From Methanofollis tationis (lineage in GTDB: Archaea > Halobacteriota > Methanomicrobia > Methanomicrobiales > Methanofollaceae): a stretch of DNA of 64,000 nt. Every line of letters starts with the position of its first letter. Within the stretch, counting starts at the first letter, position 1. Position numbers and translations under genes: made by a program. The notes below the pieces were generated by a model. It did not search any database and was not told the DNA's origin. It worked only from the letters and a program-made list of their open reading frames with translations. Below are positions 1-64,000 of the stretch, in pieces. The stretch is taken from assembly GCF_013377755.1 (NCBI RefSeq), contig NZ_JABXWR010000001.1, positions 1,809,104 through 1,873,103 on the forward strand. Reading direction: 5' to 3'.

Positions 1-1310
1 TCTCCGGGGTACCGGAGGCGTGCAAATCCTATAAGGGTGTCTCCAGCTTCTGCCTGGATGAAATGCTCCTCGCCGCAGCAGCAGTGGTAGACAAGGTCGC
101 GGATCGACGGTTCTGCCTCTGAAGGGCGGCGTCCGGCTTCGCGGCACCTGATGCACCGGCACTCGCCGCCATTCAGGCGGAGGTGCTCCTGTGCAAGCTG
201 CCTGAAGTTCGAGTGGCGCGACCCGGCGACGATCAGCCGCGCCGGGATATCGCGCTGCACCCGCTGGAGACGGACGTACTCCGGGAGGAGTGATTTTGCA
301 TATGCGATCAGGTCCACGAGCACCTCCTCAGGGTAGGGTGCGTACTCTCCCCGCTGCCAGAGCGCCTCAATCTCAGACCCCGGCGTGACCAGCGTCGGGT
401 AGATCTTCAGAAAATCCGGGCGAAAGCGTTCGTCGGCGAAGAGGGTCCGGAACATCTCCCGGTCCTCTTCTATCGTGCTCCCGGGAAGGTTCGGCATGAT
501 ATGGAAACCGACCTTGATCCCGGCGTCCCGCAGCATCCTGTTCGCCCCGACGGCGTCGGCCACCGTGCACCCACGGCGGTTGAAGGCGAGAATGTCGTCG
601 TCGGTGTGCTGGACACCGAGCTCGACCTTCGTCACCCCGAGGTCGAGCATCCCGGCAATATGCTCCTCTCTGCACCAGTCTGGCCGCGTCTCGAAGGTTG
701 TGGCGATGCAGCGGACGGCCGCCGTCTCATTTGCGGTAAATACCTCGTCCCTCGGGGGGAGGTGTCTTCGTTCGGCACTGCGATACTCGTTCATCGCATG
801 GACGCAGGATGTGACGAACCATTCCTGATACTGGGGGGTGCGGGCGGTGATCGTCCCGCCCATCACGATCAGCTCGGCCTTGTCCACATGGTGGCCGAGT
901 GCCTCAAACTGAGAGAGCCTCGCCTCGACCTGGCGGCAGGGGTCATATTCGTTCTGAGCGCCGCGGAGGGCGGCGGGCTCCTGCCCTGTATAACTCTGGG
1001 GGGACTGGAAGGGGTGGTCGGGCCCGCCAGGGCAGGGGAGGCATTTCCCGTGTGGACATGGCGCCGGAGAGGTCATCACCGCCACCGGTGCGACGCCCGA
1101 GAGCGTCCGCGTCGGCTTGACCATGAGGATCTTCCTGAGGGCCCGCGCCTCGTCCGGAGTTGCGGCGGCAAGAATCGCCGAGTTTTTCGGGATGGCTGCC
1201 ACCCTGTACGCGCGGCAGACTGCAATCTTGACCCGCTGAAGATCGGCAGGGCTGCACGAATCAGAAGAGATCCGGGAGATGATCTCCCGGCAGAGGTCGA
1301 CGTCATCCAT
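1..1310 (-). CDS. elp3: Elongator protein 3 homologue (tRNA U34 carboxymethyl-type modification), 3' end off window
   Basis: Radical-SAM plus GNAT enzyme that modifies wobble uridine of tRNA. The reading frame runs from an ATG at 1310 to the left edge without a stop, giving about 436 codons; the family is about 530 aa, so the C-terminus lies outside. The radical-SAM cysteines are in CPHGKCLPCPGG (Cys85, Cys90, Cys93), followed by family-typical VELGVQHTDDDILAFNRRG and FHIMPNLPGST. At the window edge the start of the acetyltransferase part is visible (AEAGDTLIGFARLRYPG). The UPF0058 gene ends 3 nt upstream on the same strand, so the two are probably cotranscribed. Identification is firm; the exact target uridine modification in archaea is family knowledge. 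Confidence 0.93.
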   Translation of the reverse strand, partial: MDDVDLCREIISRISSDSCSPADLQRVKIAVCRAYRVAAIPKNSAILAAATPDEARALRKILMVKPTRTLSGVAPVAVMTSPAPCPHGKCLPCPGGPDHPFQSPQSYTGQEPAALRGAQNEYDPCRQVEARLSQFEALGHHVDKAELIVMGGTITARTPQYQEWFVTSCVHAMNEYRSAERRHLPPRDEVFTANETAAVRCIATTFETRPDWCREEHIAGMLDLGVTKVELGVQHTDDDILAFNRRGCTVADAVGANRMLRDAGIKVGFHIMPNLPGSTIEEDREMFRTLFADERFRPDFLKIYPTLVTPGSEIEALWQRGEYAPYPEEVLVDLIAYAKSLLPEYVRLQRVQRDIPARLIVAGSRHSNFRQLAQEHLRLNGGECRCIRCREAGRRPSEAEPSIRDLVYHCCCGEEHFIQAEAGDTLIGFARLRYPG

Positions 1311-1313
1311 TGT

Positions 1314-1586
1314 CTAATGTTCTTGTACTATACCCTCATTATGGGTGGCTTTGGGGGAGTAATCCACCTGCTGAAGATGTGGGGAGGTCCGCAGCTGGTG
1401 GATGAGGTCTTCACCGAGTGCAAGAATGGCTTTTTTGTGGGAGACTTTGTTTTTATGAATGTGGGCCGGGGAGACACCGAGAAGATCGTAGTCGGGGGTA
1501 TAGACCTCCTCTCCTGTAGTTGTCTCGTAATACTTCCTGATATGCATCAGGAGCATATGCACGTGGAGCAATTCTTCCTTCTGCAC
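1314..1586 (-). CDS. UPF0058 family protein
   Basis: Small archaeal protein of the uncharacterised UPF0058 family, recognised from its N-terminus QKEELLHVHMLLMHIRKYYE and the later HIHKNKVSHKKAILALGEDL segment. It has no known function. I prefer a GTG start at 1586, giving 90 aa, because AGGTGAT lies 4 nt upstream and the family usually begins MxKEEL. A longer ORF exists but would add residues not seen in relatives. It is the first gene of a likely two-gene unit with elp3, and is divergent from the ADP-ribosylglycohydrolase gene. Confidence 0.85.
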   Translation of the reverse strand: MQKEELLHVHMLLMHIRKYYETTTGEEVYTPDYDLLGVSPAHIHKNKVSHKKAILALGEDLIHQLRTSPHLQQVDYSPKATHNEGIVQEH

Positions 1587-1640
1587 GCAATCACCTAACG
1601 TCAAAAAATACATTTTTTCCCCGATTGATATATCTTATTG

Positions 1641-2528
1641 GTGATCTTTATATCGCGCTTCGCTCTGGCTGCCGGTACGCTCCTTGGGCTTGCTGTGGGG
1701 GACGCTCTGGGTGCGCCCCTCGAAGGGCTGCCCCCGCCGGAAAAAAAGGTAACGAAAATGCAGAGCGGCGGAATCCACGCTGTTTCCAGGGGTGAATATA
1801 CCGACGACACCCTGCAGGCGATGGGGCTCGCCCGATCGCTCGTTCATTGCAGGGGCTTTTCCCCGGAAGATTTCATATCTCGCCTTATTGCCGGCTTCGA
1901 ACAGGAGCCCGCATACTATGGGCCGACCTCACGGATGGTCTTCTCTCTCATCCGCGAGGGCGTGAGGCCTGATGAGGCGGCAAGGATCGCTCATATCCAT
2001 AACAAGGGGAGCAGAACAAATGGAAGTGTGATGCGTGGCCCACCAATCGGTATTTTCTATTTGCCCTCTGCGGTGCGGGAGGCCAGCCTCGCCTGCTCGG
2101 CCCTCACCCATTATGATCCCGTTGCCGGGGAGTGTTCGGCATTTGTGAACCGTATGGTCTCTGAAATGTGTCGGGGCACCTCGAAAATACAGGCGTTCTG
2201 CCGTGCCCTTGACTCCTGTGAGAGTGACGAGGTTATCAGGCGGTTCGGTGACTTCCATGCCTGGCCGCTCGAGCCCTCTCTCGACGCCGTCCTCTCCACC
2301 CACTGCGCGCTTGCCGTTTTCATGGGTTCGGAGACCTTCGAACAGACCCTTGTCCGGGCGGTCAACCTGGGCGGGGACGCCGATACGGTCGGTGCGATTG
2401 CCGGGGCCCTTGCCGGGGCCCATTATGGTCTCGTCGCCATTCCCCACCGCTGGCTCGCGGACTTCAGGCACACCGGCCAGGTGCTCTCCGTGGCGCACCG
2501 GCTCTGGGCTACGGCCGATCACGTCTGA
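1641..2528 (+). CDS. ADP-ribosylglycohydrolase (DraG family)
   Basis: Predicted cytoplasmic hydrolase that removes ADP-ribose from proteins or small molecules, using two Mg ions. The signature motifs are all present: LAVGDALGAP near the N-terminus, EYTDDT for metal binding, and GGDADTVGAIAGALAGAHYG near the C-terminus. Length (295 aa) fits the family. The start is uncertain: TTG at 1638 is directly followed by GTG at 1641, with no clear Shine-Dalgarno site. The stop is immediately next to the stop of the convergent UPF0179 gene. The substrate cannot be told from sequence; no partner ADP-ribosyltransferase is nearby. Confidence 0.88.
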   Translation: MIFISRFALAAGTLLGLAVGDALGAPLEGLPPPEKKVTKMQSGGIHAVSRGEYTDDTLQAMGLARSLVHCRGFSPEDFISRLIAGFEQEPAYYGPTSRMVFSLIREGVRPDEAARIAHIHNKGSRTNGSVMRGPPIGIFYLPSAVREASLACSALTHYDPVAGECSAFVNRMVSEMCRGTSKIQAFCRALDSCESDEVIRRFGDFHAWPLEPSLDAVLSTHCALAVFMGSETFEQTLVRAVNLGGDADTVGAIAGALAGAHYGLVAIPHRWLADFRHTGQVLSVAHRLWATADHV

Positions 2529-2981
2529 TCAGACTACCGGCCGCAGCTCGACGAGCTTCAGCGTCCTGCCCCTCTCGCAGATCTCCGGGGCGTTGCCGAG
2601 GACTCTGGCGATCATATATTTCTCGCCGTCGATGATGCCGTCCGGGTGGCAGAGGGCATAACTCCGGCAGTCGGTCCTGGTGCAGGGCGACTCGTAATGG
2701 ATGCGCGAGTTGAGAATGGCGCGGTCGGCCGGAATGAGGGTGACGACCGGGGCCTCGATCACCTCGACGGCGCAGATGCCGCCCAGGTGAACGGGACACC
2801 CCTGATCGGTGTTCTTCCTGATGCCCACGACCTGGTACTTCTTTCCCGGCTGGAGGTTATGGCAGACCTTCAGGAGTTTGCAGGTTTTGCACTCCTGCGC
2901 ATCGCCTTCATAGACGAATTCCAGCCCCATTTCTGCAAGACATCTCCCGATCAGGGTTACTTTCGGTTTTTGCTCTGCCAT
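2529..2981 (-). CDS. UPF0179 family protein
   Basis: Archaeal protein of the uncharacterised UPF0179 family, 150 aa. It shows two Cys clusters (CKTCKLLKVC near residue 30 and CTRTDCRSYALC in the second half), suggesting metal or Fe-S binding; that is inference. ATG at 2981 is preferred because GAGGAG lies 8 nt upstream, inside the end of egsA. A GTG at 2990 would add three residues and overlap egsA by 4 bp. It follows egsA on the same strand, so the two are probably cotranscribed. The function is unknown. Confidence 0.85.
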   Translation of the reverse strand: MAEQKPKVTLIGRCLAEMGLEFVYEGDAQECKTCKLLKVCHNLQPGKKYQVVGIRKNTDQGCPVHLGGICAVEVIEAPVVTLIPADRAILNSRIHYESPCTRTDCRSYALCHPDGIIDGEKYMIARVLGNAPEICERGRTLKLVELRPVV

Positions 2982-2986
2982 GTTAC

Positions 2987-4066
2987 TCACTCCTCATACA
3001 GCATTTTGACGATCGCCTCGGCCCTCTCCCGGGACAGCCCCATATCAAGGATGGTGAAGCGTTCCGGCCTGATGGAGGGTGCCGCAAGCAGCGCTTCGAC
3101 TGCGGTTTCGTCCGAAATACCGAGGCCTGCCGGTGTGGTCGGGGCGCCGATCTTTTTGAGGGAGTCGCGGATCCAGCGCCAGTCCCCGCCATGCAGGTAC
3201 ATTGTGATGATCGCTCCAAGGCCGCACTGCTCGCCGTGGAGCGCCTGCCCCGGTGCGATCCGGTCGAGGGCGTGGGAGAACTTGTGCTCCCCCCCGCTTG
3301 CCGGACGCGAGGAACCCGCGATACTCATGGCGACGCCCGAGGACACAAGGGCCTTCATCACCATCCATGCGCTCTCTTCGGTGTGGGCGCTGATTACGGC
3401 GGCATTTTTGACCGTAATCTCGGCGGTCATCTTCGAGAGCGCCATTGCATACTCGGAGAGCGGCTCGCCCCTCAGGCGGTGGGCGAGTTCCCAGTCCAGG
3501 ATCGCGGTGTAGTTGGAGATGATGTCGGCACAGCCCGATGCAAGCAGACGCCTGGGTGCGGCGGCGATGATCCCGGTATCGGCGACCACGGCGATCGGGG
3601 GGTGGGCGCTGAGTGAGATGTTCCCTTCAGGCGAGGGGACGGTCGCCCGCGACGAGGCGACGCCGTCGTGCGCCGCCGCCGTCGGCACGGAGATGAACTG
3701 ACGGTCGAGGTTGTACGAGACGATCTTTGCGGTGTCGATCACCCGCCCGCCGCCGACCCCGACCATGAAATCGGCAGAAGCCCCGGCTTTTTCGACGGCA
3801 GCAATCTCTTCGAGGGAGTTGCCGTGGGTGATATAGGTCTCTACCTCGCAGGTCTCACCGAGGAGGGAGGCGATCCGCTCCCCGGCGATCCCCATCGTGT
3901 GTTCGCCGGCGATGAGGAGGGCACGGGAGCCGAGGTTTAAGTCACGGCAGACCGAGGGGATTTCGCCGAGGACGTTGTGCCCGATGATGACGTCTCGCGG
4001 GAGCTGCATCCATCTGGACTTGTCAAAGACCTTCTCCCTGAGCACTTTTATACTCGCTCCACCCAT
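2987..4066 (-). CDS. egsA: sn-glycerol-1-phosphate dehydrogenase
   Basis: Makes sn-glycerol-1-phosphate from dihydroxyacetone phosphate with NAD(P)H, the step that sets the stereochemistry of archaeal membrane lipids. Family marks are WMQLPRDV near the N-terminus, GVGGGRVIDTAK for nucleotide binding, SVPTAAAHDGVASS, and the metal-binding SSRPASGGEHKFSHALD and LHGEQCGLG regions. The length of about 359 aa fits. The start is not fixed: ATG 4066 is used here, a GTG at 4075 is possible, and a TATA-like TATAAAAG inside the first codons could point to a shorter form starting near 4008. It is divergent from the DUF63 gene. Confidence 0.95.
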   Translation of the reverse strand: MGGASIKVLREKVFDKSRWMQLPRDVIIGHNVLGEIPSVCRDLNLGSRALLIAGEHTMGIAGERIASLLGETCEVETYITHGNSLEEIAAVEKAGASADFMVGVGGGRVIDTAKIVSYNLDRQFISVPTAAAHDGVASSRATVPSPEGNISLSAHPPIAVVADTGIIAAAPRRLLASGCADIISNYTAILDWELAHRLRGEPLSEYAMALSKMTAEITVKNAAVISAHTEESAWMVMKALVSSGVAMSIAGSSRPASGGEHKFSHALDRIAPGQALHGEQCGLGAIITMYLHGGDWRWIRDSLKKIGAPTTPAGLGISDETAVEALLAAPSIRPERFTILDMGLSRERAEAIVKMLYEE

Positions 4067-4077
4067 TGAGATCACTG

Positions 4078-4923
4078 ATGATTAGGGAGTTCCTCTACAA
4101 ATATTACATTGATCCGATCATATACGGCCAGCCGTACACGATCGTCGATACGCTCACCTATGCCCTCATCCTGATCCTCTCGGTCTATCTCGTTTACCGC
4201 GGTCTCAGGCGTTTCGGGATCGAGGTCAACCGCGACTTTGTCCTGGCAACGATCCCCTTCGTCGTCCTGGGCGGGCTCCTGCGGGTCGTCGAGGACACCG
4301 GCATGATCACTTCCGACCTCCGCATCCTGCTGATCACCCCGATCATCTTCTTCGTCGTCTTTTTCATCACCGTCGGTGCCCTCTTCCTCTCCCGCCTCCT
4401 CGAAGTAAAAGGGGTCGTCCGAGAGTATTCCCGGACCTACGGGCTGATCGGGGTCGTCCTTTCGGCGGCTGTGTTCATTCTCATCCTCCTCTGGGGCGCC
4501 GCAAACACCCGCATCGATCTGGTCGTGCTCCTTGCCATCCCGGCGATGGCCGCAGCTTCCTCGGCGGCGGTGTTTGCGTTTCTCCGCTATGTCCTCGGCT
4601 GGGAGTACGTCAGCGATCCTCTCTATCTCCTGCTGATCGTCGGCCACCTCTTTGACGCCTCTGCCACCTCGTTCGGCATCGACCTTCACTCACTCCACTA
4701 TGTGGAGCAGCATGTGGTGGGCTCGGTCCTGATCGAGTGGAGCGGGACGGCTTTTTCCATGTTCCCGCTGAAACTCGCCGTGATCGTCCCGGCGATCTAT
4801 GTGCTCGAACTCTACCGGAAGGAGGGGAATGTCGCCTTCTGGCACCTGGTGCTCCTTGCCATGATCGTCGTTGGCATGGCGCCGGGCGTCCGGGACATGA
4901 TGCGGATGGTGATCTATGTCTAG
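4078..4923 (+). CDS. DUF63 family integral membrane protein
   Basis: Archaea-specific membrane protein of about 281 aa with roughly seven to eight hydrophobic segments across its length. The N-terminal FLYKYYIDPI motif and the FVVLGGLLRVVEDTG segment are typical of DUF63. Function is unknown. I use ATG 4078 because the relatives begin close to FLYKYY; a TTG at 4066 is in frame. It overlaps the downstream SpoIIM-like gene by 8 bp, and that gene is 9 nt from proS, so the three form one transcription unit. The divergent partner is egsA. Confidence 0.87.
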   Translation: MIREFLYKYYIDPIIYGQPYTIVDTLTYALILILSVYLVYRGLRRFGIEVNRDFVLATIPFVVLGGLLRVVEDTGMITSDLRILLITPIIFFVVFFITVGALFLSRLLEVKGVVREYSRTYGLIGVVLSAAVFILILLWGAANTRIDLVVLLAIPAMAAASSAAVFAFLRYVLGWEYVSDPLYLLLIVGHLFDASATSFGIDLHSLHYVEQHVVGSVLIEWSGTAFSMFPLKLAVIVPAIYVLELYRKEGNVAFWHLVLLAMIVVGMAPGVRDMMRMVIYV

Positions 4924-5482
4924 GCGGGAGTTCGGCACCTATCTCGCCGTCTCGGTCGGCGTCTTCCTCCTCGGGATCGCCGTGGGCTATGCCGTCCTCC
5001 TCTCCGGCGATCCGGTGGCCGACCAGGTGATCGAGGCGGTCAAAAACGGCGTCTTTGCCGATATCCTGGGAGACTCCCCCGGGATGCTCGCCCTGAAGAT
5101 CTTCCTGAACAACCTGCAGGCCTGCCTTCTGCTCTTCCTTGGGGGGGCGACCTTCGGCCTCCTGACCCTGTTCATACTTCTCTCGAACGGCCTGATCATC
5201 GGGGTCTTTGCCGGCGAGATCGCAGAAAGGCTCGGCCCGATCGGGCTTGCCGTCGGGCTCATCCCCCACGGGATCTTCGAGCTCCCGGCCCTGTTCATTG
5301 CGGCGGCCCTGGGACTCGCCCTCGCCCGCTCTCTCCTTGCCGATATATCCGGTGCCGGTGACGCTGCCGCCGAAGCGGCCCGTCTTGGCGGGTTTTTTCT
5401 CCGCACTGTCGTCCCGCTTCTCGCCGCAGCGGCTGTTGTAGAGGCATTTATTACGCCCGCGCTCCTACAGATAGTGGTCTGA
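4916..5482 (+). CDS. Stage II sporulation protein M-like membrane protein
   Basis: 188-aa membrane protein of the SpoIIM (DUF95) family. It has an N-terminal transmembrane segment, a soluble stretch, and then several more transmembrane helices. The NGLIIGVFAGE and IPHGIFELPALFIAAALGLAL segments are diagnostic. Archaea do not sporulate; the role in this group is unknown. The ATG at 4916 overlaps the end of the DUF63 gene by 8 bp, suggesting translational coupling. Two adjacent membrane proteins of unknown function in one operon may interact; that is inference. Confidence 0.88.
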   Translation: MSRREFGTYLAVSVGVFLLGIAVGYAVLLSGDPVADQVIEAVKNGVFADILGDSPGMLALKIFLNNLQACLLLFLGGATFGLLTLFILLSNGLIIGVFAGEIAERLGPIGLAVGLIPHGIFELPALFIAAALGLALARSLLADISGAGDAAAEAARLGGFFLRTVVPLLAAAAVVEAFITPALLQIVV

Positions 5483-5491
5483 GGTACGCCA

Positions 5492-6928
5492 ATGGAAGAC
5501 GAGAGCGGTTCACTCCCCCTAAAATCCGATTTTTCAGCCTGGTATAATGACGTGCTCTGGCGCGCCGAGATCATGGACGTCCGCTACCCGGTGAAGGGGC
5601 TGTATGTCTGGTTTCCCTTCGGGTTCGGGCTGAGGCGGCACACCTATACGATCCTCCGCGGCCTGCTCGATGCATCAGGCCACGATGAGACCCTGTTTCC
5701 CCTCCTCATCCCGAAGACCGAGTTCATGAAAGAGGCCGAGCACATCAAGGGTTTTGAGGAGGAGGTCTACTGGGTCACCCATGGCGGCCTCACCGAACTC
5801 GACGTCCCGCTCGCCCTGCGGCCGACGAGTGAGACCGCCATGTATCCCATGTTCGCCCTCTGGGTGCGCTCTCACGCCGACCTGCCGATCAAGATCTACC
5901 AGATCGTCAACACCTTCAGATACGAAACGAAGCACACGCGCCCGCTCATCCGCCTCCGCGAGATCACCTCCTTTAAGGAGGCCCACACCGCCCATGCAAC
6001 CTGGGACGAGGCGGCGGCGCAGGTTGAGACTGCTCTCTCCCTCTATACACAGTTCTACGACGACCTCTGCATCCCGGTGATCATATCCCGCCGCCCGGAC
6101 TGGGACAAGTTCCCCGGCGCCGACTATACGATGGCTGTCGACGCTCTGATGCCTGACGGCCGGACTCTGCAGGTGGGCACCGCCCACCATCTCGGCACCC
6201 ATTTCTCAAAGACCTTCAACATCACCTACGAGGACGCCACAGGGGAGCAGCAGTTTGTCTCTCAGACCTGTTACGGGATCTCAGAGCGTTGCATTGCGGC
6301 GGCGATCGGTGTCCACGGCGACGACCGCGGCCTGGTGCTCCCGCCGAAAGTGGCGCCGGTGCAGGTTGTGATAATCCCGATCATCATGAAAAAGCAGGCC
6401 GAGGAGGTCAGGGCGGCTGCAGAGGCGCTCAAGGCCGAACTTGAGGCGACCGGTCTCCGGGTGAAGGTCGACGACCGCGAACTGCGGCCCGGGGCGAAGT
6501 ATTACCACTGGGAGATGCGGGGCGTGCCCCTGCGCATCGAGGTCGGCCCGAGAGACCTTGCGGCCGGCACCGTCGTCGCCGCTACCCGGGACGGCGAGAA
6601 GATGACGCTCGTGCGTGCCGGTCTTGCCGGTGAGATCCCCGGCGTTCTGGCAGCGTTTGCAGGGCGGCTGCGCGAACGGGCCGAAGCGTCTCTCACTTCC
6701 AGGATCGTCCTGGCGGAGAGCGTGGATGCGGCGATCGAGGCGACGAAGACCGGGATCGCCGTCGTCCACTGGTGCGGCGACGAGACCTGCGCGGAAGCAA
6801 TCGAAAAAGAGACGAATGCGAGCGTGCTCGGAACAGAAGTGCGCAGCGCTCATATCGGAAAGAGCGAGGGAGCCTGCATTGTCTGCGGGCGCCCCGGCAC
6901 CTCGACCGTTATTGCACGGACTTACTGA
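5492..6928 (+). CDS. proS: Prolyl-tRNA synthetase (archaeal/eukaryotic type)
   Basis: Class II aminoacyl-tRNA synthetase charging tRNA-Pro, 478 aa. Motif 2 ([19 protein letters not shown]) and the [14 protein letters not shown] region are clear, followed by an anticodon-binding domain and a C-terminal domain ending in IARTY, the terminal Tyr typical of the archaeal form. It has no editing insertion, as expected for this subtype. The ATG at 5492 has GAGGT 6 nt upstream. The 3' end overlaps the convergent zinc-ribbon gene by 7 bp. Confidence 0.97.
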
Positions 6929-7383
6929 GAACAGAGGGGGCAGCGGTATGAGATGGCGTAACCCGCCTGCCCGCTCTCCCCGGCAAATACTTTTTTTCCG
7001 CCCCTGAAAAACGACCGGCCACAGCAGCTGCATCGCTTTGGCAGGATCCTCTCAAGGCGGCTGAACGGAACTTCCAGTTCAAAGGACACGTGCTCTTCGT
7101 TCTCCTCCTCGAATGCGCCTTCTCTGTCGAGACGGGAGATCACCTCCATGATCTGGAGGGGGTTGGCACCGAGTTCGTCCATTTTTTTGAAGAGGAAGTA
7201 ATGGCAGATGAGCCATGAGAGGTCTGAGCGCTCGAGGCCGTCATCGACCTCAAGGCACTCGTCCTCGGGCTCCTCGAGGGTGCTGCCGCAGAGCGGGCAT
7301 TTTCCCCCGATCAGCTCCTCAAGGTAAACTTCTTCGTTGCAGTATGGGCAGGTGGTGTGGTGCGCACGTGTGCGTGACGTCAT
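6922..7383 (-). CDS. Zinc-ribbon protein of unknown function
   Basis: 153-aa protein I cannot assign to a characterised family. It has an N-terminal CPYCNEEV...CPLCG zinc ribbon (residues about 12-38), an acidic linker, a helical middle ([32 protein letters not shown]), and a second set of CSCC...CPLC cysteines near the C-terminus. Two zinc ribbons and a helical core suggest a nucleic-acid or protein-binding adaptor, but this is inference. It starts 2 nt after the stop of pdaD on the same strand, so it is very likely cotranscribed with it. Confidence 0.75.
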
Positions 7384-7385
7384 AA

Positions 7386-7889
7386 TTACTCCATGAGAAA
7401 GATGGCGGCGGCGAGGACCGTCGTCCAGTGGCCGTCTTCATCTACGATTGCGCTTTCAGTGATGTTGAGCGTTTTTTCAGGTGTTTTGTCGGTGATGCTC
7501 TGGTACATCCGGTATGCAAGGTCTTCGGCATACGTTCCTGCCTTCTCCTTCCCGTCGCCGAAAGCGTGGTGCTCGGCGAAGTAGCCCCACTGCTCCTCCA
7601 TGGACTCAGGGATGGCGACCCCGAGAGAGGCCGATATCCGGCGGTGTGATTCGTTGGAAGAGATCCTTGACATTACCGTAAATACGATGCTCCCTGGATC
7701 GAGGTCGGCAAGACCTTCCTCACGCGGGATGATCCGGCATTTCGGGGGCAGGATGGAACTGACGGTCACGAGATTGTAGCATTCGATCTTTGCCGTTCTG
7801 AGTGCCATCTCGAAGGAACCGAGATATTCTGAATCCCTCCCCACGCCGCAGGTAAAAAACACCCGTTTTGGAACAAATATTCTGGTCAA
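7386..7889 (-). CDS. pdaD: Pyruvoyl-dependent arginine decarboxylase
   Basis: Converts arginine to agmatine, the first step to archaeal polyamines and agmatidine of tRNA-Ile2. The proenzyme self-cleaves at a Ser-Ser bond to create the pyruvoyl group; here that is VTVSSILPP, Ser44/Ser45. Other family segments are KVFF-like KRVFFTCGVG at the start and EEQWGYFAEHHAFG. I prefer the TTG at 7889 because AGGTGA lies 8 nt upstream; a GTG at 7901 lacks a ribosome-binding site. Cotranscription with the downstream zinc-ribbon gene is likely (2-nt gap). Confidence 0.92.
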   Translation of the reverse strand: MTRIFVPKRVFFTCGVGRDSEYLGSFEMALRTAKIECYNLVTVSSILPPKCRIIPREEGLADLDPGSIVFTVMSRISSNESHRRISASLGVAIPESMEEQWGYFAEHHAFGDGKEKAGTYAEDLAYRMYQSITDKTPEKTLNITESAIVDEDGHWTTVLAAAIFLME

Positions 7890-7936
7890 CCTCTCTCTCA
7901 CCTGTGGAATGAATCACCTTTTTATTTGTCCCCCCC

Positions 7937-7950
7937 ATACTTAAAAGTAT
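7937..7950. promoter_or_regulatory. Inverted repeat overlapping the pdaD promoter
   Basis: ATACTT and AAGTAT face each other across 2 nt. On the minus strand this lies beside a TATATAC stretch and about 50 nt before the pdaD start, the place for a TATA element. A promoter is likely; a repressor site is only a possibility. Confidence 0.4.
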
Positions 7951-8055
7951 ATATCTTCGCAGAATAATGGGGAGATTTTGGGATATGGGGGATTATAAGG
8001 GATATTTTCTGCCGGGCCGAATCGTCGTCAGAAAGGATCCGGAAAAAATGCCGGG

Positions 8056-10659
8056 TTATCCGAGGTATTTTTCCGGGTCCTTCTCGAACTCCTTCTTGCA
8101 GCCGGGTGCGCAGAAGTAGTAGGTTTTTCCTTTGTAGTCTGTCGTGAACTTCGCCGTCTTCGGGTCGACCTTCATCGTGCAGACCGGGTCAGTCTCCATC
8201 GTACCTTCCTCCATTTTCCCTCTTTTTGCTTCTGGTATATATCCTTTGAGCAGGAGGGAGAGGGTGACGACGGTGACCGAGCTCGCCGCCATGGCGAGGC
8301 CGGCGAGTTCGGGCCTGAAGGTGATCCCGAAGGCCGGGTAGAGCACGCCCGCCGCCACCGGTATGAGGGCGGCGTTGTAGGCGAACGCCCAGAAGAGATT
8401 GAGTTTGACCCGCCCGATCACCTTCTGCGCCAGCTGGATCGCTGCCGGGACGTCGGTGAGGTCGTCCCTGACCAGGACCACGCCGCCGCTCTCGATGGCG
8501 ACGTCGGTTCCGCCGCCGATGGCGATCCCGAGGTCGGCCTGTGCAAGGGCCGGGGCGTCGTTGATCCCGTCCCCGACGAAGGCGACCCGCCGCCCCTCCT
8601 CCTGAAACGTCCTGATCTCGGCGGCTTTGGCGTCCGGGAGCACCCCTGCAAAGACGCGGTCGATCCCGATCATCCCGGCGATCGCCCTGGCGGTCCCGGG
8701 ATTGTCTCCGGTGATCATCGCAACAGAGAGCCCCATCTCCTTCAGCCCGGCGACTGCCGCCATCGCCGTGGGCTTGAGGGTGTCGGAGACGGCAATGATG
8801 CCGGCGACCGCACCGTCGGCGACGAGGATGGCAACGGTCTTTCCCTCCTCTTCGAGGTGGACGACCGCGGCCTCGGCCCCTTCATCGAGGATAACGTTCG
8901 TGTCCGCGAGCATCGCCCGGTTGCCGAGAGCGATCAGGCGACCGTCGACGGTGGCGAGCACTCCCTTGCCCCTGACCGTCTCGAAGGCGTCGGTCGCAGG
9001 GATCGAAATTTCCCGTTCCTGTGCCCTGGCGACGATCGCCCGCGCTACCGGGTGGTTTGAGTTCTGTTCGGCACCGGCGGCGAGGGCGAGGCTCTCCTCT
9101 GCCGTGAGGGCGAGCCCGACGATCTCGGTCACCGCGGGTTTCCCCTCCGTCAGGGTGCCGGTCTTGTCGAAGGCGACGGTATCCAGGCGCTCTGCCGCTT
9201 CCAGGGCCTCGCCGCTCTTGATCAGGATGCCGAGTTCTGCGCCCCTGCCGACACCGACGGTGATCGCCGTCGGGGTGGCGAGGCCGAGGGCGCAGGGGCA
9301 GGCGACGACGAGGACCGAGATCAGGGTGGAGAGGGCGAAGAGCAGGGTGGCCCCGGCCACGAGGTACCAGAAGAGAAAGGCCGCCGCGGCGATAGAGAGC
9401 ACAGCCGGGATGAAGTACGCCACCGCCGTGTCTGCGATCCGCTGGACCGGGGGTTTTGTTCCCTGCGCCTCCTCGACAAGCCTGATGATCTGGGCGAGCA
9501 CCGTGTCCCGGCCGACCCGCGTGGCCGCAACCTCGAGCACGCCGTCGCCGTTGATCGTCCCGCCCACGACCGCATCACCCGCCTCTTTCCTGACCGGTAC
9601 GGGCTCGCCAGTGATCATCGACTCGTCCACGTAACTCTCGCCGCGGTTGACGGTGCCGTCGACCGGTACGCGTTCGCCCGGGCGGACGAGCACGGTGTCG
9701 CCGGGCAGCACCTCGTCGATCGGTCGTTCCTCCTCCTTCCCATCGACGAACACGGTGGCTGTCTTTGGCCTGAGGCGGATCAGGGCAGCGATCGCCTCAC
9801 CGGTTCGCCCCTTTGCCCTTGCCTCGAGGTAGCGGCCGAGGGTGAGGAAGGTGGCAAGCATCACCGCTGTCTCGTAGAAGAGGTATTCGTGGGTGAGGAC
9901 GATGCCGAAGGTGCCCAGGACCGAGGCGGCGAAGGCGACCCCGATGCCCATCGAGTACATCACGTCCATGTTCAGGGTTCGGTTCCGCAGGGCCCGCCAT
10001 GCGGCGAGGAAGATCGGCCACGAGAGGTAGGCGAAGACCGGGGTGGCGATGACGAGCATGAGGTAGGCCATATCGAAGGGGAGCGGCGGGGCGGTCCACA
10101 TGATCCCCATCAGGAGGGCAGAGGCGACGGCGCCGATAGCGATCCGCCAGCGTTTGTCCCTGAGATCGGCCTCGCGCGCCTTCCGCTCGATCTCCCCGGT
10201 CTCCTCTTCCTCGGTGCCGATATACTGGTAACCCGCCTCCTCAATCGCCTTTGCCATCTCTGCCACGGTGACGGTGTCAGGGTTGTAGGTGACGTAGGCG
10301 CGCTCCGATCCCAGATTTACGGTGGCCGTGACGACGCCTGGAAGGCTCTGCAGGGCCGCCTCGACCGTCCTGACGCAGGTGGCGCACATCATGCCCCCGA
10401 CTTTCAGGACGGCCTTTCCGGTGATCACTCCGTATCCGGCCCCGGTGACGGCCTGCTGGAGGCTGGCCGCCGAAACGCGGCCGGGGTCGTATTCCACCGC
10501 CGCCTGCTCGGCCCCAAGGTTTACCGAGGCGCTCTTCACCCCTTCAACATTTTTCAGAGCCTTTTCAAGGGTGAGGGCGCAGGTGGCACAGTGCATCCCC
10601 GAGATCTTCAGGGTCTCTTTCCGCGTCGTATCTTCCCTCTCTCCGCCCTCGCCGCTCAT
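8056..10659 (-). CDS. copA: Copper-translocating P1B-type ATPase with C-terminal YHS domain
   Basis: Membrane pump that exports Cu(I). From N to C: two heavy-metal-associated domains with GMHCATC (about residue 21) and GMMCATC (about 89); eight predicted transmembrane helices; the phosphatase loop TGEPVPV; the membrane CPC in [13 protein letters not shown]; the phosphorylation site DKTGTLT; the [11 protein letters not shown] hinge; and a C-terminal YHS-type metal-binding domain ([18 protein letters not shown]). The extra YHS tail could sense or deliver metal; that is inference. The ATG at 10659 has GAGGGG upstream. Its first 95 bp overlap the endonuclease V gene in another frame. Confidence 0.95.
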
Positions 10660-11359
10660 ACTGACCCCTCAGGGAGTTTCTCGATATAAATGCTCCTTCA
10701 GGGGAGGTGTTCTCTTCCCACGCCCTGGCGGCGAGGGCATGGGCGGCCCGGATCGGCTCAGGCACCCGATAGCCGTCTGACAATGCGAGCACAAGGCGCA
10801 CGGCCGCCGCGAGGCCGGTGCGGTGGCCTACGGAGACGTAGACCGGGCGAACTCCTGCCGCCGTGCGCACGGCGCAGCCGATCGTCTCGCCGTTCTCGAT
10901 CATCGGCGCCGTCGATCCCCGCACTTCGTCCGGCATCGCCGCCGTCCCGCAGAGGAGGTGTTTTGCCACCCCGATCGAGGGAATGCCGGTCACAACACCG
11001 ATGTGAGAGGCGATCCCGCATCGCCGGGGGTGGGCGACGCCGTGGCCGTCGACGATCAGGAGGTCGGGTGCGTGCGTGAGTTTGTCGAGCGCCGCCACGA
11101 GGGCCGCCCCCTCCCTGAAGGCGAAGAGGCCGGGGATGTACGGGAAGGCGGTCTCGCACGCCGCCCACGCACCCTCGACGAGTTCGAGTGAGGGAAATGC
11201 GAGGAGGGCCGCGGCGCCGAAGACGGTCCTTCCGTCCCGTGCGTAGGCGGCGTCGAGACCGGCGACGAGGGACGGGCTGGGGTCGCCTTCGGTGACGACG
11301 AGGCGGCTGATCTCTTTCTGGAGGGCGACGGCCGCCTCCACATAGGTGAGAGGGAACAT
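10565..11359 (-). CDS. nfi: Endonuclease V
   Basis: Cuts DNA (or RNA) next to deaminated adenine (inosine). Conserved residues are seen in [35 protein letters not shown] and [14 protein letters not shown] 11359 is preferred: GGGAG is 5 nt upstream and a TATATC element precedes it. The core matches the usual length of about 220 aa, ending near [21 protein letters not shown]. The last 40 or so residues are unlike relatives and come mostly from the region that overlaps copA by 95 bp. Possible causes are loss of the native stop by mutation or a frameshift near the end. Confidence 0.9.
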
Positions 11360-11415
11360 TGCTCTCCCTGCGGTATCCGGGAAGATATATCTCTCCGGCG
11401 GCAAGAGGGGGGTGC

Positions 11416-11901
11416 ATGGTCAGGGAGACGGGGCGTGAGACGGCATACTTTGCGGCGGGATGCTTCTGGGGAGTCGAGGCGGCGTTTCGACAGGTTCCGG
11501 GCGTGGTGGATACAGCGGTCGGGTATATGGGAGGTACGACGGAGAACCCGACCTACGAAGAGGTCTGCACCGGTGCGACCGGGCACGCCGAGACGGTGGC
11601 GGTGGTCTTTGACCCCCTGGTGGTCTCCTATGCCGCCCTTCTGGAGGTCTTCTGGGATATCCACGACCCGACGACGAGAGACCGGCAGGGGCCGGACGTA
11701 GGGACGCAGTACAGATCGGCGATCTTCACGACGTCGCCCGAACAGTACTCCGAGGCCCTCGCCTCCCTCGAACGGCGGCAGCGTTCGGGGTGGTACAGGC
11801 GGCCGATCGCGACGGTGATCTCTCCCGCCGGCCCCTTCTACCGGGCCGAGGAATACCACCAGCGCTACCTTGAAAAACAGGGCAGCCGCCGGATCAGGTG
11901 A
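11416..11901 (+). CDS. msrA: Peptide methionine sulfoxide reductase A
   Basis: Reduces methionine-S-sulfoxide in proteins. The catalytic cysteine is in [13 protein letters not shown], followed by [25 protein letters not shown] and YRSAIF, all standard for MsrA. The ATG at 11416 has a GAGGGGGG ribosome-binding site, giving 161 aa. It is divergent from nfi and overlaps the convergent mntP end by 8 bp. Confidence 0.95.
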
Positions 11902-12451
11902 AGAGGTGTTCGACGAGGATCCTGATGCCGATCAGGATCAGGATGAGCCCGCCGAGGATCGCGGCCCGGTCGCGGTTCCTGTCGCCGAAGGCGGTGCCGA
12001 TCCAGAACCCAAGGAGTGAGAGGACGGCGGTGACGATGCCGATGGCGATCGCCGGCTCCAGGATCTCCACACCCAGGAGTGCAAAGGAGAGGCCGACGGC
12101 GAGGGCGTCGATGGAGGTGGCGATGCCGAGCATGAGCAGCACCGGCACCCGGTCGAAGGGGATCGGTCTGCCGTCCTCGCCTTTCAACCCTTCGTGGAGC
12201 ATTTTTCCACCGATGACGGCGAGCAGGAAAAAGGCGATCCAGTGGTCGAACCCCTCGATATAACCGCTGAAAAGGGAGCCGCCATACCAGCCGGCGAGCG
12301 TCATACCGGTCTGGAACACTCCGAAGAGTATGGCGAGCATGGCGGCAGTCCGGGCCCGCCCCTTCCTGACGGTGACCCCGCCGGCGATGGAGACGGCGGC
12401 GGCGTCCATGGCGAGGCCGACGGAAAGGAGGATTACGGTGAGGGCGTCCAT
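11894..12451 (-). CDS. mntP: Manganese efflux pump MntP
   Basis: Six-helix membrane protein of 185 aa that exports Mn(II). The two half-repeats carry the acidic motifs [14 protein letters not shown] and [13 protein letters not shown], as expected for MntP (DUF204). The upstream leader of about 200 nt contains strong inverted repeats (see separate entry), which could reflect metal control. The gene converges on msrA with an 8-bp overlap. Confidence 0.94.
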
Positions 12452-12497
12452 AGATCCCTTTCGCGTTGGCCGGGAGTGCTGATGAAACGCTCGGATC

Positions 12498-12526
12498 GGT
12501 CACCCGCGCTGCCTGTGGCAGTGACC
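12498..12526 (-). promoter_or_regulatory. Stem-loop in the mntP leader
   Basis: Nested inverted repeat about 47 nt before the mntP start: an outer GGTCAC/GTGACC stem encloses an inner CTGCC/GGCAG stem with a 3-nt loop. It sits where a cis-acting RNA switch or operator would lie. It does not show the bases I know for the yybP-ykoY manganese riboswitch, so its identity is open. Confidence 0.4.
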
Positions 12527-12577
12527 CCTCCGCATCCTATGCGCACCCGGCGCCTCTGATCGAATCGAGCCTGCGAA

Positions 12578-12593
12578 AGTCAGGTGTCTGACT
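12578..12593 (-). terminator. Perfect 6-bp hairpin between the DUF362 gene and mntP
   Basis: AGTCAG and CTGACT face each other across a 4-nt loop, followed on the minus strand by TTT. It lies 82 nt after the stop of the upstream gene. It could be a terminator of that gene or part of the mntP leader; the T-run is short. Confidence 0.3.
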
Positions 12594-12674
12594 CCCGGCC
12601 GATGTGGAGATGGCTCTGTTTGCCCATGCCTCTGCGAGGGTCAGGGGGAGGGAGCAGGAGGATAAAGAACCCTC

Positions 12675-13784
12675 TCAAATCTCTATCAGTTCATACTCAG
12701 TTCTGCCGAGCCCGATCCGCTCGCCGTGGCGGACCTGGATAGTCCCGTCGGTGTACGGGGCGACTCCTCTGAATTTGTCCTGGCCTGGAGCGTGGTTGCA
12801 GAGGAGGCGACTTCCGGCGATCCCCTGCTGAGCATTGACCAGATCGAAGCTGGCGGCGTCGATCGCCACCGGGTCGGTGGATGCCAGGATCCCGATGTCC
12901 GGCACGATCCGGCCGTCGCTCCAGAGGCAGCAGTCGCAGTCGGGCGTGATGTTCACCAGGAAGTTCAGGTATCCCACCTGCCCCTCCTTCCCGGCGACGG
13001 CGCCGAGGGCGTACTCGGCCATCATCTCCATAAAGGGCGTTACCCCCCCGGCCCAGTTGAAATCGATCGCCCCGGTCGGGCAGACGGTCATGCACTCCCC
13101 GCAGCCGATGCACCTGGAAGCCTTCAGCCCGACGCCCCCGGCGGTCTCCTCCAGCGCTCCTGTCGGGCAGACGCCCGCACACCCCCCGCAGCCCGCGCAG
13201 ACCTTCTGGTCGATGACCGGGAGGAGCCCCTGGTGCTGATCCTTTTTCCCGGCCGCCGGGGCGCATCCCATTGCCAGGTTCTTGATCGCCCCGCCGAACC
13301 CGGCCATGCCGTGCCCCTTCACATGGGAGAGGACGATCATGCTCCCGGCATCGAGGATATCACCTGCGATCTTCACCCGGTCGAACCGCTCTCCGGCGAT
13401 CCCTACTTCCCGCCAGTTCCCCGAGGTCAGACCGTCGGCGATGAGGATCGGCGCTCCGGTCACCTCGAAACCGAAACCGTGGCGGATCGCCGTTCTCAGG
13501 TGGTCAACGGCGTTGTGGCGCGCCCCTGAGTACAGGGTGGCGGTGTCGGTGAGAAAAGGGTTGCCGCCGGCCGCCCTGATCCGCTCGACGACCTCACGCA
13601 CCCAGACCGGGCTGATATAAGTGTCGTTGCCCCACTCCCCGAAATGGAGTTTCACCGCCGTCAGATCTCCTTCCCTGATGCAGGCCCCAAGCCCTGCCGC
13701 CTCAAAGAGGTCGTTGATCTTATCGAGGGTATTTTTCCGATCGCTCTCCACGGCGGCCCCTGCAAAATACACGCTGGATCTCAT
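12675..13784 (-). CDS. DUF362 protein with two 4Fe-4S clusters
   Basis: 369-aa protein with an N-terminal and C-terminal DUF362 region split around a bacterial-type ferredoxin domain. The two clusters are CAGCGGCAGVCPTGAL (about residue 197) and CIGCGECMTVCPTGAI (about 225). The LSHVKGHGMAGFGGAIKNLAMG segment is typical of DUF362. A CDCC group lies further on. The molecular function is not established; a redox role is inferred. It is upstream of mntP on the same strand but separated by 223 bp, and starts 45 bp downstream of gyrA. Confidence 0.88.
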   Translation of the reverse strand: MRSSVYFAGAAVESDRKNTLDKINDLFEAAGLGACIREGDLTAVKLHFGEWGNDTYISPVWVREVVERIRAAGGNPFLTDTATLYSGARHNAVDHLRTAIRHGFGFEVTGAPILIADGLTSGNWREVGIAGERFDRVKIAGDILDAGSMIVLSHVKGHGMAGFGGAIKNLAMGCAPAAGKKDQHQGLLPVIDQKVCAGCGGCAGVCPTGALEETAGGVGLKASRCIGCGECMTVCPTGAIDFNWAGGVTPFMEMMAEYALGAVAGKEGQVGYLNFLVNITPDCDCCLWSDGRIVPDIGILASTDPVAIDAASFDLVNAQQGIAGSRLLCNHAPGQDKFRGVAPYTDGTIQVRHGERIGLGRTEYELIEI

Positions 13785-13828
13785 GCTCCTCCACTCTTTC
13801 TCGGTGAAGGCAGAAAAAAAGGTGGCGG

Positions 13829-18272
<4,444 letters not shown>

Positions 18273-18298
18273 TTAAAAATAAGGGACGCGAAACTCGT

Positions 18299-18328
18299 GG
18301 ATTCACACTATGTATTGGTCGTGAACCC
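18299..18328. promoter_or_regulatory. Inverted repeat upstream of gyrBA
   Basis: GGATTCAC (18299-18306) and GTGAACCC (18321-18328) form an 7-of-8 inverted repeat with a 14-nt spacer. It lies between a TTTAAGG TATA-like element near 18331-18337 and the gyrB start, around or just after the expected transcription start. It may be an operator. Confidence 0.35.
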
Positions 18329-18356
18329 TCTTTAAGGTACTCAATTTTTCAGATTG

Positions 18357-18725
18357 TCAGTCATAGGTCCCGATCTGAGGGTCCGCGATCCCGAAGGCCA
18401 GATCCACTTCCACGAGGAGTTTCTGGAGGATCGCCCTGACCTCGACTGCGGTCTCCCGGTCCATGCTGCCGGGCTGGTGCCAGATCACTTTTTTCCTGAG
18501 CTGCTCGACAAGGCTCTCGATCCGGGTGCCCGCGAACTGCGCCGGGAGGATCAGTTCGTCGAGATGATCGGCGGCGCCGTAAAACGCCTGCTCGGGCGGG
18601 AGGGCGAAATGTTTGCTGAGCGCCACCAGGGGGATCACAAAACCTCTCCCGAATTTGCTCTCCATGGATGGGAAGTTGTCCTCCCCGGTAAAAAAGGTAT
18701 CAGTGCCCGGTCTCACAGGAGCCAT
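18357..18725 (-). CDS. Hypothetical protein at the end of the Co/Ni transporter operon
   Basis: I do not recognise this 122-aa protein. It has no membrane segment or signal. Visible features are ESKFGRGFVIPLVALSKHF near residue 21 and a C-terminal half that looks helical (ETAVEVRAILQKLLVEVDLAFG). I prefer the ATG at 18725 because GGTGA is 4 nt upstream and the start overlaps the end of cbiQ by 13 bp, as in translational coupling; an ATG at 18665 is the alternative. Its place as the last gene of a metal ECF operon suggests an accessory role. Confidence 0.65.
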   Translation of the reverse strand: MAPVRPGTDTFFTGEDNFPSMESKFGRGFVIPLVALSKHFALPPEQAFYGAADHLDELILPAQFAGTRIESLVEQLRKKVIWHQPGSMDRETAVEVRAILQKLLVEVDLAFGIADPQIGTYD

Positions 18726-19525
18726 GCCGTCACCGCCGCCGCCGGGACGAGTGTGAGGCTTGTGGCAAGAAACACCCATTCCGACATGAGCAGCGGCTTT
18801 TTCCTGATGAAGAGGTGCGAGTCCTTCCCGTATCCGCGGCAGCGCATACTCGTATAGGTCCGCTCCCCCTGCTCGAAGGAGCGGAGGAAGATTGTTCCGA
18901 TGGTGTAGGCGAGCGTCTGCAGCCGGTAGCGGTACGGCAGGGAACGGTCGAAGGCGTCGAAGCATCTCGTCTCGAGAGACGCCTTCACCCGCAGGTAGAT
19001 CCGTGCAAAGAGGAAGAGATAGCGGACCATCATCCCGAGGACGAGGGTAAACTCCGGTGGCATGCCCAGGCGCCCGGCGCCCTCGAGCATCCCCTGCATT
19101 GTTGTCGTCGAGGAGAGGAGGATGATGAAGGAGATGCAGGCAAGAAATTTCACCGCCAGGATGGAGGCGAACTCCACCGACTCGGCATAGACGGCGATGC
19201 CTAAGGGGAGGGCGAACAGCGGATGGAACGCCGTGTAATGCGGGTTTTCGAAGAATATCTGGAAGAAGATCAGGAAGAAGCCGAACGGCAGGATCAGGAG
19301 GAAGCGCTTGAGGTAGATGGTCGGAGAGAGGCCGGATGCCGTCCAGAGGGCGGCAAAAAAGAGCAGAATTGCGGCGCCGAGGCGATAGACCGCGGTCGTG
19401 TACGGGAAGGCGACAACCGTTATAATCACGGCGAGGGTGATCAGGAGCTTCACCCGTGCATCGCAGCGATGGACCGGGCTCGTGCCCTGTGCCGACTGCT
19501 CGATGGCGAAGAGATCTTCGATCAT
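18713..19525 (-). CDS. cbiQ: ECF cobalt/nickel transporter, T component
   Basis: Transmembrane coupling subunit of 270 aa that links the substrate-binding CbiM to the ATPase. Hydrophobic helices span roughly residues 28-190, and the ATPase-coupling motifs of the family are present (RVKASLETRCFDAF and MRCRGYG). It overlaps the ATPase gene by 4 bp upstream and an unknown gene downstream. Whether the metal is cobalt or nickel is not clear from the sequence. Confidence 0.93.
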   Translation of the reverse strand: MIEDLFAIEQSAQGTSPVHRCDARVKLLITLAVIITVVAFPYTTAVYRLGAAILLFFAALWTASGLSPTIYLKRFLLILPFGFFLIFFQIFFENPHYTAFHPLFALPLGIAVYAESVEFASILAVKFLACISFIILLSSTTTMQGMLEGAGRLGMPPEFTLVLGMMVRYLFLFARIYLRVKASLETRCFDAFDRSLPYRYRLQTLAYTIGTIFLRSFEQGERTYTSMRCRGYGKDSHLFIRKKPLLMSEWVFLATSLTLVPAAAVTAWLL

Positions 19526-20355
19526 GGCCGGCCCCGGTACGCCTCCCTGAAAGCCGCCTCGACCTCTTCGTAGGTGTAGCCCTCACCGAGCGGGACGCCG
19601 GCCTCGCGCAGCGAACGCATCAGCCGCTGGAGCACCGGGATGTCGAGGCGGGTGCGCGCCAGCAGGTCGGGTTGCGAGAAGATCGCCGGCACCGGCCCCT
19701 GTGCGGCGACCGCGCCGCGGTCCATCACATAGACATAGTCGGCCAGTTCGGGAACGAGATCGAGGTGGTGGGTGGAGAAGACCACCGTCATGCCGAACCG
19801 TTCGGGCAGGGTGTTGACAAACCTGATGAGGTCTGCCACGCCCTGCGGGTCGAGCCCCGCGGTCGGTTCATCCAGGACGAGCACCTGCGGCTCCATCGCA
19901 AGGATGCCGGCGATGGTCACCCGTTTCTTCTCCCCGCCCGAGAGGTGGTGGGGCGGGCGCGTGCGCAGGTCGTCAAGGGCGAGGAGGCGCATGGCGCTCT
20001 CGACCCGGTGGTGCACCGTCTCTTCGTCGAGCCCGAGGTTTGCCGGCCCGAAGGCGATGTCCTGCTCCACCGTCGGGGAAAAGACCTGGTCGTCCGGGTT
20101 CTGGAAGACGATGCCGATCATCTTGCGCACCTCCCTGAGGTTTGCCTTTGTGATCGGTTCGCCGTGGACGAGCACCTCGCCTGACGTCGGCTTCAAAATC
20201 CCGTTCAAGTGTTTGAAAAGGGTGCTCTTGCCCGCACCGTTCGCCCCGATGACGGCGATCCGCGCCTTCCTGCCGGCGATGAAGTTCACGCCGTTGAGGG
20301 CCGGGGGCCGGTTGGGATAGGCGTAGGTGAGGTTGCGGGTCTCGAGGATGTGCAT
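19522..20355 (-). CDS. cbiO: ECF cobalt/nickel transporter, ATPase
   Basis: ABC ATPase of 277 aa. Walker A is GANGAGKSTLFKHLNG, the Q-loop follows in FQNPDDQVFSPTV, the signature is LSGGEKKRVTIAG, and Walker B is VLVLDEPTAGLDP. The SPTVEQDIAFGPAN segment is typical of cobalt/nickel ECF ATPases. No strong ribosome-binding site is seen before the ATG at 20355; the gap to the previous gene is 32 nt. Confidence 0.94.
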   Translation of the reverse strand: MHILETRNLTYAYPNRPPALNGVNFIAGRKARIAVIGANGAGKSTLFKHLNGILKPTSGEVLVHGEPITKANLREVRKMIGIVFQNPDDQVFSPTVEQDIAFGPANLGLDEETVHHRVESAMRLLALDDLRTRPPHHLSGGEKKRVTIAGILAMEPQVLVLDEPTAGLDPQGVADLIRFVNTLPERFGMTVVFSTHHLDLVPELADYVYVMDRGAVAAQGPVPAIFSQPDLLARTRLDIPVLQRLMRSLREAGVPLGEGYTYEEVEAAFREAYRGRP

Positions 20356-20387
20356 TGTCGTGTAATATGCTAAAAAAGAATATAGAG

Positions 20388-20723
20388 TCAGTGTTTTGAA
20401 GCGGCAACCGCCCTGCCCACACCGAAGACGATAAGGAGCGCAAGGATCGTGCCCAGAACAATGGCAACGATTTCTCCGACCTTGCCGCCGCCCTCGCCTA
20501 TCGAGTAATCGGGCAGGGGCGCCGCGTACTCGAAGGTGCCTGCACCGATCGCCTCGACGTCGGCGTCCTCGGGGGAAGGACCGGTGAGGCTCTTTGCGTC
20601 CTGCACCACGAGAGCGGTGGACTCCAGGCCGTCAGGGTCGCCCGAGGCGAGGAATACGGCGGTAACGCCTATGATCAGGGCGATAACCAGGCCGATGGCG
20701 ACGAACTGCTTTGTCTCGATCAT
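20388..20723 (-). CDS. cbiN: CbiN-like PDGLE-domain subunit
   Basis: 111-aa protein with a transmembrane helix at each end (about 8-26 and 82-104) and an extracytoplasmic middle with the namesake DPDGLE motif (residues 29-34). This small subunit assists CbiM in metal uptake. It overlaps the end of cbiM by 4 bp. In nickel systems a similar protein is called NikN, so the symbol is provisional. Confidence 0.85.
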   Translation of the reverse strand: MIETKQFVAIGLVIALIIGVTAVFLASGDPDGLESTALVVQDAKSLTGPSPEDADVEAIGAGTFEYAAPLPDYSIGEGGGKVGEIVAIVLGTILALLIVFGVGRAVAASKH

Positions 20724-21358
20724 GCTGCCGCCCCCGTAGAGGTTTTCATCAGGTCAGGACGTGCCGAGGCGATCAGGTAGATCGCGCCGGCCGTGAGCAC
20801 CGCTTCGATGATCCCGATCGCCGCATGGTAGGTGCCCATGGCGATGAGGCCGGGGACGAGGGGGAAGGTGCCAGCGAGCCACATCTCCACCGAGGCGGCG
20901 AGGGCCGAGACGAAGCAGGCAAACCAGGCGGCGACGGCCGCTGAGAGGTAGGTGTTTTTGACGGCGTTCCGGAGCCCGGTGAAGGTGTAGTAGCCGACGA
21001 AGCCGCCGATGACACCCATGTTGATGATGTTCGCGCCCATCGTCGTGATCCCGCCGTCACCGAAGACGACCCCCTGGACGAGGAGGACGAGGGTGAGGAT
21101 GAATACGGCGGCATAGGGGGATCCCAGCAGGATGGCGACGAGCGCACCCCCGACGAGGTGCCCGCTCGTGCCCATGCCGACCGGGAGGTTGAATGCCTGG
21201 ATGGCAAAGATGCCGGCCGCAAGGACGGCGACAAGTGGGATCTTCTCTTCGTCGAGCTCGTTTCTGGCCCACTTCAGTGCCAGGACGATGAAGACAAGGG
21301 CGATGAGCCAGTAGATCGCGCTCTGCCCGATTGGAATGAACGCATCAGGTATGTGCAT
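20720..21358 (-). CDS. cbiM: ECF cobalt/nickel transporter, substrate-binding CbiM
   Basis: Metal-binding membrane subunit of 212 aa. The N-terminal MHIPDAF supplies the conserved metal ligand His2; GMGTSGHLVGGALVAILLGSP, FGDGGITTMGANIINMG and GTYHAAIG are family marks. It is the first gene of a five-gene unit. A perfect palindrome lies directly before the ATG (see next entry). Nickel is the metal methanogens need most, so this may be NikM; the sequence does not decide. Confidence 0.94.
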   Translation of the reverse strand: MHIPDAFIPIGQSAIYWLIALVFIVLALKWARNELDEEKIPLVAVLAAGIFAIQAFNLPVGMGTSGHLVGGALVAILLGSPYAAVFILTLVLLVQGVVFGDGGITTMGANIINMGVIGGFVGYYTFTGLRNAVKNTYLSAAVAAWFACFVSALAASVEMWLAGTFPLVPGLIAMGTYHAAIGIIEAVLTAGAIYLIASARPDLMKTSTGAAA

Positions 21359-21370
21359 GTATGATCATAC
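21359..21370. promoter_or_regulatory. Palindrome GTATGATCATAC at the cbiM start
   Basis: A perfect 12-bp palindrome abuts the cbiM ATG. Its halves, GTATGA and TCATAC, equal the half-sites of the E. coli nickel repressor NikR, but there is no 16-bp spacer between them here. A TATATA element lies about 20-25 nt further upstream (near 21389-21394). An operator is plausible; the regulator is not shown. Confidence 0.5.
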
Positions 21371-21410
21371 CTTAGTAATACTTTGAGGTATATAGATGTT
21401 ACTTGTTCGT

Positions 21411-22568
21411 TTACATTGTTAATTCTTTCAGAAATGTGCGCACTGCCGGGGCGGCCATGATGCCAAATGACATAAGGATCTTCTTTTTTGTAAGGAGGCG
21501 GCGGACCAGGGCGTCGGGCCGGTCCATGTCACCGTAGCGGACGATCAGGTCGGTGATCTCAGGATCGGCCATTACGGCGATGAGGCGATCGACCTGTGCG
21601 GGTGCGATCTCCTGTCTGAACCGGAAAAATCTCGTTCCCTGTGTGAGCTCCCGGCCGAAATCCCCCTTCCAGCGCCGCTCGTAGTCGGCGAGCGCATTGT
21701 CAGAGAAGTCGCCCGACTCGCAGCAGGAGACGGCTACCGCTGCCGCGTGGCGCGCCGCGCGCACCCCGGTATAGACGCCCCCGCCCGAGGTGGGCTTTGC
21801 CATCCCGGCAGCGTCCCCGACGAAGAGGGTGCGGCGCCCGTAGGTCCGCGGCATCGTCCCCAGGGGGATGGTGCCGGTGACCAGGTGGGTGACGCTCGAG
21901 AGATAGGGGCGGGCAAACCGGCAGAAGTCATCGCGCACGTTCGCCGTACCGCACATCCCGACCCGCGCCCGCCCCTCCCCCGCCGGGATCACCCAGGCGA
22001 AGAACTGCGGGGCGGCGTTCGGGTGGATCTCGACGAGGTGGCTCTCCCGCTCCAGCGGCACCTCGGCCTGGATCCCTGAGAGATACACGGGCGCGCGGGC
22101 GATCCCGAGCATCCTGGCGACTCCGCTCCTCGGGCCGTCGGCGGCGATCACCAGCCGCGCCGCCACCTCCTGACGCCCGTTCACGCCCCTGGTGAGGAGT
22201 CGCCCCTCGCCTGCCCCGACCACGGCGGTCTTCATCCAGAACTCGGCCCCGGCCGCGGCCGCCGCCCTGACCATCTCTGCATCGAGGGCGGCGCGGTCGA
22301 CGACATACCCCTTTGTCACCCCGGCATCGAAGGAGAAGCCGGTCCCGGTGCTCGAGACGATGCGCGCACCCCGCACGCGGTTCAGGACCGAACGCTCCGA
22401 GACCCGGCACTCTGCAAAGGCATTCGCCGAGAGGAGACCGGCGCACTGGACCGGGAGACCGGGCGCCGCGTGCTCTTCAATGCAGAGGGTGGAGAGCCCT
22501 GCCCTGGCGCATGCTTCGGCCGCCGCGCTCCCTGCCGGTCCCGCCCCGACCACCGCAACGTCGTACAT
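21411..22568 (-). CDS. Geranylgeranyl reductase family FAD-dependent oxidoreductase
   Basis: 385-aa flavoprotein of the family that saturates the isoprenoid chains of archaeal lipids or reduces related prenyl groups. It begins with the FAD-binding VVGAGPAGSAAAEACARAG; QCAGLLS is the conserved motif after the first domain, and LFVGDAAGMAKPTSGGGVYTG is the second FAD motif. The exact substrate cannot be called, since methanogens carry several copies. The gene is monocistronic, divergent from pth2. Confidence 0.88.
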   Translation of the reverse strand: MYDVAVVGAGPAGSAAAEACARAGLSTLCIEEHAAPGLPVQCAGLLSANAFAECRVSERSVLNRVRGARIVSSTGTGFSFDAGVTKGYVVDRAALDAEMVRAAAAAGAEFWMKTAVVGAGEGRLLTRGVNGRQEVAARLVIAADGPRSGVARMLGIARAPVYLSGIQAEVPLERESHLVEIHPNAAPQFFAWVIPAGEGRARVGMCGTANVRDDFCRFARPYLSSVTHLVTGTIPLGTMPRTYGRRTLFVGDAAGMAKPTSGGGVYTGVRAARHAAAVAVSCCESGDFSDNALADYERRWKGDFGRELTQGTRFFRFRQEIAPAQVDRLIAVMADPEITDLIVRYGDMDRPDALVRRLLTKKKILMSFGIMAAPAVRTFLKELTM

Positions 22569-22651
22569 CTTCCCAGATATGATCTCGCCGTCCTACTTCA
22601 ATCTCCCGATGACTATCGGCTTCTTTGCCGCGCCGCACCAACAGGATAGGG

Positions 22652-23014
22652 ATGAGTGGAGAGCCCGAGTTTAAGTGGAAACAGTGCCTCGTGATCAGGA
22701 GCGACGTGAAGATGAGCTGTGGCAAGAAATGTGCGCAGGTGGCGCACGCCGCCATCGGGGCCTATGAGAACGCGGGGAAGGAGGCGAAGAAGGCGTGGCT
22801 TTCAGAGGGGCAGAAGAAAGTCGTGCTGAAGGCCGCCGGGGAACGGGCCCTTTTTGAACTGAAGACGGTGGCAGGGATGGCCGGCATCCCATGCACCCTG
22901 ATCCAGGACGCCGGCCTCACCGAGATCCCGCCGGGCACCGTCACGGCGGTCGGGCTCGGACCGGCACGGAGCGAAGAACTCGACCGGATCACCGGCGGAC
23001 TCCAGCTCCTATGA
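22652..23014 (+). CDS. pth2: Peptidyl-tRNA hydrolase 2
   Basis: Releases peptides from stalled peptidyl-tRNA. The 120-aa protein shows the family motif VIRSDVKMSCGKKCAQVAHA and later LIQDAGLTEIPPGT. ATG 22652 is chosen because GGATAGGG precedes it and relatives begin near FKWKQCLVIR; upstream ORF codons are not conserved-looking. Its TGA overlaps the ATG of truD (ATGA), so the two are coupled. Confidence 0.95.
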   Translation: MSGEPEFKWKQCLVIRSDVKMSCGKKCAQVAHAAIGAYENAGKEAKKAWLSEGQKKVVLKAAGERALFELKTVAGMAGIPCTLIQDAGLTEIPPGTVTAVGLGPARSEELDRITGGLQLL

Positions 23015-24282
23015 TCCCGACCCCCTACCCCCTTGAAGAGGCGCTCGGCATGGGGTGGTACATCACCGACACCCCGGGCACCGGCGGTGTGCTGCGGAAG
23101 AGCCCCGATGACTTTGCCGTCGAGGAGATCCCTCTGCAGGAACCCTCAGGGTGCGGGCCGTACCTGATCTGCCGCCTCCAAAAGCGGAACTGGGAGCACC
23201 AGCACGCCATGAAGACGATCGCCTCAGCCCTCGGCATCTCCCACCGGCGGATCGCATGGGCCGGCACCAAGGACAAAAACGCCGTCACCTCACAGTACAT
23301 CTCTATCTATGACGTGGAGGAGGAGGCGGTCGAGGGGCTCAGGATCAAGGATATCGTCCTCAAGCCGGTCGGCCGCAATCAGCACCCTCTCTCCCTCGGG
23401 TTGCTCGAGGGCAATCGGTTTGCGATCACGATCCGCGACTGCACTGCCGCCGACACCGCGGCGACCGTCGCCGCCTGCACCACTGCCGCTGCGGTCGGGT
23501 TTCCGAACTACTTCGGGCTCCAGCGCTTCGGGGTCGTCAGGCCGGTCACCCACCTTGTTGGCAGGCATATTTTGCAGGGCGACTATGAGTCGGCGGTGAT
23601 GACCTACGTCGCCCTCGCCTGCCCTGACGAGGACGAGGAGGTCAGGAGGATACGGACCGAGTATCGCGAGACTCTGGACGCAAAGGCAGCGATCGCCGCC
23701 CTCCCGCGCCACCTCGGCTTCGAGCGCTCGCTCCTCTCGCGTCTTGCCGAAGCGCCCGGCGACCATGCCGGTGCCCTGAAAAACCTCCCCCCAAAACTCC
23801 TCTCCATGTTCGTCTCGGCCTACCAGTCGTGGCTCTTTAACCGGGTGCTCTCGATGCGCCTTGCCGACGGTGCCGGGCTTGACGACCCTGTCCCGGGCGA
23901 CCGTCTCCTCTTTGAAAACGGCCGCGAAGACCTTGTCACGGAGACGAACCGGCGCCTCGTCTCGGTTCACCTCAGCCGTGGCCGCTGCGCGATCGCCGTT
24001 TTCATACCGGGATCCGAGGGCGCCCGCATCGAGGGAAAAAGCGATGAACGTATGGCAATGATCCTTGAAGAGGACGGGATCACCGCTCAAGACTTCAAAC
24101 GTGCGGCTGATTTTGTCGGCCTGCGGTATAACGGCGCGCTCCGACCGATCGCTGTAAAATCAGAGATACAATCGGGCGTAACGGATACGGACGTTAGCCT
24201 CGCCTTCACGCTCCCGCCAGGCCATTATGCGACGACCGTCTGTCGGGAGTTCATGAAGGCCGATCCGCGGGCGATGATCTAG
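23011..24282 (+). CDS. truD: tRNA pseudouridine(13) synthase
   Basis: Isomerises U13 of tRNA. The 423-aa protein has SPDDFAVEEIP, the catalytic Asp88 in WAGTKDKNAVTSQ, NYFGLQRFGV and SAYQSWLFN, all TruD marks, with the family's inserted domain in the middle. The ATG at 23011 overlaps the pth2 stop. The gene ends 4 bp inside the convergent sppA. Confidence 0.96.
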   Translation: MIPTPYPLEEALGMGWYITDTPGTGGVLRKSPDDFAVEEIPLQEPSGCGPYLICRLQKRNWEHQHAMKTIASALGISHRRIAWAGTKDKNAVTSQYISIYDVEEEAVEGLRIKDIVLKPVGRNQHPLSLGLLEGNRFAITIRDCTAADTAATVAACTTAAAVGFPNYFGLQRFGVVRPVTHLVGRHILQGDYESAVMTYVALACPDEDEEVRRIRTEYRETLDAKAAIAALPRHLGFERSLLSRLAEAPGDHAGALKNLPPKLLSMFVSAYQSWLFNRVLSMRLADGAGLDDPVPGDRLLFENGREDLVTETNRRLVSVHLSRGRCAIAVFIPGSEGARIEGKSDERMAMILEEDGITAQDFKRAADFVGLRYNGALRPIAVKSEIQSGVTDTDVSLAFTLPPGHYATTVCREFMKADPRAMI

Positions 24283-25064
24283 GACGAGGCGAGGGCCCTG
24301 GCACCCTCGATGGCGTCGAACAGGTTGCCCACCTCGTCGGCAAGCCCGATCGCGATCGCCTCCTCGCCCCTGATCAACCGGGCGTTGGCGATCTCTGAGC
24401 GTTCGACCGGGCGCTGAGCGATCACGTCGTTGATGAAGTCCTCGAAGCTGGCGTCCACGATCTCCTGCGCATATGCCCGCTCTCCATCGGTCAGGGGGCG
24501 GTATGGGGATGTCATGTCCTTCTGCTCCCCTGACTTCACCACCTCGACCTCCTTTCCCTCGTTTTTCATCCACTCACTCTCGTCCGTAAAGAGCCAGATC
24601 ACCCCGATGCTCCCGGTCATGGTGTCGCGCGAGAGGTAGATCCGGTCGGTGTGAGCGGCGATCAGGTAGGCGGCCGAGGCGGCGAGGTCGCCCATCGAGG
24701 CGACCACTGTTTTTCGCTCGCGGGCATATTCGAGGTCTCGGACGATCTCCTGCGCCGCTGCAGGGCTCCCCCCCGGGCTGTCGATCCTGAGGACGATCGC
24801 CTTAACCAGTGGATCGTCAGCGGCCTCCCTGACCTTGCGGCCCACGTACTCGCTCCCGACGTACGCTCCGTTCGAAAAGTCGCCGGTCAGGATCTCACCT
24901 TCCACCCTGACGACGGCGACATCGCTCCCGGTTCCGGGGGCAAAAAAGTACACTGCGGCGAGCGCTGCGATCAGGATGAGCGCGGCGACGCAGCCATAGA
25001 GCAGCTTCCTCTCAAGCCGCCGGCGCCTCTGTGCCCGCTCTATCCTCTCCAGCAGCCCTGCCAT
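24279..25064 (-). CDS. sppA: Signal peptide peptidase SppA (S49)
   Basis: Membrane-anchored serine protease of 261 aa thought to degrade cleaved signal peptides. A basic N-terminus (RIERAQRRRRLERK) leads into one membrane helix (about 21-43). The oligomer-forming RIDSPGGSPAA, the nucleophile Ser130 in GDLAASAAYLIA, and the dyad-lysine region KSGEQKD are present. It is 3 nt after the stop of the reductase gene upstream, so they may be cotranscribed. Confidence 0.92.
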   Translation of the reverse strand: MAGLLERIERAQRRRRLERKLLYGCVAALILIAALAAVYFFAPGTGSDVAVVRVEGEILTGDFSNGAYVGSEYVGRKVREAADDPLVKAIVLRIDSPGGSPAAAQEIVRDLEYARERKTVVASMGDLAASAAYLIAAHTDRIYLSRDTMTGSIGVIWLFTDESEWMKNEGKEVEVVKSGEQKDMTSPYRPLTDGERAYAQEIVDASFEDFINDVIAQRPVERSEIANARLIRGEEAIAIGLADEVGNLFDAIEGARALASS

Positions 25065-25067
25065 TCT

Positions 25068-25751
25068 TCACTCCCCGTAACAGACGGCGTATTCTGTCAC
25101 CAGATTGTCTCCGCAGAGATAGTGGCGCAGGAGCGTCAGGCGGATCATCTCATCCTCGGAATCGATGTGCATCCCGCCGACGAGTGAGGGGGTGTCCTCA
25201 CCTCCGACGATGAAGGGGAGGTGAATGAGACGTATCTCGTCGACGAGGCCGTGCTTGAGCATGTGCCAGTTGAGGGTCGGTCCGCCCTCGATCATCATCT
25301 TCTCGACGCCGTATTCTTCCCTGAGGATTTTCATCAGGGCAGGCAGGTCGACGCGCTCTTTCCCGCAGACCACGACGTCCGCGCCCTTTGCACGGATGGC
25401 CTCGACGCGCTCCCGGGGGGCGCGTTCTGACACGGCGATCACGGTCGGCGCGTCCGGCCCGAGCACGTTGGCGTGCAGCGGGATCTCGGCCATGCTCGAG
25501 GGGATGACGCGGAGCGGGCTTTTGCCGGGGACGAGCCGGACGGTGAGAAACGAGTTGTCGATTGAGATGGTGGTGGACCCGACCATGATGGCGTCACACT
25601 CTGCCCGGGTCTTGTGGAGGAGGATCTCGGTCTCATGCGCCATATGTTTCATGAGAATCTTGCTGGATGCCCCCCGTTTCAGGGTGAGTTTCCCGTCGAC
25701 GGTGATCTCCGACATCATCAGCACATGTGGCCGTATTGATGGATCTGACAT
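25068..25751 (-). CDS. Diaminohydroxyribosylaminopyrimidine-phosphate reductase (archaeal riboflavin/F420 pathway)
   Basis: RibD C-terminal-like reductase that acts on 2,5-diamino-6-ribosylamino-pyrimidinone 5'-phosphate, an early step toward riboflavin and deazaflavin cofactors. Marks are MMSEITVDGKLTL, MVGSTTISIDN and the nucleotide-binding MMIEGGPTLNWHML. Length is 227 aa with ATG 25751; an ATG at 25763 adds four residues. A TTTAAATT promoter element lies just upstream. It converges with nothing and is divergent from the CDP-alcohol transferase gene. Confidence 0.9.
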   Translation of the reverse strand: MSDPSIRPHVLMMSEITVDGKLTLKRGASSKILMKHMAHETEILLHKTRAECDAIMVGSTTISIDNSFLTVRLVPGKSPLRVIPSSMAEIPLHANVLGPDAPTVIAVSERAPRERVEAIRAKGADVVVCGKERVDLPALMKILREEYGVEKMMIEGGPTLNWHMLKHGLVDEIRLIHLPFIVGGEDTPSLVGGMHIDSEDEMIRLTLLRHYLCGDNLVTEYAVCYGE

Positions 25752-25853
25752 AGTCCCAGTCATACATTATCCCGGGAATTTAAAATGGGAACGGTGTCGG
25801 GTCTGGGTGGGCAAAGCAATCCTTAATGCCGTTGGGCGTTCCTTGATTATGGT

Positions 25854-26486
25854 ATGAATATTACGGCGCTGAGGCCGAGGCTCATCTCGAAACTCGAGCC
25901 TGTTGCAAATTTTTTTGTCAGGGCAGGCTTCAGTCCCAACCAGATCTCCTATCTCTCCCTCTTTTTCGGGGTGCTCTGCGCCCTCGCCTTTGCTGAGCGC
26001 TATTTTCTTGCGGGCGCGTTTCTTCTCCTGTTTTCGGCCGTCCTCGACCTGGTGGACGGGACGGTGGCCCGGAAGAAGTGCTGCCAGACACAGTTCGGGG
26101 CGGTGATCGACTGGGTCTTTGACAAGTACGTCGACGCCCTTGCCCTCCTCGGCGTGGGGCTCTCGGGGGTGGCGATTGTCAGCGGGTTTGCGCCCCTGCC
26201 CCCGGCGGCAGACTGGGCCGTCGTCGCCGTCGCCATCTTCGGCTCGATGATGAACACCTTCATCAAACCGGTGGTCTATGCTGAGGTCGGCTTTTCCGAC
26301 CGCGTCGGCGGGAAGATCCACGATCCCCTCGAGGGGGTCGGCTTTTTCGGCCGCCCCGAAACCCTGATCGTGCTGATCCTGGGGGCCGCGACCGGGTATG
26401 CAGGCGTTGCCGTGATCATCATCGCTGTCTGTTCAAACCTCTCGGCGATCCAGCGGATCATCTATCTTTCGCGATCGCTCTCCTGA
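25854..26486 (+). CDS. CDP-alcohol phosphatidyltransferase (archaetidylinositol-phosphate synthase-like)
   Basis: Integral membrane enzyme of 210 aa that joins a polar head group to CDP-archaeol. The full catalytic signature is present: DLVDGTVAR, then G and the spaced aspartates in FGAVIDWVFDKYVD. The archaetidylinositol-phosphate synthase assignment is by resemblance; archaetidylserine synthase is the alternative. Its last 29 bp overlap the end of the archaeosortase gene on the other strand. Confidence 0.85.
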   Translation: MNITALRPRLISKLEPVANFFVRAGFSPNQISYLSLFFGVLCALAFAERYFLAGAFLLLFSAVLDLVDGTVARKKCCQTQFGAVIDWVFDKYVDALALLGVGLSGVAIVSGFAPLPPAADWAVVAVAIFGSMMNTFIKPVVYAEVGFSDRVGGKIHDPLEGVGFFGRPETLIVLILGAATGYAGVAVIIIAVCSNLSAIQRIIYLSRSLS

Positions 26487-27264
26487 ACTCGTCCCGGTAG
26501 GTCTGGTAGAGTGCGTCGACCATTTTTCCAAGGTCTGGGATGACCAGGAAGAGGAGATATGCGATGACCACGAGGGCGACGAGAGCCCCGAGTTCGCAGA
26601 GCACGTTGTGGGCCCAGAAGAAACTCTCGTAGCCGTATTCGCCGTTGCTTGCGATCTCCGGGAGGAACTGGTACCACTGGCCGGTGTATGCGAGGATCAC
26701 GTACACGTTCCTGAAGATGTTGAGGACATAGATCACCGGCACGATGAGGAGGAAGGCGAGGACCTTCTGTCGCAGGTCGGTCGGCACGGCGGCCGCAACG
26801 CCGAGCATGATCGCCATGCTCTGGATGCCGGTGCAGGCGAGGATGATCTCTATCCGAAAGCCGTTTCTCGCAAACATGTTCCAGTCGACCATGGCGTAGT
26901 TCACGCCGAGGACGGCGAGCCACCACCCGATCTGCCCGACGACGACACCGATCAGCCAGTCGCCGAGGACCGTGTAGCCGAAGGGGATGTATATGAGGGA
27001 GGCCACCGCCGCCGCTCTGGTGAGGTACAGGACATTTCTGTCACCTGCACGGAGGCGTTTCGCCGTAACCCAGACGAAGGGAACGGAGAGGAGGGCGAGG
27101 GTGGGGTAGAAGAAATTGTTGACCGAGAAGTAGTGCGGCAGTTCGGCGAAGAGATAGAGAGCCATGCAAGCCCACCCCGCAGTGCCGGCGAGGGCGCGGT
27201 GCCGCCACGGGAGGAGAAAGGCGACGAATGAGGCGAGCGCTGCGAAGATGAAAAATTCTTCCAT
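26458..27264 (-). CDS. artA: Archaeosortase A
   Basis: Membrane protease/transpeptidase that processes proteins with a C-terminal PGF-CTERM tail and links them to lipid. About eight transmembrane helices. The catalytic triad is in ILACTGIQSMA (Cys144), NIFRNVYVIL (Arg185) and FFWAHNVLCELGA (His219). ATG 27264 gives 268 aa; a longer ORF adds unlikely residues. The tail-to-tail overlap with a lipid head-group enzyme is notable because haloarchaeal ArtA substrates need phosphatidylserine-type enzymes for anchoring. No PGF-CTERM substrate was seen in this window. Confidence 0.93.
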   Translation of the reverse strand: MEEFFIFAALASFVAFLLPWRHRALAGTAGWACMALYLFAELPHYFSVNNFFYPTLALLSVPFVWVTAKRLRAGDRNVLYLTRAAAVASLIYIPFGYTVLGDWLIGVVVGQIGWWLAVLGVNYAMVDWNMFARNGFRIEIILACTGIQSMAIMLGVAAAVPTDLRQKVLAFLLIVPVIYVLNIFRNVYVILAYTGQWYQFLPEIASNGEYGYESFFWAHNVLCELGALVALVVIAYLLFLVIPDLGKMVDALYQTYRDEFRRAIAKDR

Positions 27265-27391
27265 CACATAAGTACTCTTCCGCCTCGGGTAAAAAGCGTT
27301 CTCACCATGGCATAATCCATAAATCCAGAAGATCTGCTGATATTGTCTGTGATACAAGGCTTAATCTTGCATGCATACCAACGCATAACAG

Positions 27392-27706
27392 ATGATGTTC
27401 TGTCCACAATGCAACAGTCTGATGATCTCGTCGGGAGGGCAGTTGAAGTGCCGCAGGTGCGGTTGCATTCAGGCGATCGAGAAGGAGGAGGATCTCAGGA
27501 TCACCACGACCATCACGCCCAAGGAGATCACCATTGTCGATGACGACGACAAGGTGAACACGCTCCCGACGATCACGGTCAGGTGCCCCAAATGCGAGAA
27601 CAACCTTGCCTTCTGGTGGCTCAGGCAGTTGCGGAGCGCCGATGAGTCTGAGGTACGGTTTTTCAGGTGCACCGTGTGCGGGCACACCTGGCGCGAATAC
27701 GATTAA
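27392..27706 (+). CDS. tfs: Transcription factor S (TFIIS/RPA12-like)
   Basis: Stimulates RNA cleavage by archaeal RNA polymerase when it stalls. The 104-aa protein has an N-terminal zinc ribbon (CPQCNSLM, CRRCG) and a C-terminal one (CPKCENN, CTVCGHTWREYD) with the acidic catalytic pair in RSADESEVRFFRC. ATG 27392 and ATG 27395 are both possible. A hairpin and T-run follow the stop. Confidence 0.95.
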   Translation: MMFCPQCNSLMISSGGQLKCRRCGCIQAIEKEEDLRITTTITPKEITIVDDDDKVNTLPTITVRCPKCENNLAFWWLRQLRSADESEVRFFRCTVCGHTWREYD

Positions 27707-27724
27707 GAGCCAGATACTTTTTTA

Positions 27725-27761
27725 CGGGAGGGGGAGTCGGGGCCTGCTCCCGGCGTTTTTT
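27725..27761 (+). terminator. Hairpin plus T-run after tfs
   Basis: CGGGAG (27725-27730) pairs with CTCCCG (27747-27752), followed by TTTTTT at 27756-27761. An earlier T-run directly follows the stop codon. Either could end tfs transcription. Confidence 0.45.
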
Positions 27762-28213
27762 GGGTTCTTCGCATGTGCGTGTGGACATCCCTGACATTTT
27801 CACCCGGCGCCGTTCTGGTGAGGGGAGAGGAGGAGAAAGGGTTCTTCGCTCTTCTGTGTGGGTGGTCAGGACACCTTCGTCTAACGGCTCCCCGGACAGA
27901 TCTGGATGGGGTGTATGATCATGCACGACAGGCTGTGAAGATGTGGGGAGCGTTTCTGGATGTTCTCTGGGCTTTTCCGGACTGTCTCACGCTCCAAGGC
28001 GCGAAGGTAAAGACGTGAAGGTGCAAGGATAGAATCTGGCCCCCTCTTTCATCGCGTGAGGAGATACCTGCCGGTGCCGGAAGTTACTCGCATAAAACCG
28101 CGAAGACCCGGAAAAAATCATGTACGCCGTATACTGGTAGGGCGGGATCAGGCTGAGCGTGTCCGGGTGGATGGGGCACAAAGAACCAGAAAAAATGTGT
28201 GTGCGGGATCTTT
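27762..28213. other. Spacer with no gene recognised
   Basis: No convincing coding frame on either strand. The short ORFs here are Arg/Pro-rich and lack ribosome-binding sites. It lies between the ends of tfs and the acetyl-CoA synthetase gene. Segments rich in GCGAAG (near 27998 and 28088) resemble the CTTCGCG-rich segment in the spacer after hisD (near 49269). They may be a dispersed intergenic repeat, but similarity is weak. Confidence 0.4.
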
Positions 28214-30277
28214 TCAGGGCAGCCCGATCGACTTCGCCCGGCAGCGCTGCCAGACGACGCGCCCGACCACCTTGAAGGTCTGTTCGAGTTCGTCGAAGTT
28301 CGGGATGTGGTGCTCCTTGAGGAGCTTGATCCCGGCGTCCATCGATTCGCCGCCCAGGAAGGTGCCGATCACCGGGTTGGGGGTCTTCTCGGTGAACTTG
28401 ATCACCTGTTTTGCAAGCCCTTCCGAGGTGAGCACCAGATTCGGGAATCCGACGACAAAGGCAATGTCCCAGAGGTCGGAGTGGCGTGCGAGCACCTCGA
28501 AGACCTGCTCGAAACGCTTCTCCGAGGCGTCGCCCAGGAGGTCGAGCGGGTTGCCGTGGCTCCAGTAGTCAGGGAGGAACTCGTTGAGTTCGTCCATGAT
28601 CTCGGCCGGAAGGTCGATGAGCTGGATGCCATACATGTCGGCGTAATCTGAGGAGAGCACGGCAAACCCGCCGGCGTTGGTGACCACGATCGCCCTGCGG
28701 CCCTTCAGGTAACCGCTCGGCGCCGCCAGGAGTTCGGCGGCCTCGAATGCACCCCTGAGGGCACGCACCGGGATCACGCCTGACCGGCGGAAGGCCTCCA
28801 TATACACCTCGTATGAGCCGGAAAGCGAGCCCGTATGGGAGGACGCCGCCTGCTGGCCTTTCTGGGAGGAGCCCGACTTGATTGCAACGACCGGTTTTTT
28901 CCTGGCGACCTCGGAGACGACCTCCATGAACTCCCGGCCATCGGTGAGCTGCTCGACATACAGGATCACCGCTTTGGTGTTCTTGTCCTGCTCAACGAAC
29001 CGGAGGTAGTCCAGGAAGTCGAGATCTGACTGGTTGCCGACGGAGAAGACCGCCGAAAAACCGATGTCCTGAGTGAGGCTCCAGTCCACGACGGTGTTGA
29101 TGATCGCTCCGCTCTGGGAGATAAAGGCGATGTTGCCGGGGTTCGGGGACTGGTGGACATAGGTGGTGTCGAGGCCGCGGGGCGGGACGATCAGGCCGAG
29201 GCAGTTGGGGCCGACGATCCTGATATTGTAACTCCGGGCGATCTCGAGCATCCGGTCTTCGAGCACCTTCCCTTCAGGCCCGGTCTCCTTGAAGCCTGCC
29301 GTGATGACCACGACCAGCGGGATCCCCTTCTCGCCGCACTCCTGCATCACCTTTGGCACATGAACGGCCGGCACGGTGATCACGGCAAGATCGACCGGGT
29401 TTGGAATGGCGGTGACGGTCGGGTACGACTTGAGCCCCTGCACCTCAGTGCGCTTGTTGTTCACCGGATAGATCTGGCCGGGGAAGTGGAGGAGGTTGTG
29501 CAGGACGGCATACCCCATCTTTTTCTGGTCGGAGGAGGCACCAATGACGGCAACCGATCTGGGGGTAAAGTATTCGGGCGGAACCAGTTTCCGTTGTTTC
29601 CTGCCGACCGGGCGATAGTCGTCGTCCACGATGATCCTGGCGTCCACCGCACAGGCACCGCTCTCGTACAGCCTGAGTGGGTTGATGTCGAACTCCATCA
29701 CATTCGGGTTCTCCTCGAAGAACCGGGCGACGCCGGTGATGATCGCGATCAGGCTCTCCTCGTCCCTGGGCTTCATGCCGCGGTAGCCGCTGATCAGGGG
29801 GTAGGCGTTGATCTCCTTTACCATTGTCCTGATCTCTGATTCATGGACCGGGAGGATACGCAGGGTGACGTCCTTCATCAGCTCGACCAGGGTTCCGCCC
29901 ATGCCGAAGGTGATCACCTTGCCAAAGGCCGGATCTGTCTTTCCGCCCAGGATGAGTTCGAGACCGGGTTTTGCCATCTCCTCGACGATGACGCCGTGGA
30001 TATCCGCGTCCGGGTTGTACTCCTTTGCCGACGCGACGATCCCGTTAAACGCTTTTTTTGCTTCTTCCGCGCCAGAAATGCCTACTATCACTCCGCCCGC
30101 ATCGCTTTTATGCACGATCTGGGGGGAGATGATCTTCATCACGACAGGATAGCCGATCTCTGATGCCGCCTCTGCGGCTTCATCAGCACCCGTGACAATC
30201 TGGAATGCGGGGGTTGGAACGCCGTACTTCTGAAAGAGTTCATACCCCTCAGCCTCACTCAACATTCTTTTTGCCAT
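28214..30277 (-). CDS. acd: Acetate-CoA ligase (ADP-forming), fused beta-alpha subunits
   Basis: Interconverts acetyl-CoA + ADP + phosphate with acetate + ATP + CoA. The 687-aa chain has an ATP-grasp (beta) domain first (about 1-225; SPQIVHKSDAGGV, VEEMAKPGLELILG, EFDINPLRL) and then the CoA-binding and ligase (alpha) domains (about 235-687; PRSVAVIGAS, GPNCLGL, ISQSGAI). The phosphorylated catalytic His is in QAASSHTGSLSGS. ATG 30277 has GAGG upstream. It is divergent from the AMP-forming enzyme gene across 465 bp. The precise acyl substrate is not certain. Confidence 0.93.
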   Translation of the reverse strand: MAKRMLSEAEGYELFQKYGVPTPAFQIVTGADEAAEAASEIGYPVVMKIISPQIVHKSDAGGVIVGISGAEEAKKAFNGIVASAKEYNPDADIHGVIVEEMAKPGLELILGGKTDPAFGKVITFGMGGTLVELMKDVTLRILPVHESEIRTMVKEINAYPLISGYRGMKPRDEESLIAIITGVARFFEENPNVMEFDINPLRLYESGACAVDARIIVDDDYRPVGRKQRKLVPPEYFTPRSVAVIGASSDQKKMGYAVLHNLLHFPGQIYPVNNKRTEVQGLKSYPTVTAIPNPVDLAVITVPAVHVPKVMQECGEKGIPLVVVITAGFKETGPEGKVLEDRMLEIARSYNIRIVGPNCLGLIVPPRGLDTTYVHQSPNPGNIAFISQSGAIINTVVDWSLTQDIGFSAVFSVGNQSDLDFLDYLRFVEQDKNTKAVILYVEQLTDGREFMEVVSEVARKKPVVAIKSGSSQKGQQAASSHTGSLSGSYEVYMEAFRRSGVIPVRALRGAFEAAELLAAPSGYLKGRRAIVVTNAGGFAVLSSDYADMYGIQLIDLPAEIMDELNEFLPDYWSHGNPLDLLGDASEKRFEQVFEVLARHSDLWDIAFVVGFPNLVLTSEGLAKQVIKFTEKTPNPVIGTFLGGESMDAGIKLLKEHHIPNFDELEQTFKVVGRVVWQRCRAKSIGLP

Positions 30278-30325
30278 GGAATTTCCTCACAGATACTGGT
30301 AACATCGTTGAACCGCAGCGATTTT

Positions 30326-30362
30326 CCTGATAGTTATGGATGCACAATGCGGGGTTATCAGG
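30326..30362. promoter_or_regulatory. Inverted repeat upstream of the ADP-forming synthetase
   Basis: CCTGATA (30326-30332) and TATCAGG (30356-30362) form a perfect inverted repeat with half-site spacing of 30 bp, about three helical turns. It lies 49 nt before the start codon of the minus-strand gene. It could be an operator or a leader hairpin. Confidence 0.35.
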
Positions 30363-30539
30363 AATAGGCGGTGCCAGGTCCGATAATTCTTGTACATGCG
30401 GAGATGTGAAAGATTATAGGATTATGATCATAGTCTCAAAGTCATTCTTTAAGTGTTTTTTGAATTTGTTGAACTTGATGTCGGCAATCGCCGAACCTTT
30501 CTCCCTTGCCCCGCTGCTTTTTCAGGGATGGTGTCTGAT
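30363..30539. other. AT-rich spacer, possible small RNA or promoter region
   Basis: No supported protein gene. A 70-codon frame (30340-30552) runs into the terminator hairpin and lacks a ribosome-binding site. CTATAATC on the minus strand near 30411-30418 may be the TATA box of the ADP-forming synthetase gene. A TCGGC/GCCGA hairpin is at about 30481-30494. Because a terminator-like hairpin follows on the plus strand with no gene before it, a small transcript is possible. Confidence 0.3.
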
Positions 30540-30568
30540 AAAAGAGGATTAAAATCCTCTTTTTTAAA
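30540..30568 (+). terminator. Perfect 11-bp hairpin with T-run, no gene before it
   Basis: AAAAGAGGATT and AATCCTCTTTT are separated by 2 nt and run into further Ts. This is the clearest intrinsic-terminator shape in the window. It may end a small RNA or insulate the acs promoter. Confidence 0.5.
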
Positions 30569-30696
30569 AAAGGCACGATAATCATAGTCTGCGCGATTTA
30601 ACATGGACGATCATGTATTATTCTGAAGTATGACGAAAATTACAGTGATAATTGTCTTTATTTTAAAAATAACGCGTTTTTTGCGTGACCACAAAA

Positions 30697-30707
30697 TATT
30701 TAATAAA
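30697..30707 (+). promoter_or_regulatory. TATA box of acsA
   Basis: ATTTAATAAAT lies about 40 nt before the acsA ATG and predicts a start point near 30728, leaving a short leader that holds the GGAGG ribosome-binding site at 30733. Confidence 0.6.
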
Positions 30708-30742
30708 TTCTCACTATTGATCGTGTAAAATTGGAGGCGACC

Positions 30743-32638
<1,896 letters not shown>

Positions 32639-32649
32639 TCACCCAACTC

Positions 32650-32659
32650 TTTATATATC
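32650..32659 (+). promoter_or_regulatory. TATA box of tbp
   Basis: TTTATATATC is centred about 27 nt before the tbp ATG, so transcription is expected to start at or next to the start codon. This suggests a leaderless or near-leaderless mRNA. No Shine-Dalgarno site fits well except a weak one inside the coding region. Confidence 0.6.
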
Positions 32660-32680
32660 TTTTTTACGTCATTTATAAAC

Positions 32681-33241
32681 ATGCACGGTAACCCGGAGGA
32701 ATCTCTAAAAATAGAAAATATTGTTGCTTCCGCCAAAGTAACTGATTCTCTCGACCTTCCGGCAATCTCATCCAGGATACAGGGCGCCGACTACAACAAG
32801 AAACGCTTCCCCGGTGTTGTCATCAGGATGCAGGATCCAAAGATTGCCGCTCTTGTCTTTGGTTCGGGCAAAGTCGTCCTGACAGGGGCGAAGAGCGTGG
32901 AAAGTCTCAGCAAGGGCCTTGAGATCCTTGGGGGAAAGCTCCGCGATCTTGATATCGATATCGATGCAGAGCTCACCTACACCATCCAGAATATTGTCAC
33001 CTCTGCTGACCTTGGAAAGCCCATCAACCTCAATAAGATTGCCATCGGCTTTAATCTCGATCGGATCGAGTACGAGCCCGAGCAGTTCCCGGGTCTCGTT
33101 TACCGGCTCGAAGAGCCGAAGGTCGTTGTCCTTCTGTTCGGCTCCGGTAAACTGATCATTACGGGAGGCAAGCGTCCTGAGGACGCAAAACTTGCTGTCA
33201 GGAAGATCATCGCCGATCTCTCGAATCTCGGGCTCCTCTGA
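32681..33241 (+). CDS. tbp: TATA-box-binding protein
   Basis: General transcription factor of 186 aa made of two direct repeats of about 90 residues. The parallel segments are KIENIVASAKV/TIQNIVTSADL, RFPGVVIRMQDPK/QFPGLVYRLEEPK and VFGSGKVVLTGAK/LFGSGKLIITGGK. The promoter suggests leaderless translation. It is followed by an HTH regulator on the same strand after 216 bp. Confidence 0.97.
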   Translation: MHGNPEESLKIENIVASAKVTDSLDLPAISSRIQGADYNKKRFPGVVIRMQDPKIAALVFGSGKVVLTGAKSVESLSKGLEILGGKLRDLDIDIDAELTYTIQNIVTSADLGKPINLNKIAIGFNLDRIEYEPEQFPGLVYRLEEPKVVVLLFGSGKLIITGGKRPEDAKLAVRKIIADLSNLGLL

Positions 33242-33457
33242 GGTATACCTTTTTTAATTATAAATTCAATATATTAGAATAGAGGCACTCCCCTCTGGTG
33301 TGTGGGCATCTCTGCTGCCTGCCATTTTCGATGGGAATGTAAAATCAGGGTGTCTGGATCTCACATTTATATCAAAATCTATATATTCTGAAATATACCT
33401 TTTAAAAATATTCATATATTACAAATATTAACATAATACGTGAACCGGGTGAACATA

Positions 33458-33832
33458 ATGAAAGCAGAAGAAGTCCTGTACTTTACTCAGAAAGAAGAAG
33501 AGTTCGCCACTCTCCTCATGGACATCGGTATCAAGCGCAATGTGTCGAAAGTTCTTGTTTACCTTGCCAATACTGACGAAGCGACCTCCCGGGAGATCGA
33601 GCGCGGGACTGATCTCCGCCAGCCCGAAGTGAGCATTGCCATGCGCTTTCTCAAAGAGAAACGGTGGATCAACTCCAGGGAGAGCAAGGCGGAGAGCAAA
33701 GGGCGTCCGGTGAAGATCTACACTCTTGCAAAACCGATCAACGATATCATCGATATTATTGAGAAAAACAAGAAAAAAGAGGTAGATACTCAGCTCGCTC
33801 TCATCGAGAAGGCACGCGGTCTTATCTCGTAA
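33458..33832 (+). CDS. Winged-helix transcriptional regulator
   Basis: 124-aa DNA-binding protein. A winged helix covers about residues 17-90 (NVSKVLVYLANTDEATSREI as the first helices, LRQPEVSIAMRFLKEKRWI as the recognition helix region) and the wing ends GRPVKIYTL, as in ArsR/TrmB-type archaeal regulators. A C-terminal helix (about 95-120) may form a dimer. ATG 33458 has GGGTGA upstream; GTG 33440 is the alternative. The upstream region is very AT-rich, including TATATTCTGAAATATA, which may be its own operator. The target is unknown. It overlaps rpiA by 11 bp tail to tail. Confidence 0.8.
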   Translation: MKAEEVLYFTQKEEEFATLLMDIGIKRNVSKVLVYLANTDEATSREIERGTDLRQPEVSIAMRFLKEKRWINSRESKAESKGRPVKIYTLAKPINDIIDIIEKNKKKEVDTQLALIEKARGLIS

Positions 33833-34520
33833 GAATCCTGTAACCCCCGTCCTCCCCGACCATCACCGTCATTTTTTCCGCATATTCTGTGAACAGCCCC
33901 GAGGTCAGGGCGCCGGGAATCGTGTTCAGGCTGGTCTCAAGGCCCGCAGGGTCTTCGATCGTGCCGAATGCGCAGTCGAGAATGAAATTTCCGTTGTCGG
34001 TGATCACGGGGCCGTCCTTTTTTATGCCCTCCCTCAGCACGGCCTCGCCCCCAAGCCTGCCGATGTGCCGCGCCACGCCGGTCGCCGCATAGGGCACGAC
34101 CTCCACCGGCACCGGCATGTGCAGGCGATCAGTGACCTTGGTCCCGTCCACGACGATCAGGATCCGCGTTGAGGCGTCGGCGACGCACTTCTCGCGCGTA
34201 TGCGCCGCCCCTCCCCCTTTGATCACGTTGAAGGCGGCGTCTACCTGGTCGGCGCCGTCGATGGTCAGGTCCAGTTCGGGGTAGTCGGCAAGGTCGGCCA
34301 CCCTGATGCCGGCCGCGCGCGCCCTGATCGCGGACTGGTAGGAAGTCGGCACACCGACAACCGCAATCTCCTCTTCTCGTATCCGCTCGCCGATCCTGAT
34401 GATCGCATAGTTCGCCGTCGAACCGGTGCCGAGACCGACCACCATGCCGTCCTCCACCTCTCCGGCGGCGGCGATCCCGACAATCCGTTTCACTTCAAGG
34501 TTTGCCTGCTTGGATGTCAC
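33822..34520 (-). CDS. rpiA: Ribose-5-phosphate isomerase A
   Basis: Interconverts ribose-5-phosphate and ribulose-5-phosphate. Marks are GLGTGSTANYAI for phosphate binding, the catalytic DGADQVD, and KGGGAAHTREK. A GTG at 34520 gives 232 aa, the family length; codons upstream in the ORF overlap surE and do not match RpiA. It is 40 bp after surE on the same strand. Confidence 0.95.
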   Translation of the reverse strand: MTSKQANLEVKRIVGIAAAGEVEDGMVVGLGTGSTANYAIIRIGERIREEEIAVVGVPTSYQSAIRARAAGIRVADLADYPELDLTIDGADQVDAAFNVIKGGGAAHTREKCVADASTRILIVVDGTKVTDRLHMPVPVEVVPYAATGVARHIGRLGGEAVLREGIKKDGPVITDNGNFILDCAFGTIEDPAGLETSLNTIPGALTSGLFTEYAEKMTVMVGEDGGYRILTR

Positions 34521-34560
34521 AGAAAAGGTATGGGTGGCAGGGAAGATAAGGGGTGCCGCT

Positions 34561-35340
34561 TCACCCGAAGAGGCGGCGGAGCTCGTCGTTTGCAGGCGTC
34601 GCCGTGCAGTCGAGGGTGATCGGGGTGATCGAGACGTTGCCCTTTCTGATCGCATGGACGTCGGTCCCCTCCTCCGCATCCTCCACAAGGGGTCCGTTGA
34701 TCCAGAAGTACGGCCGTCCCCTCGGGTCGAGACGCCGCTCGACCCCGGTGTGGAAGAGTTTGCGCGCGAGGTGCGTCACCTCGTAGCCCCCCTGCAGGTG
34801 CGAGGGGATGTTCACGTTGATCACGTCTGCTTTTCCCGGGTATCCACGGGTGAGGATCTTTTCGCAGACGTCCCGCACGACCTTCTTAGCATCGTCGAAG
34901 CTGCTCCCGCAGTGGCGGGGGTCGTCGAACTTGTCCCCCTGGTCCCAGACCTGGAGGGAGAAGGCGACCGAAGGCGTCCCCTGGTTGGACGCCTCCATCG
35001 CCGCCCCGACCGTCCCCGAGGTCATGATCGATTCGTACGAGAGGTTCTCGCCGATGTTGATCCCGCTGACCACCAGGTCAGGCCGTATATCGAGTGCGAA
35101 GAGGCCGATGATCACGGCGTCCGTCGGTTTTCCCCCGACCGAGTACGCGGTCACGCCGTTCAGCAATATCTTCGTCGCCCTGATTGGTTCGAAGATGGAG
35201 ATCGATCGGCCCACAGCACTCTGCTGTGTCGCCGGGGCGACGATAGTCACCTCGGCTATCTCTGAAAGCGCTTCGTATGCCGCCCAGAGCCCGTTCGAGT
35301 AGACGCCGTCGTCGTTGGTGAGGAGAATCTTAGGTCCCAT
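34561..35340 (-). CDS. surE: 5'/3'-nucleotidase SurE
   Basis: Metal-dependent phosphatase acting on nucleoside monophosphates. The 259-aa protein starts MGPKILLTNDDGV, where the Asp pair binds metal, and has QQSAVGRSIS and VSGINIGENLSYESIMTSGT, all SurE marks. ATG 35340 matches the family start. It heads a likely surE-rpiA unit and is divergent from mfnD. Confidence 0.95.
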   Translation of the reverse strand: MGPKILLTNDDGVYSNGLWAAYEALSEIAEVTIVAPATQQSAVGRSISIFEPIRATKILLNGVTAYSVGGKPTDAVIIGLFALDIRPDLVVSGINIGENLSYESIMTSGTVGAAMEASNQGTPSVAFSLQVWDQGDKFDDPRHCGSSFDDAKKVVRDVCEKILTRGYPGKADVINVNIPSHLQGGYEVTHLARKLFHTGVERRLDPRGRPYFWINGPLVEDAEEGTDVHAIRKGNVSITPITLDCTATPANDELRRLFG

Positions 35341-35426
35341 CGTAATGGAGAATGGTTGTGCCGCTCTGGCAGATAGTCGTTTGGGACCAATACCTACAAA
35401 AGATGCTGCCGCCAACCCATTAGAGA

Positions 35427-36311
35427 ATGCGGGCATTTCTTGCAGAATATACGGTCTTCCATGATCCTGACCTTGCGATCGAAGGGCGGGCCATGCTGGA
35501 GACGCTCTCCGGGAGTTTCAGGCGTTGCGGATATGAGGTCGTCACCCCCGCAGGCGGTGACCTCGGGGCTGAGATCCGCGCCCTCGCCCCGTCGTGCGAC
35601 GTTGGACTGGTGATCGCACCCGATCATCTCCTCGCCCCGCTGACCAAAGCCGTCGAGGACTGCACGCACAACATCGGGTGCGGCTCGATGAACGTTGCCC
35701 TGTGTGCGAACAAACGGCGCACCTCTGCGATCCTGGCGTCGCACGGTGTCCCGGTCCCGGCCGAGAAGACCGCCGGACTGAAGGTGATCAAGCCGGTGTC
35801 GGGCTGCGGTGCGCATGGTGTCCGTCTGGGCGAGGATGCAGCGGGTGAGGGCGAAATCGGACAGGAGTACATCGAAGGCGAGCACCTCTCGGTCAGCCTT
35901 GTCGGGAGCCGGATTGTTGGGGAGGCCTGCCTATACTATTCTGGTGCGCCGTTCCTGGTGCTTGCGGTGAACCGGCAGGCCGTCACGGTTGAAGACGGAG
36001 CGTTTGTCTATCATGGCGGTGAGACGCCGGTGGACCACCCGCGCCTCGAAGAGATTGTGGAGACCGCGGTGCGGGCAGCGACCGTTCTTGGCTGCCAGGG
36101 GTATGTGGGCGTCGATATTGTCCTTGCCGATCGGGCCTATGTGGTCGACGTCAACCCCAGGCCGACAACGAGCATGGTCGGGATCGCCGCCTGCATGGAG
36201 GAGGAGATCGCCAGCGTCCTTGTGGATGCCTCCTATGGAAAGGCGCCGCCCTTAGTCCATCTCTCCGGTACGGTCAGGTTCGACAAGGACGGGAGGGTGG
36301 AGCGGCGATGA
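35427..36311 (+). CDS. mfnD: Tyramine-L-glutamate ligase (methanofuran biosynthesis)
   Basis: ATP-grasp enzyme that adds glutamate to tyramine in making methanofuran, the C1 carrier of CO2 reduction. The 294-aa protein shows ATP-grasp features: LKVIKPVSGCGAHGVRL, GQEYIEGEHLSVSLVG and YVVDVNPRPTTS, which supplies metal ligands. The assignment rests on resemblance to MfnD plus the next gene, mfnF, which overlaps by 4 bp (ATGA). Confidence 0.87.
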   Translation: MRAFLAEYTVFHDPDLAIEGRAMLETLSGSFRRCGYEVVTPAGGDLGAEIRALAPSCDVGLVIAPDHLLAPLTKAVEDCTHNIGCGSMNVALCANKRRTSAILASHGVPVPAEKTAGLKVIKPVSGCGAHGVRLGEDAAGEGEIGQEYIEGEHLSVSLVGSRIVGEACLYYSGAPFLVLAVNRQAVTVEDGAFVYHGGETPVDHPRLEEIVETAVRAATVLGCQGYVGVDIVLADRAYVVDVNPRPTTSMVGIAACMEEEIASVLVDASYGKAPPLVHLSGTVRFDKDGRVERR

Positions 36312-37240
36312 TCGGGATCGATGTCGGCGGCGCCAACTTTAAGGTCGTCGATGGATCGGGCGCCCATATCCATTACTGCCCGCTCTGGAAGGAGGCACCG
36401 CTCGGAGATCTCCTCTCTGCCTATGCCGGGCGAGGAGAAAACGCCGCCGTCGTCATGAGTGGGGAGCTTGCCGACAGTTTCTCCAGCAAGGCTGAGGGTA
36501 TCGGTTTCATCGTCGACGCGGTGAAGGAATATTTCCCGGATGCTCTATTTTACGGGACCGACGGAAAGTTTCACGACCGTGCCGTTCCCGAACTGGCCGC
36601 GGCAAACTGGCTCGCCTCAGCAGACTACCTCAGGGAGCGCTACCCTGAAGCCGTGCTTCTCGATGTCGGCAGCACCACTGCCGATATCGTCCCGCTCTGC
36701 CGTTTTGACGACCTCCTCGGGCTCACCGACCTCCTCCGTCTCCAGCGGGGGTACCTTGTCTATACCGGGATGCTGCGGACGAACGCGGCGACGATCCTCC
36801 GGGCCGTGGAGATCAACGGGATCTTCACCCCGGTCTCGACCGAGTATTTCGCCTGCAGCGGCGACGCCCATCTCGTCCTCGGCACGATCCGGCCGGAGGA
36901 ATACACCTCTGCGACACCGGACGGCGGTCAGGTGAGCGTCGAGGCCGCACTCCGGCGGCTTGCCCGCGTTGTCTGTTCAGATCTCGAGGAGATCGGGGAG
37001 GCGGCGGCCCGGGGTATCGCCCTCCAGTTCTGGGCGGCCCAGCAGGGCATGATCCTCAGGGCTGTCTGGGAGTGCATGGGGCGGTCAGGGAGCGGGCATG
37101 TCGTCTGTGCCGGGATCGGTTCGGGTGTTTTTGCCGAAACGCTGAAAGGAATCGACCTGAACCGGGATCTTGGCGGGATGGCCGACGCCCTTCCCGCGTA
37201 TGCGGCGCTCGAGGTGGCGCAACGAAACGGCTCACGCTGA
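36308..37240 (+). CDS. mfnF: MfnF-like synthase (methanofuran biosynthesis, ASKHA/hydantoinase fold)
   Basis: Joins the furan unit to the glutamyl-tyramine part of methanofuran. The 310-aa protein has sugar-kinase/Hsp70-fold marks: IGIDVGGANFKVVDG at the start, LLDVGSTTADIVPL in the middle, and VVCAGIGSGVFAETL near the end. It is translationally coupled to mfnD. Downstream, a zinc-ribbon frame begins at the stop codon without a normal start codon. Confidence 0.87.
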   Translation: MIGIDVGGANFKVVDGSGAHIHYCPLWKEAPLGDLLSAYAGRGENAAVVMSGELADSFSSKAEGIGFIVDAVKEYFPDALFYGTDGKFHDRAVPELAAANWLASADYLRERYPEAVLLDVGSTTADIVPLCRFDDLLGLTDLLRLQRGYLVYTGMLRTNAATILRAVEINGIFTPVSTEYFACSGDAHLVLGTIRPEEYTSATPDGGQVSVEAALRRLARVVCSDLEEIGEAAARGIALQFWAAQQGMILRAVWECMGRSGSGHVVCAGIGSGVFAETLKGIDLNRDLGGMADALPAYAALEVAQRNGSR

Positions 37241-37461
37241 GCCTCGTCCTGCTGGCAGGATCACTCGTCCTGACGGCGGTCGGCTTTCTCCTCGGCTTTC
37301 CCTTCTTCTTTTTCTTTCTCTTCATACCGCTGGTTCCCTTCTTCGGACCGAAGAGGGTGAAGCGGTGCCCTGTCTGCGGATGGGAAACCGCAGGCAGCGA
37401 GAATTTTTGTCCCTTCGATGGGGCCAGGCTCGCCTCTGCCGATGGAAAGGGTGAGGAGTGA
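37237..37461 (+). CDS. Small membrane zinc-ribbon protein, start uncertain
   Basis: A frame of about 75 codons encodes one or two strongly hydrophobic segments (to VGFLLGFPFFFFFLFIPLVP) and a classic zinc ribbon CPVCGWETAGSENFCPFDGARL. No ATG, GTG or TTG is in frame near its start; the only one, GTG 37072, would add an Arg/Cys-rich stretch inside mfnF. I therefore place a tentative CTG start at 37237, overlapping the mfnF stop; a minus-one frameshift from mfnF is the alternative. The 3' half overlaps a minus-strand gene by 201 bp. Function is unknown. Confidence 0.55.
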   Translation: MSLVLLAGSLVLTAVGFLLGFPFFFFFLFIPLVPFFGPKRVKRCPVCGWETAGSENFCPFDGARLASADGKGEE

Positions 37462-37911
37462 GAGGATCGAGTTGGGGAGACGCAGGCCGTAGAGGGTGGT
37501 CGACGGTACAGGCCCGGCCCTCCGCGAGGCGTAGTTCCGCACTGACCCGCGGTCGATGACGATCCGCATCGCCTGGAGGAGGCGTGCCGCATGGTTGAAC
37601 GGATAGTCCTCGGTGAGGACGAGGCAGAGGTCGACGATGGGGGCCCCGACCCGCGTCTCTGGATAGAAGGGTGCGTCTGCAGTACAGAGGGTGCCGCACC
37701 CGGTACAATGGAACCGCTTCACCCACACTGCAATCTCTTTTTCCCCTTCGGGCCCTTTGATCACGGCGAACTTCCGCCGCTTCATATCATGCCCCCGCAC
37801 CTCCCGGCTGCACGTCGGACAGCGGCGCAATCTGGTGAATTCAACTCCATCCAGGGCTATAATGGCACCGGCGATGAGGTCGGCGAGCATGGGAGGTACG
37901 ATCACCTGCAT
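37261..37911 (-). CDS. Zinc-finger protein with transposase-like N-terminal layout, unknown function
   Basis: Predicted 216-aa protein I do not recognise. It has CPTC (about 31-34) and CTGCGTLC (about 69-76) cysteine pairs, then a helical region (YPFNHAARLLQAMRIVIDRGSVRNYASRR) that could be a helix-turn-helix. This order resembles the DNA-binding start of some transposases, but no catalytic domain follows. The charged C-terminal tail overlaps the plus-strand zinc-ribbon gene by 201 bp, so its true end may be earlier. ATG 37911 is the likely start. Confidence 0.55.
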   Translation of the reverse strand: MQVIVPPMLADLIAGAIIALDGVEFTRLRRCPTCSREVRGHDMKRRKFAVIKGPEGEKEIAVWVKRFHCTGCGTLCTADAPFYPETRVGAPIVDLCLVLTEDYPFNHAARLLQAMRIVIDRGSVRNYASRRAGPVPSTTLYGLRLPNSILSLLTLSIGRGEPGPIEGTKILAACGFPSADRAPLHPLRSEEGNQRYEEKEKEEGKAEEKADRRQDE

Positions 37912-38064
37912 ATACTCTTCTGCGCTCCCCGCATTTTTTAACCTATCAACCGGGCGGGGTAAACCACATCTGCCCGAGGTTAAATGAGGGTGCATGATAA
38001 AATGGTGCTCTTGAATCATTCTTTCCACCGATATTCATCAAAAATCCTCTCCCAATACAGTAAC

Positions 38065-38075
38065 CTTATATAATA
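38065..38075 (+). promoter_or_regulatory. TATA box of fdhAB
   Basis: CTTATATAATA lies about 35-45 nt before the fdhA start and predicts transcription from about 38097, with a short leader holding GAGG. Confidence 0.6.
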
Positions 38076-38109
38076 CAAACGAGGACGATTGTATGTCCGA
38101 GGTTTTTCC

Positions 38110-40179
38110 ATGGAAAATATGAAGTACGTTCAGACGACGTGCCCGTACTGCGGCACCGGATGTACATTTAACCTCGTTGTCAAGGACGGGAAGGTCTGCG
38201 GCGTCCAGCCGTACCACCGCTCGCCTGTCAACGAGGGTAAGGTATGTCCGAAGGGTACCTATGCCTGGGAGTTTGTGAACCGTGAAGACCGGCTCACCAC
38301 GCCCCTGATCAAGAAGGACGGAAAGTTTGTCGAGGCGACCTGGGACGAGGCCTATGACCTCATCGCCCAGAAGCTCAAGTCGTACAAGCCTGACGAGATG
38401 GCGGTCCTCTCATCGGCCCGTACATCCAACGAGGACAACTACGCCCTGATGAAGTTCGCCCGCGGCGTCCTCAAGACCCGCCACATCGACCACTGCGCCC
38501 GTCTCTGCCACGCTTCGACCGTTGCAGGGCTTGCGGCCGCCTTCGGCTCAGGTGCGATGACCAACTCGATCCTGGACATTGCCGACTCGAAGTGCCTCTT
38601 TGTTCTCGGGTCCAACACCTTTGAGCAGCACCCGCTCATCGGCCGCAAGATCGTCCAGGCGAAGATGAACGGCGCGAAGATCATCTACGCCGACCCGCGT
38701 TACACCGCCACCGCCAAGCAGGCCGACCTCTACATGCAGTTCCGCTCTGGCTCCGACGTCGCCATCCTCAACGGCATGATGCAGTACATCATCAAGAATG
38801 GATGGGAGGACAAGGAGTTCATCGAGAAGCGGACGAAGGACTACGAGAAGCTGAAAGAAGTCGTGATGAAGCCCGAGTACGACTTCGAGAACGTCTCGAA
38901 GATCTCCGGCATCCCGGTCGAGCAGCTGCAGCAGGCAACCGAGTGGTTCGCCAAGTCCGAGGCTTCCGCCATCCTCTACTCGATGGGCATCACCCAGCAC
39001 ACCACCGGTGTGGACAACGTCAAGTCCGTCGCCAACATCCAGCTGCTCACCGGCAACCTTGGCAAGGCCGGCGCCGGTGTGAACGCTCTGCGTGGCCAGA
39101 ACAACGTGCAGGGCGCCTGCGACATGGGTGCGCTCCCGGTCGTCTTCACCGGCTACCAGAAGGTCACCGACCCGGCAGCCCACAAGAAGTTCTCAGACGC
39201 ATGGGGCTTCCCTGACGGCATCTGCGAGCCGAAGAACGGCTACGAGGTCACCGTCATGATGGACGTCCTCACCGACAAGCCCGGTGAACTCAAGGCGATG
39301 TACATCATGGGCGAGAACCCGATGCTCTCCGACCCGGACCTCACCCACGTCGAGCACGCCCTCAAGGCCCTTGAGTTCCTTGTCGTGCAGGACATCTTCC
39401 TGACCGAGACCGCTCAGCTCGCCGACGTCGTGCTGCCTGCCACCTGCTACGCAGAGAAGGATGGCACCCAGACCTCGACCGAGAGGCGTGTCCAGATGTG
39501 GCGTACTGCCCAGGCGCCGCCCGGCCAGGCAAAACTCGACTGGAAGATCATCGCCGAGCTCTCGGCGAAGATGGGCTACCCCGAGCAGTTCTCCTGGAAG
39601 ACCTCTGAGGACGTCTTCAACGAGATCGCCGAGGTCACGCCGTCCTATCATGGCATGAACTACGCGCGGCTGAACAGGCCCGAAGCGCTCCACTGGCCCT
39701 GCCCCACGACCGAGCACCCCGGCACCCCGATCCTGCATATCGGCAAGTTCTCACACCCGGACGGCCTTGGTGTCTTCCACGCGATCGAGTGGAAGCCGCC
39801 AGCAGAAGTCCCGGACGCGGAATACCCGTTCATCCTCACCACCGGCAGGTGCATCTGGCACTGGCACACCGGCTCGATGACCCGCCGTTCGAAGCACCTC
39901 AACGAGGAGGTCCAGACTGGATGGATCGAGATCAACCCCGAGGATGCGAAGGACCTCAACATCGTCGATGGTGAGATGGTCAAGGCGACCTCCCGCCGCG
40001 GCACCATCAACGTCCCGGCCAGGGTCACCAAGGACATTATGAAGGGCGTCATGTTCATGCCGTTCCACTTTGCGGAGTGCGCGGCAAACGTGCTCACCAA
40101 CAATGTACTCGACCCGATCGCCAAGATCCCTGAGTTCAAGGCGTGTTCTGTGAAGGTTGAGAAGATCCAGGAGGCCTGA
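38110..40179 (+). CDS. fdhA: Formate dehydrogenase alpha subunit (Cys form)
   Basis: Molybdo/tungstopterin enzyme that oxidises formate to CO2. The 689-aa protein has a 4Fe-4S cluster at Cys11, Cys14, Cys18 and Cys46, and the active-site ligand is Cys133 in HCARLCHAS, where some enzymes carry selenocysteine. GSGAMTNS, GSNTFEQHP and ITGNLG-like LTGNLGKAGAGVNALRGQNN bind the two pterin guanine dinucleotides. ATG 38110 is chosen for its GAGG site; ATG 38119 is possible. fdhB follows after 2 nt. wtpABC nearby may supply the metal. Confidence 0.95.
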   Translation: MENMKYVQTTCPYCGTGCTFNLVVKDGKVCGVQPYHRSPVNEGKVCPKGTYAWEFVNREDRLTTPLIKKDGKFVEATWDEAYDLIAQKLKSYKPDEMAVLSSARTSNEDNYALMKFARGVLKTRHIDHCARLCHASTVAGLAAAFGSGAMTNSILDIADSKCLFVLGSNTFEQHPLIGRKIVQAKMNGAKIIYADPRYTATAKQADLYMQFRSGSDVAILNGMMQYIIKNGWEDKEFIEKRTKDYEKLKEVVMKPEYDFENVSKISGIPVEQLQQATEWFAKSEASAILYSMGITQHTTGVDNVKSVANIQLLTGNLGKAGAGVNALRGQNNVQGACDMGALPVVFTGYQKVTDPAAHKKFSDAWGFPDGICEPKNGYEVTVMMDVLTDKPGELKAMYIMGENPMLSDPDLTHVEHALKALEFLVVQDIFLTETAQLADVVLPATCYAEKDGTQTSTERRVQMWRTAQAPPGQAKLDWKIIAELSAKMGYPEQFSWKTSEDVFNEIAEVTPSYHGMNYARLNRPEALHWPCPTTEHPGTPILHIGKFSHPDGLGVFHAIEWKPPAEVPDAEYPFILTTGRCIWHWHTGSMTRRSKHLNEEVQTGWIEINPEDAKDLNIVDGEMVKATSRRGTINVPARVTKDIMKGVMFMPFHFAECAANVLTNNVLDPIAKIPEFKACSVKVEKIQEA

Positions 40180-40181
40180 AA

Positions 40182-41423
40182 ATGTCAGCAAAAGGCGATA
40201 TGTGTTACGCGTGGTCTACTGATGCAGACCTCCTCGCAAAGGGCGAGTGCGGCGGTGCGGTCTCCTCGCTCCTGAAGTACGCCCTTGAGAGCAAGATGGT
40301 CGACGCCGTCCTCGCCGTGAAGAAGGGACAGGATATCTACGATGCTGTTCCGACCCTCATCACCGATCCGGCGGAGATCGCAGGGGCTGCGGGCTCGCTC
40401 CACTGCGGGACGCTCCTCCTCTCCAAGCTCTTCAAGAAGTACCTCAACGGTGCAAAGGACATGAAGATCGCCGTCACCGTCAAGGGCTGCGACGCGATGG
40501 GCATGTACGAACTGGCCAAGCGCAAGCAGATCAACCTCGACAACGTCATCATGATCGGTCTGAACTGTGGCGGATCGGTCTCCCCGGTGACTGCCAGGAA
40601 GATGATCGCGGACAAGTTCGAGACCGACCCCGACACCGTTGTCAAGGAAGAGATCGACAAGGGCCAGTTCATCATCATGACCGCCGATGGTCAGCACAAG
40701 GGCATCTCCATCGACGTCCTCGAAGAGGAAGGCTACGGCCGCAGGTCCAACTGCCGCCGGTGCAAGATGAAGGTCCCGCGTCAGGCCGACCTCGCCTGCG
40801 GAAACTGGGGCGTCATCGGTGACAAGGCTGGAAAGGCGACTTTTGTCGAAGTCTGCTCCGAGAAGGGTGCAGCGCTCCTCGACGCCGCCACGAAGGCCGG
40901 CAAACTCGCCACCGAGGCGCCGAACCCGAAGGGTATCGAGATCCGCGGCAAGGTGGAGGGTGCCATGCTCAAGCTCGGCGACAAGTGGCGTGCAAAGGAC
41001 TTTGCAGGCCTCGGCGAGGGCAAGGAGCGGCTGAAGAAGATCGTGGAAGAGACCTCCCGGTGCATCAAGTGCTACCAGTGCATTGACAACTGTCCGATCT
41101 GCTACTGTGAGGAATGCTCCACGAAGAAACCCTACCTGGTCAAGCCCGGTGAGGTTCCGCCGAACTTCATGTTCCACCTGATCAGGTTCGCCCACATCTC
41201 TGACTCCTGTATCAACTGCGGCCAGTGCCAGGAACTCTGTGCGATGGACATCCCCAACGCCCTGTTCATGCACGCCCTGCAGGTCGACCTCCAGGAGATG
41301 TTCGGCTTTGTGCCGGGTGTCGACATGACCCTGCCGGTGCTCGCACTGGTTGAAGAGAACGAAGAGAGGTCTCGCCTTTCCGCTACCGGCAGCGACCAGA
41401 TCTACAATATCTTCAACAAATAA
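40182..41423 (+). CDS. fdhB: Formate dehydrogenase beta subunit (F420-reducing)
   Basis: Passes electrons from FdhA through Fe-S clusters and FAD to coenzyme F420. The 413-aa FrhB-like protein has GECGGAVSSLLKYALE at the start, RRSNCRRCKMKVPRQADLACG in the middle, and two ferredoxin-type clusters near the C-terminus (CIKCYQCIDNCPICYC, CINCGQCQELCAM). It is cotranscribed with fdhA. A T-rich stretch follows the stop. Confidence 0.95.
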   Translation: MSAKGDMCYAWSTDADLLAKGECGGAVSSLLKYALESKMVDAVLAVKKGQDIYDAVPTLITDPAEIAGAAGSLHCGTLLLSKLFKKYLNGAKDMKIAVTVKGCDAMGMYELAKRKQINLDNVIMIGLNCGGSVSPVTARKMIADKFETDPDTVVKEEIDKGQFIIMTADGQHKGISIDVLEEEGYGRRSNCRRCKMKVPRQADLACGNWGVIGDKAGKATFVEVCSEKGAALLDAATKAGKLATEAPNPKGIEIRGKVEGAMLKLGDKWRAKDFAGLGEGKERLKKIVEETSRCIKCYQCIDNCPICYCEECSTKKPYLVKPGEVPPNFMFHLIRFAHISDSCINCGQCQELCAMDIPNALFMHALQVDLQEMFGFVPGVDMTLPVLALVEENEERSRLSATGSDQIYNIFNK

Positions 41424-41836
41424 CCCTTTTTTCTCTGGTATTTTCCCGTTCACGTAGGTTGTTCCACTCCCCGTCTGCCCACGTCAACGCCGCCGTCCTG
41501 ACAAGGTTTCCGAGGCCAACCGCGGCCTGTTTCGCATGCGATCATCCCGTGTCGCCTGAAACGTGTCGGGTGAAGGTCTCACGGCTACTCACACACGAGA
41601 GAAGCGCTATACTTTGTTCGCTCTTTTCAGGATCAATCTTGGGCCGGCCTTCGGGGGGGCGTCGGTCCCCCGGCGATCTATGGGGGAGAAGGCGGCCGAT
41701 CCGCGCGGGCCCTCCTCGGGGGGATGCATCGACATTTGCATGAAGCATCCTAAAGGACCGAAAAAAAGAGAATCTGCTGGCTGCGATCGAGATCCTGCCT
41801 ATGTCCTTTGTAATGGGGCAGGAAGGAGATAGGGGT
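41424..41836. other. Spacer after fdhB with GC-rich inverted repeats
   Basis: No supported gene. A T-run right after the fdhB stop may terminate it. A GGGGG/CCCCC inverted repeat lies at about 41656-41675. The 89-codon frame at 41563-41832 is Arg/Pro-rich with no ribosome-binding site and is not called. Confidence 0.4.
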
Positions 41837-42322
41837 CTAATGGCCTGCCGGCACGAATATCGGCACCCAGTGGCCTGAACCGTCCGGGCATGTTTTTGGT
41901 GCAAGGTCGGGGAGGCGCTCATGCCCGGCCATAGGGTGAAGGACGATCACGGTTGCCGGCGATCCGTCGCCGCATTTCATCGGGGCTGTATGAACGCTGT
42001 AGTCTCTGTACGCATGGCGTATCGTCCCGCCTGAGATGACCGAGAAGTCTGCGGTTCTCCCGACCAGTTTTTTCAGGCTGAGGGCGATGCCGGTAGGGAG
42101 TGCGTCCTCAATCATCTCTCCGATGGCATCGTTGGGGTCAACACCGAAGAGCGACGCTGCCAGCGGGTTCATATAGCAGATGCTGCCGGTGCCTGACACC
42201 GTCATCACAGGGACGGGCAGGGCGTCAAGTATGCAGAGGGGTGTGGCGCTTTCCGATTTCTGCAGGGTGGTGCGTGTGTCAGTGCCGGGTTTCATCCGGT
42301 CTCCGGTGATCAGCGGTTCCAT
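41837..42322 (-). CDS. PAS-domain protein
   Basis: 161-aa cytoplasmic protein with a single PAS domain (about residues 25-125; ILDALPVPVMTVSGTGSICYMNPLAASLFG). No output domain is present, so it may bind a small ligand and act through a partner. ATG 42322 has GGAG 9 nt upstream; ATG 42331 is also in frame. The gene is divergent from a HTH-PAS-GAF protein across 105 bp, and both could belong to one sensory unit. Confidence 0.72.
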   Translation of the reverse strand: MEPLITGDRMKPGTDTRTTLQKSESATPLCILDALPVPVMTVSGTGSICYMNPLAASLFGVDPNDAIGEMIEDALPTGIALSLKKLVGRTADFSVISGGTIRHAYRDYSVHTAPMKCGDGSPATVIVLHPMAGHERLPDLAPKTCPDGSGHWVPIFVPAGH

Positions 42323-42427
42323 CAGATCCATCTCCGGATGTAGGGTTTGTTTAATTTTATATAAATATATCTTTCAGTGATTATCGCTGGGGATTATCAC
42401 TGGCCCCTGCCCAGGTGAGGTGGGCCG

Positions 42428-43876
42428 GTGCCAACATTCAAGAGTAAACAGGTGAAATCCTTTCCCATGGGAGAAGAGAGGAGGGAACTGGTGGCAATCA
42501 GAGGACTCCTCAAGAAAAATCCCCACGGCATGTCGGTCACCCAGATCGCGGAGGCGATCGGGATGAACCGGATCACGGTGGCCCGCTACCTCGATGTGAT
42601 GCGTGCATCCGGCCAGGTCGAGATGGAGCCGTACGGTCAGGCGAAGGTGTTTTTCCTCTCCCGGCGGATCCCGGTGACGGCGATCCTGGATTTTTTCTCG
42701 GACGGGGTTGCGGCCCTCGATAAAGAGGGGCGGATCATTGATACAAACCTAAAACTCCGGGAGATTGCCGGATGCCGCGATACCGATCTCTCTGGCGCCC
42801 ATATTGCCGTTCTGCTCTCGTCTCTGGACGACGAGGGTCGCCTGGGGGAGGTGATCAGGAGGGCGGCTGATGGGAATGAAGACTTTTTCGAGAGCGCCCT
42901 CTCGGTGCATGGTGAAGACCGGAGATTTTTCAGGGTGAGGGTTGTTCCCACCGTTTTTATGGATAGTTCGCCGGGCAGCATTCTGATTCTCCAGGACATC
43001 ACCGAATGGAAACGGGCTGAAGAGCAGATGGTCGCACAGCGCGACCTTGCATGGACCCTTTCCGCAGCGCAGACCCTTTTCGAGGCGATGCCGCCCTGTG
43101 TTGATACGGCGCTCATGCTCTCTGGCATGGACGCCGGCGGTGCGTACGTCGCCGATCCGGAAACCGGTGTTTTCGATCTCGTCCATGCAACCGGGATATC
43201 GCAGCGATTCACCCGTTCATTCTCACATATCTCCCCCTCTTCGCCTATAGGCGAACGGATCCGTTCTGGCACGCCATATTATGCAGAAAACCTGAAAAAA
43301 GAAGATGGCGGGATTGGGGCAGGCACCTGGGCCCTGCGCTCCTATGCGGTGGTCCCGGTGCTGGGGGGAGGGCAGGTGATCGCCTGTTTTCTGGTGGGTT
43401 CGCATATCCGTGATAGGATCGATCCCGGGAGCAGAAAAGCGCTGGAAACGGTCGCCGCCTCTGTCGGGAATACGATCCAGCGGATCCGGGCACAGGAGGA
43501 TCTGCGGGAGAGCGAGGAGAAGTACCGGATACTCTTCAACAACCTTGACGACGCAATCTTCCTCCACCTGATCGAAGACGGGCTGCCCGGCCGGATCATT
43601 GAGGTGAACGACACCACCTGCGCCCGTCTTGGGTACACGAGGGAGGAACTCCTCACCCTCACCCCGCTCCAGATCAACGACCCGGCATATCCGGGTGACC
43701 TGGCGGAGATCATGCGCCGGCTCCTTGAGGAAAAACATGTGTTCTTCGAGTGGGCGCACCTGACGAAAGACGGCACGAGGATCCCGGTGGAGATCAACGC
43801 CCATCTCTTCACCCTCAGGGGTGAGGAGGTGGTCATTTCGATCGTCAGGGATCTCAGGCTGAGGGGGGGTACCTGA
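42428..43876 (+). CDS. HTH-PAS-GAF-PAS sensory regulator
   Basis: 482-aa one-component sensor. It has an N-terminal winged or HTH domain (about 18-80; HGMSVTQIAEAIGMNRITVARYLDVMRASG), a PAS domain (about 83-195), a GAF domain (about 205-350), and a second PAS domain (about 362-475; NNLDDAIFLHLIEDGLPGRIIEVND). It has no kinase domain or membrane helix, so it most likely binds DNA directly when a ligand or redox signal changes. The start is GTG 42428 with GAGGTG upstream; ATG 42470 is the alternative. The position after fdhAB suggests but does not prove a regulatory link. Confidence 0.78.
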   Translation: MPTFKSKQVKSFPMGEERRELVAIRGLLKKNPHGMSVTQIAEAIGMNRITVARYLDVMRASGQVEMEPYGQAKVFFLSRRIPVTAILDFFSDGVAALDKEGRIIDTNLKLREIAGCRDTDLSGAHIAVLLSSLDDEGRLGEVIRRAADGNEDFFESALSVHGEDRRFFRVRVVPTVFMDSSPGSILILQDITEWKRAEEQMVAQRDLAWTLSAAQTLFEAMPPCVDTALMLSGMDAGGAYVADPETGVFDLVHATGISQRFTRSFSHISPSSPIGERIRSGTPYYAENLKKEDGGIGAGTWALRSYAVVPVLGGGQVIACFLVGSHIRDRIDPGSRKALETVAASVGNTIQRIRAQEDLRESEEKYRILFNNLDDAIFLHLIEDGLPGRIIEVNDTTCARLGYTREELLTLTPLQINDPAYPGDLAEIMRRLLEEKHVFFEWAHLTKDGTRIPVEINAHLFTLRGEEVVISIVRDLRLRGGT

Positions 43877-44118
43877 TCCCTGTTGCATGCGTTGAACGCG
43901 GTGCTAACAGCATCCACCTTGCGGCTCCTGCCATCGTGTGATGGTTTTGTCCCCTTCTATCAGGGGGACGTCAATGAGATGGGGCGCGGGGACGGTCCGG
44001 GAGACGCAGGGTGTCTTTGAAGAGTTGACAGACCCACCCTCCTTATATTTGTCCAGCCGGGCAGGGCAGAAGCCACAGGTCTATCTGGGTGCCCGTCATA
44101 CCGGAAGTATCTGATTCC
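43877..44118. promoter_or_regulatory. Spacer with hairpin and promoter before SemiSWEET
   Basis: GTCCCC (43949-43954) and GGGGAC (43964-43969) form a hairpin after the sensor gene. CTTATATTT at about 44041-44049 is a TATA-like element, predicting a start near 44070 for the next gene. Confidence 0.45.
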
Positions 44119-44373
44119 ATGGACGCACTCCACCTCCTCGGCCTTGCGGCCGGTTCGCTCACGACGCTCTCCTTCATTCCAAAGGTGGCAAAGACCCTGC
44201 GGACCCGGTCGGCGCATGACTTCTCCTATGCGATGCTCGTCTGCTTCCTCGCCGGCCTCATGCTCTGGCTCGCTTACGGCGTTGCGCGGGCCGATCCTGC
44301 GATCATGATTGCGAACGCAGCGACAGCGGTCCTTCTGCTCTGCATCCTTGCGGTGAAGATCAGGTCACCCTGA
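44119..44373 (+). CDS. SemiSWEET-type transporter
   Basis: 84-aa membrane protein with three helices, the half-size SWEET fold that forms a dimer to move sugars. The motif FIPKVAKTLRTRSAHDFSYAM matches the PQ-loop region, with Lys in place of the usual Gln after Pro. ATG 44119 is chosen; GTG 44089 adds ten residues. The substrate is unknown. It is monocistronic. Confidence 0.85.
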   Translation: MDALHLLGLAAGSLTTLSFIPKVAKTLRTRSAHDFSYAMLVCFLAGLMLWLAYGVARADPAIMIANAATAVLLLCILAVKIRSP

Positions 44374-44411
44374 TGATCCGGGGGAAGACCCCTGCCGTCT
44401 AAAAGTGGTTA

Positions 44412-44870
44412 TTATTCAGTCCCGCCTGTCCTGAGAAGCGCTTTGAGGAGTGCGTTCGTCTTCCTCTGCTCGGCGAGCATCTCCCCCTCCGTTTTCATGA
44501 TCTCCTTCAGCAGGTCGAGGGCAAGCCCGCTTCGCCTGAAAAACTCTTCCTGCCGATCGCCGAACCGCGCCTCGAAACGGCTGAACTCCCCGGTCGGTTC
44601 GGTGACCGAGACGGCGATCTCGCCGACGCCGATCACCGGTTCGTGGCGCGCCCATGCCTCCTCCAGAAAGGCTGCAAGGTTCCCTGCCTCTCCCTCGGCG
44701 ACGAACTCCACCGTCCCGTCAGGGAGGTTCTGCACGTAACCCGCAAGACCGCGGGCGGCCGCCCTGCCGGCCAGATAGCCGCGATAGCCGACGCCCTGCA
44801 CGCGGCCGCGGGCGATGCCCGCAAGGCGCCAGACCCCGGTATGTCCTGAAAATGGGTTCTCCTGATCCAT
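44412..44870 (-). CDS. Acylphosphatase-domain protein with C-terminal extension
   Basis: Hydrolyses acyl phosphates in the classic family. The acylphosphatase domain (about residues 12-100) has the catalytic Arg in ARGRVQGVGYRGYLAGR and Asn in YVQNLPDGTVEFVAEG. About 50 extra C-terminal residues form a charged, probably helical tail not found in the usual 90-aa enzyme. It lies 37 bp after wtpC, so it may be read through from the tungstate operon. The role of the tail is unknown. Confidence 0.85.
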   Translation of the reverse strand: MDQENPFSGHTGVWRLAGIARGRVQGVGYRGYLAGRAAARGLAGYVQNLPDGTVEFVAEGEAGNLAAFLEEAWARHEPVIGVGEIAVSVTEPTGEFSRFEARFGDRQEEFFRRSGLALDLLKEIMKTEGEMLAEQRKTNALLKALLRTGGTE

Positions 44871-44907
44871 GCATGAAGGTAGTGTGGAGAGGATAAGGGG
44901 ATGGCGG

Positions 44908-45978
44908 TCAGGATCTCTCCTGAATAACCCGGACCGCGCTTGCCTTGATCGATGCTTCAACGCTCATGCCCGGTGTGAGATCGAGGTCTTCAGCCGATCG
45001 TCTGGTGACAAGCGCCACAAGGGGGAAGCCTGCGTCCAGATACACCTCGGTGAGAGGGCCGCCGAGCGGGACGATGGTGGTGATCACGGCCTCGAACCGG
45101 TTTCTGGCGGTGCTCTCCTCCCTGTCCCTGAGGTAGAGCGTCACATCGGCGGCCCTGAAGACGACGGCTGCGGCAGTGCCCGGAGCGGCATCCGAGACGG
45201 CGATGATCCTCTGCTTCCCCACGTCGATCGAGGCGAGTCCGTCTGCACTGGTGGCGACGACGCCGTTGAGGATGTTCTCCATACCAACGAAGCGTGCGAC
45301 CACCGTGCTCTCCGGGGTCTGGAAGACCTGATCGGCCTGCCCTTCCTGGACCATTCTGCCCTCGATGATCACGGCGCACCTCGTCGCCATGCGCAGGATC
45401 TCCTCCCTCGCATGGGTCACCTGGACGATGGTGAGGCCCCTCTCACGGTGGATCCGCTGGAGATCGGTGATCAGGTGTTCCCGCGTGACCGGGTCGAGTG
45501 CAGCGAAGGGTTCGTCGAGGAGAAGGATCTCAGGGTCGGAGGCAAGGGCGCGGGCGATCGCCGTCCGCTGCTGTTCGCCGCCGCTCATCGTGCCCGGAAA
45601 ACGATTTCTGAGATGCTCGATCCCGAATGTCCCGAGCAGGTCGCTCACCCGTCTCCTGATCTCTTCTTTCGGTCGTTTCTGCATCCTGAGGCCAAACCCG
45701 ATATTCTCCTCCACGGTCATATGCGGGAAGAGGGAGTAGTCCTGGTACACAAGGGCGATCCGCCGTTTCTCCGGGGGGACACGGGAGGCGTCCTCACCGT
45801 CGATGAGAATTTCTCCGTCGTCGGGAAGGTGGAGTCCGGCGATCGCCTCCAGGAGCACGGTCTTTCCGGCCCCTGACGGTCCGATGATGAAGTAGTAGTC
45901 GCCCTTCCTGACCGTGAGGGAGACTTCCTGCAGGGCGAAGTTTCCGAGGGTGAGGGAGACGCGCCTAAACTCGATCAT
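44908..45978 (-). CDS. wtpC: Tungstate/molybdate ABC transporter ATPase
   Basis: ABC ATPase of 356 aa. Walker A is GPSGAGKTVLLEAIAG, the signature MSGGEQQRTAIARAL, and Walker B ILLLDEPFAALDP. The C-terminal 120 residues are a TOBE/Mop-like domain that in ModC/WtpC proteins can bind the oxyanion for feedback. It overlaps the permease gene by 14 bp. Confidence 0.92.
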   Translation of the reverse strand: MIEFRRVSLTLGNFALQEVSLTVRKGDYYFIIGPSGAGKTVLLEAIAGLHLPDDGEILIDGEDASRVPPEKRRIALVYQDYSLFPHMTVEENIGFGLRMQKRPKEEIRRRVSDLLGTFGIEHLRNRFPGTMSGGEQQRTAIARALASDPEILLLDEPFAALDPVTREHLITDLQRIHRERGLTIVQVTHAREEILRMATRCAVIIEGRMVQEGQADQVFQTPESTVVARFVGMENILNGVVATSADGLASIDVGKQRIIAVSDAAPGTAAAVVFRAADVTLYLRDREESTARNRFEAVITTIVPLGGPLTEVYLDAGFPLVALVTRRSAEDLDLTPGMSVEASIKASAVRVIQERS

Positions 45979-46777
45979 CGTGCCTCCCGATGAAGCGCGA
46001 AAGATAGCGCAGCGTCATGAACACGGCGAAACAGGCGAGGATCATCACAAAAGCAACGGTGCTGCTCTCTTTGATCCCCCCGGTCGTGAACCGGTAGTAG
46101 ATCAGGGTCGAGATCACCATCGGGTAGTAGGCGATCATGATAATGGCGGCGAACTCGCCGATTGCCCTCCCCCACGCAAGGATTGCCCCGTTGTATATGT
46201 CCCGCGCCGAGAGCGGGAGGACGATATGGCGGAAGGCGGAAAATCGGCTTGCTCCAAGCGTCCTCGCCACGTTCTCCAGGTGGACGGGGACCTTCTCGAA
46301 CCCTTCCCGCGTCGAGTTGATGAAATACGGGGACGCCACAAAGAGCATGGCGATGACGATGCCGGGATAGGCGTCCTCGAAGGAAAAACCGATGCTGTAG
46401 AAGGGAGCGCCTATCAGCCCCCGTTTCATGAAGAGGATATAGACCAGGATGCCGGCCACGGTGTGCGGGAGCATCAGGGGAATGTCCACGATACTCTCCA
46501 CGATCCCCTTACCCCTGAAATCGGTTCGGGCGAGCACATATGCGAGCGGGATCCCGAAGACCATCAGGATCGCGATCGCATTCGCGCCGGCCGCCATCGT
46601 GAGGACGATCGAGTCGATCACCTTTGCGTCGGCGGCGACGCGGAGGAGGTGGGGGATATCGGCGAGCTCCTTCGCCGTCATGTTCAGCAGGGCAAGGACG
46701 GTGAAGCCGAGGATGACACCGCCGAGGAGCGAGAAGGAGACAAGGCAGCGGTCGCGGAGTATGGAAGTCTGGGCCAT
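45965..46777 (-). CDS. wtpB: Tungstate/molybdate ABC transporter permease
   Basis: Membrane permease of 270 aa with about six helices. The cytoplasmic EAA loop is NVARTLGASRFSAFRHIVLP, which docks the ATPase. It follows wtpA after 21 nt and overlaps wtpC by 14 bp. Confidence 0.93.
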   Translation of the reverse strand: MAQTSILRDRCLVSFSLLGGVILGFTVLALLNMTAKELADIPHLLRVAADAKVIDSIVLTMAAGANAIAILMVFGIPLAYVLARTDFRGKGIVESIVDIPLMLPHTVAGILVYILFMKRGLIGAPFYSIGFSFEDAYPGIVIAMLFVASPYFINSTREGFEKVPVHLENVARTLGASRFSAFRHIVLPLSARDIYNGAILAWGRAIGEFAAIIMIAYYPMVISTLIYYRFTTGGIKESSTVAFVMILACFAVFMTLRYLSRFIGRHDDRV

Positions 46778-46798
46778 GATCTGTCAAAAAAGAGGAGA

Positions 46799-47854
46799 TC
46801 AGGAGGATGCAGTGAGGCTTTTCAGTGCGGCCGGAACCCTCCCGTAGCCGCCGGCCGGGACGATCGGGGGCTGACCCTGTCCGTCCATGACTGCCTGCCC
46901 CTCAGCACCGATGAGCAGTTTGACAAACGCCAGACCTGCCTCGGGGTTCCCGGCATTCTTCGGGACGGTTGCGCCGTAAACGATGGGCTTGCCGGTCATC
47001 ATGCCGCCTTCGGTGTCGATCTGAACCGTCGCATAATCGTCAGCATACTTCACCGACGAGAGGTCGATCGCCTCAGGGAGTTCGATGAACTTCAGGTTGT
47101 TCTGGGCGGCGACCGAGCGGTACTCCCATGCGTAGTCTATACCGCCGCTTTCGAGCATCTGCACGAGTTCGACCGACTTCGGCCTGATCTGCAGGGTGCC
47201 CTTCGGCTCCGGCGATTTGGCGTGGATCGTGAAGACGCCGTTTTCTTCGGTCACGGTGATGTTCGAGTTTGCCATGACGACCTTCTCGAAGATCTGGTCG
47301 TCGCCGTAGTGCGCCTCGGCGAGCTGGATCACCATGGGTGAGCGGTAGCCGCAGGGGTCGAGGTTCGGGTCGGAGAAGGCCCATGCCACATCGGACTTTC
47401 CGAGGATCTCATACCAGTTCTCGGCGGTGATCTCATCGGCGTATTTGCTCTCGTCGGTGTAGCAGAGGACCATCTGGTTCTTGGCGAAGGTGACGTACCA
47501 GTCGGCGGCGTCCGGCATCATCAGGTCAGGGATGAGCGTGTAGTCTGCCGAAGCAAGGACATCGGCGCTCTTGTCGAGTTCGGTGATGTCCTTGACGATC
47601 TTTGTCGAACCGCCGGCTACCAGCTGGACGTCGGTACCTGGATATTTCGCTTCGAACTGCTTTTCGAGGTCTTCGAAGGGCGCCGTGAGACTGCCGGCGT
47701 TGAAGATGGTGACAACGCCGCTGATCGCGGCGGGGGCGGTCGTTGCAGGCGTTGTGGCTGGTGTCGTTTCGCCGGGCGTGGTGGTGCACCCGCACAGGAA
47801 TACCGCTGCGCAGACGAGCAGCGCAGCGATCATGACCATTTTAATCGTTTTCAT
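46799..47854 (-). CDS. wtpA: Tungstate/molybdate-binding lipoprotein
   Basis: Extracellular binding protein of 351 aa. A signal peptide ends in a lipobox, LCGC, with Cys23 as the lipid-bearing residue, followed by a Thr/Pro-rich linker. The mature domain has FNAGSLTAPF and SADVLASADYTLIP, typical of WtpA. Tungstate specificity is suggested by family; molybdate is not excluded. The promoter shows two direct repeats flanking the TATA box. In a formate-using methanogen the metal probably serves formate and formylmethanofuran dehydrogenases. Confidence 0.93.
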   Translation of the reverse strand: MKTIKMVMIAALLVCAAVFLCGCTTTPGETTPATTPATTAPAAISGVVTIFNAGSLTAPFEDLEKQFEAKYPGTDVQLVAGGSTKIVKDITELDKSADVLASADYTLIPDLMMPDAADWYVTFAKNQMVLCYTDESKYADEITAENWYEILGKSDVAWAFSDPNLDPCGYRSPMVIQLAEAHYGDDQIFEKVVMANSNITVTEENGVFTIHAKSPEPKGTLQIRPKSVELVQMLESGGIDYAWEYRSVAAQNNLKFIELPEAIDLSSVKYADDYATVQIDTEGGMMTGKPIVYGATVPKNAGNPEAGLAFVKLLIGAEGQAVMDGQGQPPIVPAGGYGRVPAALKSLTASS

Positions 47855-47903
47855 GTATCGCTACCTGATTCGTTAAAATAGATAATTGTGTTGATCGTGT
47901 GTT

Positions 47904-47925
47904 TTGGTTAATTTATATTGGTTAA
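47904..47925 (-). promoter_or_regulatory. wtpA promoter: TATA box flanked by direct repeats
   Basis: On the minus strand TATAAA (47917-47912) sits between two identical copies of TTAACCAA (47925-47918 and 47911-47904). The copies are 14 bp apart centre to centre. A regulator bound to either would block or recruit TBP. The start codon is 50 nt downstream. Confidence 0.65.
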
Positions 47926-47974
47926 CTCCTGCCATGGCAAGTCTTAATGGTGCCGCCACCAACCTATCTGCACC

Positions 47975-49231
47975 ATGTGGAAGGCGCTGGATATTGAGGA
48001 ATGGCAGGAGCGGCGGCGCTCAGACCTTGCAGGCGTGAGCGCGGCCGTCGCTGCGATCGTCGAGGGTGTGCGGAAAGACGGCGACGAAGCGCTCTACCGG
48101 TTCACGAAAGAGTTCGACCGGATCGATCTCGAAGACCTCGCCATCACCCCGGAAGAGTTCGAGGGGGCGTACGAGGAGGTGGAAGACTCCCTGATCGAGA
48201 GCCTCGCCGAAGCCGAGGCGCATATCAGGAGGTTCCACGAGCTCCAGCGCAACCGTTCGCTCTGGCTTGAGGAGGTGGAGCCCGGCGTCATCGTCGGCGT
48301 CAAGACCACCCCGCTCGACCGGATCGGCGCCTATGTCCCGGGCGGACGGGCGGCCTACCCCTCGACGGCCCTGATGACCACGGTTCCGGCACAGGTGGCC
48401 GGTGTCCCTGAGATCTGCGTCTGCACCCCGCCGCCGGTCCACCCCCTCACCCTTGTCGCCCTTGACATCGCCGGCGTGGACGAGTGCTACCGCGTCGGCG
48501 GCGCCCAGGCGATCGCTGCGATGGCCCTCGGGACCGAGAGTATCGATCAGGTCCAGAAGATCGTCGGACCCGGCAACGTCTATGTCACCGCCGCGAAGAT
48601 GATGCTGCGTGAGCATGCCGAGATCGACTTCCCGGCCGGCCCCTCGGAGATCGGCATCCTGGCCGACGGAACGGCTGACCCGGCCTTCGTCGCCGCGGAT
48701 ATCCTTGCCCAGGCCGAGCACGATCCCCATGCCGGATGCATTCTCATCACCACCGACCCGGCGCTGCCCGCAAAGGTCGGCACCGAGATCAAAGGCCAGA
48801 TGAAGAACGCCCCGCGCCGCTCGATCATTGAGGCGGCCCTCGGGAACTCGGGGTATGTCGTCACCGCCGATCTCGACGAGGCGATCACTGCCATGGACGA
48901 TGTCGCCCCGGAGCATCTCTCCATCCAGGTTGCCGACCCGCTCTCGGCCCTCAACGCCGTCCACAACGCCGGTTCGATCTTCGTCGGGCCGTATACCGCC
49001 GTCGCATTCGGCGACTATGCCTCGGGGACCAACCACGTCCTTCCCACGGCAGGCTTCGCCCGGGTCTTCTCAGGTCTTGACGTCCACCACTTCTGCAAGA
49101 CCTCCTCGGTCCAGATGATCGACAGGGAAGGCCTTGAATGGCTTGGCGGGGTCGTCGAGACGCTTGCCACCGCCGAGGGGCTCCATGCCCATGGGGAGTC
49201 GGTCAGGATCCGCAGGCGGAAAAAAGACTGA
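47975..49231 (+). CDS. hisD: Histidinol dehydrogenase
   Basis: Last step of histidine synthesis, oxidising histidinol to histidine with NAD and zinc. The 418-aa protein has GVKTTPLDRIGAYVPGGRA, VGGAQAIAAMALGT, FPAGPSEIGILAD, AQAEHDPHA and the zinc ligands in PEHLSI and GTNHVLPT. No Shine-Dalgarno site is evident; GTCTTAAT 35 nt upstream may be the TATA element of a leaderless transcript. It is a lone his gene here. Confidence 0.96.
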   Translation: MWKALDIEEWQERRRSDLAGVSAAVAAIVEGVRKDGDEALYRFTKEFDRIDLEDLAITPEEFEGAYEEVEDSLIESLAEAEAHIRRFHELQRNRSLWLEEVEPGVIVGVKTTPLDRIGAYVPGGRAAYPSTALMTTVPAQVAGVPEICVCTPPPVHPLTLVALDIAGVDECYRVGGAQAIAAMALGTESIDQVQKIVGPGNVYVTAAKMMLREHAEIDFPAGPSEIGILADGTADPAFVAADILAQAEHDPHAGCILITTDPALPAKVGTEIKGQMKNAPRRSIIEAALGNSGYVVTADLDEAITAMDDVAPEHLSIQVADPLSALNAVHNAGSIFVGPYTAVAFGDYASGTNHVLPTAGFARVFSGLDVHHFCKTSSVQMIDREGLEWLGGVVETLATAEGLHAHGESVRIRRRKKD

Positions 49232-49302
49232 ATACTTTTTTTGCTCTTCACCCCCAGGGCTTCTTTTCTTCGCGGCTTCGCGTGAACGAACGGTTGATCG
49301 GC

Positions 49303-49382
49303 GTGCCGGGTATAGCCCCTTGTAGATCCCGTGTTGCCTTCCTGCCCCAAATCGTGTGCAGGGGTCCGGGGGTGCAACCCCC
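49303..49382. repeat. Direct repeat copy 1
   Basis: About 80 bp that matches 49470-49549 at roughly three bases in four by eye, including the shared AATCGTGTGC core and TAGCCCCTT. The period is 167 bp. Confidence 0.6.
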
Positions 49383-49384
49383 GG
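49366..49384. repeat. GC-rich perfect hairpin in copy 1
   Basis: CCGGGGGT and ACCCCCGG are separated by GCA: an 8-bp stem with a 3-nt loop. Copy 2 has lost most of this pairing. Confidence 0.6.
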
Positions 49385-49469
49385 CGCGGGGATCCGGAGA
49401 TGACCGTGGATCGGTGCGCCTGAGCGGGGGCCGGCCGCCCCACTGACCCCCTGCCCATTGCGATTTGGG

Positions 49470-49549
49470 GTGCTGGGTGTAGCCCCTTCTGGCTATTGTG
49501 CTGCTTTCCTGGTCCAATCGTGTGCGGAAGGTCAGGGGGTACAACCGGA
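49470..49549. repeat. Direct repeat copy 2
   Basis: Second, diverged copy of the 80-bp unit, sharing TAGCCCCTTCT/G, the TTTCCTG/CTTCCTG segment and AATCGTGTGC. Confidence 0.6.
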
Positions 49550-49675
49550 GGCAGTACGTTCCAACGTGAGCGATCAGGGAAAAGGCACGTCAGAGAATGA
49601 TCCTAAGGGTGAAATCAGGAGAGAGCCGTACCCTGGCTGCATCTCCTGTCCGCACGCACAGGGGACGAACGCCGC

Positions 49676-50638
49676 TCAGAACCGCCACACCGGCCCGCCG
49701 GACTTTCTGCCGGTCCGCGTCCCTGACCCGGGCTCGAGCGCGGCCTGATCGTCCGCCACCTCGCGCAGCGTGGCGCTTGCATAGTCGGCGATGTGGACGG
49801 TCCATGCCTCTGGTGTCTGGCAGGCCACCTCGCCGTGGGGGCCGTGGTGCGACTGGACGATGTGCGTGAGGTGCGAGAAGAGGGCGGGTGGGAGGCGGGA
49901 TCTGAACCGCTCCAGGTAGGTGACGCCGAGGCTGATATGCCCGACCAGGTCGTACTCGGGCCGCGCAACAAAGCACAGGCCTGATCGTTCGAAGGAGAAC
50001 GCCTTGCCGATGTCGTGGAGGAGCGCGCCGGCGATGATCAGGTCCCGGTTGGATCCGAGATCGATGGCGTCGCACCCGGCCGCTGCAATCCTCGCCGTCT
50101 CAAGAGTGTGCTCGGCAAGCCCGCCCGGGTATTCATGATGCCGCCCTTTCGCTGCAGGTTTCTCGAAAAAACCGTCTGCACCCGAGATCGCTTCCAGCAC
50201 CACGTCTTTCAGGGCGGGATCGGCGATCGTTGCGATCAGGTCCAGGACCCCGCGTTTCAGGGCGTCAATGTCAGTATTCATCCTGACAAAATCTGCCGGT
50301 TCGATCGTTGATTCCGGGACCGGCTGCCCCAGGTACTCGACGCCCTCATTCACGCTGATCTGCAGGGAACTATTAAAGGCAGAGACCTTTCCTGATATGC
50401 GAAACACCCTGCCCACTTCGAGGGCTGCGCAGGCTTCAAGCAGCGTTTCGCCGCAGGTTGCCGTTCCCCAGATAGTGCAGGGCGCCGTCCCGGAGCGGTC
50501 GGCGAGGATGGCGAAAATATAGGGGTTTCCATCTTTCTTCCGCTTTACTTCTCGCCTCAGGACGAGGAAGAGATCGTCGACGCGGTCCCCGTCGGCGATC
50601 TCTGAAAGATAGACCTGTTTATTCCTGGCGTCGGTCAT
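49676..50638 (-). CDS. OB-fold/HD-domain phosphohydrolase (YhaM-type exoribonuclease-like)
   Basis: 320-aa protein with an N-terminal OB fold (about 12-110) and an HD domain (about 165-290; HHEYPGGLAEHTLETARIA, GALLHDIGKAFSF, HIVQSHHG). This order matches the YhaM/CBF1 3'-5' exoribonuclease family, which trims RNA or DNA. The C-terminus beyond about 300 is basic and not family-typical. It starts 39 bp after the upstream ATPase gene and is probably the third gene of that operon. Confidence 0.78.
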   Translation of the reverse strand: MTDARNKQVYLSEIADGDRVDDLFLVLRREVKRKKDGNPYIFAILADRSGTAPCTIWGTATCGETLLEACAALEVGRVFRISGKVSAFNSSLQISVNEGVEYLGQPVPESTIEPADFVRMNTDIDALKRGVLDLIATIADPALKDVVLEAISGADGFFEKPAAKGRHHEYPGGLAEHTLETARIAAAGCDAIDLGSNRDLIIAGALLHDIGKAFSFERSGLCFVARPEYDLVGHISLGVTYLERFRSRLPPALFSHLTHIVQSHHGPHGEVACQTPEAWTVHIADYASATLREVADDQAALEPGSGTRTGRKSGGPVWRF

Positions 50639-50677
50639 CAGAAGAGATGGGAGCCGCGGGCTATAAACGCCCTCCCT

Positions 50678-51955
50678 TTACAACTCGACCTCGAGGAATA
50701 CCTCTTCCTCTTCCCGCAGTTCTCCCTTCACCTTCCCGGCGTCGAAGGCATAGGCCGAAGACGGGTCATAGTCCGGGTAGAGTTCGCACTTGTCCAGGAT
50801 GTCCACGAACTCCCGGAGGAAGATCCTCGGGATCACATCGACGCGCCCGCCGAAGCGCGAGGTGATCCGGTCGATCATCGACCTGATAAACCGGTGGGAA
50901 ATCCGGCTCCGGTCCACCGGGGATGCGGCGTCGGCGTAGATGCCGGAGACGTTCAGGGCCGCTTCCTCCAGTTTGTCCATGTCGAATGGCCGCAGAACGA
51001 TCTGCGCCTGCAGTGGGTTTGCGACGCCGTCGGTGCCGACCACCCGCAGGCGGTCGTACAGCGGCGGGAGCGACCTGATCCCCTTCGAGCCCTCGAAGAA
51101 GGCCGGCGTGCCGGTGAAGAGGAAGTAACAGTGGGGCATCTCCCCGCGGTCGACGGCGTCGACGATCTGGCGGAGGTTGTTATACCCCTTCTCGCGGAGG
51201 TTCGAAGGCAGGGCCTGCACGGTCTCGACCTCGTCGACGGCGACGGCAATCCCGGCGTATCCGGCCGCCCTGACGATCCGCACGATCCCCTGCAGGAAGA
51301 CAAAAGCCGATATGTCGTCCACCTCCCCCTTCACACCGGCCGCCCGCCTGAAGTCCCGGCCGATATGGGGTTCGCCCGAAAGCCAGCCGAGCGCCGCCTG
51401 GGCGAGGGGAAAGTCCCCGGCGTTGTTCGCCGTATAATAGACGCGCAATGCGGCAGCAAGGGCCGGGTTCACCGTCGATATGTCGGCGAGCGCTGCCTCG
51501 ATCCGCGCCACCGTTCCTGCTTCGAGGGCCTCGTCCTCCTCGGCAGCGCCCTCTACCTCGATGATCCGCTCCTCGATGGAGAAGATCCAGTTGTCCACGA
51601 TCTCCTTGAGGGCGTGTTCGTGCTCGGCCGTCCGCAGGGAGGAGAGGATGCGGAAGTACAGGGCGCTGAGTTTGTGGAGCGGCGTGTCCCCGGAGATCAT
51701 CACATGGGCTGTCGCAAACCCCTTACTCCGGGCGATTTCGAGGGCGCGCGCCACCAGAAATGTCTTTCCGCTCCCGTATTCCCCGCGGACGAACTTTACG
51801 TCGGCCCCGCCGGAGGCTGTATAGTCGAGCTGCCCACCGATCACCCGCTCTTCCACCGCAAGACCGACAGCAAGCCGTTCAAGCCCGGACGCCGGAACGG
51901 TTCCCCTTCTGAGGGCGTTGATGATCCCGATGCTTTCTGCTTTGTTTCCGTCCAT
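50678..51955 (-). CDS. BREX-type (DUF2791-like) P-loop ATPase
   Basis: 425-aa AAA-like ATPase resembling the ATP-binding proteins of the BrxC/BrxD type, known from anti-phage BREX and related loci. Walker A is VRGEYGSGKTFLVARALEIA (about residue 56), and Walker B is GIAVAVDEVETVQ. The C-terminal segment RVDVIPRIFLREFVDILDKCE is the family's sensor-like signature. It has no membrane part. ATG 51955 follows the TPR-wHTH gene by 4 nt, a tight pair. No BREX methylase, PglZ phosphatase or BrxL is in this window, so it is not a standard BREX system. Confidence 0.78.
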   Translation of the reverse strand: MDGNKAESIGIINALRRGTVPASGLERLAVGLAVEERVIGGQLDYTASGGADVKFVRGEYGSGKTFLVARALEIARSKGFATAHVMISGDTPLHKLSALYFRILSSLRTAEHEHALKEIVDNWIFSIEERIIEVEGAAEEDEALEAGTVARIEAALADISTVNPALAAALRVYYTANNAGDFPLAQAALGWLSGEPHIGRDFRRAAGVKGEVDDISAFVFLQGIVRIVRAAGYAGIAVAVDEVETVQALPSNLREKGYNNLRQIVDAVDRGEMPHCYFLFTGTPAFFEGSKGIRSLPPLYDRLRVVGTDGVANPLQAQIVLRPFDMDKLEEAALNVSGIYADAASPVDRSRISHRFIRSMIDRITSRFGGRVDVIPRIFLREFVDILDKCELYPDYDPSSAYAFDAGKVKGELREEEEVFLEVEL

Positions 51956-51959
51956 CGCT

Positions 51960-53738
51960 TCACTTCCCGCAGTAGATATAGACCTCGCCGTGCTCTCCCA
52001 TCCCTCTCTTCTCGATGAGCGTGACACCGGCGTCGGAGGCTTTTCTGATCAGGCGGTTAATCGCTCCGCTCACCCGGCGCGTGCCGAGCACCTTGCGGAG
52101 TTCCTCCTCATTGCTCTCGCGGTGCTGCCGTAAAAAGGCGACGAGTGCCTCTTCCCGCTCGTCCAGTCCGAGATCGGGCGCTGTCTCCTCCAAAGGCCCG
52201 GAAGGTTTCGTGTTTCGGAGAGGGAGGGCCGGCCTCTCGGCGACGGTCGCCTCCTTGCAGCGCCTGATCAGGTCGAAGAATATTTCCGGGTTCTTCCGCG
52301 CCATATCAAGGCCGCGGAGTGAGCACTCCTTGCATCTGGCATACTCCCCGACTGAAAACGCCTCTTCTGCCGCGCGGAGATATATGCGTGCAAAGACCTC
52401 GATCCCGCCCGGTCCAAGCGACCTGACGGCGGCGGAGAAGCGGTCGATGAGGGCATCGATCAACCGGCGCATACCCTTCCAGTCGGTGCCGGCGTCGATG
52501 ACCGCTTCGGCCACCCTCACCAGGTCTGCGTCCCGTTTAATATTGGAGAGGATGTGCATGAGCACCTTCTCGTACTCACGCATCTCCCCCTGCCCGGCGA
52601 GGAACCGGGCGTATTCGATGCCGCCGTTGAGGAAGTCAAGCCGGTATGCGCGGTACAGCCACTCCGCAGCCTCGGTCGTCTGCCCGAAAGAGGCATAGAA
52701 CAGTCCTGTCCTGATGAGGCTGACCACGTTTGCGTCAGACGAGACCGTGGCCAGGTAACACGGGGGGACGGTCGTAGGGTTTAATGTCTTTCTTAAAAAT
52801 CCCTCATATGCTTCGATCACCATGCCCAGGCTTTCCGGATCGTCCATACGGTGCATCTCCTCTCCGATCAGCCCTTCGTAGCCCTGCCGGGCGAGGTCGG
52901 TGCTTCCGGTGGCGGCGATGAGTTCGCAGGCCACAAGCTGGTAGATCGGGTGGGGGTTCCGGGCGATGAGCGCCTCGCACCTTTCCAGCGCTTCCCTGCA
53001 GTGTCCCTCCGACTTTAAGAGGAGGACGTGGTCGAAGGCGAGGTCGTCGTCCGGGCAGTCTTTTAAGAAGTGGGGGAAGAGTTTCAATGCGCCCTTCCTG
53101 TCGAATGCCGCCACGGCGGCAAGGTACTGGCGCAGAAACGTCGGATCCCTTCTCTCCCTGAAGGCGTTGATCGACGCTGCCGCGGCTTCCCGGTGGCGGC
53201 CGGCCACCATCAGGGCGTCGATATAATCCACGTCGGCCCCTGTGCCCCCGAGAAGTTCCTCATATGCGAGAAGCGCCTCTTCTCCCTCTCCCGCCTCGAT
53301 CAGACTGCGCACCAGCGCTATGGCATCCTCGCGCTTTCCCGAGAGGCGGGCAAGCGCCGAGAGCAGGGGGATGGCCGAGCGGTGATCGCCGGAGCCGGTG
53401 AAATAGGCCGAGTAGGCGCGAAGCGCCTCTTCGTTTCCTGGATCGAGCTGGATTGCCTCTGCATACTCTGCAATTGCGCCGTCTGCACCCCTGGCGGCGA
53501 GCACCCCGCCGAGAAAGCTGTGAAGATAGGAAGACTCAGGCATTTTCACCAGGAGATCTCGCACCTGTGCCTCTGCTTCTTCGTATTCGCCGAGCGAGAC
53601 AAGGTTTTTGGCGACGAGGATGGCAAGAGAGGCGTCCCCTGGCGTCCTGGTGCACACCCTGATCGACTCCTGGTACCGCCCCTCTTCATAGAGGGCAAAC
53701 GCCTCCTTCCGGGGATCATCTGATGGTTCGTCTGTCAT
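51960..53738 (-). CDS. TPR-repeat protein with C-terminal winged helix
   Basis: 592-aa protein. Residues about 10-490 form many tetratricopeptide-like helical repeats (EAFALYEEGRYQESIRVC at the start, EYAEAIQLDPGNEEALRAYSAYF next), a scaffold for protein binding. Residues about 525-592 form a winged helix (REEALVAFLRQHRESNEEEL, RVSGAINRLIRKASDAGV) ending in a wing EKRGMGEHGEVYIYCGK. It is the first gene of the operon with the BREX-type ATPase. Together they look like a scaffold plus motor; the substrate is unknown. Confidence 0.75.
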   Translation of the reverse strand: MTDEPSDDPRKEAFALYEEGRYQESIRVCTRTPGDASLAILVAKNLVSLGEYEEAEAQVRDLLVKMPESSYLHSFLGGVLAARGADGAIAEYAEAIQLDPGNEEALRAYSAYFTGSGDHRSAIPLLSALARLSGKREDAIALVRSLIEAGEGEEALLAYEELLGGTGADVDYIDALMVAGRHREAAAASINAFRERRDPTFLRQYLAAVAAFDRKGALKLFPHFLKDCPDDDLAFDHVLLLKSEGHCREALERCEALIARNPHPIYQLVACELIAATGSTDLARQGYEGLIGEEMHRMDDPESLGMVIEAYEGFLRKTLNPTTVPPCYLATVSSDANVVSLIRTGLFYASFGQTTEAAEWLYRAYRLDFLNGGIEYARFLAGQGEMREYEKVLMHILSNIKRDADLVRVAEAVIDAGTDWKGMRRLIDALIDRFSAAVRSLGPGGIEVFARIYLRAAEEAFSVGEYARCKECSLRGLDMARKNPEIFFDLIRRCKEATVAERPALPLRNTKPSGPLEETAPDLGLDEREEALVAFLRQHRESNEEELRKVLGTRRVSGAINRLIRKASDAGVTLIEKRGMGEHGEVYIYCGK

Positions 53739-53789
53739 TCGCGCAAGGACACATGTACTCCCCGGCGCAATAAGGATGATGAAAAAAGT

Positions 53790-56700
53790 TCAGATGGAGA
53801 GTACTTCCTGGAGCACTCTGCCCAGTTCATGGACCATATAGGGCTTGCAGATGCTTGCGGCAAACCCATATTTCTCAGGTTTTCTGATGATCGGATCGTT
53901 CAGGTAACCGCTCGACACCACGACCTTTATCGCTGGATCCCGTTCTTTGAGGCGTTCCAGCGTCTCGAGACCACCCATTTTGCCTGGAACCGTGAGATCC
54001 AGGATCACGCCGTCAAAGTGCTTTCCTGCCTCCAGCGCCTCTTCAAAGCGCTTCACGGCCTCTTCGCCGTCCTTTGCTGTCGTGACGGTATAGCCGAGAT
54101 ATCTGAGGATGTCGCTCGTGGTGTCAAGGATTCCTGCCTCGTCATCCATCAGGAGAATCGATCCCATCCCGGTCGAAGGAACCGTTTCTGGCTTGGCCTT
54201 CACATCTATACCGTTTGCCGATGCTGGCAGATAAAGGAGGAAGTTCGTACCCTCCCCGGGTGTGGAGGCGACGTCAAGCCAGCCCCCATGGTTCTTGATA
54301 ATCGGCAGGGCCACGGCGAGACCGAGGCCGGTGCCGTGCTCCTTGGTGGTGAAGTAGGGATCGAAGATCCGCCCCAGGTACTCGGGCTGGATGCCGGTGC
54401 CATGGTCATGCACGGTGACCCTTACATAGGCGCCTGCTGGCAGGGGAATGGGGTCGTCCCCTGCTACCTCGAAAGGCGCGGCGGCGACCGTCACCAGCCC
54501 CCCTCCGGGCATCGCCTGTTCGGCGTTGACGATCAGGGCCTGGAGCACCTGGAGTATCTGGGCGGCGTCGACGTACACCGGCATCGCCGCGGCTTCGAGA
54601 TCGAGTCTGCACCTGCTCTTCGAGCCGCGCAGAGAGTAGGAGGCCGCTTCATGGATGAGGTCGGCCATGTCGATCGTCTCTTTTTCAGGCGTGGAGCGGT
54701 CTGAGAAACTGAAGAGCTGCTTTGTGATCTCCCCGGCGCGCGCCGTGGCAGTCTCGGCATCGCTCAGACGGTGGTATATGAAATCATCAGGCGCGACCTT
54801 CATCTTGGCCAGATTCAGGTTGCCCATGATCGAGGTTAAGGCGTTGTTGAAGTCGTGGGCGATCCCGCCGGCAAGATCTGAGAGAGAGAGAAGTTTTTCT
54901 GTTCTGACAAACTCTTCCTCAGCAATCTTCACCTCGGTTATGTCTCTCCCGATCGCCTGGTACTCGGCGATCGACCCGTCAGATGCGGGGATGGCGCGGA
55001 CACTCCACTGGTGCCAGCGCTCTTTCTGGCTGTCGCGTCTGACCTTCCCCTCAATCCTGACTATCTGCCCGCTTTGCAATGAACCACTCTCAAGAGAAGC
55101 GAGCAGGTCGTCAAAACCGGCAGGCAGAATATCTCTGAAGGATCCCGGGGATGTTTTGAGGCCGAACGAACGGGAGAACGCTGCGTTCCTGAAGGTCATC
55201 TGCAGGTCTGGCCCGAAGCGGCAGATCCATTCGGTCTGATCCTCGACGACGGCGCGGTAGCGTGCCTCGCTCTCTCTGATCGCCCTCTCCATCCGCCGCC
55301 GTATGGTGACGTCCTGTGCGATGTGAACCGCGCCGATGGGCTGGCCAGCGGCGTCCTCCAGGATCCGTGCCCCCCACTGGAGGATCTTCTCGTCGCCGTT
55401 TCTTGCGCGGATCCTCGCCTCGAAACTCTCAACCTGCCCCTCTTTTTTGAGTTCTGTCAGTATCGTCGAGATCATATGCTGGCCGTTCTCATCTTCGGGC
55501 ACAAGGAGACTCCAGACTCTGTCGCCGCCCACCACATCGTCCCTGACATAACCGCTGATCTCCTCGGCGGCACGGTTCCACACTGTCACGTTCCCGTCCA
55601 GATCGGTGACGGTGAGCAGCATGGTGGTGTTCTCGATGACACGCTCCCTGAAGGTGCTGAGCGCCCGGATTTCCTCTTCCGCACGTTTTCGTTCGGTCAC
55701 TTCGGCCCTGAGCCTTTCGTTTGACTCGGTCAGTTTCTCTGTGCGTTCAATCACAAGTTCTTCAAGATGACCGCGGTAGCGCGCCAGCTCCTCCTCGATC
55801 TCGACTTTCTCGGTGATGTCAACGAAGGAGAGCATGATACAGAGGGGATCGTTCTCTTCGTCGGAGACCATGCTCGCTGCAACGCTTGCATTGAATTTTT
55901 TTCCTCCTTTCTTTTTGCCGACGAGTTCTCCCATCCATCCGCCGTCCTGATCGATCTTCTCCAGGATCCTGGCGATCTTCTTCTTTGGCAGCCAGAAGCG
56001 ATCGAGCGGTTTTCCTATCACCCTTTTGATGTCGTCATATTCCCAGAGCCTCAGAGCCGAATTATTGGCAAAGACGAGGTCGCCTTCAAGATCGATGATG
56101 ATGATCGCATTGATGGACGAGGTGATCGCGCTGTCCATCACCCTGAGCGCCTCTTCGATCCGCTTCCTCTCAGAGATGTCGATCGCAGAGCCGATCACCT
56201 CAGAGGGGTTCCCGTCCTCGTCCCGGAGAAGTTTCACTTCTGAGTGGAGCCACCGATATTTCCCGTCTTTGTGTCTGATCCGGTATTCCAGCGTCAGGCG
56301 CCCCTCATCCGGGAGCGTTGAAACCTCCTCTTCCAGGATACGCTGCCGGTCTGAGGGGTGTATTCGGCCCGTCCAGAACGACGAATCATAGATCACCTCC
56401 TGCGGCTCGTAGCCGAGCAGCGCCGTGATGTTTTCGGTGACAAACGTGATCGGGCCCATGCCGCCCTCTCCGTTTGGTGGGACCTCAGAGGCGTAGATCA
56501 CGACCGGGCTTGAGGAGAGGATGTGCTTGAGATGGGAGCGCTCGGACTCTAATTCGGTTTCAAGCTGCCGCCGCTGGAGTACGACTGATGAGAGGTGGGC
56601 AAAGGTCTCGATCGTCGATATCTTCTCTATCTGGATCTCGTTTTTCTGGAAAAGGATCACACACCCGAAGAGCGTCTCACCCCGTGCAATTCCGATCGCT

Positions 56701-59351
56701 GCATAGTGACCCTGGCCCCCTCGGACAAACGTCCGGGCAAGCGACCATGCAGGGCTGCCGAGGGTGCTGGATACCGTTCCTTCACTCAACGGGATCAGCA
56801 TCCCTCCTTTTAACTCGACCTTTACCTCTTCAGGGAGAGCGAGTCTCATCCCTTTGATGCTCCGTGAAAGAGAGTACAGGCGCGGGTTTTCATCCTCATC
56901 GACACCTGAAATCGCCCTCAGATAGAGGGCGTCGTCCACCTCATCATAATCTGCCACAAATACGAGTGTCTCATCCAGGATCTCGCAGAGATGTTCGCTG
57001 ATAAACCGATAGATCTCCTCTTCGGGCGGGAGCTCGACAAAACTCATCGCCGCACTGGAGAGAAAAGAAAGTTCGCTGACGTACCTGATCTCCCGTTCTT
57101 CAGCGTTTTTTCTCTCGCTGATCTCGCGCATCACGCCCATCAGGCCGACCTCAGATCCGTTCTCCTCTTTGAGGGCGTTGATCTGTACTTCCATCCAGAT
57201 CCCCTCTCCGTCGGCCCGGATCGCCTCCACCTCCAGCACCTGTGATGCCGCCGACTCATCGGGGCTGATTGGTGCGAGGATCCCCTGTACGGCATCTGAG
57301 AAGACGGACGAAGATTGAGGGCTCAAAAATTCTGTGATCGGGTGATTGATCACTCCTGCGGCCGGTCTCCCGATAAGCCGCTCAAAGGAGGGACTGACGT
57401 AGGTGAAGGTGAGGTCAGGACCCAACGTGAATATGATGTCGGTTGCATTCTCCGCAATCAACCGGTAGCGCTGCTCGCTCTCCCGAAGTTCGAACTCGGT
57501 CTCTTTCTTCGCCGTTATGTCGAGCAGAGAGATCACCGACCGCTCGGTTCCCGGGATCAGGGAGACGTTGACCACCACGTCTCGTGACATGCCGTCCCCG
57601 GCGATCACCCTGCACTCGTAGGTCGAAGGGACACTGCCCGGATCGGCACGCCTGAGTTCGTGGTATTTTCTGATCCGTGAGCGTTCTTCTTCAGGGACAA
57701 GGGCCGTCCATTCGATCCCCTTCTGGATATCTTCGGGCTTCAGGTTGAAAAACCGATGAAACTCCTGGTTTGCCGTGACCACCCTGAGGGAGCGTTCAAG
57801 CATGAAGGAAGCCGTGCCAGTGGTCTCAAAAACGGTCAGATAGGATTGTTCCTGAGATTTTGCTGCTTTATTTGCAATATTTCTGCTGAGGTATCCTGAT
57901 ACCGCTTCAACGATCGCTTTAAGGACATCGGCCTGGGCTGCGGTTTCGCCCGCGTCTCTGGTGATGTGAAAGACCATTTCGCCTGCAGGCGCCCTGCGTC
58001 CGAGCAGGAAGACTGCCTTTTCCCCTTCTTCCGCCCCTGCAGAGACGGTAAAGCCCTCCTCTACCTGGATGCTGACTCCCTGGATCCACGGCACATCGCT
58101 GCAGATCGTCGCCGCCGCACCTGATAGGAGCACTTTTTCTGATGTTTCTTCGTCCTGCAAGAGTTGCAGCAGCGCTTTGAGGCACCGGATCTCGCCCCGG
58201 GCAGAACGTGCCCTCCCCACAGAGGGCGTGTTCCCGGAGCGCGTGCTGACCCTGTCGCCTGTAGGGCGGGCGATCCACAGAAATCCGTCAGGGCGTTCTT
58301 CTCTGTCTTTCACAGGGGAGATCTGCACGACAAATGGGAGCGTCTCTCCTCTGGATGCCGACAGCGAGAGGTGGCATGCGCACTCCACCGAAAGAAACTG
58401 GCCTGAGGTGATGGCCTGACGAGCCCGGGATACCGCCTCCCTCTCGGCGGGAGAGACGACGGAAAGGATCGCCGTACCCTGCAGTTCTTCGGGAACGATG
58501 CCGGTCATATGCTGGTATGTCCCGTCGAAAGACACGATCATGCCGTTTTTATCTTCTCTGAGTATCAACGACTCTTCGTTCTGTGTCGGGTTCTGAACGC
58601 CCGTTTCTATACTTCTGCCGCCCGGGGCATGCCAGGACCATTCAAGCTCGGAGAGGATACCCTCATCGTCAAAAAGACCGTATACTCTCCACTCTCCCCG
58701 CTCCTCCTGGATTCTGGTTTCCGGCATTGACGGTGTGAGGGTGGCCAGGCGCTGTCCGAGATCTCCGACGATGGATGGGGATATGAGGTCAGCAATGGTG
58801 CTTGATCCTGTTCTGACCCCGAACAATCGTTGAAACGGCTCGTCCGCTGAGACGATCGCCAGATTGGGAGTGGTCCTGCATCCGGGAAGGCCATGGGTGG
58901 CGGTGAGCGCTTCGTTGAGTTGTCTGGAGATATGGAGTGCAGCTTCAACTTCCTTTGTCCGGGAAAGGTTCCTGAAAAGGTCGATTCTGGAGCCCTTCAG
59001 GGGGCCGTGCCTGACGATCTCGCTGGAGTAGGCGATCCACCTGATCTTCTCTCCCCGCATCGCCCACTCCAGTCCTCCCGCGTCGCGCCCCTTTCGATAA
59101 ATGGCCTCAATTTTTGTTATGAAGCCTTCGGGGTTCTGGAAGAGTGGAGCTATTTCAGACTCGATCACTTCGATGGCATCTCTTCCGATGAACGCTTCGG
59201 GTGAAAGGCCGTAATCCTCCCTGAACACCTCGTTGACATAGATAACCACGCCCTCGTGATCGATCAGCAGCACACCGTCGCTGGCCGGGTCAATGGCCTG
59301 GTGCAGGTGTGCGATCTCCTGATTGCGAATGTTCAGTTTTGAACTCTCCAA
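53790..59351 (-). CDS. Very large hybrid histidine kinase with multiple PAS/GAF domains and receiver
   Basis: 1853-aa cytoplasmic sensor, no membrane helix seen. From N to C: PAS (about 14-130), a degenerate PAS (about 160-250), PAS (about 260-370), a GAF-like region (about 395-500), PAS (510-625), PAS (635-765), GAF (780-940), PAS (950-1080), PAS (1085-1205), a coiled coil, PAS (1255-1370), PAS (1380-1500), histidine kinase with LAGGIAHDFNNALTSIMGN as H-box and HGTGLGLAVALPIIKNHGG as ATP site, and a receiver with phospho-Asp in GVILDLTVPGK. The ligand and partner are unknown. It is a lone gene. Confidence 0.88.
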   Translation of the reverse strand: MESSKLNIRNQEIAHLHQAIDPASDGVLLIDHEGVVIYVNEVFREDYGLSPEAFIGRDAIEVIESEIAPLFQNPEGFITKIEAIYRKGRDAGGLEWAMRGEKIRWIAYSSEIVRHGPLKGSRIDLFRNLSRTKEVEAALHISRQLNEALTATHGLPGCRTTPNLAIVSADEPFQRLFGVRTGSSTIADLISPSIVGDLGQRLATLTPSMPETRIQEERGEWRVYGLFDDEGILSELEWSWHAPGGRSIETGVQNPTQNEESLILREDKNGMIVSFDGTYQHMTGIVPEELQGTAILSVVSPAEREAVSRARQAITSGQFLSVECACHLSLSASRGETLPFVVQISPVKDREERPDGFLWIARPTGDRVSTRSGNTPSVGRARSARGEIRCLKALLQLLQDEETSEKVLLSGAAATICSDVPWIQGVSIQVEEGFTVSAGAEEGEKAVFLLGRRAPAGEMVFHITRDAGETAAQADVLKAIVEAVSGYLSRNIANKAAKSQEQSYLTVFETTGTASFMLERSLRVVTANQEFHRFFNLKPEDIQKGIEWTALVPEEERSRIRKYHELRRADPGSVPSTYECRVIAGDGMSRDVVVNVSLIPGTERSVISLLDITAKKETEFELRESEQRYRLIAENATDIIFTLGPDLTFTYVSPSFERLIGRPAAGVINHPITEFLSPQSSSVFSDAVQGILAPISPDESAASQVLEVEAIRADGEGIWMEVQINALKEENGSEVGLMGVMREISERKNAEEREIRYVSELSFLSSAAMSFVELPPEEEIYRFISEHLCEILDETLVFVADYDEVDDALYLRAISGVDEDENPRLYSLSRSIKGMRLALPEEVKVELKGGMLIPLSEGTVSSTLGSPAWSLARTFVRGGQGHYAAIGIARGETLFGCVILFQKNEIQIEKISTIETFAHLSSVVLQRRQLETELESERSHLKHILSSSPVVIYASEVPPNGEGGMGPITFVTENITALLGYEPQEVIYDSSFWTGRIHPSDRQRILEEEVSTLPDEGRLTLEYRIRHKDGKYRWLHSEVKLLRDEDGNPSEVIGSAIDISERKRIEEALRVMDSAITSSINAIIIIDLEGDLVFANNSALRLWEYDDIKRVIGKPLDRFWLPKKKIARILEKIDQDGGWMGELVGKKKGGKKFNASVAASMVSDEENDPLCIMLSFVDITEKVEIEEELARYRGHLEELVIERTEKLTESNERLRAEVTERKRAEEEIRALSTFRERVIENTTMLLTVTDLDGNVTVWNRAAEEISGYVRDDVVGGDRVWSLLVPEDENGQHMISTILTELKKEGQVESFEARIRARNGDEKILQWGARILEDAAGQPIGAVHIAQDVTIRRRMERAIRESEARYRAVVEDQTEWICRFGPDLQMTFRNAAFSRSFGLKTSPGSFRDILPAGFDDLLASLESGSLQSGQIVRIEGKVRRDSQKERWHQWSVRAIPASDGSIAEYQAIGRDITEVKIAEEEFVRTEKLLSLSDLAGGIAHDFNNALTSIMGNLNLAKMKVAPDDFIYHRLSDAETATARAGEITKQLFSFSDRSTPEKETIDMADLIHEAASYSLRGSKSRCRLDLEAAAMPVYVDAAQILQVLQALIVNAEQAMPGGGLVTVAAAPFEVAGDDPIPLPAGAYVRVTVHDHGTGIQPEYLGRIFDPYFTTKEHGTGLGLAVALPIIKNHGGWLDVASTPGEGTNFLLYLPASANGIDVKAKPETVPSTGMGSILLMDDEAGILDTTSDILRYLGYTVTTAKDGEEAVKRFEEALEAGKHFDGVILDLTVPGKMGGLETLERLKERDPAIKVVVSSGYLNDPIIRKPEKYGFAASICKPYMVHELGRVLQEVLSI

Positions 59352-59544
59352 GGCATATCCGCTCCCACGTCCCGTTTAATTTCATAATCAACAAGACATA
59401 TATTTGTTATGGAATAATCAAGAATTGCATCAGAGATACATTTCGTTAAAAAAATATCGCCTGCCATGATATCAGTAAAGGGTATTTTTCCCTCCCCTGT
59501 GCGTGCGTGGGAAGGTATGGCGCCCCTGAAGGCAAAAAAAAAGA
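59352..59544. other. Spacer with AT-rich promoter region for the kinase gene
   Basis: Minus-strand AT-rich sequence near 59390-59420 could hold the kinase promoter. No gene or notable repeat is seen. Confidence 0.35.
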
Positions 59545-60060
59545 TCAAATGGAGAGAAGATCTATAATCGCTTTTGCAAAGTTTTCTGATGCAGACGGCC
59601 CGTTTGCCGTCACGATCCTGCCGTCAGTCACCACATCATTGTCCACCTGTGTCGCCCCGCCCCGCTTCATCTCAATCGTGGAGCCCGGACTGCAAAATAC
59701 TGTTGCCTTTCTCCCTGAAAGAATGCCGGCCCGTGCAAGAACGACCGGAGATAGGCAGATCGCCGCGACAACTTTTCCGGCAGAGGCGAAGGACCGCACA
59801 AGAGTGACCAGATCGCTGTTCCCCCAGAGATGGTCCTGAGAACCGATTCCGCCGGCGATGACGATGCCGTCGTAATCGTCTGGAGATATCGCCATAAAGG
59901 GCACTGACGCCTCCACCGAGGCCCCGAGCATCCCTTCGCAGGTACCCGCGCGGGTCGATGCGATCACCGTCTCAATGCCGGCATCTGCAAAGAGGCGCAG
60001 AGGGATCAGCACCTCTTCATCCCGAAATTTGTCCGGCGCGATTGCACATACGATCTTCAT
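59545..60060 (-). CDS. DJ-1/PfpI family protein
   Basis: 171-aa protein of the class I glutamine amidotransferase-like superfamily, whose members act as proteases, deglycases or chaperones. The nucleophile cysteine is in VVAAICLSPVVLARAG, and GIVIAGGIGSQDHLWG precedes it. ATG 60060 fits the family start (MKIVCAIAP). It lies 37 bp after the stop of the small gene split by the IS256 element, so the two were probably cotranscribed before the insertion. Confidence 0.88.
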   Translation of the reverse strand: MKIVCAIAPDKFRDEEVLIPLRLFADAGIETVIASTRAGTCEGMLGASVEASVPFMAISPDDYDGIVIAGGIGSQDHLWGNSDLVTLVRSFASAGKVVAAICLSPVVLARAGILSGRKATVFCSPGSTIEMKRGGATQVDNDVVTDGRIVTANGPSASENFAKAIIDLLSI

Positions 60061-60238
60061 AGCAGTAGGTGGGTGACCGCGCCGGATAACAGTATCTTCA
60101 CCGGTGATCATGAAGGTGGGGGCCGAGTGCGGTGTCCGGCCTGTATTTCTCCGCGATACCGAGTGCGGTCTCCCTGAGGCTCTGGTGGTCGGCAAGACAG
60201 GCGGCGGGAGGGGGCTGCTGCCTGAGGATCTGTGAAGT

Positions 60239-60246
60239 GTTCTCGG
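60239..60246. repeat. Target-site duplication, left copy
   Basis: GTTCTCGG directly before the IS left end, identical to the copy at 61504-61511. Eight bases is the usual duplication for IS256-type elements. Confidence 0.85.
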
Positions 60247-60270
60247 GACAGTGTAACGAATCTTCTGTAA
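60247..60270. repeat. IS left inverted end
   Basis: Pairs with 61480-61503 when reversed: 18 of 24 bases equal, with an 11-base identical inner part. Confidence 0.8.
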
Positions 60271-60323
60271 AAATAATTTGGCCCTGAATCCAACCTAGAT
60301 TTGCAGAAAGGAGAAACAGGGCC

Positions 60324-61451
60324 ATGGATCCCTTAGCGTTAATCGAAGATTATCTTTCCGATAATGAGAATGGCATGAAGACCCTCATCACCTGGTTCCT
60401 CAACCAGGTGATGCTGCTCGAAGCCCTCCACCAGGCGGGAGCCGAGCAGTATGAACGAACCGATGCGCGGAAGGCTCACCGAAACGGCTACAAGAAGCGA
60501 TCTCTGAAAACCCGATATGGAGAAACGATCCTCCAGAAACCGCAGTTCCGAGAATTTCCCTTCGAAACACAGGTATTTGGACGCTATTCCCGGGTTGAGA
60601 AGGCTCTTGAGAATGCTATCTTTGAATCCTACCTTCAGGGAGTCTCAACCCGCCGGATCCAGGAGATTGTTGCTCATTTTGGCATCGAACAACTCTCTCC
60701 TGCTTCAGTATCCAGGATAGCAAAGGACCTCGATGAACAGGTCCATGCATTCCTTCAGAGGCCTATTGAACAGGAGATTCCCTATCTCTTTGTGGATGCT
60801 TCGTACTACAAAGTCAGAGAGGGACCACGCTACATCACCAAAGCTCTTCTGGTGATCGCCGGTGTTCGAATGGATGGCTACCGCGAAATCCTGGGAGCCA
60901 GAATCACTGATTGCGAGAATGAGATGTTCTGGTCGGGATTGTTCGAAGACCTCAAAGAACGAGGATTGGTGGGTGTCAAGATGGTTGTCTCAGATGGTCA
61001 TGCCGGGATCCAGAAGGCGGCGGAAGCCACCTTCCTCGGCGCATCGTGGCAGATGTGCTCGGTCCATTGCACCCGGGCGGTTTTAAAGAATATTCCACGG
61101 AAACATCAGAAAGAAGTTGCTGAGTCCTTGAAGGAGGCATATGGGGACGAGGAGAGACTGCAGGAGCTTGCAGACGATCTGAACGAACGAGGATATCGGA
61201 AAGCGGCCAATACGATCGAGAGATTCATCCCGGGACTTATGAGTTACACGGCGTTCCCGAAAGAGCACGCAAAGCGGATCCGAACGACGAACATGATGGA
61301 AAGAGTCAACAAGGAACTGAAACGGAGAACCAAAGTTGTAGGGGCCTTTCCCAATGAAGAGTCACTCCTCAGGCTGGCAGGATCCATCCTGATGGACATC
61401 AATGAGGAGTGGGTGACCGGCAGAAGATATTTGACGATGGAGGGGGAATGA
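60324..61451 (+). CDS. IS256-family transposase
   Basis: 375-aa DDE transposase of the IS256/MULE group. The catalytic residues are expected in YLFVDASYYKVRE (first Asp), VVSDGHAGIQKA (second Asp) and TNMMERVNKELKRRTKVVGAFP (Glu). N-terminal YERTDARKAHRNGYKKRSLKTRYG is typical of the family. GGAGAAACAGGGCC precedes the ATG. No frameshift or stop is seen, so it is probably functional. Confidence 0.95.
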   Translation: MDPLALIEDYLSDNENGMKTLITWFLNQVMLLEALHQAGAEQYERTDARKAHRNGYKKRSLKTRYGETILQKPQFREFPFETQVFGRYSRVEKALENAIFESYLQGVSTRRIQEIVAHFGIEQLSPASVSRIAKDLDEQVHAFLQRPIEQEIPYLFVDASYYKVREGPRYITKALLVIAGVRMDGYREILGARITDCENEMFWSGLFEDLKERGLVGVKMVVSDGHAGIQKAAEATFLGASWQMCSVHCTRAVLKNIPRKHQKEVAESLKEAYGDEERLQELADDLNERGYRKAANTIERFIPGLMSYTAFPKEHAKRIRTTNMMERVNKELKRRTKVVGAFPNEESLLRLAGSILMDINEEWVTGRRYLTMEGE

Positions 61452-61479
61452 TCAAACAAGGAGACAGGGCTCAGACGAA

Positions 61480-61503
61480 TTACAGAAGATCTGAAACACT
61501 ACC
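61480..61503. repeat. IS right inverted end
   Basis: Reverse complement of the left end with six mismatches. Confidence 0.8.
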
Positions 61504-61511
61504 GTTCTCGG
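61504..61511. repeat. Target-site duplication, right copy
   Basis: GTTCTCGG, identical to 60239-60246. Confidence 0.85.
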
Positions 61512-61674
61512 TGATCTGGATCAGTTCGGTTGTGATCACGGCGTTGAGCCAGATGAGATCTTTTAGCATCTCTTTTTCCTCGTTGTCCATGAAAGATTCC
61601 ACAACGCAGGACCATAAAGGCGTTTCTCCTGCAGAAAGCAACAATTATGCCGGAGCCGGATAAAATACCTGAGT

Positions 61675-62088
61675 ATGGGATATCTGGAGGAACTATCTGC
61701 AAAGGGGCAGAAAGCAAACCCATTTTTTGTCATGATGGGGATTGAGCCGATCTCCTTCGGCGATGGGGCGGCCGTTCTGTCGATGCAGGTGAGGCCCGAT
61801 ATGCTGAACGGCGACGGCTGGCTGCAGGGCGGCGTCTATACGGCGCTTGTGGACGAAGCAATGGCCCTTGCTCTCATTACCGTGCTGGGAGAGGGGGAGC
61901 GTATCGCCACCATCTCTGAGGCGACGTCGTTCCTCTCGGGCGTTCAGGACGGGATGATCTGTGCGTCCGGCCGCGTGATCCGCAAAGGCAGGTCTGTCGC
62001 TTTTGCAGAGGGGGAAGTTACCCGCGACGACGGACGGGTGCTGGCCAGGACAACAGCGTCCTTTGCTGTTCTGCAGCCCGGCAGATAG
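61675..62088 (+). CDS. PaaI-family hotdog thioesterase
   Basis: 137-aa single-domain hotdog protein, expected to hydrolyse acyl-CoA thioesters. Marks are NGDGWLQGGVYTALVDEAMALAL, the family's catalytic-loop position, and ATSFLSGVQDGMICASGRVIRKGRSVAFAEGEV. The substrate cannot be told. ATG 61675 lies 85 bp from the start of the disrupted gene, and the two are divergent. Confidence 0.87.
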   Translation: MGYLEELSAKGQKANPFFVMMGIEPISFGDGAAVLSMQVRPDMLNGDGWLQGGVYTALVDEAMALALITVLGEGERIATISEATSFLSGVQDGMICASGRVIRKGRSVAFAEGEVTRDDGRVLARTTASFAVLQPGR

Positions 62089-62232
62089 GAGAGGCCGGTC
62101 CCTGCTCAGGTAAATGCCCTGAAATGGCTGGTTCTGGACAGATGCCCTATCCAATCTGCCAACCCCCTCCCGAACAACTATAATCCACCGGTGAGATATA
62201 TTTCAGCAGACGATGATCCGCGGGGAATTGTT

Positions 62233-63822
62233 TTGAAGTATATATTTGTTACTGGCGGCGTAATGAGCGGCCTTGGCAAGGGGATTACGGCGGCTTCGAT
62301 GGGAAGGATCCTCAAAAACCGTGGTTATCAGGTCACGGCGATCAAGATCGATCCCTATCTCAACATTGATGCCGGCACGATGAATCCTGCACAGCACGGC
62401 GAGGTCTTCGTCCTCAACGACGGCGGCGAGGTCGACCTCGATCTTGGCAACTACGAGCGATTTCTCGATATCGAACTCACCCGGTCTCATAACATCACCA
62501 CAGGGAAGATCTATCGCAGCGTCATAGAAAAAGAGCGGCGGGGCGATTTCCTCGGGAGTACCGTCCAGATTATCCCGCATATCACCGACGAGATCAAGAG
62601 CTGCATCACGAGGACTGCGGAGGCGTTCGAGAACAACGGCCATAAGGCCGAGGTCTGCCTCGTGGAGGTCGGCGGGACGGTCGGCGACATCGAGAGCATG
62701 CCCTTCCTTGAGGCGGTGCGGCAGATGCGGGGTGAGTTCCCCCAGCACGACACCGCGCTTGTCCATGTGACCCTGGTGCCGGCCGATACGATGGGCGACC
62801 TCAAGACGAAGCCGACCCAGCACTCGGTGAAGGCCCTGCGCGAACTCGGTCTGCGGCCGGACATGATCGTCTGCAGGAGCGACCGCGTCCTGCCGGTGCA
62901 CTCGCGCAAGAAGATCTCCGAGTTCTGCGACGTGCCGCTCAATGCGGTGATCAGTGCTGCAGATGCCCCGGACATCTATCAGGTGCCGATGGAGCTTGAG
63001 AAGGAAGGGGCGGCAAACGTCATTCTCGATCTGCTCGGGCTTGAAAAGCGCGGTGTGGATACCGAGTGGTACCGGACAGTGACGGCGGAGTACACGAGCC
63101 GGGTGACGATCGGGCTGGTCACAAAGTACGGGGTCGAAGACGTCTATCTCTCCATCAAAGAGGCGCTGAAACACGCGGGCCGCGCCCTCTCCACCGAGGT
63201 GCAGATCAGGTGGCTGGACGCGGAGACCTATAACGCCGAAGATCTCAGCGAGGTCGACGGCGTCCTGATCCCGGGCGGCTTCGGGATAAGGGGCATTCCC
63301 GGCAAGATCCGGGCGATCCAGTACGCCCGGGAGCACCAGGTCCCCTTCCTCGGGATCTGCCTCGGGTTCCAGATGGCGGTGGTCGAGTACGCCCGTGACG
63401 TTCTTGGTTGCCTGGACGCAATATCTGAGGAATTCGGACCGGGAACGCATGTGATCGCCATCCTGCCCGAACAGGAGGAGGTGATCAACCTCGGCGGCAC
63501 GATGCGCCTTGGCGGCTATCCGATCGAGGTGGCCCCGGAGACGATGGCCATGAACCTGTACGGCAGCGGCGAGATTACAGAGCGGCACCGCCACCGGTAT
63601 GAGGTGAACCCGGATTATATCGGCAAGCTCGAAACTGCAGGTCTCGTATTCTCCGGGAAGAACGGTAACAGGATGGAGATTCTGGAAATATCCGGACATC
63701 CGTTCTTCTTTGCGACCCAGTTCCATCCCGAGTTCAGGTCGCGGCCGACGCGGCCGTCTCCGCCCTATCTCGGCTTTGTAAATGCATGCAGGGAGAACAA
63801 GAACCGGCGGAACCAGAGGTGA
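62233..63822 (+). CDS. pyrG: CTP synthase
   Basis: Makes CTP from UTP, ATP and glutamine. The 529-aa protein has the synthase domain ([54 protein letters not shown]) and a C-terminal glutamine amidotransferase domain with Cys in FLGICLGFQ and the His-Glu pair in FHPEF. TTG 62233 is preferred because the family begins at KYIFVTGG and GGGGA lies upstream; a longer ORF starts at GTG 62191. guaAB follows after 5 nt. Confidence 0.96.
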
Positions 63823-63827
63823 TCAGT

Positions 63828-64000
63828 ATGGTAAAAGTTGAAGCGTTCATCGAGAGTGCAATCGAGGAGATCCGGCGCGAGGCAGGCGACGAGAAGGTCG
63901 TTGTCGCCCTTTCGGGCGGTGTCGACTCGTCGGTCTGTGCCATGCTTGCGGCCCGTGCGATCGGGAAGAATCTCATTCCTATTTACGTCGACACCGGGCT
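63828..64000 (+). CDS. guaAB: GMP synthase ATP-pyrophosphatase subunit, 3' end off window
   Basis: Only the first 57 codons are present. The P-loop [20 protein letters not shown] is the ATP-PPase signature, and the N-terminal [14 protein letters not shown] fits the archaeal split GMP synthase. AGAGGTGAT precedes the ATG at 63828. It is cotranscribed with pyrG, so CTP and GMP synthesis share a unit. Confidence 0.93.

Follow-up and report, generated by a model that had tools for sequence, protein, structure and literature searches.

Genes at the locus

The window, a 64,000-nt stretch of the Methanofollis tationis genome, holds three neighbouring open reading frames on the minus strand. A (51960–53738) encodes a 592 aa TPR-winged-helix protein, as judged from the open reading frame, domain matches, a predicted structure and the distribution of homologues. 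B (50678–51955) encodes a 425 aa ATPase of the BrxD family, for which profile matches and a structural model predict an Orc1/Cdc6-like AAA+ protein. C (49676–50638) encodes a 320 aa YhaM-like OB-HD protein. Each starts with ATG; for B, the mechanical open reading frame extends up to a GTG at 52027. All three genes lie where a sequence-only reading of this DNA had put them, and the spacings given there, 4 nt between A and B and 39 nt between B and C, agree with the open reading frame coordinates.

The locus is flanked downstream by hisD (47975–49231, plus strand), and its upstream landmark is pyrG, for CTP synthase (62191–63822, plus strand); neither belongs to the module proposed below. The conserved neighbourhood order is hisC–argD–guaA–pyrG, followed by a divergent gene for a family-2 glycosyltransferase (GT2), A, B and hisD. 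Directly upstream of A in the window is a gene for a 1853-aa sensor kinase (53790–59351, minus strand) with at least seven PAS matches plus histidine kinase and receiver domains; other families have the GT2 gene at that place. The sequence-only reading had also called for a check of whether the genes lie in defence islands. They do not: in the loci read, the neighbours of A-B are GT2 or a PAS kinase, pyrG, guaA, argD, hisC and hisD, and none of six window neighbours has a PADLOC match.

Proteins A and B

A had been described as a TPR scaffold that ends in a winged helix. A match to TPR_19 (4.7e-12) bears this out, and the AlphaFold2 model (mean pLDDT 88) agrees, with a helical TPR solenoid up to about residue 497 that a flexible linker joins to a winged helix at residues 527–592 (51963–52160, minus strand). 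The winged helix is the best conserved stretch of A (R548, R554, R555, G558 and N561). Foldseek with A returned many TPR proteins and was uninformative. Full-length homologues of A were found only in genomes with B, and searches of good-quality genomes that lack A-B gave generic TPR matches and no orphan A.

B is a BrxD-type ATPase, as had been suggested. It matches PF10923 (BrxC_BrxD) at 7.5e-129 and 430.7 bits (cut-off 22.2), the NCBIfam BREX_BrxD equivalog NF033438 at 422.7 bits (cut-off 350), and the PADLOC model of BrxD at 426.6 bits, as against only 153 bits as SngB. The curated cut-offs are thus exceeded, and both Walker motifs are intact: Walker A is GEYGSGKT (residues 58–65; 51761–51784, minus strand) and the Walker B acidic pair is D241 E242 (51230–51235, minus strand). 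K64, T65, D241 and E242 are each at least 98% conserved in an alignment of 47 rows. B is the only PF10923 protein in its genome; there is no second BrxD. In structural alignments made with VIA-align, the top rows for the B model (pLDDT 79) are archaeal ORC/Cdc6 proteins (Z 14–16, up to 16.4), followed by AAA+ ATPases of the TnsC/MuB type (Z 12–13). The model therefore predicts an ORC/Cdc6-type fold, an AAA+ module with a C-terminal helical bundle, and this agrees with the published classification of BrxD (PMC12839542). Foldseek with the model gave no PDB match below E 0.001, and a sequence search of the PDB found nothing.

C is a neighbour of the pair

What is the status of the third gene? We designate families f1, f2 and so on, f1 being that of the window. 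C had been called a YhaM-like exonuclease-type protein and the third member of an operon. The OB and HD domains are present, but C scores 75.5 bits against the YhaM exoribonuclease equivalog, with a cut-off of 460, and so is YhaM-like only. A three-gene sensor-motor-nuclease system of A, B and C is highly improbable: C lies just downstream of B in the window and adjoins B in six of six further f1 loci read, but it occurs in f4 and f5 without A-B, is missing from A-B-bearing genomes of f6, the family in which A-B is commonest, and is often separated from B by other genes in f3. In most f5 genomes read, C directly follows GT2 with no A-B in between. Because C occurs without A-B and A-B without C, C belongs to the neighbourhood and not to the module. 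It is a conserved passenger there.

A BrxHI-type helicase encoded elsewhere

BrxD pairs with the helicase BrxHI in type 2 BREX (PMC12839542), and we therefore searched for BrxHI in genomes with A-B. All 17 A-B genomes first tested encode a helicase of ~700–730 aa that is nearest to BrxHI, in addition to the usual Lhr of ~900 aa; in this search, genomes without A-B had the ~900 aa Lhr only. A 426-bit helicase match in G046 is SngC of the Shango locus of that genome. The protein of M. tationis, which we call H, is ~717 aa long and is encoded outside the window, ~373 kb from A-B (G000:C1:1484902–1487004, minus strand). Its best PADLOC helicase model is BrxHI (517.5 bits; SngC 357), and its SF2 helicase motifs are invariant in 15 rows, placing it in the BrxHI family. 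The catalytic motifs of B and of H are invariant in the alignments. The H locus is separate from A-B and lies near a thioredoxin-like gene; many genomes also have purF and genes for translation factors close to it. Both loci have housekeeping neighbours. By these comparisons, the true third member would be H rather than the neighbouring C. The likely functional partner is revealed here by shared presence and loss, hundreds of kilobases away, and is not the neighbour gene.

Mean p-distances are 0.61 for A, 0.54 for H and 0.39 for B, as compared with 0.26 for PyrG. dN/dS is low for all three (0.03–0.10 for B, 0.13–0.22 for A and 0.17–0.25 for H), and A, B and H are under strong purifying selection.

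Distribution and joint loss

All 46 loci inspected, from three families, have A immediately upstream of B, and in most of them 34 nt separate the A stop codon from a fixed motif of B. This nearly constant spacing argues that the adjacency is not due to chance, and the pairing seen in the window is a real and conserved one. When the phylum was sampled evenly (393 genomes), the 55 genomes with full-length A were exactly those with core B, and all of them belong to Methanomicrobiales. Among 232 genomes of this order, PF10923 proteins scoring ~375–450 bits are present as a single copy in almost all members of f1, f3 and f6, and none of A, B and H was found in f2, f4 and f5. Among genome contigs, the named relatives are Methanofollis, Methanolinea, Methanoregulaceae and Methanospirillaceae. 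Extra PF10923 copies above ~450 bits in some relatives are part of Shango loci and lack A.

We compared by hand the profile results for H with those for PF10923 over the 232 genomes. B and H are both present in 131 and both absent from 89; seven have B only and five have H only. All seven genomes with B only are incomplete MAGs (66–87% complete). In the ~135 Methanomicrobiales genomes that are at least 90% complete, the corresponding figures are ~85 with both, 49 with neither, none with B only and one with H only. This sole good-quality mismatch, G160, is without the syntenic hisD as well, which makes an assembly gap the likely cause of the missing B.

A tree of PyrG unites f1 with f2, f4 and f5 (80/87) and leaves f3 and f6 outside. 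The simplest history would be that the module is ancestral, with one joint loss before the split of f2, f4 and f5 and a second in genus g36. A-B and H, which lie at two loci, were lost jointly on at least two occasions, one of them a clean deletion. In G197 (a single main contig, 99% complete), A is absent and GT2 and hisD are 25 bp apart, in contrast to GT2–A–B–hisD in its close relative G201. Furthermore, G197 has no H at 1e-100 (~340 bits), where g36 relatives score at least 565 bits. The distance from pyrG to hisD in G199 is also too short for A-B.

Genus g36, which includes G207 (loci L080 and L117), has an unusually long H branch, and some members have lost the whole module; the genus is a natural experiment for module function. 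A strong PglZ match (211 bits) is found at G197:C1:2150738–2151259, and BREX or a relative may occur where the core module is gone. Since G197 has this match and no A-B-H, the core module does not follow BREX. Broken A and B frames in G020 were considered as a case of decay and dropped, the hisD match there being also partial with an internal stop, and assembly error as likely.

Because the genomes share ancestry, these patterns contain few independent co-occurrence events, with two clear joint losses. The correlation of B and H distances is 0.94, the highest of 39 gene pairs, but that of H and purF is 0.93. Hence, the distance correlation is weak and non-discriminating evidence of interaction.

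Mobile elements and related ATPase-helicase loci

No match was found in 50,697 phage records, and viral contigs gave six distant matches with 24–28% identity. Plasmids carry no core-type copy; the best match has 41.5% identity, and the annotated best matches are BREX.

Core B forms one clade and core H another (100/99). Both group with BREX BrxD and BrxHI, apart from Shango; their exact sister groups are uncertain, given long deep branches in both trees. For comparison, the trees include eight BREX or BREX-like plasmid loci, 12 Shango loci and three further loci, and in all of these the helicase gene directly follows the ATPase gene. The same order, with the BrxHI-like helicase after the BrxD-like ATPase, recurs with varied partners, such as TerB proteins in Shango, and PglZ and others in BREX.

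In the same phylum, three loci of genus g61 in family f12 (L150, L151 and L152) are compact trios, in which genes for a BrxD-like ATPase and a BrxHI-like helicase accompany that for a 258-aa protein without a Pfam match. A plasmid of Deinococcus psychrotolerans (L163, NZ_CP034187.1) encodes in a row, at 7987–15401, an LRV/HEAT-repeat protein, a 451-aa protein, a BrxD-like ATPase, a BrxHI-like helicase and an HNH protein, with a further ATPase-helicase copy at 18602–21789. PglX and PglZ are not annotated in the 25 kb shown, and this set is possibly a minimal relative that has not been catalogued. Several genomes of the phylum have loci of the Shango type (TerB protein, SngB and SngC; L090–L100 and L153), in some cases alongside the core A-B-H.

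Discussion

We propose that A, B and H probably constitute one free-standing, vertically inherited DNA-processing module of adaptor, helicase loader and helicase. The proposal builds on the family assignments, the adjacency of A and B, their co-occurrence and co-loss with H, the separate clades and the intact catalytic motifs. B, an Orc1/Cdc6-like ATPase of the BrxD family, would be the loader or switch, and the motor would be H, an SF2 helicase of the BrxHI type. A, with its TPR solenoid and conserved winged helix, would take the place of the partner proteins of BREX or Shango and bring the B-H pair to a DNA or protein target. Thus, an initiator-like ATPase would load a helicase under the guidance of an adaptor. 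The set is a core one, inherited vertically in three families of Methanomicrobiales. The physical complex, the loading mechanism and the target are what we infer from these comparisons.

What would such a module do? We lean towards genome maintenance (fork or damage processing), which we consider somewhat likelier than resident immunity against viruses. If the complex is real, maintenance has roughly an even chance of being its role, and immunity is a possible, less probable one. Vertical inheritance, housekeeping synteny, single copy and the lack of mobile copies favour maintenance; the clean losses indicate that the module is dispensable.

The alternative that survives best, though we find it rather unlikely, is that an A-B-H complex provides resident immunity against viruses and plasmids, with A sensing invader DNA or proteins and B loading H onto invader DNA so that invader replication is blocked. 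The named homologous dyads do belong to anti-phage systems, namely type 2 BREX, type 6 BREX and Shango; anti-phage activity has been reported for Shango (PMC10250203). The fast divergence of A relative to PyrG and the clean losses point the same way. However, the module lies in no defence island, is present in single copy, descends vertically and has H split from A-B. The phage, viral and plasmid searches described above also argue against immunity.

A less probable alternative is that A and B are a functional pair to which H is unrelated, the two distributions matching through vertical inheritance and chance losses in the same few branches. Indeed, the genomes are related, so the 131 joint presences represent far fewer independent events. 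The gene for H is not linked to A-B, and H distances show nearly as good a correlation with those of purF as with those of B. Nonetheless, H belongs to the family that accompanies BrxD directly downstream in BREX and Shango, there are two separate joint losses, one of them recent, and no good-quality genome with A-B lacks H.

It is possible, though we put it at less than an even chance, that the BREX ATPase-helicase engine persists in methanogens as a stable housekeeping machine for genome maintenance, equipped with a TPR-winged-helix adaptor of its own and with its helicase encoded in trans. It would either be made of defence parts turned core or represent an older core version, related to whatever gave rise to the defence dyads. 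If genome maintenance is the role, machinery of immunity would be tied to the core DNA metabolism of archaea. A minimal three-gene version without methylase or PglZ would also let BrxD–BrxHI activity be studied alone.

Comparison with known systems

The closest counterparts of B and H are BrxD and BrxHI of type 2 BREX (Pgl); a BrxD of plasmid BREX-2 is ~40% identical to B over 93% of its length. BrxD and BrxHI are described as a tightly linked dyad for which helicase loading has been suggested, their role in type 2 BREX being uncharacterized (PMC12839542). The sequence-only reading had noted that other BREX genes are missing, and this is correct. No PglZ (PF08665) was matched in the M. tationis genome, and the neighbours at the A-B locus include no PglX methylase, PglW or BrxC/PglY, all of which, with PglZ, are part of type 2 BREX. 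PglZ also has no match in 13 of 16 other A-B genomes tested, with weak or other PglZ in G088, G091 and G013. Furthermore, the ATPase and helicase genes are adjacent in type 2 BREX and unlinked here. We therefore reject BREX membership of A-B, PglZ being absent; the name "BREX BrxD" that the NCBI equivalog model gives to B in a genome without PglZ is an annotation trap. A published study found no type 2 BREX in archaea (PMC12839542), and a survey of archaeal immunity does not mention BREX (PMC12988326). That A-B-H is what is left of a type 2 BREX locus in decay would account for the nearest relatives of B and H, but it is very doubtful given this archaeal absence, the intact motifs, the strong purifying selection, the conservation across three families and a conserved A that is not found in the BREX loci read. 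Type 2 BREX is a mobile defence locus, whereas A-B-H is core to one archaeal order and has a TPR-winged-helix partner.

Shango (SngA-SngB-SngC) follows the same three-part logic of a partner, a PF10923 ATPase and a Ski2/Lhr-like helicase, likewise without methylase or PglZ. Membership in Shango was rejected: B scores far lower as SngB than as BrxD, no similarity between A and SngA could be detected, A is without TerB domains, and TerB_C is absent from the M. tationis genome. Shango ATPases and helicases form clades separate from core B and H, and the Shango helicase gene adjoins that of the ATPase, whereas H is encoded in trans.

Archaeal Orc1/Cdc6 and TnsC/MuB share the predicted fold of B, but they are only 10–16% identical to it in structural alignments, and B is not known to act at origins or in transposition. 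Archaeal Lhr is an SF2 helicase related to H and is present besides it. H differs in its smaller size, in its score against BrxHI (513–559 bits versus ~370 for Lhr) and in tracking A-B. The methanogen A-B-H set is another variant of the ATPase-helicase pattern, set apart by its core status, its vertical inheritance and its split between two loci.
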